Assembly: GCA_003645645.1 (NCBI GenBank)
Contig: QNBH01000006.1
Location: 1 to 44,237, forward strand
DNA from: Spirochaetota bacterium
GTDB lineage: Bacteria > Spirochaetota > Spirochaetia > SPDA01 > B32-G16
Length of the DNA: 44,237 nucleotides
Direction: 5' to 3'
A program made the position numbers and the translations under genes. Each line of letters opens with the position of its first letter. The stretch's first letter is position 1. Positions 1 through 44,237 of this stretch are shown piece after piece. The notes under the pieces were generated by a model. It searched no databases and was not told the origin of the DNA. It was given only the letters and a program-made list of their open reading frames with translations.

Positions 1-764
1 CGCGATAGAATATAGAAACCTTCCATATCGGCTTCCGCTACTTCAATACTGGTTGTTCTCTGAGCAGTGCCGAGAGTATCCACAGTTATTCTATCCTGTA
101 TTGACTTTATCTTCATGGAGATCAAACCCAGCAGTGATTCCAGTGCTTTCCGGTCGGCTGCCTCTACGGAATCGGGGAAGAGTCTCATTCTGTGTGCCAC
201 ACCCACAGCGCTGTGATAGCCGGGTATATCCGGGGTACCGGTTATCCATCGAGGCGTTTTCCCTGGAAGTGCTTTCGGCTCCCATGGAATGTGCAGAGAA
301 ATCTCCCCATCCAGTTGAGCACGAATATATGTACCACTCTCATCCTGAACTTTATCCAGAATTTTAAGATGTTTCCGCAATACGGGTATCAGTTCCTTGT
401 TGTAATAGATATCCATCTCCTGGAGGTAACCTATCTTACCCGTTGTTTTCTCCTGGAGCAGCTCCGCCCTTCCTTTAAGGTAAAAATACTTTGCTGCCTG
501 GGAGGCAGCCCTGTCCAGACATATCTCTTCTTCTCTCTCCCTTTCCAGATAACGGGATGATGCTGCAAAGAAAACTGGTTTTCCGTTAAGAGGTCGTGTA
601 TCCCCCATAAGTGCAAGTTTTTCCGAAAGAGAGGAAGAAATGCCGCTGCCCCATCTCTTATCTGTATTATGGGTAGAGGCACAACCTCCTAGAAAAATAA
701 GACATGCGATTATCGAAAATATGGCCGAAATAATATGTGGTTTATATCCTGTGATACAAATCAT
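1..764 (-). CDS. LPP20-like lipoprotein, partial (continues beyond left edge)
   Basis: The minus strand is open from an ATG at 764 to the window edge, about 254 codons. An in-frame TAA lies directly before the ATG, so this is the first possible start. The N-terminus is a hydrophobic signal peptide ending in the lipobox LGGC (Cys28), so an outer-membrane or surface lipoprotein is expected. The middle is charged and helical. The later part holds a stretch GVAHRMRLFPDSVEAADRKA that resembles the GVGSARM/ARAREDIA core of the neighbouring lipoprotein at 941-1525 and of the LPP20 family, so the two are probably paralogues. No clear Shine-Dalgarno sequence precedes the start. No enzymatic motif is visible. 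The family name is moderately sure and the function is unknown. Confidence 0.72.
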   Translation of the reverse strand, partial: MICITGYKPHIISAIFSIIACLIFLGGCASTHNTDKRWGSGISSSLSEKLALMGDTRPLNGKPVFFAASSRYLEREREEEICLDRAASQAAKYFYLKGRAELLQEKTTGKIGYLQEMDIYYNKELIPVLRKHLKILDKVQDESGTYIRAQLDGEISLHIPWEPKALPGKTPRWITGTPDIPGYHSAVGVAHRMRLFPDSVEAADRKALESLLGLISMKIKSIQDRITVDTLGTAQRTTSIEVAEADMEGFYILS

Positions 765-794
765 TTATATCTGATTTCTTAGAAAAAGCATTTA

Positions 795-875
795 TCGTGG
801 GAGCTCCCTGAACTCATGCTGCATGTGAGTTTGCGAACCCTAAAGCATGAGGTCATAGGAGCTCCCCAACGAGCC
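795..875 (-). repeat. Structured intergenic element, copy A
   Basis: Nested inverted repeats: an outer 9-bp stem (799-807 with 858-866) and an inner 8-bp stem (813-820 with 844-851). Read on the minus strand it aligns closely with 14653-14740 read on the plus strand, sharing CGTTGG, AGGGTTC, ATGCAGC and AAATGCTT blocks in the same order. The inner stem reads CATGCT/AGCATG here and CAAGCT/AGCTTG in copy B, a compensatory change. It lies between two lipoprotein genes, downstream of a probable terminator. It may be a structured RNA or a dispersed palindromic repeat. Confidence 0.65.
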
Positions 876-887
876 TTTATTTACATT

Positions 888-930
888 AAAAAAAACCATT
901 TTCGCAAGGACAGGCTAATTCATCCTGTCC
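888..930 (-). terminator. Probable terminator of the 941-1525 lipoprotein gene
   Basis: Directly after the stop codon, read on the minus strand, a 7-bp stem GGACAGG/CCTGTCC (924-930 with 908-914) encloses a 9-nt loop. A run of eight T (888-895) follows about 12 nt later. The gap between stem and T-run is longer than ideal, so termination may be partial. Confidence 0.5.
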
Positions 931-940
931 CTTGATTTTT

Positions 941-1525
941 CTACTTGGAGGATGCACCTGCCTTTGGCGGATTATTTTCAAGCTCTGCATTCAACCTCTC
1001 GAGCGCCTGCTGAGCTTTAAACTCTGCAAAGGCAGCATCTTCGTTTCTGACAAACTCTTTCTCGGTTTCTTCGAGGAAACTGTTCATAGGATATGATACC
1101 AATGCATAAACCGTTCCGTCCGAGCTTAGCTCTACTTTTTCTGTTTTTGCTCCCTTAAGAGTTGTGTCAGTAATTTGCCTGGATACTGTTTCTACAAATG
1201 AGATGACCTGGTTGTTATCATCCACCCCCGCTTCCTGTGCATAGTCTGTTATTGCCGCTTTTATCGATGCATTCATCTGAAAGGCAATATCCTCCCTCGC
1301 TCTGGCAATTGCCATTTTTCTGGAAGTATCGAGCTTTGACATTCTGGCGGAACCTACCCCGTAAAAAGCATCATCTGCTTGAGGCGGATTGAGATACCAC
1401 TCAGGAATATCCGCTTTTTTCGGTACGCTCGACTTTCCGGCCGCCCCCCGACCCGACGCACATGCTGTGATCACAATGACAGTTGCAATAACAATAGGGA
1501 TGAGAACGATTAATTTTTTCCTCAT
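941..1525 (-). CDS. LPP20 family lipoprotein
   Basis: A 194-residue exported lipoprotein. Residues 1-21 form a basic then strongly hydrophobic signal peptide and the lipobox ITAC places the lipidated cysteine at position 22. After a Gly/Ala/Ser-rich spacer comes PEWYLNPP followed by YGVGSARMSKLDTSRKMAIA, the signature arrangement of the LPP20 family, in which an alpha/beta domain is preceded by a short W-containing motif. The C-terminus is helical and charged and ends with a Pro/Lys-rich tail. The start is set by AAGGAG eight bases upstream. It is followed by a probable terminator and then by the structurally related lipoprotein at 1-764. The LPP20 family lacks a defined biochemical role in spirochaetes; an envelope function is inferred only from the signal. 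Confidence 0.85.
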   Translation of the reverse strand: MRKKLIVLIPIVIATVIVITACASGRGAAGKSSVPKKADIPEWYLNPPQADDAFYGVGSARMSKLDTSRKMAIARAREDIAFQMNASIKAAITDYAQEAGVDDNNQVISFVETVSRQITDTTLKGAKTEKVELSSDGTVYALVSYPMNSFLEETEKEFVRNEDAAFAEFKAQQALERLNAELENNPPKAGASSK

Positions 1526-1617
1526 AAACTTAACTCCTTGTTAAACTGTTTTTTTATTATTTCTTATTTATTAACTTTAGCCCTTGCCACCTAACTTTTC
1601 AATCTTTTAAAGCTATT

Positions 1618-2535
1618 TTATTTTATTTCATTCAGATCGTATGGGGTAATCTGGTACACATAATAGTTTAGCCAGTTTGAAAAAAGCAGATGTGCATGAC
1701 TCCTCCATTTTACGGCAGGCACTTTTTCCGGGTTGTCATCCTGGAAGTAATTTTTGGGAATGCTGATCTTTATTCCCTTTTTTATGTCACGCTCATACTC
1801 TTCTTTTAAAGTCAGCGGATCGTACTCAGAATGTCCTGTAACAAATATCTGCCTTCCGTTTTTAGATGCGACTATATACACACCTGCCTCTTCCGATTCC
1901 GAGAGAACTTCCAGCTTGGGTATTCCGGCAATATCCTCTCTCTTTACCTCTGTATACCTTGAGTGAGGAGCGAGGAACACATCGTCGAACCCTCTTAGCA
2001 GTGGAACTCTTGGATTGTTAACTGTATGTTCAAAAACACCAAATAATTTCTCCTTAAGCAGATATTTGGGTATACCAAAATGATGGTATAAACCAGCCTG
2101 AGCTGCCCAGCAGATATGCATTACCGAGGTTACATGGTGGACAGACCAGTCCATAATTTCCTTAAGCTCTTCCCAGTAATTCACCTCTTCAAACTCTATC
2201 TGTTCAACAGGCGCTCCGGTTATAATCATCCCGTCAAACTTCTCATGTTCTATCTCATTGAATGTTTTGTAAAATGTTTCCAGATGTTCTATGGGCGTGT
2301 GTTTTGAAACGTGAGTTCTCGTATGAAGCAGTTCCACCTCTACCTGCAGTGGAGAGTTAGAGAGAAGACGGAGTATATGGGTTTCTGTTGTAATTTTTAC
2401 AGGCATCAGGTTAAGGATGGCTATTTTTAAAGCACGAATATCCTGATGAAGAGCTCGTGATTTGGTCATCACGAAGATGTTTTCCTGACTGAGTATCTGG
2501 TAGGCCGGTAATCCATCAGGAATGTTAATAGGCAT
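1618..2535 (-). CDS. metA: Homoserine O-acetyltransferase, MetA type
   Basis: Catalyses acylation of L-homoserine, the first committed step of methionine synthesis, in the cytoplasm. Length (305 aa) and sequence fit the MetA/MetAS family throughout. The catalytic cysteine is C142 in HICWAAQAG, and the His-Glu pair is H235 and E237 in [10 protein letters not shown]. Residue 111 is Glu (GAPVEQIEF), the position that in characterised family members selects acetyl-CoA, whereas Gly there gives succinyl-CoA. I therefore call it acetyl-specific although many databases label the family succinyltransferase. GAGGAG lies about seven bases before the ATG. It is transcribed away from the ASKHA gene at 2718, with a shared 180-bp intergenic region holding a candidate promoter and a hairpin. 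Confidence 0.93.
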
Positions 2536-2589
2536 GAGTGACTCTCCTCTGTTTATTCTCTTTATTATTTCATGTATATTACTGTTTAT

Positions 2590-2613
2590 GGCACGTACAC
2601 TTTAGAGCGTGCC
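2590..2613 (-). promoter_or_regulatory. Hairpin in the metA 5' leader
   Basis: GGCACG (2590-2595) and CGTGCC (2608-2613) form a 6-bp stem with a 12-nt loop, 55-78 bases upstream of the metA start. It lacks the layout of an S-box riboswitch. A regulatory role is only a possibility. Confidence 0.3.
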
Positions 2614-2650
2614 CCTGGTGCTGCGGATGATAATACTTAAGCGACACTGT

Positions 2651-2679
2651 ATTATCAATTAATAAGGCGAATTGTTCAA
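2651..2679 (-). promoter_or_regulatory. Candidate sigma-70 promoter for metA
   Basis: On the minus strand a TTGAAC -35 (2674-2679) and GATAAT -10 (2651-2656) are separated by exactly 17 bases. Transcription would start near 2644, giving a leader of about 110 nt that contains the hairpin at 2590-2613. Confidence 0.4.
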
Positions 2680-2717
2680 TTCCCAAATAAACCAGACGGT
2701 ATCACGGAGTATTTACG

Positions 2718-4577
2718 ATGAATGAGAAAAATTGCACAATTACTGTAGAGTTTGATGGAAAAGCCGAAACAATTAAATGCGAAAAAGGCACAGTCCTTCT
2801 CGATGCCCTCGGTGAACAACACAGGGCCCATATCGATACTCCCTGCGGAGGGAAAAGCACCTGCGGAAAGTGTAAGGTAAAAATCGAAGGCGCCGCCCTT
2901 TCGCCTTTTACCGCTTTTGAGAATAAAATCCTTTCTGATAGGGAAAAACAAAACGGCGTCAGGTTGGCCTGCAATGTTCAGGTAGAAGGTGATATAAGAC
3001 TCATTCTTGCTCCATTAAGCTACCATGTGGAGATACAGGAGGACGGAACTGAATACATTACTGAAGTCTCACCGTGGATAAAGAAAAAATATCTCCACCT
3101 GCCTGAACCATCTCTTGAAGATCAGAGGGACGACTTACGAAGACTACGTGAAACAATTGGAAAGCCCGATTTGAAAATTGATCTCAAGATACTCCCCAGT
3201 CTTCCTCAAACCATAAGAGAAAGGAAATATAGAATTACCGTTGTACACAACGATACCGAAATTATCAATCTGGAGCCGGGAGACACTTCGTCGGAAAATT
3301 ACGGTATAGCAGTGGATATCGGGACAACCACGGTGGTGGCTTACCTGCTTAACCTGAATACGGGAAAGCGTATAGATGCTCTGTCGGCTCTCAATGCACA
3401 GAAGTCCTACGGTCAGGATGTTATCTCAAGGATAAACCATACCATCCAGAAAGAAGACGGACTTAAGACCCTGCATAAAATCATTATAAATCAATTAAAC
3501 GAAATGATTCAAAAACTTGCCGGTAGAAACGGGGTAAATCAGTCCGAGATTTACAGTTGTGTGCTTGCGGGCAACACCACAATGATGCATCTTGCAGGGG
3601 GACTTCCTCCAAAAAATATTGCCAATGTACCCTTCGTGCCTGTGGCAACTTCCAGGCTTGTCTATACAGCCTGTGACCTGGGGCTTAAAATAGCAGAAAC
3701 CGGAAAGGTATATCTTCTTCCCTGTGTTTCAGGCTATATAGGAGCAGACATTGTGGCAGGTCTTCTCTCCTGCAGATTTACCAGGGATAGGAGGCTGAAC
3801 CTTTTTATTGACGTGGGAACCAACGGAGAAATAGTACTGGGCAACAGGGACGGGTTCTTGTGCTGTTCAACCGCAGCAGGTCCGGCCTTTGAAGGGGCTA
3901 AGATCAGAAACGGAATGGGAGGTGTGGCAGGCGCAATCAATACGGTTGATGTTGTCAAGGGAGAACTACGCTACACCACAATTGCACAGGAGAAACCTCT
4001 GGGTATTTGCGGCTCAGGTATAATTGATGCCATGGCGATGCTTATTAAATACGGGATTGTGGATAAGACCGGACGATTTCTAACAAAAGAAGAGATTCCC
4101 ACGAGAGAGGGACAAAATCTTTCAAGCCGGCTGATTAAAGATGATGGAAAACCTGCTTTTATTCTTGCTTACGAAGAAGAGACCGCAAAGGGTGATTCTA
4201 TCCTTATCACTCAGAAAGATGTAAGAGAGATACAGCTTGCTAAAGCCGCCGTTTCTGCAGGTATTAAGGTTCTGATGGAGCATGCCGGTAAGAGCATAGA
4301 AGAGACCCATCTGCTCTATCTGGCAGGCGGATTCGGAAGTTACATAAACAAAAACAGCGCTATTATTATAGGTCTACTGCCTCACGAGTTGAGAGAAAGG
4401 ATAATTGCCATCGGAAATGCAGCCGGAACCGGCGCGGCCGCAGCCTTGATATCTGAGAAGGCTCTTCGGGAATGTGAGCAAATTGTTTCAAAAGCAGATT
4501 ATATCGAGCTTTCCTCCTCGGCAAGGTTCAACGAATACTACATAAACAATATGTACTTCACACATGCCGTCAGGTAA
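2718..4577 (+). CDS. Ferredoxin-ASKHA protein, RACo-like corrinoid activator (DUF4445)
   Basis: 619 residues with the layout of reductive activators of corrinoid proteins (RACo/RamA group), which use ATP to return an inactive Co(II) corrinoid to Co(I). The N-terminal 95 residues are a plant-type [2Fe-2S] ferredoxin domain with C43, C49, C52 (PCGGKSTCGKC) and C85. A linker region (about 95-190) follows, then an actin-like ASKHA ATPase fold with GIAVDIGTTT from residue 196, VLAGNTTMMHL, a second IDVGTNGEI phosphate motif and LYLAGGFGSYI near the C-terminus. No corrinoid protein or methyltransferase lies beside it, so the partner is encoded elsewhere. CACGGAG lies 8 bases before the ATG. Its last 8 bases overlap the end of the opposing dGTPase gene. 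The family is sure, the partner unknown. Confidence 0.85.
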   Translation: MNEKNCTITVEFDGKAETIKCEKGTVLLDALGEQHRAHIDTPCGGKSTCGKCKVKIEGAALSPFTAFENKILSDREKQNGVRLACNVQVEGDIRLILAPLSYHVEIQEDGTEYITEVSPWIKKKYLHLPEPSLEDQRDDLRRLRETIGKPDLKIDLKILPSLPQTIRERKYRITVVHNDTEIINLEPGDTSSENYGIAVDIGTTTVVAYLLNLNTGKRIDALSALNAQKSYGQDVISRINHTIQKEDGLKTLHKIIINQLNEMIQKLAGRNGVNQSEIYSCVLAGNTTMMHLAGGLPPKNIANVPFVPVATSRLVYTACDLGLKIAETGKVYLLPCVSGYIGADIVAGLLSCRFTRDRRLNLFIDVGTNGEIVLGNRDGFLCCSTAAGPAFEGAKIRNGMGGVAGAINTVDVVKGELRYTTIAQEKPLGICGSGIIDAMAMLIKYGIVDKTGRFLTKEEIPTREGQNLSSRLIKDDGKPAFILAYEEETAKGDSILITQKDVREIQLAKAAVSAGIKVLMEHAGKSIEETHLLYLAGGFGSYINKNSAIIIGLLPHELRERIIAIGNAAGTGAAAALISEKALRECEQIVSKADYIELSSSARFNEYYINNMYFTHAVR

Positions 4578-5697
4578 TAATAAACTTCTCAAGCTGGCTC
4601 TCCAGATTCCGCGGGATCATTATCTCCTTGATAGAATCTATCGCATAGTCGTCAGTCATACCTGCAATATAATCGATTACCAGGTTATCAAACCCTCCGT
4701 TCATGTTTTTATAAAAATCGTGCATTTTCTTAAGATAATCGGCAAAACGAAGAGAGAGCATATTTCTCTCCTGGTTGTACTTTTGAAAATCAAAACCGTA
4801 TTTTTCGAAGCATTCTAAAAGATAGCCGTACAGAGTGGTTAAAATCCTTTCGAAAAACTTGTGATACCCCGCCAGCGTTGGATTTTCGTAGATATGATCA
4901 TAGTTAAAACTCTTTAAGGTCATAACTGCCTCGTAAACAGGATCGGAAAGGGCAATCGCTCCTTTCCTAGGAGATACAGAGCTTATATCATTTACAAGTG
5001 TATCTATAATTTCACTGTTCTTACTTCCGAGACGCTTCGATACAATACCTGGAATATCCTCATTTCGAATGAGCTTTAGCTGGATGGCATCTTCCATATC
5101 TCTACCCAGGTAGGCAACCTTATCGGCCATTCTTACCACCGTACCTTCCCAAGTGGCAGGATAGCTGCCGAGCGTCTTTATTTTTTTAAGATTCTTATAC
5201 TCGAAATCGGGTCTCATTTCCTGCTCAAACTGCTCGCCGCAGTGGGTGATTATTCCGTCTCTTACAGCATAGGTTAAGTTAAGCCCCTTTCCGTAATTAA
5301 CCAGATGATCCACAACCCTCAGCGAGTAGAGCTCATGGATAAATCTACCCCCCCTCTCTTTAAGCAGATTATCGAGAATCTTCTCTCCAACATGCCCAAA
5401 CGGTGCATGCCCCAGATCGTGCCCCAGACTTATAGCCCAGGCCATATCAACATCCAGCCCCAGCGCCTTACAGAGAGTAGCCGATATCGTGGCTACGTGC
5501 ATGACATGCTCTATCCGCGTACAGATATGGTCGTTTTTAGGAGAAAAAAATACCTGGGTCTTGTGTTTCAATCTTCTGAAAGGATAGGAGTGGATTATGG
5601 CCGTGGTGTCTCTGAAATAGTATCCTCTCAGGTCTTCCTCTCTCGGGCGCTCTCTCCTTTGAAGAATCTTTTGATCTATCTTGTTTTCAAACTTCAT
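4570..5697 (-). CDS. dgt: dGTPase-like HD-domain triphosphohydrolase
   Basis: A 375-residue HD-superfamily protein expected to hydrolyse dGTP or another dNTP to the deoxynucleoside and triphosphate. The N-terminus carries the family pattern FRDTTAIIHSYPFRRLKHKT. Metal ligands are visible as H64 (RIEHVMHV), H93-D94 (LGHDLGHAPFGH) and a later Asp in VVRMADKVAYLGRD. The length fits the shorter Dgt-like class and is well below the roughly 500 residues of E. coli Dgt. The start lies inside the last codons of the lipoate ligase gene (11-base overlap) with only a weak ribosome site, which suggests translational coupling. The 3' end overlaps the convergent ASKHA gene by 8 bases. Confidence 0.88.
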   Translation of the reverse strand: MKFENKIDQKILQRRERPREEDLRGYYFRDTTAIIHSYPFRRLKHKTQVFFSPKNDHICTRIEHVMHVATISATLCKALGLDVDMAWAISLGHDLGHAPFGHVGEKILDNLLKERGGRFIHELYSLRVVDHLVNYGKGLNLTYAVRDGIITHCGEQFEQEMRPDFEYKNLKKIKTLGSYPATWEGTVVRMADKVAYLGRDMEDAIQLKLIRNEDIPGIVSKRLGSKNSEIIDTLVNDISSVSPRKGAIALSDPVYEAVMTLKSFNYDHIYENPTLAGYHKFFERILTTLYGYLLECFEKYGFDFQKYNQERNMLSLRFADYLKKMHDFYKNMNGGFDNLVIDYIAGMTDDYAIDSIKEIMIPRNLESQLEKFIIT

Positions 5698-6643
5698 TTC
5701 TTATCCCTATGAAGAAAACATTTACAAGTTCGGGTTCAAAGGGGCTGCCTTTGAACTTATCGATGAGGAAAGATTTTAATTCTTGAGACTCTGTATAAAC
5801 ATCTACAATAAAGCCCTTCTTTACTTTTAAATCGATTCTTCCTTTAAGACCATTAAAGGAGGGAAGAAAGAAATAAAAATCGGGTGTTCTCCCGTAGTTC
5901 CACTCCCAGCTTAAATTTCTTCTGTATAACTCTTCTATTTTGTCGTTATTGTAGTCTGGAAAATCACACACTGCAGTTTTTTGTATTTGAGCAGATTTAC
6001 CCCATACCTGCCTTAAAGTGCCTTTTACGGCATCTTCTACCTCTTCAGGATTTAGAGCGGGAGATACATCGCAGAGATTTAAAACCGGCGAAGGAGTTGA
6101 TCGAGTAGCTGCTGTGTTTATATTATCCACCATTCCCTGCAGAGACAACCTTAGCTTGTGTAAAGTAGTTTTCAGCAAAATGGTGCCATGATGAATCACC
6201 TTCCCCCTTCTGAAACAAAAGGCATTACCCGAGAACTTTCTATCTCCATACATCAGATCAAACCTTTTATTCAAATCTCCCCTTATGCCCAGCTTATCGA
6301 GTGCCCGCAGTATAATGGTCAAGTTTCTTTCCCGGTTAAAGATTTCTTTCTCCATTATAAATGAGAAGTTGAGGTTACCTGCATCATGAAACACAGCTCC
6401 CCCGCCGGATATACGCCTTATAAGCTTTATTCCATGTTTTTTTAAGAAGGGGACATTACTCTCAAGCCAGGGGTTCTGGTGCCTGCCAATGACCACAGAA
6501 TCGCTGTTCCTATAGAAGAGCAGCCTTATAGTAGCTTTGGGAAGTGTTTCGAGGAGATACTCTTCAAAGGCCAGGTTTTGTGCTGCATCAGAAAGATATG
6601 AGGAAAATATTTCGACACAGCGCAGGGGATTTTCAAAAGACAT
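5687..6643 (-). CDS. lplA: Lipoate-protein ligase A
   Basis: Activates lipoate with ATP and attaches it to the lipoyl lysine of 2-oxoacid dehydrogenase E2 subunits or GcvH. The 318-residue product has the biotin/lipoate ligase fold, with VVIGRHQNPW at 50-59, the lipoyl-AMP-binding motif RRISGGGAVFHD at 76-87 and the lysine region GDRKFSGNAF (K136). A small accessory C-terminal domain follows. I chose the ATG at 6643, which has GAGAGG five bases upstream; an upstream in-frame TTG at 6670 would add nine residues but has no ribosome site. It is the first gene of a two-gene unit with dgt. No lipoate-dependent enzyme is encoded nearby. Confidence 0.9.
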   Translation of the reverse strand: MSFENPLRCVEIFSSYLSDAAQNLAFEEYLLETLPKATIRLLFYRNSDSVVIGRHQNPWLESNVPFLKKHGIKLIRRISGGGAVFHDAGNLNFSFIMEKEIFNRERNLTIILRALDKLGIRGDLNKRFDLMYGDRKFSGNAFCFRRGKVIHHGTILLKTTLHKLRLSLQGMVDNINTAATRSTPSPVLNLCDVSPALNPEEVEDAVKGTLRQVWGKSAQIQKTAVCDFPDYNNDKIEELYRRNLSWEWNYGRTPDFYFFLPSFNGLKGRIDLKVKKGFIVDVYTESQELKSFLIDKFKGSPFEPELVNVFFIGIRNEV

Positions 6644-6713
6644 AAAGCCTCTCACTACCGGTACAGACAATTATTTTTCAATAACTACTAAACTAATATT
6701 CAATCTTAAGTGT

Positions 6714-6742
6714 TTGATTTTCTCTAAATTATAAAGTAAAAT
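6714..6742 (+). promoter_or_regulatory. Candidate promoter for the REC-GGDEF-EAL gene
   Basis: TTGATT (6714-6719) and TAAAAT (6737-6742) with 17 bases between, in the divergent region between lplA and the regulator gene. The start codon lies about 45 bases downstream of the predicted transcription start. Confidence 0.42.
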
Positions 6743-6795
6743 CCTAAAAAAAATCTATGGGAATATACAGCAGTTTTAACTAGAGGTTGATTTAA

Positions 6796-8886
6796 GTGTA
6801 TGAAAAGATTCTAATCGTAGAAGATGAAAAAATAATCGCCCTCGATCTCCAGAGGAGGCTTGAGAAATACGGTTACGTTGTCATCGGGGTAGTTGCAACA
6901 GGCGGCGAGGCAATCGAGAAGGCCGAAAGGCTTCTGCCTGATGTAGTTCTTATGGATATAATGCTTGCGGGAGATATCGACGGGATCGATGCCGCAAGGA
7001 TTATTAATCAGAGACTACAACTGCCCATCATCTTTATCACCGCCTATGCAGATCAGAAAATTTTAGAAAGAGCCAAAGAAGCAGAGCCGTTCGGATATAT
7101 AGTCAAGCCTTTTAAAGAGAAGGAGATACACTCCACTATAAACATAGCCCTCTACAAGCACAGTATCGATAAAAAGTTAAAAACTCAGGAGAGATGGTTC
7201 TCTGCCATACTCCACAGCATAGAAGACGGGATCATAGCAACAGACAGGGAAAACAAAATTCAATTCATGAACCCTGTGGGAGCAAAAATAATCGGCTTAC
7301 GGGAAGATCAGATAAAAGGCCAGCCCCTGGAAAACGTACTTACTCTCATAGATGAAAATTATTTAAAACCTTTCATCCTGCCCTTCATAATTAATAAAAC
7401 CCAAAACTCTTCCGGTATCTTTAAAAATGTACTTGTAAAAAAACCGGATGGAGAAGAGGTTCCTGTAGAAGGCAGCTATTCACAGATTAGAAACAGGGAC
7501 AATAAAGTAGAGGGGTATGTTATTGTTCTAAGGGATATTTCAGAGCGCAGAAAGATGTCGGAGAAGCTGAATTACCAGATCAGCCACGATGCCTTAACCG
7601 GGCTTTTAAACCGGGCACAATTTTCCGAGTCCCTCCTGTATTTTATTAAGACGGCACGTACGGAAAATCGCCAGCATGCTTTTCTCCTTATAGACATAGA
7701 TCAGTTCAGGCTGATAAACGATACATGCGGGCACGCTGCAGGAGATGAGTTACTCCTTGAAGCTACATCAATCATAAAAACAGTGCTCAGGGGGAGCGAT
7801 ATTTGTGCCCGTATGGGCGGAGATGAGTTCGGAATTCTACTCAGAGACTCAAACAGAGAGCAGGCTCTCCACATAGCCACCCGGCTGCACAGTAAACTAA
7901 GCGAGCGGAAACTGGAGTGGGAGGGTAAAACATTTAACATTCACTCGAGCGTTGGACTCGTTATGATCGACTCCGAGACAAAGGACATTCAAAACATTCT
8001 GGCTGCAGCCGATGATGCCTGGCATCTTGCAAAAGAAGAGGGTGGTAGAAGAATTAAAGTATACGAAACCTCCAATTCTCTCTTTCTCCAGCGCAAGGGT
8101 GAGAGGCAGTGGATTACACAACTTACCAGGGCACTCGAAGAGGAGAGGTTTCAACTCTATTTCCAGAGCATCATCCCCCTTTCCGAAAATAATGCCGGAA
8201 GAGAGGAAAAATGTGAAATCCTTTTGAGAATGATCGATGAGAAAGGAGAAATAATATCCCCTGCCGATTTTATTCCTGCCGCAGAACGGTACAATCTCAT
8301 GCCTTCAATCGATAGATGGGTTGTAAGAACAGCCATGATGATGTACCAGAAGATAAAAGATAGGCAGGGAGAAAATAATCCGGAAATGATGTTTACAGTG
8401 AACCTATCGGCAGAGTCCGTTACCGACGAACATTTCTTAGACTATATCTATACACAACTGGAATCCTACGATATTGAACCGGAGAGGTTCTGTTTCGAGA
8501 TAACAGAAACCGCCGCCATCAGCAACATGATTAAGGCAAGCAAGTTTATCCACGAATTAAAGGAGATCGGATGCACCTTTGCTCTTGATGATTTCGGAAG
8601 CGGATTTTCATCCTTCAGTTATCTTAAAAATATACCGGTAGATTTCTTAAAGATAGACGGTTCTTTTGTCCAGGATATGCACATAAACTCGTTAAACAGT
8701 GCCATGGTAGAGGCAATCAACAACTTGGGACACATAATAGGCATAAAAACAATTGCCGAGTTTGTGAACAACGCCTCGATAATCGAAAAATTGATCGAAC
8801 TGGGTGTGGATTACGCCCAGGGTTTTGAAATAGCAAAACCGCAACCTCTTAAAAATCTCCTGTTATCGGAAGGAAAAGCGTATTGA
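6796..8886 (+). CDS. Response regulator REC-PAS-GGDEF-EAL (c-di-GMP turnover)
   Basis: A 696-residue cytoplasmic signalling protein. Residues 1-120 form a receiver domain with acidic pair D10/E11, phosphoacceptor D54 (VLMDIML) and the KPF lysine. A PAS domain spans about 130-250 and is followed by a diguanylate cyclase with intact GGDEF at 341-345. The autoinhibitory I-site RGSD sits exactly five residues before it. A phosphodiesterase follows, with E474-I-L-L-R for the EAL signature, DDFGSGFSSFSYL, KIDGSFV and KTIAEFV. Both catalytic halves look complete, so it could make and break c-di-GMP under control of phosphorylation and the PAS ligand. No histidine kinase is adjacent. The start is GTG with AGAGG nine bases upstream. 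Its stop overlaps the next start by one base (TGATG). Confidence 0.9.
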   Translation: MYEKILIVEDEKIIALDLQRRLEKYGYVVIGVVATGGEAIEKAERLLPDVVLMDIMLAGDIDGIDAARIINQRLQLPIIFITAYADQKILERAKEAEPFGYIVKPFKEKEIHSTINIALYKHSIDKKLKTQERWFSAILHSIEDGIIATDRENKIQFMNPVGAKIIGLREDQIKGQPLENVLTLIDENYLKPFILPFIINKTQNSSGIFKNVLVKKPDGEEVPVEGSYSQIRNRDNKVEGYVIVLRDISERRKMSEKLNYQISHDALTGLLNRAQFSESLLYFIKTARTENRQHAFLLIDIDQFRLINDTCGHAAGDELLLEATSIIKTVLRGSDICARMGGDEFGILLRDSNREQALHIATRLHSKLSERKLEWEGKTFNIHSSVGLVMIDSETKDIQNILAAADDAWHLAKEEGGRRIKVYETSNSLFLQRKGERQWITQLTRALEEERFQLYFQSIIPLSENNAGREEKCEILLRMIDEKGEIISPADFIPAAERYNLMPSIDRWVVRTAMMMYQKIKDRQGENNPEMMFTVNLSAESVTDEHFLDYIYTQLESYDIEPERFCFEITETAAISNMIKASKFIHELKEIGCTFALDDFGSGFSSFSYLKNIPVDFLKIDGSFVQDMHINSLNSAMVEAINNLGHIIGIKTIAEFVNNASIIEKLIELGVDYAQGFEIAKPQPLKNLLLSEGKAY

Positions 8887-11885
8887 TGTTAGTAAAATCT
8901 TTAATTCGGGTACTGATTTTTTTAACTGCCATCTTTATGGCACATCCATTGCTCCTGGCATCCGAAGAAGTCTATTCAGGATGGAAAACAGCAGAGAGCG
9001 AACACTTTAAGTTTATCTTCGAGGAACGGGACAGGAAATCGGTGGAGGAGCTTCTCTCTTTTTGTGAAGATGTTTATGATCGGGTTACAGCATATTTCGA
9101 ATCTTATCCGAAGAAAGTTGTCTGCATAATCCATGGCAGAATCGATACGGCAAACGGCTATTTCTCCTCTTTCCCCTCGGCCTTACATCTCTATGTAACC
9201 TCTCCCACCGAACCGTGGATCGGCTCAAAAACGGAGAACTGGCTAAAAATCCTCTTAATACACGAGCTTACACATTACATCCATTTAACCTATCAGAAGG
9301 GTGTGGTTGAGTTTTTATCCAGAATATTCGGCAGGCATTTAAGGGTTATAGACAGCGTTCTCATGCCGGGATGGATGGTAGAGGGTATTGCAACCAATTT
9401 CGAGACCATGTTTACGAAGGGTGGAAGGGGCAGAAATCCCTTTTTCGAGATGATCTATAAAGCCTTCATAATGGAAGGTGATCTCTTTACTTTGAAACAG
9501 GCCGGCTATTCATCATCATATCCCCCTCAAAACAGGATCTATGTAGCCGGATATCTGCTTATTAACTACATGATGGAGAGGTTCGGCGATGATGTATTGT
9601 TAAGGATTACCCGGGAGTTTGCCAGGTTTCCTTTTCTCGGCCCTGCCTATTCGATCAGGAAAGTTACCGGAGAGACGGTACGGCAGATATTCGGTGGGAT
9701 GAAATGGGAGCTCGAACAGAAGTACTTAAAAGAATACAGCGCATCCGGGGGTAAAATCGTATCTCCCGCCGGAATCGGAAATTATTATTTACCCAGGATA
9801 ACGGATAATGGATGGTATCTGTACAGAAGCACCCTCGATAAGCCTCCGGCTCTTGTTCTCTTTCATCCGGAAACCGGAGATGAAGATCTACTTGTAGAAA
9901 CCAGTCTTACGGATTACTCATCCTATACGGTAGCAGCGGGGAAGCAGATAGTATTTGCTACGTATAAATCTAAAAGTGTTCATCCGGCAGGATCGATTCT
10001 TACCTCCGATCTCTACAGTTATGATCTAAGAACAAAAAAAATAAAAAGGATCACCAGAGGCGCCCACCTCTGGCAACCTGCAATTTCAAAAAACGGAGGT
10101 AAGCTCGTAGCGGTACAAAAGGCCGGTCCTTACTCCAGACTGGTGGAGGTAGATCTTAAAACGGGAAAACCGAAACTTCTATTTTCAATGGAAGAGGCCA
10201 ACGTGTATAATCCTGTTTTTTCTCCCGATGGGGAGAAAATCGCTTTTGTTCTTAACCACAAGGGTGTACAGGATATATGGATAATTGAATACTCCCGACC
10301 AGACAGGGCGATCACCGAGCCGGATCCGGCTTCATTTCCAAAAAACTTCAATGCGGATAGGGCTAGGCCATTAACCGGACCCGATACTCACGGGGAATAC
10401 TTTCCCACATTTTTAGATAATTATACAATTCTTTTCTCCTCCGACAGGGATGGGAGTCTATCTCTGTACACTCTCGATATATCACAGAATAAAATCACCC
10501 CTCTCTGGAGTGATCCGGTGGCGGCTTATGCAGGAGATATCTCTTCCGAAAGCCTTGTTTATGCTTCCTACTCTTCCATGGGTTACTTACTCAAGAGTGT
10601 TTCAAAAGATGAACTACCCGAGTTAAAGGCAGTACAATCTGATGCGGCAAATATTTCAGGTATTTCGGTAAGGCAAAATCCTACCGGATCCGTGTACGGA
10701 TACACAGATTCCCAGGCCAATGTTGTTCCTGCCGGGGATTTGGAGAGCCGTGCTTACCTCGATTTCCCCAAACCCCTCTATTGGCTGCCCGTACCGTTTT
10801 ACTTTGATCCTCTCTTCTCGCAGGGGCTTATACCGGGTGCAGGGATCTACTCTTACGGTAACTCCAATCTAGGTAAGGCATCGTGGAGTATGGCACTTAC
10901 ATCCCGATTTGATGTATTTCAACCCGGAATAGATTTAAGCATTTACCTTAAACCCTGGATCCTTTCCCTGACGTATCGCATCTCCCAGTCGTATTTAAGC
11001 ACAGAACAATCGGGTTCTTATCAACTGATGGCTCAATCCTTCAGTCTGGGTATTCCCCTGGTAGAGAAGTATTGGTTTAATACGGGTACAGCATTTTCAA
11101 TTCATCCGGGAATACAGCATCAGTACCTCATTTCATCTGAGAGGGACTTCTCCTTTCCCCAGATATTCGGCTCTTCGGGTATGGAGAGGCAGAATCGTCT
11201 GTTCGGATTCGGAACTGCAAGATTCTCCATGACAAAAGCAAGGGCTCCAAAAGATTTCTTTCCCCTGAAGAGAGCTTTCATCTCTCTTTATGGAGATTTC
11301 CCCATTCCTGTTTTTCCCGGAACAGAACCGGGCTATCGCCTGAGAGGAACCTTTTCCCTCTCTATCCCCTCACCGGTTCCACACCATGTGATTAAACCGG
11401 GAATAAAGATCTCCTATACCACCCCAAATCTTCTCGGCTACAAAACAATAACCGGAAGGGGGATATTCGACCCGGAAGAACAGGAAACAACCGTAAGGGC
11501 TCTCGGAGCGCTGGATTATCTATACTCAATTGCTCTGCTCGATGTTCCTCTTCCTTTTGGTTTTAACCTGCAGGGTATAGGAGGAGGTATACACTTTGAG
11601 GGAACGGCAGGGTTTGACCCTGAAAAGCTCAATATAATCATGGATTATATCTATACAGGAGTAGAGCTGATCTTCAATGTGGGAACTCCCGTAGGGGGAA
11701 TTCTGCCTCTGGGTGCGGGTGTGAGCATAAGGTTCGATCCTTCATTCGAAAGAACTTTCAACATTTACCGGGATTTACGCCCCTATTTCTTTTTATCTCT
11801 CGATTCTTTTCTCGATGCAGGTTTCTCCCATTCCGCTGCCGACTTCAGATTCTTCAGTGCAATAACGGATAAAGGTGATGGCTAA
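8886..11885 (+). CDS. Exported gluzincin peptidase with TolB-like propeller and C-terminal barrel-like region
   Basis: 999 residues. Residues 1-26 are a signal peptide. Residues about 30-280 resemble the peptidase-MA type of gluzincin, with the zinc motif HELTH at 126-130 and a downstream MPGWMVEGIATNFE that could carry the third ligand Glu. Residues about 290-600 contain TolB/WD40-like blades (for example FSPDGEKIAFVL). From about 610 to the end there are long amphipathic beta-strands rich in aromatic residues, Gly and Pro, as in an outer-membrane barrel. The chain therefore appears to join peptidase, propeller and membrane anchor. The ATG at 8886 overlaps the preceding stop, with GGAAGG upstream, so expression is coupled to the c-di-GMP regulator. 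Substrate unknown. Confidence 0.75.
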   Translation: MLVKSLIRVLIFLTAIFMAHPLLLASEEVYSGWKTAESEHFKFIFEERDRKSVEELLSFCEDVYDRVTAYFESYPKKVVCIIHGRIDTANGYFSSFPSALHLYVTSPTEPWIGSKTENWLKILLIHELTHYIHLTYQKGVVEFLSRIFGRHLRVIDSVLMPGWMVEGIATNFETMFTKGGRGRNPFFEMIYKAFIMEGDLFTLKQAGYSSSYPPQNRIYVAGYLLINYMMERFGDDVLLRITREFARFPFLGPAYSIRKVTGETVRQIFGGMKWELEQKYLKEYSASGGKIVSPAGIGNYYLPRITDNGWYLYRSTLDKPPALVLFHPETGDEDLLVETSLTDYSSYTVAAGKQIVFATYKSKSVHPAGSILTSDLYSYDLRTKKIKRITRGAHLWQPAISKNGGKLVAVQKAGPYSRLVEVDLKTGKPKLLFSMEEANVYNPVFSPDGEKIAFVLNHKGVQDIWIIEYSRPDRAITEPDPASFPKNFNADRARPLTGPDTHGEYFPTFLDNYTILFSSDRDGSLSLYTLDISQNKITPLWSDPVAAYAGDISSESLVYASYSSMGYLLKSVSKDELPELKAVQSDAANISGISVRQNPTGSVYGYTDSQANVVPAGDLESRAYLDFPKPLYWLPVPFYFDPLFSQGLIPGAGIYSYGNSNLGKASWSMALTSRFDVFQPGIDLSIYLKPWILSLTYRISQSYLSTEQSGSYQLMAQSFSLGIPLVEKYWFNTGTAFSIHPGIQHQYLISSERDFSFPQIFGSSGMERQNRLFGFGTARFSMTKARAPKDFFPLKRAFISLYGDFPIPVFPGTEPGYRLRGTFSLSIPSPVPHHVIKPGIKISYTTPNLLGYKTITGRGIFDPEEQETTVRALGALDYLYSIALLDVPLPFGFNLQGIGGGIHFEGTAGFDPEKLNIIMDYIYTGVELIFNVGTPVGGILPLGAGVSIRFDPSFERTFNIYRDLRPYFFLSLDSFLDAGFSHSAADFRFFSAITDKGDG

Positions 11886-11967
11886 ATCCGGCACCATGTG
11901 GTTCTCTTTAATAATGCTCACCTTGTGGTGGAGTTAAACAGAAACAGTTGCAAGGAGGACGGTTACT

Positions 11968-13023
11968 ATGTCCGGTAATAGTTTCGGCAATTTTTTCAGA
12001 ATAACCACATTTGGAGAATCCCACGGTAAGGCAATCGGAGTGGTAGTGGACGGAGTAACCCCCGGAGTATCTATAAGTGAAAAAGATATTCAGAGAGAGC
12101 TTGACAGGAGAAAGCCTGGACAGTCCGAAGTTACCACTTCCAGGAGAGAGTCTGACAGAGTACACATTATTTCCGGTGTTTTTAATGGCAAAACAACGGG
12201 AACCCCTGTAGCCATGATTCTCTACAACAGCGACATCCGACCAAAAGACTACGAAGAGATAAGGGAGCTCTTCCGCCCCGGGCATGCCGATTTTACCTTT
12301 TATAAAAAATACGGTCTCAGGGATTATCGAGGAGGCGGCAGGGCTTCCGGAAGAGAGACCGCTGCAAGAGTTGCCGCAGGTGCACTGGCCAGAAAGCTTC
12401 TTTTAGCACGTGGTGTAACGGTTTCAGCCTATACTCTCAGGGCAGCAGGTGTTGAGTGCAGTACCTTCGATCCCGATGTAATCGAAAAAAATCCCCTACG
12501 AGCGCCCGATTTACAGGCCGCCAAAAAGATGCTTGAGAAAATCGGTGCTCTGGCCAAAGAGGGTGACAGTACTGGAGGTATTGTGGAGTGTCGAATCAAG
12601 GGGGTAAAGGCCGGTCTGGGAGAACCTGTTTTTGAAAAGCTGGATGCAAGGCTCGCAGCAGCCATGCTCTCACTTGGTGGTGTAAAGGGAATAGAGTTTG
12701 GCAGAGGTTTTGGTTGTGTTGATATGAGGGGGAGTGAACACAATGATTGGATGGATGCATCTGGTTTTCTATCTAACAATGCAGGAGGCATTCTGGGCGG
12801 AATCAGCACAGGAGAGGAGATTGTTTTTCGTATTGCAGTAAAACCAACCTCCTCGGTCTCAGTGCCTCAGAGAACGATAGATATACACGGAAAAGAGCGA
12901 GAAATCATAGTAAAAGGACGACATGACCCGTGTATATGTCCGCGCCTCGTCCCCGTTGTTGAGGGGATGAGCTGTATTGTTCTGGAAGATGAGTATAAGA
13001 GCCAGGCTGCCCTTTTAGAATAA
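11968..13023 (+). CDS. aroC: Chorismate synthase
   Basis: Converts 5-enolpyruvylshikimate 3-phosphate to chorismate using reduced FMN, the last step of the shikimate pathway. The 351-residue protein shows the family signatures in order: FGESHGKAIG (residues 15-24) near the N-terminus, RPGHADFTFYKKYG, the FMN-binding GRASGRETAARVAAGA, and near the C-terminus GRHDPCICPRLVPVVEGM with its conserved Arg and His-Asp. Length is normal for bacteria. An AAGGAGG ribosome site precedes the ATG by about 9 bases. It stands alone, and the gene on the opposite strand ends 2 bases after its stop. Confidence 0.95.
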   Translation: MSGNSFGNFFRITTFGESHGKAIGVVVDGVTPGVSISEKDIQRELDRRKPGQSEVTTSRRESDRVHIISGVFNGKTTGTPVAMILYNSDIRPKDYEEIRELFRPGHADFTFYKKYGLRDYRGGGRASGRETAARVAAGALARKLLLARGVTVSAYTLRAAGVECSTFDPDVIEKNPLRAPDLQAAKKMLEKIGALAKEGDSTGGIVECRIKGVKAGLGEPVFEKLDARLAAAMLSLGGVKGIEFGRGFGCVDMRGSEHNDWMDASGFLSNNAGGILGGISTGEEIVFRIAVKPTSSVSVPQRTIDIHGKEREIIVKGRHDPCICPRLVPVVEGMSCIVLEDEYKSQAALLE

Positions 13024-13025
13024 AA

Positions 13026-13316
13026 TTATAGAAAATTATAGAGCAGCCTTTTAGCTTCATCCAGAGCCTGAACGTATCTCTTTATTTCATCCTCGCTCAA
13101 TGGAGCCTCCTTGGCTCTGTTTCGACTGGAGAAATCGAAAAACTTTATTCTCTTGAATCTCCCCAGTTGCTCCGAGTTCTTGCCGAATACCTCTTCTAAC
13201 TTTTTCTCTACTTTCTCCTTCCAGTCTTTAAACTTGGATTCTTCAGGATTTCTCGATTTAAGCCCTTCCAGGTCGCTTATAAAGGATTGCAGCTTCGATT
13301 TATCCTGTTCATCCAT
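13026..13316 (-). CDS. Small helical hypothetical protein
   Basis: A 96-residue, highly charged soluble protein with no signal peptide or cysteines. It is predicted largely helical, with heptad-like Leu/Ile spacing (LQSFISDLEGLKS; WKEKVEKKLEEVF) and a C-terminal helix ending LLYNFL. The start is supported by an excellent CAGGAGG six bases upstream of the ATG, which is why I consider it real. It converges on aroC with two bases between the stops. I do not recognise the family. It could be a small adaptor or DNA/protein-binding helical bundle, but nothing in the sequence decides this. Confidence 0.65.
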   Translation of the reverse strand: MDEQDKSKLQSFISDLEGLKSRNPEESKFKDWKEKVEKKLEEVFGKNSEQLGRFKRIKFFDFSSRNRAKEAPLSEDEIKRYVQALDEAKRLLYNFL

Positions 13317-13499
13317 CTTGCATACCTCCTGATATTATTGACATAAATTTAATACCTGCCGTGGGAAATGGGAAGCACCTCATTTGATTTTATTAAAAGA
13401 AAATTTTATCCATATCTGCAGGTAGAGTCAGATGAACTAATGAAAAAACCACAAAAAGTGCTATACTTCTCTATGTAACATTACTTTAAGGAGATTACC

Positions 13500-14606
13500 A
13501 TGAGAAAGGCAATAATGATCCTTCTAATCCTGACACTTCCCCTTACCGGGGTTTTTGCACAGGATTTTTCCTTCGAAGAAATGAAGGAAGCATTTAAAGA
13601 TTTCGCCGAGGGTGCAGCCGATGCTTTGCCAATGACTTCCACTGTGGGACTTCAGTGGTCAACTGCATATATCGGCCAGTTTCCCCACCTCGGTTTCGGC
13701 CCATCCGTGGGTTTCGGAACAATACCCCTGTTTTATTTCCGCAATGTCTTTGATATGTTTAATATCGATGATAAAGCACTCATCGATCAGCTCCCACCAC
13801 AGGTTCCTGTAGAACTTCTGGGGGTTCCCTTTCCGGCATATTCCATTGATTTTCGCCTTGGAGGTTTCGGTCTTATATTCAAAAGGGCTGATCTAGGTTT
13901 TAAGATAGGCTTCATTCCCTATATTCCGGGTAAGTTCGATATAAAAGAGCTTACAGGAATGAATATCGATTACTTCATGGCAGGAGGCGATATAAGGGTT
14001 AACCTGGTAAAACAGACTTTCTGGCTTCCCCACATTTCTGTAGGCGGTGGATACAACTTTATAAGAGGAGGGTTCGCCATTCCCGGTCTTCTGGGAAGTA
14101 ATATTCACATAACCGATTTTAAGGTTCCCGTTGAAAGCTCCATTAAAACTGAAGAAATCACCTATGAGACCAGTACCCTTGAACTTCAAGATCCAAGCCT
14201 CGCCTTCAGATGGCAGACCCACATGATCGATCTAAAGGCTCAGATAAGCAAGAAAATACTACTCCTCTTCACTCCTTATATTGGTGCAGGAGCTTCCTTT
14301 GCTCTTTCTAAAGCAGGAGGCGGAATGTATACAGAAATTTTAAAAGATGGTAAGCCCTTAACCGAGGAAGAGAAGGATGAGTTAAACAGGCTCTTTAAAG
14401 AAGCACAGCAGATTGATAAGACCCAGCAGTTTCCCGATCTCACTGCCGACGGAATTATCGTGCAATCGGGTGCACCTGGATTCATGTTCAGGGCTTTTGG
14501 AGGGCTTTCCATCAATTTATGGGTATTAAAAACAGATATATCACTTATGTACAATATTCTCGGTAAATCTCTCGGGGCGAATGTAAACATTCGGTTGCAG
14601 TTTTAG
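13500..14606 (+). CDS. Putative outer-membrane protein of unknown function
   Basis: 368 residues. Residues 1-20 are a classical signal peptide ending VFA before QDF, so signal peptidase I cleavage is expected. The rest alternates amphipathic beta-strands with glycine and aromatic residues (GLQWSTAYIGQFPHLGFGPSVGF and similar blocks) and ends in NIRLQF, a C-terminal Phe typical of BAM-dependent barrels. A short charged helical insertion (GKPLTEEEKDELNRLF) sits near residue 285. AAGGAG precedes the ATG, and a TATACT -10-like box lies at 13462-13467. It is monocistronic, ending at the large palindromic element at 14622-14765. The barrel assignment is inferred from composition and terminal residues only. 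Confidence 0.72.
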   Translation: MRKAIMILLILTLPLTGVFAQDFSFEEMKEAFKDFAEGAADALPMTSTVGLQWSTAYIGQFPHLGFGPSVGFGTIPLFYFRNVFDMFNIDDKALIDQLPPQVPVELLGVPFPAYSIDFRLGGFGLIFKRADLGFKIGFIPYIPGKFDIKELTGMNIDYFMAGGDIRVNLVKQTFWLPHISVGGGYNFIRGGFAIPGLLGSNIHITDFKVPVESSIKTEEITYETSTLELQDPSLAFRWQTHMIDLKAQISKKILLLFTPYIGAGASFALSKAGGGMYTEILKDGKPLTEEEKDELNRLFKEAQQIDKTQQFPDLTADGIIVQSGAPGFMFRAFGGLSINLWVLKTDISLMYNILGKSLGANVNIRLQF

Positions 14607-14621
14607 AAAATATGGGATGCC

Positions 14622-14765
14622 ACGAAGATTGTGCTTTTATTAAAAGAGAGGCGCGTTGGTGAGAGACCTCTCCACCACAAGCTTCAGGGTTCTGAGACTG
14701 CAATGCAGCTTGAGGCGGAGAGTCTCCCTCGAAAAATGCTTACCTTCATAAAGCACAATCTTCGT
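14622..14765 (+). repeat. Structured intergenic element, copy B, inside a 16-bp perfect inverted repeat
   Basis: A 16-bp perfect inverted repeat (14622-14637 with 14750-14765) encloses two further stems. These are GAGAC-C-TCTCC (14663-14673) with 14717-14726, and CAAGCT (14678-14683) with AGCTTG (14707-14712). The inner 14653-14740 segment aligns with copy A near the left edge of the window. It lies between convergent genes, so it could act as a bidirectional terminator as well as belong to a repeat or RNA family. Confidence 0.7.
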
Positions 14766-14785
14766 TCATCTGTATCGTATTATTT

Positions 14786-16198
14786 TTACACCGAATAGAG
14801 ACGCTTGCTCTTTTTTATCCTCTTTCGGGAAGCTTTTATTTCCTCAGAATAGTCTTTAAGAACATAGGCTATTTTATCTCGCAATGTCTTTATCCCAAAC
14901 TCTTTCTTCGCTATTCGAAAATTGCGGTTTACTATCCTCTCCTTTTCCCTGTGATGGGTAATTATATAGTACATTTCATCGAGTACCCTTTCCGGAATTG
15001 CCAGCCTCTCCTCCTCATCGTATATATCGCGAATTTCTATATTCTTAAACCCCATAATTTTTATATCGGTTTTATATACAAGGTAGGTGGTGGTAACCAG
15101 AGGAACTTTGGCTGCAATAGTCTCAAGCAGAGCATTTCCAAATCCTTCCCATCTGGGTAGATAGGTTACTATATCCGCATTGGCCAATATATCGCGGTTG
15201 GTGTATATCTTTCTTCCCCTGTCATCTATCTTTCTGATAGAACTTACTCTACCAGAGATCATATAGAGGGGTATTCCCTCATGTTCTGCAAGCTTTTTAA
15301 TCTCATCAACATACTCGATGTCCGGTTCATCTCCCTGATAGAGAGATATAATGAAGCGAATCCTGTCCTCAAGACATTTGTATTTTCTTTTAAGCTTTCC
15401 TATCAGTTGAAGGGAGTCTTCTATGCGCTTCCGTCTTACTATTCTAGTGGGTTGAACCACGAGAATATCGTTATCTCTGAAGCCCATGTCGCTTCGAAAA
15501 TCACGATTGTACTCATCCAGCCATACGGGATTATCGAAGTCTTCACAGTTGGGAATTACTTTGGGTTGAACCCTCTTAAGGCTTCTAAGGATATGTTCAG
15601 CATAGGTAGATAAAACAATATGCTCTAAACCGGGATCTGCCGGGGGCATGATTCTGCTTAAAAGGCTCTCTATTCGGTTATGACTGAATCTGCTCCTCTC
15701 CCACCAGAAATCATGATGATGGAAAATTGTTGCAACCCGGTTTTCCGTGGCAAGCTTAAATACTGCCATACCACCTATTAAGGTCATGGGCATGGCATTG
15801 GTGTTTTGCGCAATAATTACATCTATATTTTTATTCTGAATATACTCAAAAAGGATATTTGCAACTTCCTTCCCCTCTGCTTCCAGCTTTGCCTCTATGG
15901 CTGCCCTCTCTTTTTCTGCAAGATGAGGAGGATTTTTTTTTAAGTGAGGGAAAACGAGTCTCTCAATTTCTTTCTGTTCAGGGGAGGTAAAACTTATCTT
16001 CTCCAGTATAAGCTGGTTCTCTTTTTTAACACTCTCCAGGGGATTTGTGTACTTCCCGGTTATGGTGAAGATCTCATGCCCCATCTCCTTGAGTATCTTT
16101 ATCCACTTCTCCACTTCCAGAGACACACCGTCCACATCACCCAGCTTTCCGCTTACGATACCAATCCTGAACCTATCGTTGTTATTTATCCTTGCCAT
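14786..16198 (-). CDS. Glycosyltransferase, GT4-like
   Basis: 470 residues with two Rossmann-type halves. The N-terminal half starts FRIGIVSGKLGDVDGVSLEV and carries EKWIKILKEMGHEIFTI, as in GT-B retaining transferases where this Gly-rich loop binds acceptor. The C-terminal half contains NDILVVQPTRIVRRKRIEDS, the sugar-nucleotide-binding Arg/Lys motif, and the GNALLETIAAKVPLVTT segment with the conserved E-x7-E-like donor site. No signal peptide or membrane span is seen, so it acts in the cytoplasm. The next gene upstream (PRPP-synthetase-like) ends 31 bases before its start, so the two are probably cotranscribed. Compatible-solute glucosylation is conceivable but unsupported. No clear ribosome site is seen, so the start is less certain. 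Confidence 0.82.
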   Translation of the reverse strand: MARINNNDRFRIGIVSGKLGDVDGVSLEVEKWIKILKEMGHEIFTITGKYTNPLESVKKENQLILEKISFTSPEQKEIERLVFPHLKKNPPHLAEKERAAIEAKLEAEGKEVANILFEYIQNKNIDVIIAQNTNAMPMTLIGGMAVFKLATENRVATIFHHHDFWWERSRFSHNRIESLLSRIMPPADPGLEHIVLSTYAEHILRSLKRVQPKVIPNCEDFDNPVWLDEYNRDFRSDMGFRDNDILVVQPTRIVRRKRIEDSLQLIGKLKRKYKCLEDRIRFIISLYQGDEPDIEYVDEIKKLAEHEGIPLYMISGRVSSIRKIDDRGRKIYTNRDILANADIVTYLPRWEGFGNALLETIAAKVPLVTTTYLVYKTDIKIMGFKNIEIRDIYDEEERLAIPERVLDEMYYIITHHREKERIVNRNFRIAKKEFGIKTLRDKIAYVLKDYSEEIKASRKRIKKSKRLYSV

Positions 16199-16229
16199 TC
16201 TGTTATTATAATCGTATTAACCTATAGGA

Positions 16230-17408
16230 TTATTGAATGTAAGTTGTTGAAAATAGAGGCCCCATTCTCCCTTTCCACCTGGGATTTTTTGAAGACATAT
16301 CCTCACGGTAAAGAGGTTTTGTAAGCCCTGCAATGGGATATCCCATCATCTCCAGTATATAATGGGAAATCCATCTCTCCAGCATCAGAACAACCATTTT
16401 GTGTCTCAGCCTGCCCTGGGAATCCCTGTTTAATATCTGAGGGATCGTATTGGTAGTTACTATCTCATCGATTGAAGGATCATTTAAGTTAATCCTTCCT
16501 TCCCTGCTGGAGTAGAAATGGGTTACGAACAAAACCACCCTCCTGGGCGAAGCAGTTTTTATGAGTTTGCAGGCTTCTGTCACAGTGTGTCCTGTTCTAA
16601 CCATATCATCAATAACGACGACTTCCCTGCCTTCCACATCATCCAGACTCGCTGGCGAATCTGTAGCCACCTCTATTTCTACCTCCCGTTCGTCCATCCT
16701 CTCTTTTGAAAGTAGTAACACGGGGATCTCCGGATTTCCCAGCTCTTCTTTTACCTCATAGACAAAGGATTCCGCCCCTTTATCGGGAGCACAAAGAACC
16801 AAGTTATTCTCATCGACAATATCGGAATCTTTCATATAACTGGCATATACATCTGAAGGCTGAAGATTGTGGAAATAACCGGAAAAACGATCCATGAAAA
16901 TGTGTTTTACCGAATGTGAGTGATTATGCACGGTGACTACCTCATCCACACCGGAAACCTTTAGAAGATCTGCATACAATCTGGCAGAGAACGGTTGACC
17001 ATCAAACTTCTTGTAGTCTGCAAGATCCCTCTTAAAATCGGTTACCCCATGCTCAGGGCGTGGTCCTCTGTCCTGTGCGCTGTAAAAAAGATCGGGTTCG
17101 AGCAGTATAACCTTTTCCGCCCCGTTATCCCTGGCAGCCCTGGCTACCAGAAAGTTTCTCATGGCCAGGTCGTTACGGGTTATAATCTGGACAGAAGTAC
17201 TTACGATTAAGACTTTTTTACCCTCCAGCTTACGTCCAATATTTTTCCAGTCGCTTTCATCTACTATGAATCTCGGACAGAACTCAGTGTTGAGAAAAGT
17301 CTTCAGAGAGATGATATCCGAGTAATCCTCCTGTTGATTCATATATTGCACCATATCTGCTACGGTAGGATTATCGGATACACAACCAACGATTAGAAGA
17401 TCATCCAT
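16230..17408 (-). CDS. Ribose-phosphate pyrophosphokinase-like protein
   Basis: 392 residues in the PRPP-synthetase family, which transfers pyrophosphate from ATP to ribose 5-phosphate. The signature PRPP loop VVVIDDMVRTGHT (residues 263-275, D267/D268) and the ATP-loop YSAQDRGPRPEHG (109-121, normally YARQDR) are present. The HNHS pair at 161-164 matches the metal-binding His region. It is roughly 75 residues longer than standard Prs, with extensions at both ends, and the flexible loop deviates, so it may be a paralogue with a special role and not the housekeeping enzyme. I chose the ATG at 17408; the GTG three bases upstream overlaps the GAGGAG. It heads a two-gene unit with the glycosyltransferase. 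Confidence 0.8.
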   Translation of the reverse strand: MDDLLIVGCVSDNPTVADMVQYMNQQEDYSDIISLKTFLNTEFCPRFIVDESDWKNIGRKLEGKKVLIVSTSVQIITRNDLAMRNFLVARAARDNGAEKVILLEPDLFYSAQDRGPRPEHGVTDFKRDLADYKKFDGQPFSARLYADLLKVSGVDEVVTVHNHSHSVKHIFMDRFSGYFHNLQPSDVYASYMKDSDIVDENNLVLCAPDKGAESFVYEVKEELGNPEIPVLLLSKERMDEREVEIEVATDSPASLDDVEGREVVVIDDMVRTGHTVTEACKLIKTASPRRVVLFVTHFYSSREGRINLNDPSIDEIVTTNTIPQILNRDSQGRLRHKMVVLMLERWISHYILEMMGYPIAGLTKPLYREDMSSKNPRWKGRMGPLFSTTYIQ

Positions 17409-17611
17409 CACTCCTCTCTCCTATAATCTTATATAGTTACCATAGGCTATCATGTAAAGACATGTCAATAATAGCTTAATTTAAATATATAAATATAATG
17501 CTGAACCGTACACTTCAATTACTCGATGAGCACCTTGAAAGGAACATCGACTGTTGTTAAAATAAAGCAATTCTAACAACTGGTCATACCGCCAAAGTTC
17601 AGGAGAAAAGA

Positions 17612-20476
17612 ATGAAAAATCTTGAAGAAATTTCGGCCAGATCCTTTTTGTCGACCGAAGAAATAGAGAAGCTTGAGAAGTTAATCCTCGAAACAGGTTA
17701 CATGTCGAAAGAGCGAACCCGCCGGGAAATCGAATGGTACCTTATTGAGCTTGGAATCGATGAGTACTATTTTAAAAATACTAGTATAGAAGATATCGCC
17801 AGACATCTTATTGCCATAAGTGCCTCCGAGCTTGTAAGCAGGTATGGAGGAATCGGCGTAGGCATACAGCTTATAAACGAAGAAGAAGACCGGGCGGTTT
17901 ACATTGTCGAAGAAGATACGGACAGACTGCAGGAGATCGAAAATAGGATCGAGCGAAAGTATCCTCTCTCAAGAATAGAAAGCTATATCACCAGAGAAAA
18001 ATCAGGAAAACACTTTTTGCGCCTGTATGTAGTCTCCAGACCCATGTTCCCGGGAGTAGCCGGAGAAGAAAAAATCACATTTGAGAAGGCAGCGGATAGT
18101 GTATTTCTCTCCCGCTCCGAGGATGTAACAAAGAAGCGATACAGAGGTGTCTGGGAGTCTATGAATGAGCGTGTTATTCCGGTTGTACACGTCTCTGAAA
18201 AAGAAGAAACAGGGGAGACAAGAATCATGATAGGAATACACACCAATAAAACACAGTTCTTTTTGCCCCTGTTTTCACACCTTTTCAATAATTATCATAT
18301 ATACACTAATCGTAAATACAGAGAAATTTTCAAAGATGGCAAGAAGATCTACTCCTTTTATTTCGACAGGCTCGATCCGAATTTGATAGAGGAGTTCACC
18401 CGGGAGCTTGTAGGTGTGGTTATGCTTCCGGACCATCCTCTGACAGGTATGTTTAAAAACGAAGTCTTCTCTCCCCACCAAACCCTCTACGCTATATCTG
18501 CGGTCAACTTTACCTATCAGTTTCTATCGGTGCTCACAGAGGAGTACTCTCTGCTCAACAATGCTCTTAAAGACCAACCAGAAGCCAGAGGGATACTCGA
18601 ATCGTGGAAACTGAGGATGAGCAAAGATACTTTTTCTCAAGACAGGATAACACAAACGGTAATGCGCTATCCTGAAATCATAAAGAAGATGTACGAACAT
18701 TTCGAAACCAGGCTGCATCCTTTTATCAACCAAAGGGACACCTTAAAAATTGAAGATGAAATAAAAAGTTATCGAGAAAAGCAGGTTACTTCAGACAAAG
18801 ACCGGATAATTCTGGATTACTTTATGCTCTTCAACAATAAAATTATTAAAACAAACTTCTTCATCCGTAATAAACGATGTATCTCCTATAAACTGGATAC
18901 ATCGTTCCTGCCGAAAACAGACTTTCCAGAGACCCCCTTTGGTCTTTTTTTCTTTACAGGAAGGGAGTTTATAGGATTTCATATACGCTTTAGAGATATT
19001 GCCAGAGGTGGAATCAGAATCGTACGCTCAAGACATCAAAATGAATATGAACACAATGTTAACACAATATTTCTTGAAAATTACAACCTTGCCAACACTC
19101 AACAGAAAAAAAACAAGGATATTCCCGAGGGTGGCTCGAAAGGCACCATTTTGCTTCATTTAAACAACCAGAGAGAGGCTGAGGAAGCATTCATAAGTTA
19201 TATAGATAGTATGCTCGATCTTCTGGTGGATGAGGAAGAAGTACTCGATACTGAAGGATACAAGGATATTCTCTTTCTGGGTCCCGATGAAGGCACAGCA
19301 GAACTTATGAACTGGGCTGTTCAATATGCAAAAAAACGGGAATACCCATTCTGGAGAGCCTTTACCACCGGAAAAGCGCTTTCTCTGGGAGGGATACCCC
19401 ACGATCTCTACGGCATGACGACCAACAGTGTTCACGAGTATGTGCTGGGGATACTCAATAAATTGGGGCAGAAAGAGGAAGAGATAGTTAAGATACAGAC
19501 CGGCGGACCTGACGGAGATCTGGGCAGTAACGAAATAAAAATCTCAAAGGATAAGACAATAGGTATAGTTGATGGAAGCGGCGTTCTTTTCGATCCACAC
19601 GGAATCGACCGCAAAGAGCTCTTAAGGCTTGCAGAGAAACGAGTTACAGTAGAACATTTTAACAGGACTCTCCTCTCGAAAGACGGCTTTTTTGTCTCTA
19701 TAAATGACAGAGAGGTTAACCTTCCGGACGGAACTTTCGTTGCCAATGGTGAAGATTTCAGGAACAAGTTTCACCTGAGTCACTTTGCAAAGTCAGACCT
19801 CTTTGTGCCATGCGGAGGAAGACCCGCATCGATTAATATCAATAACTGGCGCCATGTGCTGGATAGGGATGGCAGACCCAAGTTCAAGATCGTAGTAGAG
19901 GGAGCCAACCTCTTCATAACCGAGGAGGCAAGGCTGCGTCTTGAAGAAAACGGAGTGATTCTTATAAAAGACGCTTCAGCCAACAAGGGGGGTGTAACCT
20001 CTTCTTCTCTGGAAGTCTTTGCATCACTTGCGATGACCGATGAAGAGTTCGATGAAAATATGACCGTTAAAAACGGAGTGGTTCCTCCATTCAGAGAAAA
20101 ATATATCGAAGAGGTTTTAAGAATAATTCGATCCAATGCCAGGGCCGAGTTCGAAGTACTGTGGAAGGAGCATGAAGAAAGTGGACTTCCTCTTACCGAG
20201 CTTACCAACAGGCTCAGTTTAAAGATAAACAATATTACAGATGCAGTGGTGGCTTCCAATCTGGCCGAGCAGAAAAGGATCAGGGAGAAGGTTATTCTCT
20301 CATATACGCCCCGACCCCTGCTCGACCTGGTGGGGGTCGATAAAATTTTGAGCAGAGTGCCCGAAAATTACCTTAAGAGCATAATCGGTACAAAAATAGC
20401 AACAGGATTTATCTATTCCATGGGGCTTAATACAAATGAGGTGGATTTTTACAACTATGTAAATTCTATCGGATAG
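17612..20476 (+). CDS. NAD-specific glutamate dehydrogenase, large (about 110 kDa) class
   Basis: Oxidatively deaminates L-glutamate to 2-oxoglutarate with NAD. 954 residues, matching the 115-kDa class; the common bacterial hexamer subunit has about 450. The N-terminal third is a regulatory region with ACT-like alpha/beta segments. The catalytic domain starts near residue 455 with ARGGIRIVRSRH, then EGGSKGTILL, GPDEGTAELMNW, FTTGKALSLGGIPHD, and the dinucleotide-binding QTGGPDGDLGSNEI. The end of the catalytic core is VEGANLFITEEAR and DASANKGGVTSSSLEV. CAGGAG precedes the ATG by 6 bases. It is monocistronic, and its last 11 bases overlap the convergent threonine synthase gene. A catabolic role in amino-acid fermentation fits the neighbouring genes. 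Confidence 0.92.
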   Translation: MKNLEEISARSFLSTEEIEKLEKLILETGYMSKERTRREIEWYLIELGIDEYYFKNTSIEDIARHLIAISASELVSRYGGIGVGIQLINEEEDRAVYIVEEDTDRLQEIENRIERKYPLSRIESYITREKSGKHFLRLYVVSRPMFPGVAGEEKITFEKAADSVFLSRSEDVTKKRYRGVWESMNERVIPVVHVSEKEETGETRIMIGIHTNKTQFFLPLFSHLFNNYHIYTNRKYREIFKDGKKIYSFYFDRLDPNLIEEFTRELVGVVMLPDHPLTGMFKNEVFSPHQTLYAISAVNFTYQFLSVLTEEYSLLNNALKDQPEARGILESWKLRMSKDTFSQDRITQTVMRYPEIIKKMYEHFETRLHPFINQRDTLKIEDEIKSYREKQVTSDKDRIILDYFMLFNNKIIKTNFFIRNKRCISYKLDTSFLPKTDFPETPFGLFFFTGREFIGFHIRFRDIARGGIRIVRSRHQNEYEHNVNTIFLENYNLANTQQKKNKDIPEGGSKGTILLHLNNQREAEEAFISYIDSMLDLLVDEEEVLDTEGYKDILFLGPDEGTAELMNWAVQYAKKREYPFWRAFTTGKALSLGGIPHDLYGMTTNSVHEYVLGILNKLGQKEEEIVKIQTGGPDGDLGSNEIKISKDKTIGIVDGSGVLFDPHGIDRKELLRLAEKRVTVEHFNRTLLSKDGFFVSINDREVNLPDGTFVANGEDFRNKFHLSHFAKSDLFVPCGGRPASININNWRHVLDRDGRPKFKIVVEGANLFITEEARLRLEENGVILIKDASANKGGVTSSSLEVFASLAMTDEEFDENMTVKNGVVPPFREKYIEEVLRIIRSNARAEFEVLWKEHEESGLPLTELTNRLSLKINNITDAVVASNLAEQKRIREKVILSYTPRPLLDLVGVDKILSRVPENYLKSIIGTKIATGFIYSMGLNTNEVDFYNYVNSIG

Positions 20477-21629
20477 AGAGAGCTTTCATGGCAGACTCGA
20501 TATCTTTAAGCCCTGTTCCTGTAATCATCAAAACAACGGTGGCATCTGATCTTAATTTATCCTTTTCCTTTAGAAAACCAGCAAGGGAGGCCGCAGCTGC
20601 AGGCTCTGCGAATAGCCCTGTAGTGGCTGAAAGCTCCTTCTGGGCTTTAAGAATTTCACTATCGCTTACAATCAAACACTTTCCGCCGTGGCGGTTAAGC
20701 TTCTTTAAGGCGTAATAGCCGTTTGCAGGAACCTCCACGGAAATGGAATCGGCAAGAGTTGTGCTCTTAACGGGTGACTCGAAATCGCCTCTCTCCTTTG
20801 CACGTGATATGGCACTGCTGCCTTCGGCCTGCACTGCATAAATTACGGGTATTCTATCGGTAAGACCGAGCTGAATTAAATCTTCGAATCCCTTATAAAC
20901 TCCTCCGAGTATAACTCCATCTCCAACCGGAACAAATACATAATCCGGCATTTTCCCTCCGAGCTGGTTGAAAATCTCCAGAGAAGAACTCTTCTTGCCC
21001 TCGATGGTAAGGGGATTGTAGGCGGTATTCCTGCTCAATATACCCCTGTCCTGTGAATATTCAAGGGAGAGCCTGTAAGCTTCTCCGTAAGTTCCTCTTA
21101 CCCTGTTTACCTTAGCCCCGAATTGGAGGGCCTGTACCATCTTGGCTTTAGGCGAGAATTCGGGTAGGAAAATGGTAACTTTAAGTCCGGCTGCAGCACC
21201 TACACCTGCCATGGAAGACGCGGCATTTCCGGTAGAAGCTACCGCAATTTCTTTGATTTTATGCTTCAAGGCGAATCCTGCTACCAGGAAGGAAGCCCTG
21301 TCCTTGTAAGATCCTGTGGGATTCGCGGTATCATCTTTTATAAAGAGATTTGGGAATCCCGTCTTTACTCTTAAGTTTTTAGGCTCCCAGAGGGGAGTGT
21401 TCCCCACCGGAATAGGAGGGAAATACCGTTCTTCTACAGGTAAAAGTGAATGAATATCTAAATGCACACCGGCTGTTTTCTCTCCTGTAGTTTGGCGAAA
21501 ATGTACTTCAAGCACTCCCTTAAGGGGTTTCTCCGGCTCCTGTTTGGCTCTACAAATATCACAAACCATCCGCTCGGGTATAATATCGTAAATTTTTCCG
21601 CATTCACTGCATGAGTAATAAAACTCCAT
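20466..21629 (-). CDS. thrC: Threonine synthase or related fold-II PLP lyase
   Basis: 387 residues. A short N-terminal zinc ribbon (C7, C10, C23, C26) precedes a fold-type-II PLP domain with the Schiff-base lysine K109 in NPTGSYKDRASF and the phosphate-binding VASTGNAASSMAGVGAAAG region. Those features are standard for threonine synthase, which makes threonine from O-phosphohomoserine. Its place is unusual: it is the last gene of the ygfK-ssnA-ygeY operon, where related bacteria carry diaminopropionate ammonia-lyase, also a fold-II enzyme. It could therefore be a catabolic lyase, although the sequence favours ThrC. Its ATG overlaps the TAA of ygeY (TAATG) and lacks its own strong ribosome site, so translation is coupled. 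Confidence 0.8.
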   Translation of the reverse strand: MEFYYSCSECGKIYDIIPERMVCDICRAKQEPEKPLKGVLEVHFRQTTGEKTAGVHLDIHSLLPVEERYFPPIPVGNTPLWEPKNLRVKTGFPNLFIKDDTANPTGSYKDRASFLVAGFALKHKIKEIAVASTGNAASSMAGVGAAAGLKVTIFLPEFSPKAKMVQALQFGAKVNRVRGTYGEAYRLSLEYSQDRGILSRNTAYNPLTIEGKKSSSLEIFNQLGGKMPDYVFVPVGDGVILGGVYKGFEDLIQLGLTDRIPVIYAVQAEGSSAISRAKERGDFESPVKSTTLADSISVEVPANGYYALKKLNRHGGKCLIVSDSEILKAQKELSATTGLFAEPAAAASLAGFLKEKDKLRSDATVVLMITGTGLKDIESAMKALSIR

Positions 21630-22819
21630 TACTTTCTTTCCAGAATAAAGGGAAGAAGTGCATAAAAGGCAGAAGCCTTTTCCAGATGTTCAATCTGAAT
21701 TTTTTCGTTGGGGGCGTGGGCGTACTTCTCTTCTCCCGGACCGAAGCCGATTGTGGGAATACGGTGTCTCCCGCAGATGGCAACCCCGTTTGTTGAAAAT
21801 GTCCACCTATCTACAATTGCTTTCTCTCCAAACAGAAGAGAAAAGGTCTCATCGCCTGCATGAACAAGGGGATGATCTTCGGGGATCTTCCAGGTGGGAA
21901 AGTACATCTCCTGTGGATATAGAAGACCGGTATAGCTTCTGCTGTTGAATTGGGGTATCTCGATCTCGACCTCTTTTCCCAGAAGCCTGGATATCTCCCC
22001 CATAGCACTCTCCTTCGTCTCTCCCCAGGTAAGGCGCCTGTCCAGATGGAAACTGCTTCTGTCCGGAATGGCACACAGGGAGACTCCCTCAGATGATATG
22101 GAAGTAACCGCTATGGAACCTTTGCCCAGAAAATCATCTGATTTAAGTCTTTCGTTAAGGTTCTTTATTTTGAGAGCTGCATCCGCAGCCTTGTATATTG
22201 CGTTATCGCCTCTCTCCGGAGCAGACCCGTGGGCCGATCTTCCCTTAAAATGTACATCCATTTCCATTCTTCCCCGGTGCCCCCTGGTTATCTTCAGGTT
22301 GGACGGTTCGGTACTTACCGCCATATCTGGAACGAGCTTCTCTTCCTCTATAAGATATTTCCAGCACAGGCCGTCACAATCCTCTTCCATTACGGTGAAT
22401 GTGAAATAGAGGGAAAAATCTCCCTTGTAGGAGAGTTCTTTTAAAATCCTTCCGGAAGTGATCATTGCGGCAGCCCCACCCTTCTGGTCTGCACTGCCCA
22501 GGCCGAAAACCCAGCCATCCTTTACCTCACCCGAAAAGGGATCGTTCTCCCACTGCAATTTATCACCATGAGCTACCGTGTCGATATGGGCATCAAAGGC
22601 AAGGATCTTTCTGCCCTTGCCGATTCTGCCTATAAGATTACCCAGCCCGTCAACTCTTACCTCATCGAATCGTGCTTCTTTGAGCATGGTTTTTATTTTC
22701 TCTATAACCTTCTTCTCGTTGCAGGTAACCGAAGGAATTTTTACAATATCCGATAAGTTGCCTACAGTGTATTCCCTGTATTCCTCCGCCTTTTTTCTTA
22801 TTTTCTCCGCAAGTTCCAC
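21629..22819 (-). CDS. ygeY: YgeY-type M20 metallohydrolase
   Basis: 396 residues, M20/M28 dinuclear zinc amidohydrolase. The first metal motif is FDAHIDTVAHGD (H78, D80). The bridging Asp lies in GLGSADQKGG (D111), and the catalytic/metal Glu pair is in TVMEEDCDG (E145, E146). RGHRGRMEMDVHFKGRSAHG is the lid/dimerisation start. Overall it matches YgeY, a hydrolase linked by genome context to selenium-dependent molybdenum hydroxylase and purine or ureide catabolism; its own substrate is not established. The start is GTG with AAGGAG 9 bases upstream. It lies 67 bases after ssnA and its stop overlaps the next gene by one base. Confidence 0.85.
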   Translation of the reverse strand: MELAEKIRKKAEEYREYTVGNLSDIVKIPSVTCNEKKVIEKIKTMLKEARFDEVRVDGLGNLIGRIGKGRKILAFDAHIDTVAHGDKLQWENDPFSGEVKDGWVFGLGSADQKGGAAAMITSGRILKELSYKGDFSLYFTFTVMEEDCDGLCWKYLIEEEKLVPDMAVSTEPSNLKITRGHRGRMEMDVHFKGRSAHGSAPERGDNAIYKAADAALKIKNLNERLKSDDFLGKGSIAVTSISSEGVSLCAIPDRSSFHLDRRLTWGETKESAMGEISRLLGKEVEIEIPQFNSRSYTGLLYPQEMYFPTWKIPEDHPLVHAGDETFSLLFGEKAIVDRWTFSTNGVAICGRHRIPTIGFGPGEEKYAHAPNEKIQIEHLEKASAFYALLPFILERK

Positions 22820-22886
22820 CTCTTTCTCCTTAAAAAGATTTATTTTATGATGGCGCTAAATGTAAACCTTAAGTAGACGCACAATC

Positions 22887-24188
22887 TCAGTGTATCCTAT
22901 CCATCCTCTTCCACAGTGCCTCTGCCGCCACGGAAGCTTCCCTGTAAATGGGTCCGGTATCAAATAAAAAATTGCGATCTTTATAAACAACAGCACCATC
23001 TATGATCACAGTCTCCACATCCCGCGAAGACATACCAAATATAAAATGTCCTGCCAGATTATCTCCGACCAGAGGAGTAGGTGCATCGTAGTCCCATATA
23101 ACTAGATCTGCTTTGTAGTCTTTCCCGATTCTACCAAACTTCTCTCCGAAGTATTCGGAAAGTATGCGATTGCCGTTATGAAGGAAGTCAAGGATGTTTC
23201 CAGGAGAAAGCCCTGCGCCCTGATCGTTGCCTTTGAAAAAGGCAAACTTCATCTCCTCCAGCATATTACTTCCGATACCGTCGGTGCCAATGGCAACGTT
23301 TTTAAGTTCATGGAGATTGCCTCCATAACCCACACCATTGTTCATATTGGACCGTACATTATGAACCAGAAAACCTCCGGAATCGTTTAGCAGTTTAATA
23401 TCTTTCTCTGTAAGGTGCACCCCATGGGCAATAATAGCCTTCTCGTTTAGAAGTCCAAAATCTTCCAGTCTTTCAAGGGGATCTTTCCCATAGTTATGAT
23501 GAGAGTAGGAAGGGTCGTAAGAGTCTTCGGCTACGTGTATATGTATCCCCCTGCCGGTATCCTTAACTGCACCTGTAAGCATTTCCAGTATCCTTTCGGT
23601 TAAAGTGAAGGGAGCATGTGCTCCTATAGAGGCTTCTACAAGATTATCCCTCTCTTTTGTAAAGGAGATATTCTCCTGCACACCCTCTTCCGCTTCTTCT
23701 TCCCCGTTCCTGCAGGATACCTCGTAGCAGAGAATGCCCCTCAATCCAACATCTTTGAAGGATCTCTTAAGGGTCTTAAGCGAACCCCTTATAAAGGAGG
23801 GGGAGGCGTTATGATCGATTACAGCGGTTGTACCCGCCTTAACCGCTTCCAGGGCACCGATTAAACCGCTGTGGTAGAGACTTTGCTCATCGAGAGCTCG
23901 GTCAAGCCTCCACCAGAGATTCCGTAATATCGAAACAAAATCTGTTGCGGGTTTTATGCTTGCAATTATGCCCCTGGCCAGGGCTGAGTAAAAATGATTG
24001 TGACTGCACACAAGACCTGGAGTTACGATTTTCCCCTGGGCATCGATTGTCTCTGCCTTATCATGTTCTTCACTTAAATTTTTGCCAATCTTTATGATTT
24101 TACCACCCTCTATAAGGATATCAACAGTATCGTCGAAAACTTCCGGAGGGCTTAAGTTCACAGGACGACATTTCTTTATAAAAAGCAT
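22887..24188 (-). CDS. ssnA: SsnA-type amidohydrolase
   Basis: 433 residues of the amidohydrolase superfamily, related to chlorohydrolase/guanine-deaminase-like enzymes. The barrel metal motif CSHNHFYSALARG gives H63 and H65. HIHVAEDS, IIAHGVHLTEKD and AIGTDGIGSN supply the remaining His and Asp ligands. The N-terminal and C-terminal beta-sandwich segments (ILIEGGKIIKIG; YKADLVIWDYD) are intact. It matches SsnA, part of the putative selenium-dependent molybdenum-hydroxylase gene set with YgfK and YgeY. GGAGAAGG precedes the ATG. Only 12 bases separate it from ygfK, so they are cotranscribed. The exact substrate is unknown. Confidence 0.85.
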   Translation of the reverse strand: MLFIKKCRPVNLSPPEVFDDTVDILIEGGKIIKIGKNLSEEHDKAETIDAQGKIVTPGLVCSHNHFYSALARGIIASIKPATDFVSILRNLWWRLDRALDEQSLYHSGLIGALEAVKAGTTAVIDHNASPSFIRGSLKTLKRSFKDVGLRGILCYEVSCRNGEEEAEEGVQENISFTKERDNLVEASIGAHAPFTLTERILEMLTGAVKDTGRGIHIHVAEDSYDPSYSHHNYGKDPLERLEDFGLLNEKAIIAHGVHLTEKDIKLLNDSGGFLVHNVRSNMNNGVGYGGNLHELKNVAIGTDGIGSNMLEEMKFAFFKGNDQGAGLSPGNILDFLHNGNRILSEYFGEKFGRIGKDYKADLVIWDYDAPTPLVGDNLAGHFIFGMSSRDVETVIIDGAVVYKDRNFLFDTGPIYREASVAAEALWKRMDRIH

Positions 24189-24200
24189 ACCTTCTCCTTT

Positions 24201-27200
24201 TTATAACAGATATCCGTAATTTCTAAAAATAAGAGATATCATATCAAGGGCTTTATTGAGTTCATGATTTGCACAAGAAGCATTTTTTAAGTGGATATTT
24301 CCACTTTTCTCTACCCAGAGAGAGAAAATATCTCCGTTAAGCCTGAGCTCTCCTTCCGACTTTCCGTCTCCTGTTTTAAGAAAGAACCCGCTATTACCGC
24401 TGTCTTTAAAATCATCCTCCGATGCATAGAGTGTAAGCTTATCCTCGTAGGGTTTACCCTCATAAGGGCAGAAGGTGGCGCAGTTACCGCACTGGTTGCA
24501 CAATCCATCCAGATGGAGAATCTGAAAAAAATCTTTAAACCCCTCTACCTCCCCCCTTACCTGCAGGGCTATATTTGCCCGGTTTGGGCACACATCCACA
24601 CACTTGTTACACACCAGATCACATTCAAGACAACGTTCGGCTTCCCGACTGTAAAGAGAGCCCTCTTTAGAAAGGAAGAGCTTTCCCCTTTTTTTATATA
24701 TCCTTTCAGGTAAACCCCTGGCTGTAACTTCATCTCTCTTTAGGGATACGCCCTCTTTGAGAGCGATTGCTTCTGCTACCCTCTTTCCGTCGGCCATTGC
24801 CTCCACCACGGTGGAAGGCCCCCTCAAAGCATCACCACCAATAAAGAGATTTTCTTCTAAAGTCTCGAGGGTTTTCGGATTTACGGTTACCCTACCCCTG
24901 TTATCGGGATTAAGCCCTGCTTCTTTAAGGAGAGAACGATCGACCCTTTCTCCCACTGCCGATATAACGGTATCGACCTCTAAGGTTTCCGTCGTATCGA
25001 GTGGCACAGGCTTTCTTCTTCCGTCTGTGTCTGGTTCACCCAGGGTCATTTTTCTGCAGGTAAGAAAACCCTCCTCTGAGAAAGACTCGGGAGCCAAGAG
25101 AGTTTTAAAAATAACTCCATCTCGAAGGGCATTTTCAAACTCCTCCCTGTCGGCAGGCATTTCTTTCTCCGTTCTTCTGTACACGATTGTAACAGACTCC
25201 ACTCCGGGAAAACGAAGAGCGGCTCTTGCGCTGTCCATGGCGGTATTTCCGCCGCCGACAACCACCACCTTCTTTCCCAATTTTATTTCTCCGGGGTTCT
25301 CCTTGAAGCTGCGTAAAAAGGAGAGGGCAGGTATAACATTTGGGTTGGATCCTGAAAGCGAAAGCCTCTCCGATACCTCTGCACCTACTGCAAGAAATAT
25401 GTATTTAAAACCTTCTCTTTTAAGTTTTTCCAGGGAAATCCCTTTATCGCTGCCAAAGGTATAACCGAATTCAAAGGAGACCCCTTGCTTTTCTATGAAC
25501 TTAATATCCCTGCTTATAGCATCTCCCGGAATCCTGAAAGAAGGAAGTAAATGGGATACCACCCCTCCTGGTTTTTTCTCCTTCTCGAATACGGTCACCC
25601 TAAAACCTGCCCTTGCAAGGAAGCAGGCAGCGGTTAATCCGGCCGGTCCGGAACCTATAATTGCCACACGTACTCCGTTGCTCTTTTTCCGGCTTTCATC
25701 TTTCTCCGCCTCTTTCCATCCTTTCTCTGCGGCTATCCGCTTAAGCTCACGTATCTCGATCGCACCCTCATAGTCGAGTCGGGTACAGTTTGCCATGCAC
25801 TTATGATCACATATATACCCTGTAATGTTTGCCAGGGGGTTATCCTTAAGTATCGTATTGAGACTCTCTTCGAAGTTTTCCTCTCCTTCCAGCCTTATGT
25901 ATTGGGGAGCCTTTTGTGCAATCGCACAGGCATAGGTGCAGGGAGCTTCACAGCAGTCAAAGCGAGGAAGCTTTTTAAAAATCGATACTCTACCGAATCC
26001 TCTGAAGGATTTGCTGTAGTACCTGTCTTTATAGACACTTTCTTTAAGCTCATTGATAAGCTCTGTACTGGTTTTACCTTCCGAAGGCCACCTGTCCAGT
26101 TTCTCCAGTGCTTCGGCCATTTCATAAAGTCTTAAATATCCGCCTGGTTTAAGCAGTTCCGTTGCAACGGTAACCGGATATAGCCCTGCTTCAAATACCC
26201 CAGCCACATTACCCTGAAAAATGCCTCCGGCAAAGGAGATAGGCAGATTGCCCTCGAAATCTTCCGATAACATGGAAGCAACCCTTATTGTAAGAGGAAA
26301 AAGAGCCCTGCCCGACATATACATCTCTTCTCCCGGCAGTACTCCCTTATCGTTTACTGCTGGTAGGGTGTTGGAGAGTTTTACCCCGAAAAAAAGTCCT
26401 TCTTTTTCTGCCGTCTTTATAAGCCTCTTTAGTACCGGTACGGCCTGATCGTATTGAAGATCTTTCGTAAATGTTTTTTCGTTTAAGGTAATGTAGGAGA
26501 AACCCAGATCATCGAGAGTCCTTCTGGCCGTCTTCCATCCAACCAGGGTGGGATTTAGCTTTACCATTACCGGGAGTTTTTTCTCTTTCAACAGGTATTC
26601 GCAGATGCTTTCTATCTGATCGGGAGGGCATCCGTGCATTGTGGAGAGAGTAACGGAAGAGGCAATCCGCGGAGATATCTCCTCTAGATCCACCGATTTA
26701 AATATGTTATCTATCTCAACTCGCTTTTTTACGGAAGCGATCATCTCAGAAAATGCCGGATTTTTACCTGCATCTATCATACTGTTAATAAAATTATCCA
26801 TTCCCGGGGACTTTATCCCCTCGAGGTCATAGCCCACACTCATATTGAATAAAAATGAAGGGCTTTCTCCCGCCGATAAATCGAACAGCCTTTCCAAAAG
26901 ATGCAATATTATCCAGGCTCTTGCATATTCCAGAAAGGCATCCTTAAGGGATAGCTCAGTGGACCACTCGGTGTTATATCCCTCATCCGCTGCATCTATG
27001 CAGGGCTTTTCAAACTCCAGGCTGTCCATCTTCTGTACGGTCTTAAGCTCTATGAATCTGGCACCCGTCAGGTATGAAACAACTATATTTTGTGCGAGCT
27101 GAGTATGAGGCCCTGCAGCCGGCCCCAGTGGGCTTTCACAGCTTTTTCCGAAAAAGGTTATGGTTTTCTTGCTGTTTTTTCTAAAAAAGTGTGTTTCAGG

Positions 27201-27290
27201 GATTCCGAAAATGGTTTTACTGCTTTTGTATTCTTCGGAAATCCACCTTAAAAGTTTTTCCATGGGTATAGGTCGCATACGGTCGCTCAT
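24201..27290 (-). CDS. ygfK: YgfK-type iron-sulfur flavoprotein oxidoreductase (putative selenate reductase subunit)
   Basis: 1029 residues. The N-terminal 400 residues resemble a dihydroorotate/dihydropyrimidine-dehydrogenase barrel (GPAAGPHTQLAQNIVVSY; SSVTLSTMHGCPP). A cysteine-rich helical domain follows (FDCCEAPCTYACAIAQ; YICDHKCMANCTR). Then comes a glutamate-synthase small-subunit-like FAD domain (VAIIGSGPAGLTAACFLARA) and NAD domain (KVVVVGGGNTAMDSARAALR). The C-terminus holds CLECDLVCNKCVDVCP and CNQCGNCATFCP, two [4Fe-4S] sites. The layout is that of YgfK, which passes electrons between NAD(P)H and an unknown partner; the selenate reductase name is by homology. The ATG at 27290 follows GAGGAGG by five bases; the TTG just upstream is less likely. 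It is second in a five-gene operon. Confidence 0.9.
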   Translation of the reverse strand: MSDRMRPIPMEKLLRWISEEYKSSKTIFGIPETHFFRKNSKKTITFFGKSCESPLGPAAGPHTQLAQNIVVSYLTGARFIELKTVQKMDSLEFEKPCIDAADEGYNTEWSTELSLKDAFLEYARAWIILHLLERLFDLSAGESPSFLFNMSVGYDLEGIKSPGMDNFINSMIDAGKNPAFSEMIASVKKRVEIDNIFKSVDLEEISPRIASSVTLSTMHGCPPDQIESICEYLLKEKKLPVMVKLNPTLVGWKTARRTLDDLGFSYITLNEKTFTKDLQYDQAVPVLKRLIKTAEKEGLFFGVKLSNTLPAVNDKGVLPGEEMYMSGRALFPLTIRVASMLSEDFEGNLPISFAGGIFQGNVAGVFEAGLYPVTVATELLKPGGYLRLYEMAEALEKLDRWPSEGKTSTELINELKESVYKDRYYSKSFRGFGRVSIFKKLPRFDCCEAPCTYACAIAQKAPQYIRLEGEENFEESLNTILKDNPLANITGYICDHKCMANCTRLDYEGAIEIRELKRIAAEKGWKEAEKDESRKKSNGVRVAIIGSGPAGLTAACFLARAGFRVTVFEKEKKPGGVVSHLLPSFRIPGDAISRDIKFIEKQGVSFEFGYTFGSDKGISLEKLKREGFKYIFLAVGAEVSERLSLSGSNPNVIPALSFLRSFKENPGEIKLGKKVVVVGGGNTAMDSARAALRFPGVESVTIVYRRTEKEMPADREEFENALRDGVIFKTLLAPESFSEEGFLTCRKMTLGEPDTDGRRKPVPLDTTETLEVDTVISAVGERVDRSLLKEAGLNPDNRGRVTVNPKTLETLEENLFIGGDALRGPSTVVEAMADGKRVAEAIALKEGVSLKRDEVTARGLPERIYKKRGKLFLSKEGSLYSREAERCLECDLVCNKCVDVCPNRANIALQVRGEVEGFKDFFQILHLDGLCNQCGNCATFCPYEGKPYEDKLTLYASEDDFKDSGNSGFFLKTGDGKSEGELRLNGDIFSLWVEKSGNIHLKNASCANHELNKALDMISLIFRNYGYLL

Positions 27291-27333
27291 CAAATCCTCC
27301 TCGATGTAATTCTTTTTAAGAGAATGATTTTTG

Positions 27334-28404
27334 TCAAGGAAGAATCAGCGGGTCTCTTAATAGATTGGCAGCAAGGCAACTGTGAACAGGAATTATATAG
27401 AGAATATCTCCCCTGTTGACTTGATTCAAAATCTCCGGTGTGGTTTTAATCACCCCGTGCTCCTGACTTAAAGAGCTAACATAACTGTCATCAAGGACTG
27501 TGCCCCATTTTTCCCCGGATTCCATTGCTATCCGGCCGAAAATCTTGCAGTTTCTCGAGTCGACAAGATGCTCCTTTGAAAGATGAACCGCCCCGCCGTA
27601 AACAATAACTTCGTTCCGCCGGGGGCATTTAGCCACCACAGGGCAACCTACCGCCACTGCAATATCTTCTTCCTTGCAAGAGCCCAATTCGAGCTGCTTA
27701 AGATCGTAATATACGAAGTTACCTGGCCTTATCTCATCCGCCTCCGATAAATCTTCCACTATACTGCATGAAGGAGTATCCCCCACAGAGAGTTTTACTT
27801 CTTTTATCCCTTTCCGAAGGAGCTTATCCCTCAAGGAGTTAAGTTTCTTTATTGAATCTGCATATATTCTTTTGATTTCCTCAGTGGATGAGGCTCTGTA
27901 GGTATGCCCTGCGTGTGTGAGAAGGCCACCGAAGGAAAGATTTTTTAAGGCTTCTATCGCCGATGCACAATTTAGAATTGAATCTTTATCTTCTGCATCG
28001 ATTCCTGAGCGCTTTTGACCCGTATCTACTTCGATCCACACACTTACATGGTCGGTTATATGATCTGCCAGGAAGCGGATAGTTTCTGTGGATTCGACCA
28101 GCAGGTGAAGTTTGATCATCCCTGCGAGTTGATTTATGCGATCTATCTGGAGGATGTTGACCGGAAATGCGATGGTAATATCATCCCAGCCTTCTTCTGC
28201 AAAGAAAAATGCCATATCTACACTGGAAACGGTTATCTTATTTACACCCTTCTTCCTGAAAAACTCTCCGATTACGGGAGACTGGTGAGTTTTGAAGTGA
28301 GGGCGAAAGACTACTCCGCTTTTTACGGCCTTATCGGCCATTCTCTGGATATTCCTTTCTACCCTTGCAGAGTCAACGACTAGAGTTGGTTTTTCTATTC
28401 TCAT
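27334..28404 (-). CDS. Fold-III PLP enzyme of the D-threonine aldolase / D-serine dehydratase family
   Basis: 356 residues. The N-terminal alanine-racemase-like barrel binds PLP through K38 in RPHFKTHQ. The C-terminal domain is of the D-serine dehydratase type, with zinc ligands His and Cys in IIPVHSCLAANL. Members act on D-threonine, D-serine or 3-hydroxy-aspartate and produce glycine plus aldehyde, or pyruvate plus ammonia; the exact substrate cannot be read from sequence. It is the promoter-proximal gene of the operon with ygfK, ssnA, ygeY and thrC, with a 43-base gap to ygfK. The ribosome site is weak. It suggests that this operon handles hydroxy or diamino acids as well as purine-type compounds. 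Confidence 0.82.
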   Translation of the reverse strand: MRIEKPTLVVDSARVERNIQRMADKAVKSGVVFRPHFKTHQSPVIGEFFRKKGVNKITVSSVDMAFFFAEEGWDDITIAFPVNILQIDRINQLAGMIKLHLLVESTETIRFLADHITDHVSVWIEVDTGQKRSGIDAEDKDSILNCASAIEALKNLSFGGLLTHAGHTYRASSTEEIKRIYADSIKKLNSLRDKLLRKGIKEVKLSVGDTPSCSIVEDLSEADEIRPGNFVYYDLKQLELGSCKEEDIAVAVGCPVVAKCPRRNEVIVYGGAVHLSKEHLVDSRNCKIFGRIAMESGEKWGTVLDDSYVSSLSQEHGVIKTTPEILNQVNRGDILYIIPVHSCLAANLLRDPLILP

Positions 28405-28466
28405 TTAAGCTTCACGTCTTAAGGTAATTTCAAACCGTTCGCTACCGTCTGTAGCAGGGGACGGAG

Positions 28467-28955
28467 TTATTCAAGAATTTTTTCCAGGTTTAACAGGAGA
28501 AAACTCTCTCCTTTTCTTTCCTGTTCCGGTGAGCGAATATTGTATGTTGTACCGAGATCCTGAATGTTTTCATAGAGCTTTCCGTCCCGGTCGAATTTAT
28601 TCGTCTTTGCCAGCCTGGAGATCATCTCATCGTTATCCTCATACAAATACCACTCAATAAGGCCAAAGTAACGGGCGTCGAATTCGCTTATCGCCCTGAT
28701 TCGAATGGATATGAGGCTGCCGGCGAAGCGAAAATCCAGTTGCCCCTTGTTTCTATCCATCCCGATAATAGAAATCCGGTATTTCTCGGACAGGGTGGCA
28801 AGGCTCTTCTCAAACTCCTGGAGGATGTTCAATCCTTCTGAAAAAGATTCGGAAAGGTTGTAAAGTTTCTCGTGTGCCATGGATGTGAGTATATATGGGT
28901 GAAAGGAAAAGTTCAAGAACCAAAGAAAAAATTGAAAGTTGCTTTTAACCGACAT
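28467..28955 (-). CDS. Hypothetical protein
   Basis: Up to 162 residues and not recognised. From Met26 (ATG at 28880) it is a soluble alpha/beta protein, beginning MAHEKLYNLSESFSEGLNIL with an amphipathic helix, then beta-strands (RISIIGMD, QLDFRFAGSLISIRIRAI) and a WYLYEDNDEM segment. The longer start at 28955 has AAGG four bases upstream but adds an AT-rich-looking hydrophobic stretch, while 28880 has no ribosome site. The start is therefore open, though the downstream frame looks coding. The product may bind a phosphate or nucleotide ligand, but I see no diagnostic motif. It lies 62 bases upstream of the PLP-enzyme gene on the same strand and could head that operon. Confidence 0.6.
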   Translation of the reverse strand: MSVKSNFQFFLWFLNFSFHPYILTSMAHEKLYNLSESFSEGLNILQEFEKSLATLSEKYRISIIGMDRNKGQLDFRFAGSLISIRIRAISEFDARYFGLIEWYLYEDNDEMISRLAKTNKFDRDGKLYENIQDLGTTYNIRSPEQERKGESFLLLNLEKILE

Positions 28956-29190
28956 TCACCCTTGCTTTTACCCAGATACTTTAGAGATGACCACCGCAGG
29001 AATGTATTTGTAAAGTAGAATTTCAGGTGGCAAAGCTGTGCTACTTTATAAAGAGGATTAAGCAGCCGGAGTACCAAAGCACTCCCTTCTCCAAAATAAC
29101 GGTGGTTCAGTTGGAGGTAAACGAGATAAAACGCAGACGTGGGGAAGAGGCTGATTGAATAGAAACAAGAAATAATTTTGATAGTTACAA
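28956..29190. other. Gene-free stretch left of the island boundary
   Basis: No convincing coding frame on either strand. It contains an inverted repeat with arms TAAAGTAG (29011-29018) and CTACTTTA (29041-29048), extendable to about 12 bp with one mismatch, 22 bases apart. The last bases (29181-29189, ATAGTTACA) match the sequence just before the start of the intact antitoxin gene at 39433-39441. Confidence 0.5.
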
Positions 29191-29313
29191 GCAGTTCTCT
29201 CCCCCTTTGAATCCGAGCCTCTCTTTTTACAGGAAGCCTCAAAAATGTATGAATACAGAGAACTCTCTCCTCTTACACACATCGATCCTCTTGTTAAGCT
29301 AAATGAGGAACGG
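29191..29313 (+). repeat. 123-bp direct repeat, left copy (island boundary)
   Basis: Aligns without gaps to 39545-39667, offset 10354 bases, with four transitions (29229, 29246, 29250, 29282). The repeat is the 3' portion of a Phd-type antitoxin gene. The two copies enclose the minus-strand catabolic operon and its regulator. Confidence 0.9.
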
Positions 29314-29322
29314 AATGTCTAA
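29191..29322 (+). pseudogene. 5'-truncated antitoxin gene remnant
   Basis: In frame from 29191 it reads AVLSPFESEPLFLQEASK and on to LNEERNV and a TAA, almost the same as the last 45 residues of the intact antitoxin at 39440-39682. The DNA-binding N-terminus and its start codon are missing, and an in-frame TAG lies at 29182-29184. Two of the four base differences change a residue (Thr to Met, Thr to Ile). No toxin remnant follows. It is best read as the left scar of a duplication or recombination event. Confidence 0.82.
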
Positions 29323-29402
29323 TGTGAGTCCAACAGTGAATGCCGTCATTACTCCCTTAACAACATTATGCCGTGAGATCCGGACCCATACGCATATAGA
29401 AA

Positions 29403-29936
29403 TTATGTAACGAGCCGTTTCATTGATACAACACCGATAAAATGACGCTTATCGAACGCCGCCTTGATAAGTGACGTCTGGTCGTTTCGGCTGGACGTAT
29501 TGACCATGAGAATCTCACCCTCACACAGTGTCTCTCCGAATCGATCGACCATCTCGACAATATCCCCTTTTTTCGGCAGGGGCAGATATTCGAACGGAAA
29601 AATGATTGAAGCACGATCCTGCTCAAAGGTGTAATCCTTTACATAGATGGCCAATCCCGGGCACGATGGCAAGCAGAGTCCACATCCAGTACACTTTCCT
29701 GCATCCAGCATTGGAAGCTCGGTAATATTATCTCCAATGGTTATCGCCCCTCTGGGGCATGCCGTCTCACAGGGATTGCAGGGAATTTTTTCGACACACT
29801 CTATGAATGCAACAGGTCCTGCGTAGAGGAACTCCTCCGATGGAAATCCGGGTGTTTGTGTCAGTTCCTCCAAGGTTGGAGTACCGCTCGTCTTGACTCC
29901 TTCAGACTGCCAAGCCTTTTTTTTCGTATCATTCAT
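29403..29936 (-). CDS. Two-cluster 4Fe-4S ferredoxin, probable electron acceptor subunit
   Basis: 177 residues from the ATG at 29936, which overlaps the TGA of the upstream flavoprotein gene by four bases (ATGA). Two cysteine motifs, CNPCETACPRGAI and CTGCGLCLPSCPGLAI, each supply four ligands, three before a proline-capped fourth, for [4Fe-4S] clusters. The C-terminal third (KKGDIVEMVDRFGETLCEGE) forms a small beta-rich domain with a nucleotide-sensing or docking look. It is the last gene of the island operon. By position it should carry electrons from the flavoprotein dehydrogenase to the respiratory or Rnf system, an inference. An upstream in-frame start would overlap the flavoprotein gene by about 90 bases and is unlikely. 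Confidence 0.85.
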   Translation of the reverse strand: MNDTKKKAWQSEGVKTSGTPTLEELTQTPGFPSEEFLYAGPVAFIECVEKIPCNPCETACPRGAITIGDNITELPMLDAGKCTGCGLCLPSCPGLAIYVKDYTFEQDRASIIFPFEYLPLPKKGDIVEMVDRFGETLCEGEILMVNTSSRNDQTSLIKAAFDKRHFIGVVSMKRLVT

Positions 29937-31030
29937 TGTGTCATGCTCTTCATAGAGATAATCTTCTCCTTCGCCTTTCTCCGACCCTCTCCAAACGGAC
30001 CAGACCTCAGAACATCCAGACGCTCCCATATCTGGTGGGAGAGCTCTTCCTCTTTGTCCGCGGAATAGAGCCCGAGGGAAGCTGAGGCATGGATTCCCGA
30101 AAGACGTCCCTCCTCCATCGCAGTGCTCGCCTCTTCCACCCCAGCTATATCACCTGCAACATAGATGGATTCTATACTTGTCCTCATCCGTCTGTCATGG
30201 ACCGGAACATGTCCTCCGAGGGATGGTATGAAACATATTTCGCATCCTGCTAACATTGCCAATTCGATTAGAGGTGTGAGTCCAGCAGCGATACAGACCG
30301 TATCGGCTTCTAACTCCTTTTCGGTGCCCGCTACAGGTTTCCAATACTCATCCAACCTCACGATCACCACTGACTCGACCGACTCCTTTCCTCTAGCTTC
30401 CAGGACTGTATGAGAGGTGAAAAAGGGTACTCCGGCTCGTCTCAACTTAGCCGTATGCACGCCGTATCCCCCGAGTCGCGGAGCCGCCTCTACGACTGCG
30501 ATGACATCGGCTCCCGCCTGGAGCAACTGGTACGAGACAATCACCCCAACGTTACCGGATCCGATCATTACTACACGATTCCCGGGAATGACCCGATGGA
30601 GGTTGATCATCGTTTGCGCTGCTCCCGCCCCCATGACGCCCGGTAAAGTCCACCCGGAGAACGCAACGGCATTCTCGGTCGCTCCGGTAGCCAGAATGAT
30701 CTTCCGAGCCTTCAAACGTCGGGATTCCCGGCGATTTTTAACTATCCATAGTTCCGTACCACCGTATATGCCGCATACTTCACAGTTCAGCCAAACGTCT
30801 ATATCGAGTTTGCGGGCCCTAAGCAGTAGTTCTTCTCCGATGCGGAACCCACGGACACCAGCGTGGTGCTCACGGGAGCCGAAGAACTTATGGATCTGCT
30901 TGAAAAGCTGCCCACCTGGTTTTGTGTTTTCATCGATCAAAATGACATTGGCTCCGGCCTCTGCGCACTCTATGGCCGCAGAAAGCCCTGCAGGGCCCGC
31001 TCCAACGACCGCCACATCAGTGAATACCAT
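29933..31030 (-). CDS. FAD/NAD-binding subunit of a multi-component amino-acid dehydrogenase (HcnB/OoxA-like)
   Basis: 365 residues. It starts VAVVGAGPAGLSAAIECAEA (GxGxxG at 10-15), the FAD Rossmann motif, and has a second nucleotide fold, VVMIGSGNVGVIVSYQL. IILATGATENAVAF and IYVAGDIAGVEEAS are hallmark segments of the pyridine-nucleotide-disulfide group. It resembles the HcnB/opine-oxidase/D-hydroxyproline-dehydrogenase alpha subunit, but the C-terminal BFD-type [2Fe-2S] domain usual in that subunit is absent and is encoded as a separate small gene two positions upstream. The ATG at 31030 follows GGAGGAG and overlaps the preceding gene by 14 bases. It forms a complex with the adjacent iron-sulfur and DAO-type products by family analogy. 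Confidence 0.85.
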   Translation of the reverse strand: MVFTDVAVVGAGPAGLSAAIECAEAGANVILIDENTKPGGQLFKQIHKFFGSREHHAGVRGFRIGEELLLRARKLDIDVWLNCEVCGIYGGTELWIVKNRRESRRLKARKIILATGATENAVAFSGWTLPGVMGAGAAQTMINLHRVIPGNRVVMIGSGNVGVIVSYQLLQAGADVIAVVEAAPRLGGYGVHTAKLRRAGVPFFTSHTVLEARGKESVESVVIVRLDEYWKPVAGTEKELEADTVCIAAGLTPLIELAMLAGCEICFIPSLGGHVPVHDRRMRTSIESIYVAGDIAGVEEASTAMEEGRLSGIHASASLGLYSADKEEELSHQIWERLDVLRSGPFGEGRRKAKEKIISMKSMTQ

Positions 31031-31352
31031 GATCTCCTCCCCCCCAGCGGCCAATACCTCGCTGGGTTTCGATAATCATTCCGGGTTCCACTGGTGTAAC
31101 ACATGTACGGACATTAGGAATGCCATTGACGATCATTACACAGTCGGTGCATCTTCCGATCGCGCAGTAGAGGCCCCGGGGCTCTCGTCGTTTTTCTGTA
31201 TAACGGAATACTCGTCTCCCCGATGCCATCAGGGCTGCTGCAATCATCTCGCCTTCGTAGGCGATAACTTCCTCTCCATCCACAAGGATTGAGACCTCCC
31301 TCCCTGAAGGCTTCAACGGTCCGAGTATGGGATGTTCAGCTATTCTTGACAT
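31017..31352 (-). CDS. [2Fe-2S] ferredoxin-like subunit (HcnA/SoxA-N-like)
   Basis: 111 residues with a plant-type [2Fe-2S] pattern: C63, C68, C71 and C84 (YCAIGRCTDC then VRTC). The N-terminal part has the beta-grasp start VSILVDGEEVIAYEGEMIAAAL. It matches the small subunit of HCN synthase, opine oxidase and D-hydroxyproline dehydrogenase complexes, where it shuttles electrons between the flavin subunits. GAGGGGG precedes the ATG by four bases. Both ends overlap its neighbours (17 and 14 bases), which implies tightly coupled translation and a fixed stoichiometry. Confidence 0.87.
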   Translation of the reverse strand: MSRIAEHPILGPLKPSGREVSILVDGEEVIAYEGEMIAAALMASGRRVFRYTEKRREPRGLYCAIGRCTDCVMIVNGIPNVRTCVTPVEPGMIIETQRGIGRWGGGDHGIH

Positions 31353-31626
31353 TGCACCCCCTCGGTGAGAATATATCTATTCTGACCGGCCTCGATGGTG
31401 GTCTGGCAGTTACCGGTACAATCTCATCGAGAGGTTTGCCGGTTTTTTCTGCGATGATTCTTGCAATCAGCCTGGAACAAACTCTGCTCTGACAGAGTCC
31501 CATGCCAGCCCTTGTATACCTCTTAATTTCGTTAAGGGATGTACAACCATTATCAATTGCCTGAATGATTTCCTCTAGAGTTATCTCCTCACACCTGCAT
31601 ATTAATCGATTCTGTTCGTTCTCCAT
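31336..31626 (-). CDS. BFD-like [2Fe-2S] protein, split-off domain of the FAD subunit
   Basis: 96 residues. C10, C12, C45 and C50 (ICRCEEITLEEI, then GLCQSRVC) give the bacterioferritin-associated-ferredoxin type of [2Fe-2S] site, held by a helix-turn-helix-like bundle (IIQAIDNGCTSLNEIKRYTR). In HcnB-type subunits this domain is fused to the C-terminus of the FAD protein. Here it is a separate gene located before it, and the FAD protein is short by about this length. GAGGAAGTAAAGG precedes the ATG. It lies 26 bases after the DAO-type gene and overlaps the next gene by 17 bases. Confidence 0.85.
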   Translation of the reverse strand: MENEQNRLICRCEEITLEEIIQAIDNGCTSLNEIKRYTRAGMGLCQSRVCSRLIARIIAEKTGKPLDEIVPVTARPPSRPVRIDIFSPRGCNVKNS

Positions 31627-31652
31627 CCTTTACTTCCTCAATACCTTATCGT

Positions 31653-32834
31653 TCATACCACCATGCATCGTGGTATAAGTTCCTTCATATTGGTGATCGA
31701 CTTCCTGCCAGTAAATATATCGCTCAACAACTTTCCAGTAATCGGCGCCATAGCAATTCCATCCCCTTCATGACCCGAAGCCACATACAGCCCTTCTTTA
31801 CCGGGCCATGGGCCAAGGATCATTTTTCCGTCCGGGGTGGCAGGGCGGAATCCGGCGATGTGCCGGATGATATGTACATGCCTCATCAGCGGAATAATGT
31901 GAGCCACTTGTCTACTCAATGCTTCCAGAGCTCTATAGTCAACCAGTTTTTTGAATCCTGCCTGCTCCTCCCTCGTACTCCCTATCAGATAATTCCCGTG
32001 AGCAGTTCTTGTAAAGGAGAATCCCAAACCGAGCTCATTATATTCCGACTGGTTTTCCCTTACTTTCGCCAGATCAGGCCTCAGTTTAGTTACCATATAA
32101 GATGCACTCCAGAGATTCGTCTCTCCTATCGGAGGAATCTTCTCGGTAATCAGAAGCTGTCCGCGCCTGGGAAATATCGGTATCGAGATATCGAATAAAC
32201 CACCTACTATGTTCGACCATGCCCCTGCAGAAATCACAACATTCTCCGCTTCGACAATACATCCAGTACTGGTTAAAACCTGCCATCTGCCTGCCCCGTT
32301 TTTCTCAGCTGTGACCGCCGCCTCTCGGTATCGAACTTCCATGCCCAACCTTTGACCTGCATTTATAAAACCTTTCATGACTAAAAACGGATCGACTTGA
32401 GAATCATCTGGGCTGTAGGTAGAAGAAATGAACCGGTCAGAGACATGCGGTTGTCGCCGGCGCAGCTCTTCCCGATCCACGATATCCACATTCAACCCGC
32501 AGGAACGCTGGGATGAGACAAACTCCTCCATAACAGCCAGTTCCTCCTGGTTTTCAATCAGGATCATCCCCCCCATCTGCTTGAAACCCAAATCACAACC
32601 GAGCTCCATGTGGAGGAAACGATACATCTCAAGGCTTTCCATTGCCAGCTCCAGAACCACTCCCGGTTTCTTTGATTGAAGCAGGATCATATCATCACAG
32701 GCTCCGGAACTCCCGCTCCCGAACTCCATACTATCGATCACCTGTACTTTAAACCCTTCCCTGCTAAGGTAATACCCGCAGGAAAGTCCGATGATACCGC
32801 CTCCGATAACCAGTGAATCACAGTATCTTTTCAT
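31653..32834 (-). CDS. FAD-dependent D-amino-acid/imino-acid dehydrogenase, DAO family (HcnC-like beta subunit)
   Basis: 393 residues. It opens LVIGGGIIGLSCGYYLS (GxGxxG at 11-16) and keeps the DAO-family landmarks VVISAGAWSNIVGG, FPRRGQLLITE and, near the end, ASGHEGDGIAMAP for FAD contact. The family includes D-amino-acid dehydrogenase, glycine oxidase, sarcosine oxidase beta and D-hydroxyproline dehydrogenase beta; the substrate pocket cannot be assigned. With the three iron-sulfur or FAD partners downstream it should form a membrane-linked or ferredoxin-linked dehydrogenase that does not use oxygen. I take the ATG at 32834 with AAGGA seven bases before it; a TTG six bases upstream is disfavoured. 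The gap to the upstream Asd gene is 11 bases. Confidence 0.87.
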   Translation of the reverse strand: MKRYCDSLVIGGGIIGLSCGYYLSREGFKVQVIDSMEFGSGSSGACDDMILLQSKKPGVVLELAMESLEMYRFLHMELGCDLGFKQMGGMILIENQEELAVMEEFVSSQRSCGLNVDIVDREELRRRQPHVSDRFISSTYSPDDSQVDPFLVMKGFINAGQRLGMEVRYREAAVTAEKNGAGRWQVLTSTGCIVEAENVVISAGAWSNIVGGLFDISIPIFPRRGQLLITEKIPPIGETNLWSASYMVTKLRPDLAKVRENQSEYNELGLGFSFTRTAHGNYLIGSTREEQAGFKKLVDYRALEALSRQVAHIIPLMRHVHIIRHIAGFRPATPDGKMILGPWPGKEGLYVASGHEGDGIAMAPITGKLLSDIFTGRKSITNMKELIPRCMVV

Positions 32835-32845
32835 CGGCAATTCCT

Positions 32846-33874
32846 TTATGTTGCAGGTGTCAGCATCCGATTGTACAATGCCTCAGCAATCTGTACTGCG
32901 TTCAATGCCGCCCCTTTTCTCAAGTTGTCAGACACGACCCACAGATTAAGACCATGCATAAGAGTAGGGTCACGCCTGATCCGACCGACAAATACATTGT
33001 CTTTCCCTTCTGCTTCAGAAGCAATCGGATAAATTGCCTTGGTAGGGTCGTCAACTACTTTAACACCTGAGGCAGTAGAGAGAATATTGACCACCTCTTC
33101 GATAGTAAAAGAGTTTTCCACCTCTATATTCAACGCTTCGGAATGCCCACGGAACACCGGTATCCGAACTGCTGTAGGGCACACGCGTATTTTAGGATCA
33201 AGAATTTTGTGTGTCTCTTTCACCATCTTCATTTCCTCCTTCGTGTACCCTTCTTCCATAAAAACATCAATATGGGGAAGAGCATTGAATGCTATACGAT
33301 GTGGATATACTGAATGTCTCTCCGCCTCATCGATTTCTCCCTGCAAAAAGGCAATACTCTGACGTTTTAATTCCTCTATCGCCTTTAAGCCGCTTCCGGA
33401 TACGGCCTGGTAAGTGCTTACAACGACTCTCTTTACCTCATAATATCTGTGTAGCGGTCCGAGCACTAACAGCATCTGTATAGTCGAACAGTTTGGATTT
33501 GCGATGATTCCCCGGTGCCTTTGCACCGCTTCGATGTTAACCTCGGGAACCACCAGTGGAACTGTTGGATCCATTCTCCATTGCGCAGAATTATCGATAA
33601 CGACCGCCCCTTCTTCAACGGCTATGGGGGCAAGTTCGGCGCTCGCTTCCGCTCCTGCTGAAAACAATGCAATATCCGTACCTCTGAATACCTCCGGAAC
33701 AGTCTCGATTGTCCGGTATTCCCGCCCTCTGAACACTACCGGTTTTCCCTCATTTTCTTCTGTATCTGCTGGTATTAGCTCCCGGATAGGAATTTTTGAT
33801 CTTTCCAGGGTTTTGATCATTTCGGTCCCGACCGCGCCGGCCGAACCTACAACAACAATACGTAAACCATACAT
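32846..33874 (-). CDS. asd: Aspartate-semialdehyde dehydrogenase
   Basis: 342 residues, typical Asd length. The NADP-binding start is VVVGSAGAVGTEMI, the catalytic Cys is C129 in NPNCSTIQM, and YQAVSGSGLKAIEEL plus VFRGHSEAL supply the substrate Gln, Arg and His positions. It interconverts L-aspartyl-phosphate and L-aspartate 4-semialdehyde with NADP and phosphate. Such a biosynthetic enzyme is unexpected inside an amino-acid oxidation operon. Together with the DHDPS at the promoter-proximal end it suggests that aspartate semialdehyde is a product or intermediate. The ribosome site is poor. A 79-base gap separates it from the TRAP permease. Confidence 0.9.
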   Translation of the reverse strand: MYGLRIVVVGSAGAVGTEMIKTLERSKIPIRELIPADTEENEGKPVVFRGREYRTIETVPEVFRGTDIALFSAGAEASAELAPIAVEEGAVVIDNSAQWRMDPTVPLVVPEVNIEAVQRHRGIIANPNCSTIQMLLVLGPLHRYYEVKRVVVSTYQAVSGSGLKAIEELKRQSIAFLQGEIDEAERHSVYPHRIAFNALPHIDVFMEEGYTKEEMKMVKETHKILDPKIRVCPTAVRIPVFRGHSEALNIEVENSFTIEEVVNILSTASGVKVVDDPTKAIYPIASEAEGKDNVFVGRIRRDPTLMHGLNLWVVSDNLRKGAALNAVQIAEALYNRMLTPAT

Positions 33875-33953
33875 TTTTGTATCCGATCTTTTCGTTTTTT
33901 ATTGACAAACAATTTCACTACCTCCAACAAGCCTGTATATCTCTTTGACATAA

Positions 33954-35873
33954 TTAAGTCTGGGAAGCAGATACAGCACTGTTTCGAATCATCACTCTCC
34001 TGTGCAGAATAAACAACACAAGAAGGGAAAAAACTCCTGTGACTAGAATGCTAACTTCTACAATAGGACTTGACAACAGTTCCTTTTGCGTCGAAAGCAG
34101 TATTAACCCAAAGGCTACTATAAGACTTAAGAACTGTTCGTGTACCTTCAGGGTTCTTAACAAATATCCTCTCATACCTCCGGCTGTAAAAATCAAAGCG
34201 GGGAAAATAATGATTATTATTGTAACAATTTCCATGAAAGTTCCCTGCATAAGCAAAGCCGGATTAAATATGAAAATGTAAGGAATAATAAAGCCGACCG
34301 ATGCCAGCCTGAGCGCCTCAAAGCCTGTTTGGAAAGGTTGAGACTCCGCAATTGATGCTGCACAATACGCAGCGATACAAACAGGAGGGGTTACCCCCGC
34401 CAGGATTGCAAAATAAAACACAAATAGATGAGCTTGCAACAACCCAACCCCCATAGCCTGCAACGCAGGCCCTCCGATGGTTACCGCTATGATATACGCA
34501 GGTGTACAGGGGAGCCCCATTCCGAGTAGTAGTGAAGTGAACATGATAAGCATCAGGGCAGGAAGAAGTATACCTCCAGACCATGTGGAAATGACCGCCG
34601 ATATACCGAGAGCAAGGCCGGTATAGGTCACGATACTAACAATCATATCCGCACCTGCACATGATAAAGCGAGCATTATCATGTTCTGTCCTGCGAGTCG
34701 AAAGGTTTCGAAAAGTTTTTTAGGTGTCAGCCAGGTTTTCCGGTTTACAAAGCTGAGTACAAAAGTACCGGCAATTGCCCAGATCGCTGCCACAAAGGGT
34801 GAATATCCGATCACAAGCATTACCACCAGCAGAACCAATGGAATCAATTGATAAGAGTCGATTAAAAGCTGCCTTGTTGAAACCTGCTCCTCCTCGCTAA
34901 CACCACCCAGATTGTGTTTCTTTGCATAGAAATGTACTCTGAAAACCAGGCTGATGTAATAAAATGTTGCCCCGAGCAAAGCGGCTACTACAATACGTAT
35001 ATATGGAATGCCTGTTATCTCTGACATAACGAAAGCGCCGGCTCCCATGACCGGAGGCATTAGCATACCACCTGTGGAAGCAGCAGCCTCCACCGCCCCG
35101 GCGAACTTTTTCTTGTATCCGAGACGCTTCATCAATGGAATAGTGAACACCCCGGTAGCATAGACATTTGCTGCGGCTACACCACTGATCGAGCCGAATA
35201 GACCGCTACTTATGACAGCTATTTTTGCGGGTCCACCCGGACCATTACCGGCCAGTTTGCAGGCAAGATTTGTAAAATACGCTCCAGTATTCGTGTTCTG
35301 CATGAAGGAGCCGAATATTACGAATATTGCCACAAACGTAGCGGTTACACCAACGATGGATCCGTAAATCCCCGCATTTGTAATTAGATAGTTGATCTCA
35401 ACGATTCTTTCGATGGGCATAGGCTTGCTGTAGAACACGCCGGACATATAGGGTGCTACAAAGAGATAGCCTAAGAATACACTCACAAATATTGCCATCA
35501 TAGGTACGACAGCCCGGCGAAGTGCTTCGATTATGAGACCTATGTTCAGAAGCCCTAGGAGTAGTGCCTGAGTGGAAATTGGATCGACCAGCTCGAACCG
35601 CATATTCAGTTGATCGTTGTAATACATTACGAAAACCGGCGGCAGCACCGCAAGAAGCGCCAATATTACATCAAGAATAGATGGTCTGTCCTTTGGAGAC
35701 TTTTTCGTAGCCGGAAATAGCAGAAAGGCCATTGGCAGTACTACAATCATCAAAGCGCCTCGCTGAATCCTTGGCTGGAAGACTCCGAATATTGCTGTAT
35801 ATAAATTAAACAGCGCTAATCCCGCCAATACGACGCTTATGAACCATTTCAACCATCCCTTTATCTCACGCAT
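33954..35873 (-). CDS. TRAP transporter fused permease, TAXI-associated (4TM/12TM)
   Basis: 639 residues and almost entirely hydrophobic, with about 17 membrane helices. The N-terminal four correspond to DctQ and the rest to DctM. Conserved DctM features include GLFGSISGVAAANVYATGVF, EAAASTGGMLMPPVMGAGAF and LLLGMGLPCTPAYIIAVTI. It imports a small carboxylate or amino-acid type substrate by sodium or proton symport together with the TAXI binding protein encoded directly upstream. AAGGAG precedes the ATG by eight bases. A 12-bp stem-loop in the gap to the TAXI gene may lower expression of the permease relative to the binding protein. Confidence 0.92.
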   Translation of the reverse strand: MREIKGWLKWFISVVLAGLALFNLYTAIFGVFQPRIQRGALMIVVLPMAFLLFPATKKSPKDRPSILDVILALLAVLPPVFVMYYNDQLNMRFELVDPISTQALLLGLLNIGLIIEALRRAVVPMMAIFVSVFLGYLFVAPYMSGVFYSKPMPIERIVEINYLITNAGIYGSIVGVTATFVAIFVIFGSFMQNTNTGAYFTNLACKLAGNGPGGPAKIAVISSGLFGSISGVAAANVYATGVFTIPLMKRLGYKKKFAGAVEAAASTGGMLMPPVMGAGAFVMSEITGIPYIRIVVAALLGATFYYISLVFRVHFYAKKHNLGGVSEEEQVSTRQLLIDSYQLIPLVLLVVMLVIGYSPFVAAIWAIAGTFVLSFVNRKTWLTPKKLFETFRLAGQNMIMLALSCAGADMIVSIVTYTGLALGISAVISTWSGGILLPALMLIMFTSLLLGMGLPCTPAYIIAVTIGGPALQAMGVGLLQAHLFVFYFAILAGVTPPVCIAAYCAASIAESQPFQTGFEALRLASVGFIIPYIFIFNPALLMQGTFMEIVTIIIIIFPALIFTAGGMRGYLLRTLKVHEQFLSLIVAFGLILLSTQKELLSSPIVEVSILVTGVFSLLVLFILHRRVMIRNSAVSASQT

Positions 35874-35931
35874 TTCTATTACTCCTTGATTTTAACTGCA
35901 ATTTCTTTCTAAAAGCACTCGCCTCAATTCA

Positions 35932-35967
35932 GATTAGCTCCGGACCGTCAAAGACCCGGAGCTAATC
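35932..35967 (-). promoter_or_regulatory. Strong stem-loop between TAXI and permease genes
   Basis: GATTAGCTCCGG (35932-35943) pairs perfectly with CCGGAGCTAATC (35956-35967) around a 12-nt loop that itself can pair GTC/GAC. No T-run follows on the minus strand, so it is more likely an mRNA-stabilising or attenuating element than a full terminator. Confidence 0.65.
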
Positions 35968-35989
35968 ATGATAGAGAACATTATTTTTT

Positions 35990-37033
35990 CTATTTTATCA
36001 ATCCAACTTCGCGATAATACTTTTCAGCTCCAGGGTGCAAAGGAACCGATGTATTGGGTGCATTTTCCCTGGTAAAATACTTTTGGAATCCCGGGTGGAG
36101 GGATTTCACCTCCTCGATCTTTTCCATTAAGACCTTCACAAACAGATAGGCGATGTTATCAGGCAGGGTGCTACTTGCACAGATCTGGGTGGAATGACCG
36201 ATTGTCTGGATATCCATGTCCATCCCTGTGTAAGTACCAGCGGGCACGAAACTGACACCAGAGCTCAAGGGTACCGTTCCCAGTTTTTCGGCGAAATGGT
36301 CAATGACTTTGTCTTCGATACTCATCAGAATCGACGGGCGGGAAATCGCCATTTCCGTTATTGCTGCACCCGGAAGCCCCAAGCATGCGAAGGCATAATC
36401 CACATGCCGATCCTTGTATATATTTACCATATCGCCATAGACAGCATAAGTCACTCTCCCGCCTGCTGCTTCGATCGACTCTAAGGAAAGTCCGTAGTAA
36501 TCCAGAAGCATCGTGGTCAGTGCATAATCGGATGTTCCTCTTGGCGATAAGGCCACCTTGATTTTTTCTCCGTTCTTTATTTTCTGAACAAACTGCTCGA
36601 AAGTCGTAACACCTGTCGATTTTGCAGCAAGGTAATGATAGAAATCCACCGAGAAATTTCCGGCAAGGCCATAGAAATTATCATATTTCCGGTCGAAAAG
36701 CGCTTTAAGGCCTGTGTATGCGGCCTTGTCTACATAGCTGACTCCCCAGCCAATATCATCCTGACCTTCCGACAACTTTAACGGGTTAGCGAGACCTCCG
36801 CCTGGAATTACCTTGATTGTCAAATTTGGTTCGACCTCATTAATGATTCTAGCCATGCCTCCTGCTGTCGTGTACCATCCACCGCCCATACCCCCAGCCG
36901 TCCAGGTCAGCGTGATCGGTTTGATCGTATCCACCGGCTCTACCTTAGCCGATTCCGTCTGTCCACCTGCGAACAACATTCCGGCTATTATAAACATTAC
37001 AAAAACCAGAATGCTTCTCCATAACTTCTTCAT
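35990..37033 (-). CDS. TAXI family TRAP transporter solute-binding protein
   Basis: 347 residues. The N-terminus is a signal peptide (KKLWRSILVFVMFIIAGMLF) ending FAGGQTES without a cysteine, so it should be a soluble periplasmic protein; this ending is common in spirochaete binding proteins. The mature part begins with LTWTAGGMGGGWYTTAGGMA and continues IKVIPGGGLANPL, the ligand-binding loops of the TAXI family. It captures the substrate for the fused permease. AAGGAGG lies 5 bases before the ATG. A consensus promoter with an overlapping operator lies directly upstream, so it can be transcribed apart from dapA. The ligand is unknown. Confidence 0.9.
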   Translation of the reverse strand: MKKLWRSILVFVMFIIAGMLFAGGQTESAKVEPVDTIKPITLTWTAGGMGGGWYTTAGGMARIINEVEPNLTIKVIPGGGLANPLKLSEGQDDIGWGVSYVDKAAYTGLKALFDRKYDNFYGLAGNFSVDFYHYLAAKSTGVTTFEQFVQKIKNGEKIKVALSPRGTSDYALTTMLLDYYGLSLESIEAAGGRVTYAVYGDMVNIYKDRHVDYAFACLGLPGAAITEMAISRPSILMSIEDKVIDHFAEKLGTVPLSSGVSFVPAGTYTGMDMDIQTIGHSTQICASSTLPDNIAYLFVKVLMEKIEEVKSLHPGFQKYFTRENAPNTSVPLHPGAEKYYREVGLIK

Positions 37034-37055
37034 AAAACCCTCCTTGCATTACATT

Positions 37056-37073
37056 ACCAAACAACTGTTTGGT
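37056..37073. promoter_or_regulatory. Palindrome in the TAXI gene leader
   Basis: ACCAAACA-AC-TGTTTGGT, 8-bp perfect arms, between the operator at 37083-37101 and the ribosome site. It could be a second operator for another regulator or an mRNA hairpin near the ribosome site. Confidence 0.5.
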
Positions 37074-37082
37074 TTATAGCTA

Positions 37083-37101
37083 CTACTCATCTTATGAGTA
37101 G
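37083..37101. promoter_or_regulatory. Operator of the island regulator, TAXI promoter
   Basis: CTACTCAT-CTT-ATGAGTAG, perfect 8-bp arms around a 3-base centre. It lies immediately downstream of the -10 box at 37109-37114, over the expected transcription start. The same sequence recurs at 38103-38123 in the same relation to the dapA promoter, which argues for a shared repressor. Confidence 0.78.
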
Positions 37102-37108
37102 CTATTCT

Positions 37109-37136
37109 ATTATACCATACAACCTCTGTTTGTCAA
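37109..37136 (-). promoter_or_regulatory. Consensus sigma-70 promoter for the TAXI gene
   Basis: On the minus strand, TTGACA (37131-37136) and TATAAT (37109-37114), both perfect consensus, with a 16-base spacer. Confidence 0.85.
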
Positions 37137-37145
37137 GATTTTTTT

Positions 37146-38051
37146 TCAATTTTTTTCTCTGATTTTCTCCCTGCTTTCCGAAATATTTAACATGGTAAGG
37201 ACTCGTTCAATTTCCAGTCTATGCTCCGGGCTGATACGGCGAAGCGGAAGCCGATATGTATCGAGAATAAGACCCTTTAACGACATGGCGGCTTTAATGG
37301 GGATCGGGTTTGATTCCAGGAACAATGCTTTGAAAAACGGAAGCATCCGGTAGTGAAGCTTCCTCCCCTCCTCCCATCGAAAGGAAAGACATGCATCTAC
37401 CATATCCACTATCTCCTTCGGAAAAAGGTTGCTTGCCACAGATATTACACCTGATCCTCCGAGTGCAATGATGGGGAAGGATAGATTATCGTCTCCTGAG
37501 AGTATGTCAAACCCCTGTGGAACCTGTGCGAGCAAATCCATTATACCCTGAATATTGCCGCTAGCTGCCTTGACCGCGACGATCCTCGGATGTTTCGTAA
37601 GCTCAAGAATTGTATGGTTCTCAAGGGCTACTCCGGTTCGTCCAGGCACATCGTAGAGCACCATTGGTATGTCTACTGCATTCGCAATGGCAATAAAATG
37701 TTCGTAGAGTCCTTCCTGGGACGGCTTATTGTAGTACGGGACTACCTGTAATGTTGCATCCGCTCCCAAATCTTCAGCCACCTCTGCCTGACGTATCGCC
37801 TTTTCGGTGCAGTTAGCACCGGCCCCTGCGATAACCGGCACCCTTCCCGCAGTCTGTTCAACAACGATTCTAATGACATTAGATATTTCATTGGGACTAA
37901 GAGTCGGGCTTTCACCAGTCGTACCTATAGGTACAAGCCCGGCAATTCCTGAAGCTATCTGAAACTCGACAAGCTCCCTCATTTTATTTTCGTCAATTTC
38001 CTTAGATGCGGTAAAGGGAGTTACCAGGGCAGTATAAACTCCTCGATACAT
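37146..38051 (-). CDS. dapA: Dihydrodipicolinate synthase (4-hydroxy-tetrahydrodipicolinate synthase)
   Basis: 301 residues. All DHDPS active-site residues stand at the E. coli numbers: T44/T45 (PIGTTGES), Y107 (YYNKP), Y133 and R138 (YDVPGRTG) and Schiff-base K161 (VAVKAASGN). NPIPIKAAMSLKG is also kept. R138, which holds the aspartate-semialdehyde carboxylate, argues for true DHDPS and against a hydroxyproline-pathway deaminase of the same fold. The reaction condenses pyruvate with L-aspartate semialdehyde and can in principle run backwards. It is the first gene of the minus-strand island operon, has AAGGAGG before its ATG and its own promoter-operator, and diverges from the regulator gene. 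A housekeeping copy is probably present elsewhere. Confidence 0.9.
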   Translation of the reverse strand: MYRGVYTALVTPFTASKEIDENKMRELVEFQIASGIAGLVPIGTTGESPTLSPNEISNVIRIVVEQTAGRVPVIAGAGANCTEKAIRQAEVAEDLGADATLQVVPYYNKPSQEGLYEHFIAIANAVDIPMVLYDVPGRTGVALENHTILELTKHPRIVAVKAASGNIQGIMDLLAQVPQGFDILSGDDNLSFPIIALGGSGVISVASNLFPKEIVDMVDACLSFRWEEGRKLHYRMLPFFKALFLESNPIPIKAAMSLKGLILDTYRLPLRRISPEHRLEIERVLTMLNISESREKIREKN

Positions 38052-38102
38052 ACAGCCTCCTTCTTGAAAAATAGTTAAAAATATAGTATACTAATAAAAG
38101 TA

Positions 38103-38123
38103 ACTACTCATCTTAGGAGTAGT
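38103..38123. promoter_or_regulatory. Operator of the island regulator, dapA promoter
   Basis: ACTACTCAT-CTT-AGGAGTAGT, 9-bp arms with one mismatch and the same centre as the TAXI operator. It directly abuts the dapA -10 box. A further short perfect palindrome, TAGTATACTA, lies at 38084-38093 in the dapA leader. Confidence 0.78.
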
Positions 38124-38151
38124 AGTATAACATTGTAGCGCAGAAAGTCAA
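38124..38151 (-). promoter_or_regulatory. Promoter for dapA and the island operon
   Basis: On the minus strand, TTGACT (38146-38151) and TATACT (38124-38129) with a 16-base spacer, the same architecture as the TAXI promoter. Confidence 0.8.
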
Positions 38152-38241
38152 TAGATTTTTCTCCGTAGAGGAAGGATTTGTTCCAAAGAAGAGATTAAAT
38201 TGGTATTTCATATAAAACAGTCGCTAAGAAGGAGGATTAGT

Positions 38242-38982
38242 ATGAAGAATGAGCGCAGCTTGAAAATTCTGGAAATCGTTTCCCGTGCTGATAAGCCTGT
38301 AGGTTCATGGTATATCGCGAATAAACTCTCTGAGGTAGGGATCGAAGTCAGCTTTGCTACCATCGGCCGAGATCTCAATTCCCTCGAGCAGAAAGGATTT
38401 TTGAAAAAAAACGGTATCAAGGGGCGTACCATAACTCCCCTTGGGGTTGAGGCACTATTAAAAAGCAAAAAAAAGCAGAGTATTGAAGAACACAATACCA
38501 AACTCGTCAATTTAATAAACAGCAATGTTTTAAAAAATTTTTTAATGGTTTTAGAAGCTCGAAAAACCATAGAGATGACCACAGCACGTCTTGCCGCCCA
38601 AAACATCACTGACAATGAATTGAAAAAGCTTTCCGATATTCTCACAAAACAACAAAAGAGCTACATGCTGAATAAAAGCGCCGCTTTGGAAGATATAGAA
38701 TTCCATCGAACGATTGCCATAGCATCGAGAAACGAGGTTCTGTCTTCTCTGTACATGTTCATAGCTACGATGGGACAACAGTCTGAGCTTTTCGAACAGC
38801 TCTGGAGAAAGCTTCATAAACCCTACATGGGATACCATCAGTCAATCTACGAGTCGTTAAAGGAACACTCTCCGGAAAAGGCGGAAAAATATATGGAAGC
38901 ACACCTCAACCAGCTCTGTCGCGATGTGGAAAACTTCTGGCATGAGTTTAATGAAAACAAATCAATTTCAAATGATTCTTAG
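38242..38982 (+). CDS. Transcriptional regulator: RNase-R-type winged helix plus FCD ligand domain
   Basis: 246 residues from the ATG at 38242, which follows AAGGAGG by 6 bases; an upstream TTG at 38200 lacks one. Residues 1-72 (LKILEIVSRADKPVGSWYIA, then SFATIGRDLNSLEQKGFL and GRTITPLGVEAL) look like the winged helix found in NrpR and RNase R, not the GntR winged helix. Residues about 95-235 are an FCD domain with the D-H-H-H metal/ligand set D151, H155 (EDIEFHRTIA), H199 and H221. FCD domains sense small carboxylates and amino acids, so the operon substrate or a product is the likely effector. Divergent from dapA, it presumably binds the two operator palindromes. Confidence 0.82.
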   Translation: MKNERSLKILEIVSRADKPVGSWYIANKLSEVGIEVSFATIGRDLNSLEQKGFLKKNGIKGRTITPLGVEALLKSKKKQSIEEHNTKLVNLINSNVLKNFLMVLEARKTIEMTTARLAAQNITDNELKKLSDILTKQQKSYMLNKSAALEDIEFHRTIAIASRNEVLSSLYMFIATMGQQSELFEQLWRKLHKPYMGYHQSIYESLKEHSPEKAEKYMEAHLNQLCRDVENFWHEFNENKSISNDS

Positions 38983-39404
38983 AAATCCCAGATTTGTTTA
39001 GTGACGTTCAACGGTATGGTATTCCGGAATTTTCGAAATAGATTAAATATCTAATTAAATCAGAAAAAGTACTTGCCCTGGTGTCTTTCTTCTCTTTTTT
39101 CTTTTCTATATTATTTTTTCAAAATCTGGAAATGGAAATGGTAGCTTATGAAACTTAATTGACCCAATTTTTCAGGGATACCATGGATACATAAGCACAC
39201 CATAAGCCTTTGGCCTATTCCGCTTGTCTAAGGGAAAATCGAATGGCGTTAGAAAACTTCTGCTTTCCTCTTATCATTATATATGGCATGTCTATGGGCT
39301 CTTATTTATCCAGCTCTACCACCTTCCACTTATCCACTCCTGACACCTTGGCTTGGTTCTATTCTTAAACCCATGGGGAATTCCTATTTTGCCGGGTTTT
39401 TATC
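38983..39404. other. Gene-free stretch right of the regulator
   Basis: About 420 bases without a credible gene on either strand. It has a pyrimidine-rich tract (39085-39119) that could help terminate the regulator transcript and a small TTCCGGAA palindrome near 39024. The reverse strand of 39160-39390 gives short interrupted frames that I could not match to any family; a decayed mobile element is possible but unsupported. Confidence 0.4.
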
Positions 39405-39433
39405 TTGACTCCGCAAAAAAATAGTCATATTAT
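39405..39433 (+). promoter_or_regulatory. Promoter of the antitoxin-toxin pair
   Basis: TTGACT (39405-39410), 17-base spacer, TATTAT (39428-39433). The antitoxin ATG begins only 6 bases after the -10 box, so the transcript should start at or next to the start codon and be leaderless. Confidence 0.65.
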
Positions 39434-39439
39434 AGTTAC

Positions 39440-39682
39440 ATGGAGACTATTTCTGTATCTAAACTCAAGGCACACTTAAGTGCCGAATTAAAGAAGGTTA
39501 AAAAGGGTGTCCGGATTGTAGTAGTTGATCATAAACGGCCGGTTGCAGTTCTCTCCCCCTTTGAATCCGAGCCTCTCTTTTTGCAGGAAGCCTCAAAAAC
39601 GTACGAATACAGAGAACTCTCTCCTCTTACACACACCGATCCTCTTGTTAAGCTAAATGAGGAACGGGAAGATCGATGTTAG
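39440..39682 (+). CDS. Phd/YefM-type antitoxin
   Basis: 80 residues. METISVSKLKAHLSAELKKV and then VRIVVVDHKRPVAVLSPFE is the fold of the Phd/YefM family, whose N-terminus dimerises and binds the operon's own promoter. The C-terminal tail (LFLQEASKTYEYRELSPLTH) should wrap and neutralise the PIN toxin encoded next, with which it overlaps by 7 bases. No ribosome site lies before the ATG, consistent with a leaderless message. The last 123 bases before the final codons are duplicated at 29191-29313. Confidence 0.88.
   Translation: METISVSKLKAHLSAELKKVKKGVRIVVVDHKRPVAVLSPFESEPLFLQEASKTYEYRELSPLTHTDPLVKLNEEREDRC
39545..39667 (+). repeat. 123-bp direct repeat, right copy (island boundary)
   Basis: Same orientation and 119 of 123 bases identical to 29191-29313. 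It lies wholly inside the intact antitoxin gene. Recombination between the two copies would delete 10354 bases, exactly the catabolic operon and its regulator. Confidence 0.9.
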
Positions 39683-40098
39683 GTTACCTCGATTCCTCTG
39701 TAGCGTTACGTCGTATCCTGCTCGGAGAAGCAGCTATTTTTCAGGTGTTTAATTGTGAAAGCGTAGTGTCGAGTGAGCTTCTTGAAGTTGAGTGTCGCCG
39801 TGTTATTTATCGATATCGTATGGATGGGGATATAGATGATGAAGGCCTTATTCAGGCTTTCGAACGGCTGGAAATGATCCTCAAGGGAATATCGATACTG
39901 GCTCTTTCACGGACAATTAAAAAACGGGCAATGGGACCGTTTCCGGTAAGTATTAAAACTCTCGATGCACTACATCTTGCTTCCGCCCTTGTACTTGCCG
40001 AAAACCGGCAGGATGAGACAATCTTAATATTCTCACATGATGTTGCGATGAATCGCTGTGCAAGGGCACTCGGTTTCTCAACCCCTTTTTTGGAGTAG
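39676..40098 (+). CDS. vapC: PIN-domain toxin, VapC-like ribonuclease
   Basis: 140 residues. The PIN acidic residues are in place: D6 (GYLDSSVALRRIL), a Glu in ELLEVECRR (E34 or E37), D97 (KTLDALHLASAL) and D122 (FSHDVAMNRCARALGF). VapC toxins are magnesium-dependent endoribonucleases, often cutting tRNA or rRNA. The ATG overlaps the end of the antitoxin gene by 7 bases, with GGAACGGGAAG upstream, so the two are translationally coupled and toxin cannot be made without antitoxin message. The pair appears intact and functional. Confidence 0.88.
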   Translation: MLGYLDSSVALRRILLGEAAIFQVFNCESVVSSELLEVECRRVIYRYRMDGDIDDEGLIQAFERLEMILKGISILALSRTIKKRAMGPFPVSIKTLDALHLASALVLAENRQDETILIFSHDVAMNRCARALGFSTPFLE

Positions 40099-40351
40099 AT
40101 TATCCTCCTGCCGGCTTACGGCTAAGATCCTTAAGCTGTATCAACCCATCTCCCGACTGAGAAATAAACCAGCTTATCCAGTGCAGTCTTATTCGCTCAC
40201 ATCTACATCTCCAACCGTAGAAATGGCTGCAGATTCACATTTACTTTACAAGCTTGAGCGGAATCCTACGAAGTTTAAGAAAAAACCTTCTTGATAAACT
40301 AAGCTTATTGTTTATAATAGGATTATACAATTCCAAAGGGGATGATATTAT

Positions 40352-41626
40352 TTGCAAACGAAAACTATTACTATTATTTTTTGTGCACTTGCCCTGATCG
40401 GAAGCCTCTTTTCGATTATTCTCGAAACACCTGTTTTCATGTATCCCACGGCCTTTATGATTTTTGCTACTCTTCTTCTTCTGATTTTAAAAAAATCTCT
40501 TTTAGATGAAAAACGAGAAGAGGAGAAAGAAAGCAACCACAAAGATAGGGAAAATATAGAACTTAAAAAACAGATAGACAATTTAGAAGTAAGAATAGAG
40601 ACAATTGAGAAAGAAAAACTGGATTATCAGGAGAAGCTCCATAGTATTTTCAACAATTTTCAGCTTTTCAAGCATTCTTCTCCTGTAATGGAGAACTTAA
40701 GCCGTCTTGTAATCGATAAGTCGGAGGCCTCTGTAAATCAGACCACAGAGAGCATCTTCGCTATTGCAGAAACCAGCAAGGAAGTAGGAGAAAATATTCA
40801 GCAGATGCTCAATGAGCTTTCCAAGGGAGAGAAAAGCCTTACAGAGACGGTTAAAAAACTACTCGAAGAGGTAAAGCATCAGGAGCCACTCATAAAAGAC
40901 TATATTTCAATCAGTAAAAGCTACAACCAGGATATGAAGATAATCGAGCAAACTGTAAAAACGATAAACGAGTTTACAAGCACAATAACCGATCTCTCGG
41001 AAAGAACCGGCATTCTTGCAATCAACGCATCGATAGAAACTGCAAGAGGGGGCGAACGCGGAAAGGGATTCTCGGTAATAGCAGAAGAGGTACAGAAACT
41101 GGCAGCTCATTCAAAAGAGATTGCCACACAAATCAACCAGCGCATCCTCTTAACTGCCGAGAAGGTAGACGAATCTTTCGAAAAAAACTCAAATTATATA
41201 CAGAAATCAATATCAATGCTTGAAACTTCCAGGGATTCACTTAAGAGCATTTCTTCTTTACTGGATTCACAGGTAAATATGATCGTAGGATCGGTGGAAG
41301 AATCCAGAAAACTATCAGGCACTCTTACAGACAGGCTTAACAATTTAATTGTTTCATTTCAATATCAAGATATAACCAGGCGGGTGCTTGAACACATGCT
41401 GGAAATACTGGAAGAAATAAAGATGACCTGTAAGCTGATTTTTGATAAGATGGAAAAAGAGAGCCCGGTGGATTCTACTCGGTACAAAGAGCGAATAAAA
41501 GAGATAGCAGTAAAATACCTTACAGTAAGAGAGGAGTGGGATGTTCTGGGTATCGACTTCGACGAATACAGGGAAGCTGAAACTACCAGAAGGGTGGCTT
41601 TTAAGGGAGATGTTACTCTATTCTAA
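40352..41626 (+). CDS. Methyl-accepting chemotaxis-type signalling protein without ligand domain
   Basis: 424 residues. Two N-terminal membrane helices (about 6-24 and 29-47) with almost no periplasmic loop are followed by a charged coiled coil (50-100). The MCP signalling hairpin follows, with its tip in [20 protein letters not shown] and [14 protein letters not shown]. There is no HAMP or sensing domain. A later [17 protein letters not shown] segment is typical of short, McpS-like or regulatory members. The start is TTG with AAAGGGG about 11 bases upstream; no in-frame ATG is nearby. It is followed by receiver/Hpt/CheW sequences, so it probably belongs to one chemosensory cluster. Confidence 0.8.
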
Positions 41627-41673
41627 GAACTACACCCGGCTTAATTGCAACAATTTAATTCATGGGAGGCGAA

Positions 41674-42009
41674 ATGAGTAAAAAAGTTTTTTGTGTGGAT
41701 GATGCTCCTGCCATTCTCATGCTTCTGAAGAAGGCACTGCAACCGGAGGGATATTCGGTAGTTGAGGCAAAAAACGGTAAGGAGGCGCTGGAGAAACTCA
41801 ACAGAGAAGATATAAGCAGTGATATTTCGTTGTTCATTGTTGATGTAAATATTCCTGTCATGGATGGTTTTGAGTTCGTAAAAAACCTAAAGAGCAATGA
41901 GAACTTTAAGAGCAAACCGGTAATCTTTCTTACCACAGAGAGCTCAGCCCGAAAAAAAAGAAATGGTCAAGGAACTGGGAGTAAACAAATGGGTTGTAAA
42001 GCCCTTTGA
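41674..42009 (+). CDS. CheY-like receiver domain, reading frame broken by frameshift
   Basis: As written this frame encodes 111 residues. D9/D10 (VFCVDDAP), phosphoacceptor D57 (LFIVDVNIPVMDGFEF) and the TT of VIFLTTES are all present. After SSARKK the frame turns to RNGQGTGSKQMGCKAL and stops, losing the final helix and the conserved lysine. The missing end, EMVKELGVNKWVVKPFDPLS, is found in the +1 frame. Skipping one base in the A8 run 41952-41959 restores a complete receiver domain continuing into the Hpt protein. I chose the ATG at 41674 after GGGAGG; the ATG at 41662 lies before that site. Confidence 0.75.
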   Translation: MSKKVFCVDDAPAILMLLKKALQPEGYSVVEAKNGKEALEKLNREDISSDISLFIVDVNIPVMDGFEFVKNLKSNENFKSKPVIFLTTESSARKKRNGQGTGSKQMGCKAL

Positions 42010-43672
42010 CCCTCTTTCGCTTTTAAAGGTTGTTAAAATGCTTGCTGGATTGGTATTGATGAAAGAGGAAATTGTAAAACTAATAGAACTTCTAAAAAAT
42101 TATACGCCCGGAGATCTCGTTCTTGCACTTGAGATAAAGGAGTTGTGCGGTAATCTTACCGATATCCCCCTGATCTCTTCAATTGAGAAATATTTTGAAA
42201 CAATTATGAGAGAGGGGCCTGAGTCGAACACTCAAGCTACGGTAAATGGTTTTATTAAAGAGCTTAATAATTATTTCGCCGAAACAACAGGAGAAAAGAA
42301 ACAGATAAAATCCCCCGAAATAAAGGGCTACACCAAACCCACTGCAATAGATGACAGGGAAGTGCTTCTCTCTTTTATCCAGGAGGGACAGGATCATCTC
42401 CAAAATATTGAGGAAAAGATTTTAGCTCTGGAAAGGGAGAGGAATATCGAACTGGTAGACGATATCTTTAGATCAATGCATACCATAAAGAGTGTTTCCT
42501 CTTTTCTCGGTCTGGAAAAGATTAAGACATTAAGCCATTATCTTGAAACCGTGCTCGATGAGATAAGAGAGAAGAAGCTGGAAGTATCCTCGGAGCTTAT
42601 CGACAGCTTACTTAAAGGAGCGGATATGCTCACATTCATGATAGAAGAGCTTTCCAGGAAATCGATGGATCCTGTTGTATCGAAGACCCCTGTCTCTGAT
42701 TTAGAATCTGAGTTCGACATCTCCTCAACTGTAAGACTATTAGAAGAAACCATCGTCTCCCTTACCGAGAAGGATAGAGAAATCGTTACCGAAGAGATGA
42801 TCGGTAAATTTATTCAGGAATCGGCGGAATTTCTTAACGATATAGAAGATAAACTTCTTACCTTTAAGCAGGAGACCAAAAACACCCGGATGTTGCCTTC
42901 TGTGTTTCGATCGGTCCATACAATAAAAGGAAACTCAGGCTTTTTAGGTTTCAACACAATAGAAAGCCTATGCGCCGATATGGAAATAGTCCTCGACAGG
43001 TTTATAAAAAAGGAGAAGGTGCCGGAAGAAAAGGCAATTTCTGTATTGCTCAACACTGTAGAGGCGATTCGTAACAAACTGGCCTTTATTCACAAAGAGA
43101 AGGTAGATGAAGAGACGCCAGAGGAAGAATCAGAGGAGGAAACAGTTCAATACAAACCATTGGGTGAAACACTGGTGAAAATGGGTAATGTTACCAGAGA
43201 GGAAATAGAAGAGGCTCTGGAGCTCCAGCAGAGAAAGTTGGGAGAGATTCTTACCCTGGCCATTGTAGAAGGGATTACATTCCGTGTTGGAAAGAAAATA
43301 TTCTCGTTACCTATAAGCGAAGTAATCGAGTTCCATAAAGCAGAGGAGAAACAGATTACAACAACCGAACGAGAAAAGGATATACTCAGATCAAGAGATG
43401 AAATCATTCCCATTGTAAAAATATACGAAGTATTCGATATCCCGGAGGCAAAGAGAAATATAACGGAAGGCGTTTTAATGATAGTCTCTGCAAACGGGAA
43501 GAAAGCCGCCTTCCTTACCGATGAGATACAGGGATACAGGCAGTTGGTTATGAAAAGGCTTCCCGATTACCTCGACAATATAGAGGGGCTATCCGGCTGC
43601 AGTATTCTTGGTAACGGAGAAGTAAGTCTTATAATAGATACCAGTTCTATTCTGGGAAGAGTTCTTGAATGA
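41963..43672 (+). CDS. Hpt-Hpt-CheW protein, CheA-like without kinase domain (3' part of frameshifted gene)
   Basis: 569 residues in the frame used here; the first about 30 complete the preceding receiver domain. Two histidine-phosphotransfer domains follow, each with the phospho-histidine motif: SMHTIKSVSSFLG (near residue 175) and SVHTIKGNSGFLG (near 318). A linker like those of spirochaete CheA (PLGETLVKMGNVTREEIEEA) leads straight to TLAIVEGITFRVGKKIFSLP, a CheA C-terminal CheW-like domain. The dimerisation and ATP-binding domains that should lie between are absent; the join is at LGEIL-TLAIVEG, about 43250. It could be a natural phosphorelay scaffold or the product of an internal deletion. 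A start at ATG 42060 is possible but lacks a ribosome site. Confidence 0.75.
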   Translation: MVKELGVNKWVVKPFDPLSLLKVVKMLAGLVLMKEEIVKLIELLKNYTPGDLVLALEIKELCGNLTDIPLISSIEKYFETIMREGPESNTQATVNGFIKELNNYFAETTGEKKQIKSPEIKGYTKPTAIDDREVLLSFIQEGQDHLQNIEEKILALERERNIELVDDIFRSMHTIKSVSSFLGLEKIKTLSHYLETVLDEIREKKLEVSSELIDSLLKGADMLTFMIEELSRKSMDPVVSKTPVSDLESEFDISSTVRLLEETIVSLTEKDREIVTEEMIGKFIQESAEFLNDIEDKLLTFKQETKNTRMLPSVFRSVHTIKGNSGFLGFNTIESLCADMEIVLDRFIKKEKVPEEKAISVLLNTVEAIRNKLAFIHKEKVDEETPEEESEEETVQYKPLGETLVKMGNVTREEIEEALELQQRKLGEILTLAIVEGITFRVGKKIFSLPISEVIEFHKAEEKQITTTEREKDILRSRDEIIPIVKIYEVFDIPEAKRNITEGVLMIVSANGKKAAFLTDEIQGYRQLVMKRLPDYLDNIEGLSGCSILGNGEVSLIIDTSSILGRVLE

Positions 43673-43691
43673 GAGAGACCCTGGAGGGAAG

Positions 43692-44237
43692 ATGCTTCAC
43701 CCCGATGATGCAGTTGCTATTATAGAGAAAATAGAAAAACAACCTGAAACAGAATTGATAGATATAAAGGATTCCCTGGGCAGAGTGCTCGCCGAGAAAA
43801 TCTTCTCCTCTCTGGACTCGCCTCCCTTTTCAAAAGCCGCCATGGACGGATACGCCGTATCCGCTCAGGACGAATCGAAAAGTTATAATATCGTAGAGAC
43901 TATCGCTGCAGGCGATGTTCCAACAAAAAAAATAACCCGCGGAACCTGTGCAAAAATTATGACAGGAGCGATGATGCCAGAGGGCTCCGATAAGGTAATC
44001 CGGGTAGAGTACACTGAAGAGAAAGATGGTACGATGGTTCTACTCCGGAATGAATCCTTAAAAAACGTAATAGTTAAAGGAGAAAAACTGAAGAAGGGTG
44101 ACATAGTCCTCGCCCCAGGGGTTATTCGACCGCAAGAGGTGGGAGTTCTCGCAAGCCTCGGGCTAAAACAGATCAGGGTAGCAGTTCCGCCTCCTGTAGG
44201 TGTAATAACTACCGGCTCAGAATTGAGAGAACCCGGA
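43692..44237 (+). CDS. moeA: Molybdopterin molybdenumtransferase MoeA, partial (runs off right edge)
   Basis: 182 codons are present and the frame is open to the window end. It begins at an ATG after GGAGGG, 20 bases beyond the stop of the chemotaxis gene. MoeA inserts molybdate into adenylated molybdopterin. Visible family motifs are the N-terminal LGRVLAEKI, PPFSKAAMDGYAV, MTGAMMPEGSDKVIRVE and the start of the MoaB-like domain, VGVITTGSEL. This is about half of a normal 400-residue MoeA. A molybdenum-cofactor gene fits the presence of the ygfK/ssnA/ygeY set, which is associated with molybdenum hydroxylases, although those genes are 16 kb away. Confidence 0.9.
   Translation, partial: MLHPDDAVAIIEKIEKQPETELIDIKDSLGRVLAEKIFSSLDSPPFSKAAMDGYAVSAQDESKSYNIVETIAAGDVPTKKITRGTCAKIMTGAMMPEGSDKVIRVEYTEEKDGTMVLLRNESLKNVIVKGEKLKKGDIVLAPGVIRPQEVGVLASLGLKQIRVAVPPPVGVITTGSELREPG

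Follow-up and report, generated by a model that had tools for sequence, protein, structure and literature searches.

A palindromic operator and a divergent HTH_12-FCD regulator predicted to control a TAXI-TRAP operon and a dapA paralogue in spirochaetes

Two near-identical palindromes occur at neighbouring promoters in a 44,237-nucleotide stretch of a Spirochaetota genome (contig QNBH01000006.1, positions 1 to 44,237; hereafter the window), one upstream of a dapA paralogue and the other upstream of a gene for a TAXI-type TRAP solute-binding protein, which raises the question of whether they are operators and, if so, of which regulator. The genes concerned form a block on the minus strand, comprising the dapA paralogue itself (4-hydroxy-tetrahydrodipicolinate synthase; 37146–38051, TIGR00674 over cut-off), the TAXI-type protein (35990–37033, TIGR02122), a fused TRAP permease (33954–35873, TIGR02123), aspartate-semialdehyde dehydrogenase (asd; 32846–33874, TIGR01296 over cut-off), an FAD-dependent amine oxidoreductase of the DAO family (31653–32840), a BFD-like [2Fe-2S] subunit (31336–31626), a Fer2_4 [2Fe-2S] subunit (31017–31352), a Pyr_redox_2 flavoprotein subunit (29933–31054) and, as the conserved last gene, a 4Fe-4S ferredoxin-like subunit (29403–30029). 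Both dapA and asd pass equivalog models.

The palindrome at the TAXI promoter, hereafter operator 1 (37083–37101), has the form CTACTCAT-CTT-ATGAGTAG (in full CTACTCATCTTATGAGTAG), with perfect 8-bp arms and a 3-nt spacer, while that at the dapA promoter, operator 2 (38104–38122), has the form CTACTCAT-CTT-AGGAGTAG (in full CTACTCATCTTAGGAGTAG) and carries a single mismatch between its arms. The twin palindromes described in the earlier note were thus both found, as were the twin minus-strand promoters with 16-nt spacers, one for dapA and one for TAXI. The TAXI promoter (37109–37136) comprises a -35 box TTGACA (37136–37131) and a -10 box TATAAT (37114–37109), matching the consensus at 12 of 12 positions; the dapA promoter (38124–38151), with TTGACT (38151–38146) and TATACT (38129–38124), matches at 10 of 12, and TG precedes the -10 box in both. 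Each operator lies downstream of its -10 box, at a distance of 7 nt for TAXI and 1 nt for dapA, so that both would cover the expected start site, as the earlier note had proposed, and it is from this position that we infer repression by the regulator.

The palindrome could have been common across the genome, which would have spoken against the regulon proposed in the earlier note. A search allowing up to 3 mismatches returned operators 1 and 2 as the sole matches in the genome to which the window belongs (3.98 Mb in 380 contigs, 96.95% complete), so the palindrome is rare in this genome. A relaxed TACTCNTNNNANGAGTA search returned one extra exact match (C20:4483), which lies within the open reading frame of an ABC-type permease and is therefore probably due to chance.

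The gene divergent from dapA (38242–38982, plus strand) encodes a protein of 246 residues. The earlier note had placed a divergent regulator here, which holds, although its nature needed refinement: rather than a plain GntR protein, it combines an HTH_12 winged helix (residues 8–72; PF08461, 43.7 bits against a cut-off of 21.4) with an FCD sensor domain (residues 103–223; PF07729, 73.9 bits against a Pfam cut-off of 24.3). Both domains match all 20 orthologues, for which the GntR HTH (PF00392) does not appear among the families listed, and no other HTH_12 protein was found in the same genome. In an AlphaFold2 model (mean pLDDT 82), the winged domain consists of helices 4–15, 22–31 and 38–50, the last being the recognition helix, together with a two-strand wing, and the C-terminal part is an all-helical bundle; a Foldseek search with this model placed the protein among GntR/FCD regulators, including NanR, PdhR and DhdR. 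Among the 20 orthologues, G42, R43, L45, L48 and E49 of the HTH are invariant and S37 and A39 nearly so, and in the FCD domain R107, D151, H155, H199 and H221 are invariant. The latter are the counterparts of residues that were described as binding metal and carboxylate in CitO, TM0439 and LldR (PMC4746285).

The link between operator and regulator was examined across genomes. Scanning genome contigs with the single protein revealed no relative, while an alignment of four orthologues retrieved 16 loci, nearly all from spirochaetes. Many of these carry CTACTCAT-N3-ATGAGTAG sites upstream of a dapA divergent from the regulator gene, frequently with others before TAXI, asd or DAO, and sites upstream of one of these four genes were found at about 15 loci. 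Counterparts of operator 1 precede TAXI in G003, G010, G217 and G279, and at no fewer than 12 other loci a counterpart of operator 2 precedes dapA. The G217 cluster contains up to five sites, namely those of TAXI, DAO, dapA and asd and a weaker one before the regulator gene. Weaker second sites between dapA and the regulator gene in L052, L063 and L067 suggest that the regulator may control its own synthesis there; no second site of this kind was seen between the two genes in the window. The 20 distinct operators have an information content of about 26 bits, for which fewer than 0.1 chance sites are expected per 4 Mb. A strong promoter (-35 box with at least 5 of 6 and -10 box with at least 4 of 6 consensus positions), its -10 box ending between 2 nt inside the operator and 9 nt before it (-2 to +9), accompanies 25 of the 29 sites with 3-bp spacing; when upstream regions were shuffled, the same promoter count averaged 0.2 and did not exceed 3. 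At the regulated promoters, the operators thus overlap the predicted start site.

Among 395 genomes of the class, the motif CTACTCATNNNATGAGTAG (up to 1 mismatch) is present in 12 and a regulator orthologue in 17, with both in 10 (Fisher p=5e-14); at the genus level, six of the seven motif-bearing genera have the regulator (p=2e-7). The reversed control pattern occurs in 9 of the 395 genomes, none of which has the regulator. The proposed connection is consequently supported by comparison, the same operator being found almost only in genomes with a regulator orthologue, where it stands at the promoters of corresponding genes. G132 and G383, which have the motif but not the regulator, each contain one 1-mismatch match, in or at the edge of open reading frames and away from the target genes, and these are taken as chance matches. 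Seven genomes have the regulator without the motif; two of them, G236 and G276, have 2-mismatch sites at dapA, and two more, G358 and G378, belong to a clade with wider half-site spacing that is described below. No site was found in G098, G231 and G252, whose regulator homologues are 48%, 42% and 30% identical, and no target genes were seen in the region around the homologue in G098 and G231. Conversely, G377 contains the target block on a contig that ends inside TAXI, and neither a regulator nor a site with up to 3 mismatches was found there.

When half-site spacings from 0 to 15 bp were scanned, 3 bp (n = 28) and 6 bp (n = 9) recurred, and 13 bp was found once (n = 1). The 6-bp clade (G358, G378 and L068–L070) has the same half-sites upstream of TAXI, equally placed with respect to a TTGACA promoter; sites with this spacing lie upstream of TAXI at L068 5065–5086, L069 5602–5623, L070 5636–5657, L116 14379–14400 and L143 4062–4083. 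The regulator gene of this clade lies within the operon, and the recognition helix of its product reads ASIGRxLYxLE instead of ATIGRxLNxLE. The 3-bp and 6-bp spacings of the two clades represent a natural experiment in the co-evolution of operator and regulator. A regulator of 45% identity was also observed in L071, on a contig titled Synergistaceae (DIMS01000112.1), together with CTGCTCATGTGATGAGCAG and CTACTCATGAGATGAGCAG, which suggests either an occurrence of the system outside spirochaetes or a mislabelled bin.

Taken as a whole, these comparisons support the identity and conservation of the operators, their co-occurrence with the regulator, the promoter geometry, the domain architecture and the content of the regulon, while physical binding, the sign of control, the effector and the pathway are what we infer. 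Very probably, the palindromes are operators of the divergent HTH_12-FCD regulator, acting as a local repressor of dapA and the TAXI-TRAP operon. It is unlikely that they serve another, unlinked transcription factor with the divergent regulator as a bystander. Linkage and co-occurrence are correlational, and the regulator gene is co-inherited with the target genes, being present in 14 of the 15 genomes with a DAO protein (at least 47% identity); nevertheless, motif presence tracks the regulator over 10 genomes in 6 genera, the site lies between dapA and the regulator gene in most loci where the two diverge, and the clade with altered spacing is also altered in the recognition helix. Activation through the same operator and regulator, or repression by the ligand-bound form, is also quite unlikely, although FCD activators such as CitO do exist (PMC4746285), since the operators cover the probable start site (about -6 to +20) instead of standing upstream of the -35 box, and most of the promoters come close to consensus and should work unaided.

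The palindrome might instead act in RNA, as a hairpin at the 5' end of the transcript affecting mRNA stability or attenuation. Its 8-bp arms and 3-nt loop could fold, it stands at the predicted 5' end, and a simple scan labels it terminator-like. Arguing against this, only 2 of 160 cells in the 20 distinct operators are double changes, a number reached by 116 of 500 shuffles, conservation concerns the sequence itself beyond mere pairing, and where the gap is -2 to +1, as at several promoters, the left arm would lie partly upstream of the start site. With no covariation beyond that of shuffles in the pair counts, a DNA site is the better account and the hairpin a very improbable one. The likeness of the two sites and their promoters might also reflect plain duplication of a promoter fragment, or chance; given that the promoters differ outside the motif, which recurs in other families together with the regulator, either would be extremely improbable.

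Under the preferred reading, that of a local repressor, a regulator dimer would place one winged helix on each CTACTCAT half-site, over the start sites of dapA and the TAXI-TRAP operon, and would thereby block initiation by RNA polymerase at both promoters. The dimer would be released by an effector, probably a carboxylate that occupies the conserved metal site of the FCD domain. The local regulon would then comprise the TAXI-TRAP importer, the oxidoreductase formed by the DAO, [2Fe-2S] and flavoprotein subunits, asd and a DapA paralogue without the lysine feedback site.

This last feature emerges from the sequence of the window DapA, which scores 349 bits with TIGR00674 against a cut-off of 206 and keeps the catalytic motifs of the family (TT44-45, PYYNKP and LYDVPGR), and which has P53, I56 and K84 at the lysine-allosteric positions instead of H53, H56 and E84. 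The paralogue in the same genome (G000:C4:39014–39874) keeps all three. In the two-DapA genomes examined, the operator-bearing copy lacks the full H53/H56/E84 set and the other copy keeps it, with the qualification that position 84 was unreadable by motif search in some operator-bearing sequences and that G003 keeps H53; paralogue pairs of this pattern also occur in L052, L060, L062, L063, L066 and L109. The E84K substitution is cited in PMC8821502 as abolishing the lysine sensitivity of the maize enzyme. The window DapA is thus probably lysine-insensitive, suggesting an enzyme taken out of lysine feedback; a DapA tree did not show a single clade or origin for the operator-bearing copies. As a separate observation, L052 (4793–6004) and G000:C60:605–1822 encode a DapB with an aspartokinase-type ACT region fused at its C-terminus. 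In the genome of the window no DapB match besides the latter was found, and in G010 and G217 the DapB-ACT fusion comes after the operator-controlled dapA in the same orientation.

The regulated block may be compared with known catabolic and biosynthetic systems. Hydroxyproline catabolic clusters contain 4-hydroxyproline epimerase (4HypE), a DAAO-family dehydrogenase and a DHDPS-family deaminase (PMC4113996), and the window block likewise combines a DAO-family oxidoreductase and a DapA-family enzyme with a TRAP transporter. It differs in that the block was found to carry asd in place of an aldehyde dehydrogenase gene, and in that its DapA passes the true dapA model. Hydroxyproline catabolism is disfavoured, the proline racemase/4HypE family (PF05544) being missing from 14 of the 16 regulator genomes; it occurs in the other two, and in the genome of the window lies only on other contigs. 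Regulation of the lysine (diaminopimelate, DAP) pathway, as by the lysine riboswitch, also targets asd and dapA, and in Sphaerochaetaceae-like genomes the regulator gene adjoins dapB-dapA-dapL and, where looked at, lysA; here, however, a protein regulator would act on the paralogue of lysine-insensitive type and spare the lysine-sensitive-type copy. A tentative and rather doubtful proposal is that lysine-pathway enzymes run backwards under HTH_12-FCD control: a cyclic or dicarboxylic amino acid, such as a derivative of DAP or of dipicolinate, would be imported by the TRAP transporter and oxidised by the DAO complex, the lysine-insensitive DapA would cleave the product, and Asd would process the resulting aspartate semialdehyde.

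Regarding the regulator itself, the FadR-type operator core is TnGTnnnACnA, and the window operator, CTACTCAT-N3-ATGAGTAG, looks unlike it. NrpR and other HTH_12 (PF08461) proteins share with the regulator an HTH_12 domain over cut-off; NrpR binds GGAA-N6-TTCC, unlike the operator described here, and carries the NrpR domain where the regulator has an FCD sensor. An FCD sensor with conserved metal-site residues is shared with the FCD-subfamily GntR proteins NanR, DgoR, HypR, LldR, DhdR and CitO. Repressors of this subfamily similarly pair a local divergent gene with a palindromic operator at an uptake or catabolic promoter, and the window regulator differs from them in using HTH_12 for DNA binding, PF00392 being unmatched in the 20 orthologues. 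The open-access literature searched contained nothing relevant on HTH_12 plus FCD regulators, Sphaerochaeta dapA regulators, FCD/TRAP operators or dipicolinate/TRAP degradation, nor was an HTH_12-FCD operator family, which the sequences support well, found described there; the kind of control predicted, that of a local uptake or catabolic repressor, is familiar.

Two further groups of genes were observed in the window. Downstream of the regulator gene (39440–40098), a small open reading frame, by eye a Phd/YefM-type antitoxin, overlaps a gene for a PIN-domain protein, a probable VapBC-like toxin-antitoxin pair. At 20466–27293, genes for a PLP enzyme, a peptidase-like protein, an amidohydrolase and a YgfK-like oxidoreductase stand in a row, which we take to resemble the E. 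coli ygeX/ygeY/ssnA/ygfK cluster.

The HTH_12-FCD regulator is best read as repressing, locally, an operon for uptake and amine oxidation that has a DapA of its own, probably a lysine-insensitive one. Its architecture suggests that FCD sensors may pair with a second kind of DNA reader, HTH_12. In a lineage few of whose regulators have been studied, the analysis provides a complete predicted operator-regulator pair from sequence alone, a small gene-control circuit whose operator and unusual regulator recur together in other spirochaetes.

Follow-up and report, generated by a model that had tools for sequence, protein, structure and literature searches.

At the right end of the window, which is the whole of contig C6 (44,237 bp) from a 3.98-Mb draft genome of 380 contigs with 4.12% contamination, lies what probably remains of an ordinary spirochaete CheA with two Hpt domains, from a third chemosensory operon now in the course of being lost by the lineage (probability about 0.6). 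Loss of an operon, rather than a new kind of signalling protein, most likely explains the locus. Comparison with relatives shows that an in-frame deletion of about 280 codons removed the second linker repeat together with P3 and P4, so that the linker now runs directly into an intact P5; the adjoining cheY carries a frameshift and no longer has its stop, the remainder of the operon is missing downstream, and a further copy on contig C140 is broken as well.

The relatives of the window found by protein search were Spirochaetota. The ORF list and Pfam analysis revealed an MCP-like gene, a receiver ORF, an Hpt-Hpt-CheW ORF and the start of moeA, in this order, at the right end of the contig. The features assigned are:

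40352-41626, + strand: intact gene for an MCP-like receptor of 424 aa, at the head of the operon (Pfam MCPsignal, E 2.7e-25).
41674-42009, + strand: cheY receiver frame with an early stop, without the KPF-bearing C-terminal part (Pfam Response_reg, 1-86 of 111).
41946-41962, + strand: stretch with the one-base offset between the two cheY parts (ORF frames, tblastn, tail/DNA comparison).
41963-42058, + strand: CheY C-terminal part (WVVKPF...), in the cheA frame (comparison with relatives' CheY).
42050-42052, + strand: TTG codon at or beside the relatives' cheY stop site (relatives' CheY stops shortly past ML(T)G).
42059-43672, + strand: kinase-less cheA, Hpt-Hpt-linker-CheW, 537 aa from ATG 42059 (ORF list, Pfam, relatives' alignment).
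42359-42613, + strand: Hpt domain 1, His at 42479 (HTIKS; Pfam Hpt, residues 133-217).
42776-43090, + strand: Hpt domain 2, bounds approximate, His at 42917 (HTIKGN; second Pfam Hpt stretch and alignment).
43154-43252, + strand: LGExL linker, repeat 1 whole, repeat 2 cut after LGEIL (relatives have two LGExL repeats, then the kinase).
43250-43252, + strand: deletion junction, the Leu codon common to LGEIL and LTLAI, 279-283 codons missing (motif distances).
43268-43657, + strand: CheW/P5 domain, complete (PF01584, 78.2 bits, profile 1-135 of 138).
43692-44237, + strand: moeA, cut by the contig end, outside the operon (MoeA_N, E 4.9e-40 on ORF 43665-44237).

The receiver ORF starts at 41662 or 41674 and ends at 42009, 42059 is the probable own start of the kinase-less cheA, and ATG 43692 is the assumed start of moeA. 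The MCP showed up to 40% identity to the MCPs upstream of cheY-cheA in relatives and retained 22 of 24 conserved columns. Immediately upstream of these genes lies a small gene pair coding for a Phd/YefM-type antitoxin and a PIN-domain protein (39440-40098). Elsewhere in the window, a reductase-like gene (29933-31054) had a G+C content of 0.54 vs 0.39-0.49 in the other window genes measured and is possibly a recent import.

The open frame of 569 aa (41963-43672) was matched twice by Pfam Hpt (E 6.7e-30, two stretches) and once by CheW. The phosphorylatable His, characteristic of the P1 domain of CheA, is kept in both Hpt domains, and the C-terminal domain is CheW-like as expected for P5. Neither H-kinase_dim (P3) nor HATPase_c (P4) was detected in the protein by Pfam at E ≤ 0.1; a genome-wide profile search did not find H-kinase_dim at this locus either, and the N-box/G-box segment of P4 was absent from the alignment with relatives. 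In agreement, an earlier note on this DNA had described two intact Hpt domains and a CheA-type CheW domain with the dimerisation and ATPase domains missing, and LGEIL joined directly to TLAIVEG; the two motifs were found to share the single leucine codon at 43250-43252. The protein thus combines P1 and P5 without a working P3/P4, as one partner of a CheA3/CheA4-type pair does, and would be expected to be unable to autophosphorylate.

In Spirochaetia, the corresponding operon has the order MCP-cheY-cheA-cheR-cheB-cheY-cheX, with all seven genes in order at 8 of the 28 relative loci examined (L051, L052, L055, L056, L057, L061, L079 and L089); the remainder were variants or cut contigs. Relatives have cheY as a gene of its own, closed by its own stop, and their cheA codes in turn for two Hpt domains, two LGExL repeats in the linker, P3, P4 and P5, a few relatives being without the linker repeats. 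In the window, moeA occupies the place held by cheR in relatives, and gene-order comparison showed the remainder of the operon to be missing downstream. The CheA of Candidatus Marispirochaeta associata JC231 (L095, 846 aa) resembles the window protein in its two Hpt domains, two LGExL repeats and P5, with 37% identity over the Hpt-linker part, but carries P3 and P4 between linker and P5. Operons of the JC231 type likewise share the MCP-cheY-cheA order with the window, whereas their cheY is intact and separate and cheR-cheB-cheX follow downstream.

The extent of the deletion was deduced from motif distances. From the second LGExL to the P5-opening LTLAI, 283-287 aa were counted in 13 relatives (those of the 18 listed in which the pattern found both motifs) vs 4 aa in the window; thus, the window gene is 279-283 codons (837-849 bp) shorter here, with the frame preserved. 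Together with the frame offset in cheY and the loss of its stop, this deletion of ~840 bp constitutes, relative to the intact orthologues, the kind of lesion by which pseudogenes are recognised. The earlier note had left open whether the gene codes for a kinase-free protein or has suffered a clean in-frame deletion, and had pointed to a segment of 700-900 bp in orthologues as decisive. A segment of ~837-849 bp is present there; the distances in orthologues support the deletion, and a natural kinase-free family was rejected because the orthologues examined carry the kinase segment at exactly this junction.

When a 95-aa piece spanning the junction was used as query, matches were obtained in 261 of 394 genomes of the class. 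Among the matches listed, the window alone spans the junction as one piece, besides one full CheA (G074:C81, 708 aa with kinase motifs) whose match reaches back to residue 12; the others begin with query residue 29-34, where P5 opens or just ahead of it, and lie in frames of at least 547 aa, the one exception being a frame of 160 aa situated at the end of a contig (G100). A motif check of 49 related loci identified the kinase N-box in 48 and the G-box in 47, the exceptions (L117 and L128) running off the contig or locus end. The 49 loci, drawn from the 78 of the alignment scan, comprised the records with Spirochaetota-type titles and a single Zixibacteria record, while the remaining 29 were set aside; many of the loci stem from genomes also covered by the junction-piece search, so that the counts of that search and the motif check are not independent. 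No kinase-less orthologue was present among the related loci checked or among the junction-piece matches listed. A search of the genome contigs found no relative when the window protein was the sole query, whereas the alignment scan did find relatives. In the other two members of the order searched, the orthologue was absent and only canonical CheA matches were obtained. At an SZUA-6 locus (L116, 1959-4354), two overlapping frames, divided near the first Hpt, make up the cheA orthologue; its kinase is present, and this is possibly a second case of damage in cheA.

The receiver upstream of the Hpt domains had been taken in the earlier note for the N-terminal domain of a REC-Hpt-Hpt-CheW protein. 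This assignment was abandoned, since the receiver lies in another frame, one base off, and cheY is a separate gene in relatives; the window cheY frame shares 42-56% identity with the separate cheY genes adjoining cheA there. In tblastn searches, CheY of relatives matched frame 1 as far as about 41985-42012, the matches in frame 2 beginning at 41927. As the KPF-bearing C-terminal part of CheY is read in the Hpt frame, a one-base offset must fall within about 41946-41962. A run of eight A residues (41952-41959) was considered as the particular site of the frame change, but comparison with relatives allows an offset just upstream equally well, so that slippage at the run is not particularly supported. 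Through the stop region of the relatives' cheY, the window reads MLAG-L-V-L-M, with no stop. It is very improbable that the loss of the cheY stop and the precise excision of P3-P4 were steps towards a fused REC-Hpt-Hpt-CheW protein, acting as a kinase-free relay or sink in chemoreceptor arrays and trans-phosphorylated by other CheAs; in that case, the one-base offset would be due to a sequencing error or a phase switch, or slippage would bypass it.

A diverged second copy of the operon, with many genes broken, was identified on contig C140 (L064). Its truncated cheA (L064:7591-8235, 32-35% identical) resembles that of the window in retaining an Hpt2-like domain and linker and in being cut, in frame, at the same KLGEI motif: KLGE runs straight into ISLILDT, which aligned to the last CheW residues. 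Unlike the window gene, it keeps these last CheW residues only and is followed by an intact cheR and a broken cheB, which carries a frameshift and forms a fusion with cheX; a frame offset also interrupts a receiver on this contig. The Hpt-containing frame on C140 ends at an in-frame TAG (4999-5001), before a half receiver. The broken signalling run (L064 1-8235) also holds a truncated hybrid kinase and a truncated MCP. Open frames on C140 code for an alcohol dehydrogenase (Pfam domains), a sigma-54 type regulator and two small heat-shock proteins, the names of the regulator and of the heat-shock proteins being a reading of the sequence. From the clustering of lesions in one system, at two places, we infer decay rather than adaptation.

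The recurrence of the same kind of lesion on C140 also speaks against the window sequence being an artefact of assembly or strain mixture, the true genome having an intact cheY-cheA and the contig having lost about 840 bp and gained one base. The draft state of the genome, with its many contigs and contamination, a contig end within about 1 kb of the junction and the proximity of several lesions to one another are in favour of such an error. However, the junction was free of repeats, and its DNA occurs only once in the genome; the repeat-based assembly collapse that the earlier note had proposed to check was therefore rejected. Composition is equal on either side of the junction, which likewise rejects a chimeric contig. 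A stray kinase fragment was not found either, the orthologue kinase query matching C155, C31, a diverged CheA-like gene on C238 and three short weak stretches. Nor do the other window genes examined carry such lesions: Pfam matches were obtained for 26 of the 29 other window proteins scanned, with no comparable internal domain loss, the three remaining proteins giving no match at the thresholds used and hence being uninformative. An artefact appears rather unlikely.

A full cheA elsewhere in the genome, which the earlier note had suggested looking for, was found twice: in a genome-wide search, H-kinase_dim occurred only on C31 and C155, each time in a full CheA with its own Hpt. The CheB methylesterase is complete on C155 and C276, and MCP domains were found at ten places including the window, in frames of 305-652 aa (four further MCP rows were a contig-end piece, one short frame containing a stop, and second matches to genes already counted). 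From these intact CheAs, complete CheBs and MCP frames, two other chemosensory systems look complete at the sequence level, and the two complete cheA genes could carry the function. The gene on C238 (L047, 885-2771, minus strand) codes for a CheA-like protein of 629 aa that has Hpt, P2 and HATPase, whereas neither H-kinase_dim nor CheW was matched by Pfam; it adjoins dnaK- and dnaJ-like genes and is possibly a strongly diverged CheA.

Two intact kinases would also be available to a working kinase-free CheA that docks to receptor arrays via P5 and is phosphorylated at its Hpt domains in trans by the CheA of C155 or C31, serving as relay or sink. The known working P1-P5 precedent is CheA3 of Rhodobacter (Cereibacter) sphaeroides, which, according to PMC10782961 and PMC3591291, has Hpt and CheW/P5 without a working kinase core, as in the window, and needs CheA4, by which it is phosphorylated; in contrast to the window protein, its middle region measures 794 aa and its operon also codes for a dedicated CheA4 partner. 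Both Hpt histidines, the full P5, a clean deletion at domain borders, the unreduced coding signal and the intact MCP upstream fit such a function. On the other hand, a CheA4-like P3-P4-P5 partner without P1 was not found in the operon or the genome by the H-kinase_dim and kinase-query searches, both H-kinase_dim genes being full CheAs with their own Hpt; relocation of the kinase was rejected by the same searches. Moreover, the adjoining cheY is broken, the C140 copy is heavily broken, and the Hpt-Hpt-CheW architecture occurs in no relative among the loci checked and matches listed. Six invariant residues are lost, including the Gly after His-X-X-Lys of Hpt1, where the window has Ser vs Gly in 19 of 19 other sequences. 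In PMC10782961, which also discusses bipartite and contig-end CheA cases, P1, P3, P4 and P5 are reported in all surveyed CheA homologues, so that a kinase-free CheA would be an exception. Taken together, a working protein of the CheA3 type is rather unlikely.

Some features speak against the decay that we favour. The kinase-less frame is 537 codons long without a stop and still coding-like: the codon log-odds beside the junction were 0.36 and 0.34 (0.13-0.33 in 23 reference genes), a signal unreduced on both sides as judged from codon usage. The deletion keeps the reading frame, for which chance alone would give one in three, and lies at domain borders, the deletion on C140 being likewise in frame, and the MCP is intact. 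The window cheA kept 64 of 70 conserved columns, the lowest value of 20 sequences, with an ordinary branch length; two intact relatives were close to it (70/75 and 65/69). Foldable Hpt and P5 domains would be predicted for a decaying and a working protein alike. If translated, the Hpt-Hpt-CheW protein could at most take part in receptor arrays via P5 and receive phosphate from another CheA, and this phosphate would have no intact CheY of its own as recipient.

Domain scans call for caution here, since in this draft genome one would return a kinase-free CheA at a place where the relatives indicate a deletion. A working remnant would join CheA3 as another CheA retained solely for phosphotransfer and array docking. 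If, as we favour, the operon is decaying, the locus would provide a snapshot of the dismantling of a redundant chemosensory operon, with the kinase lost in two copies within one genome.
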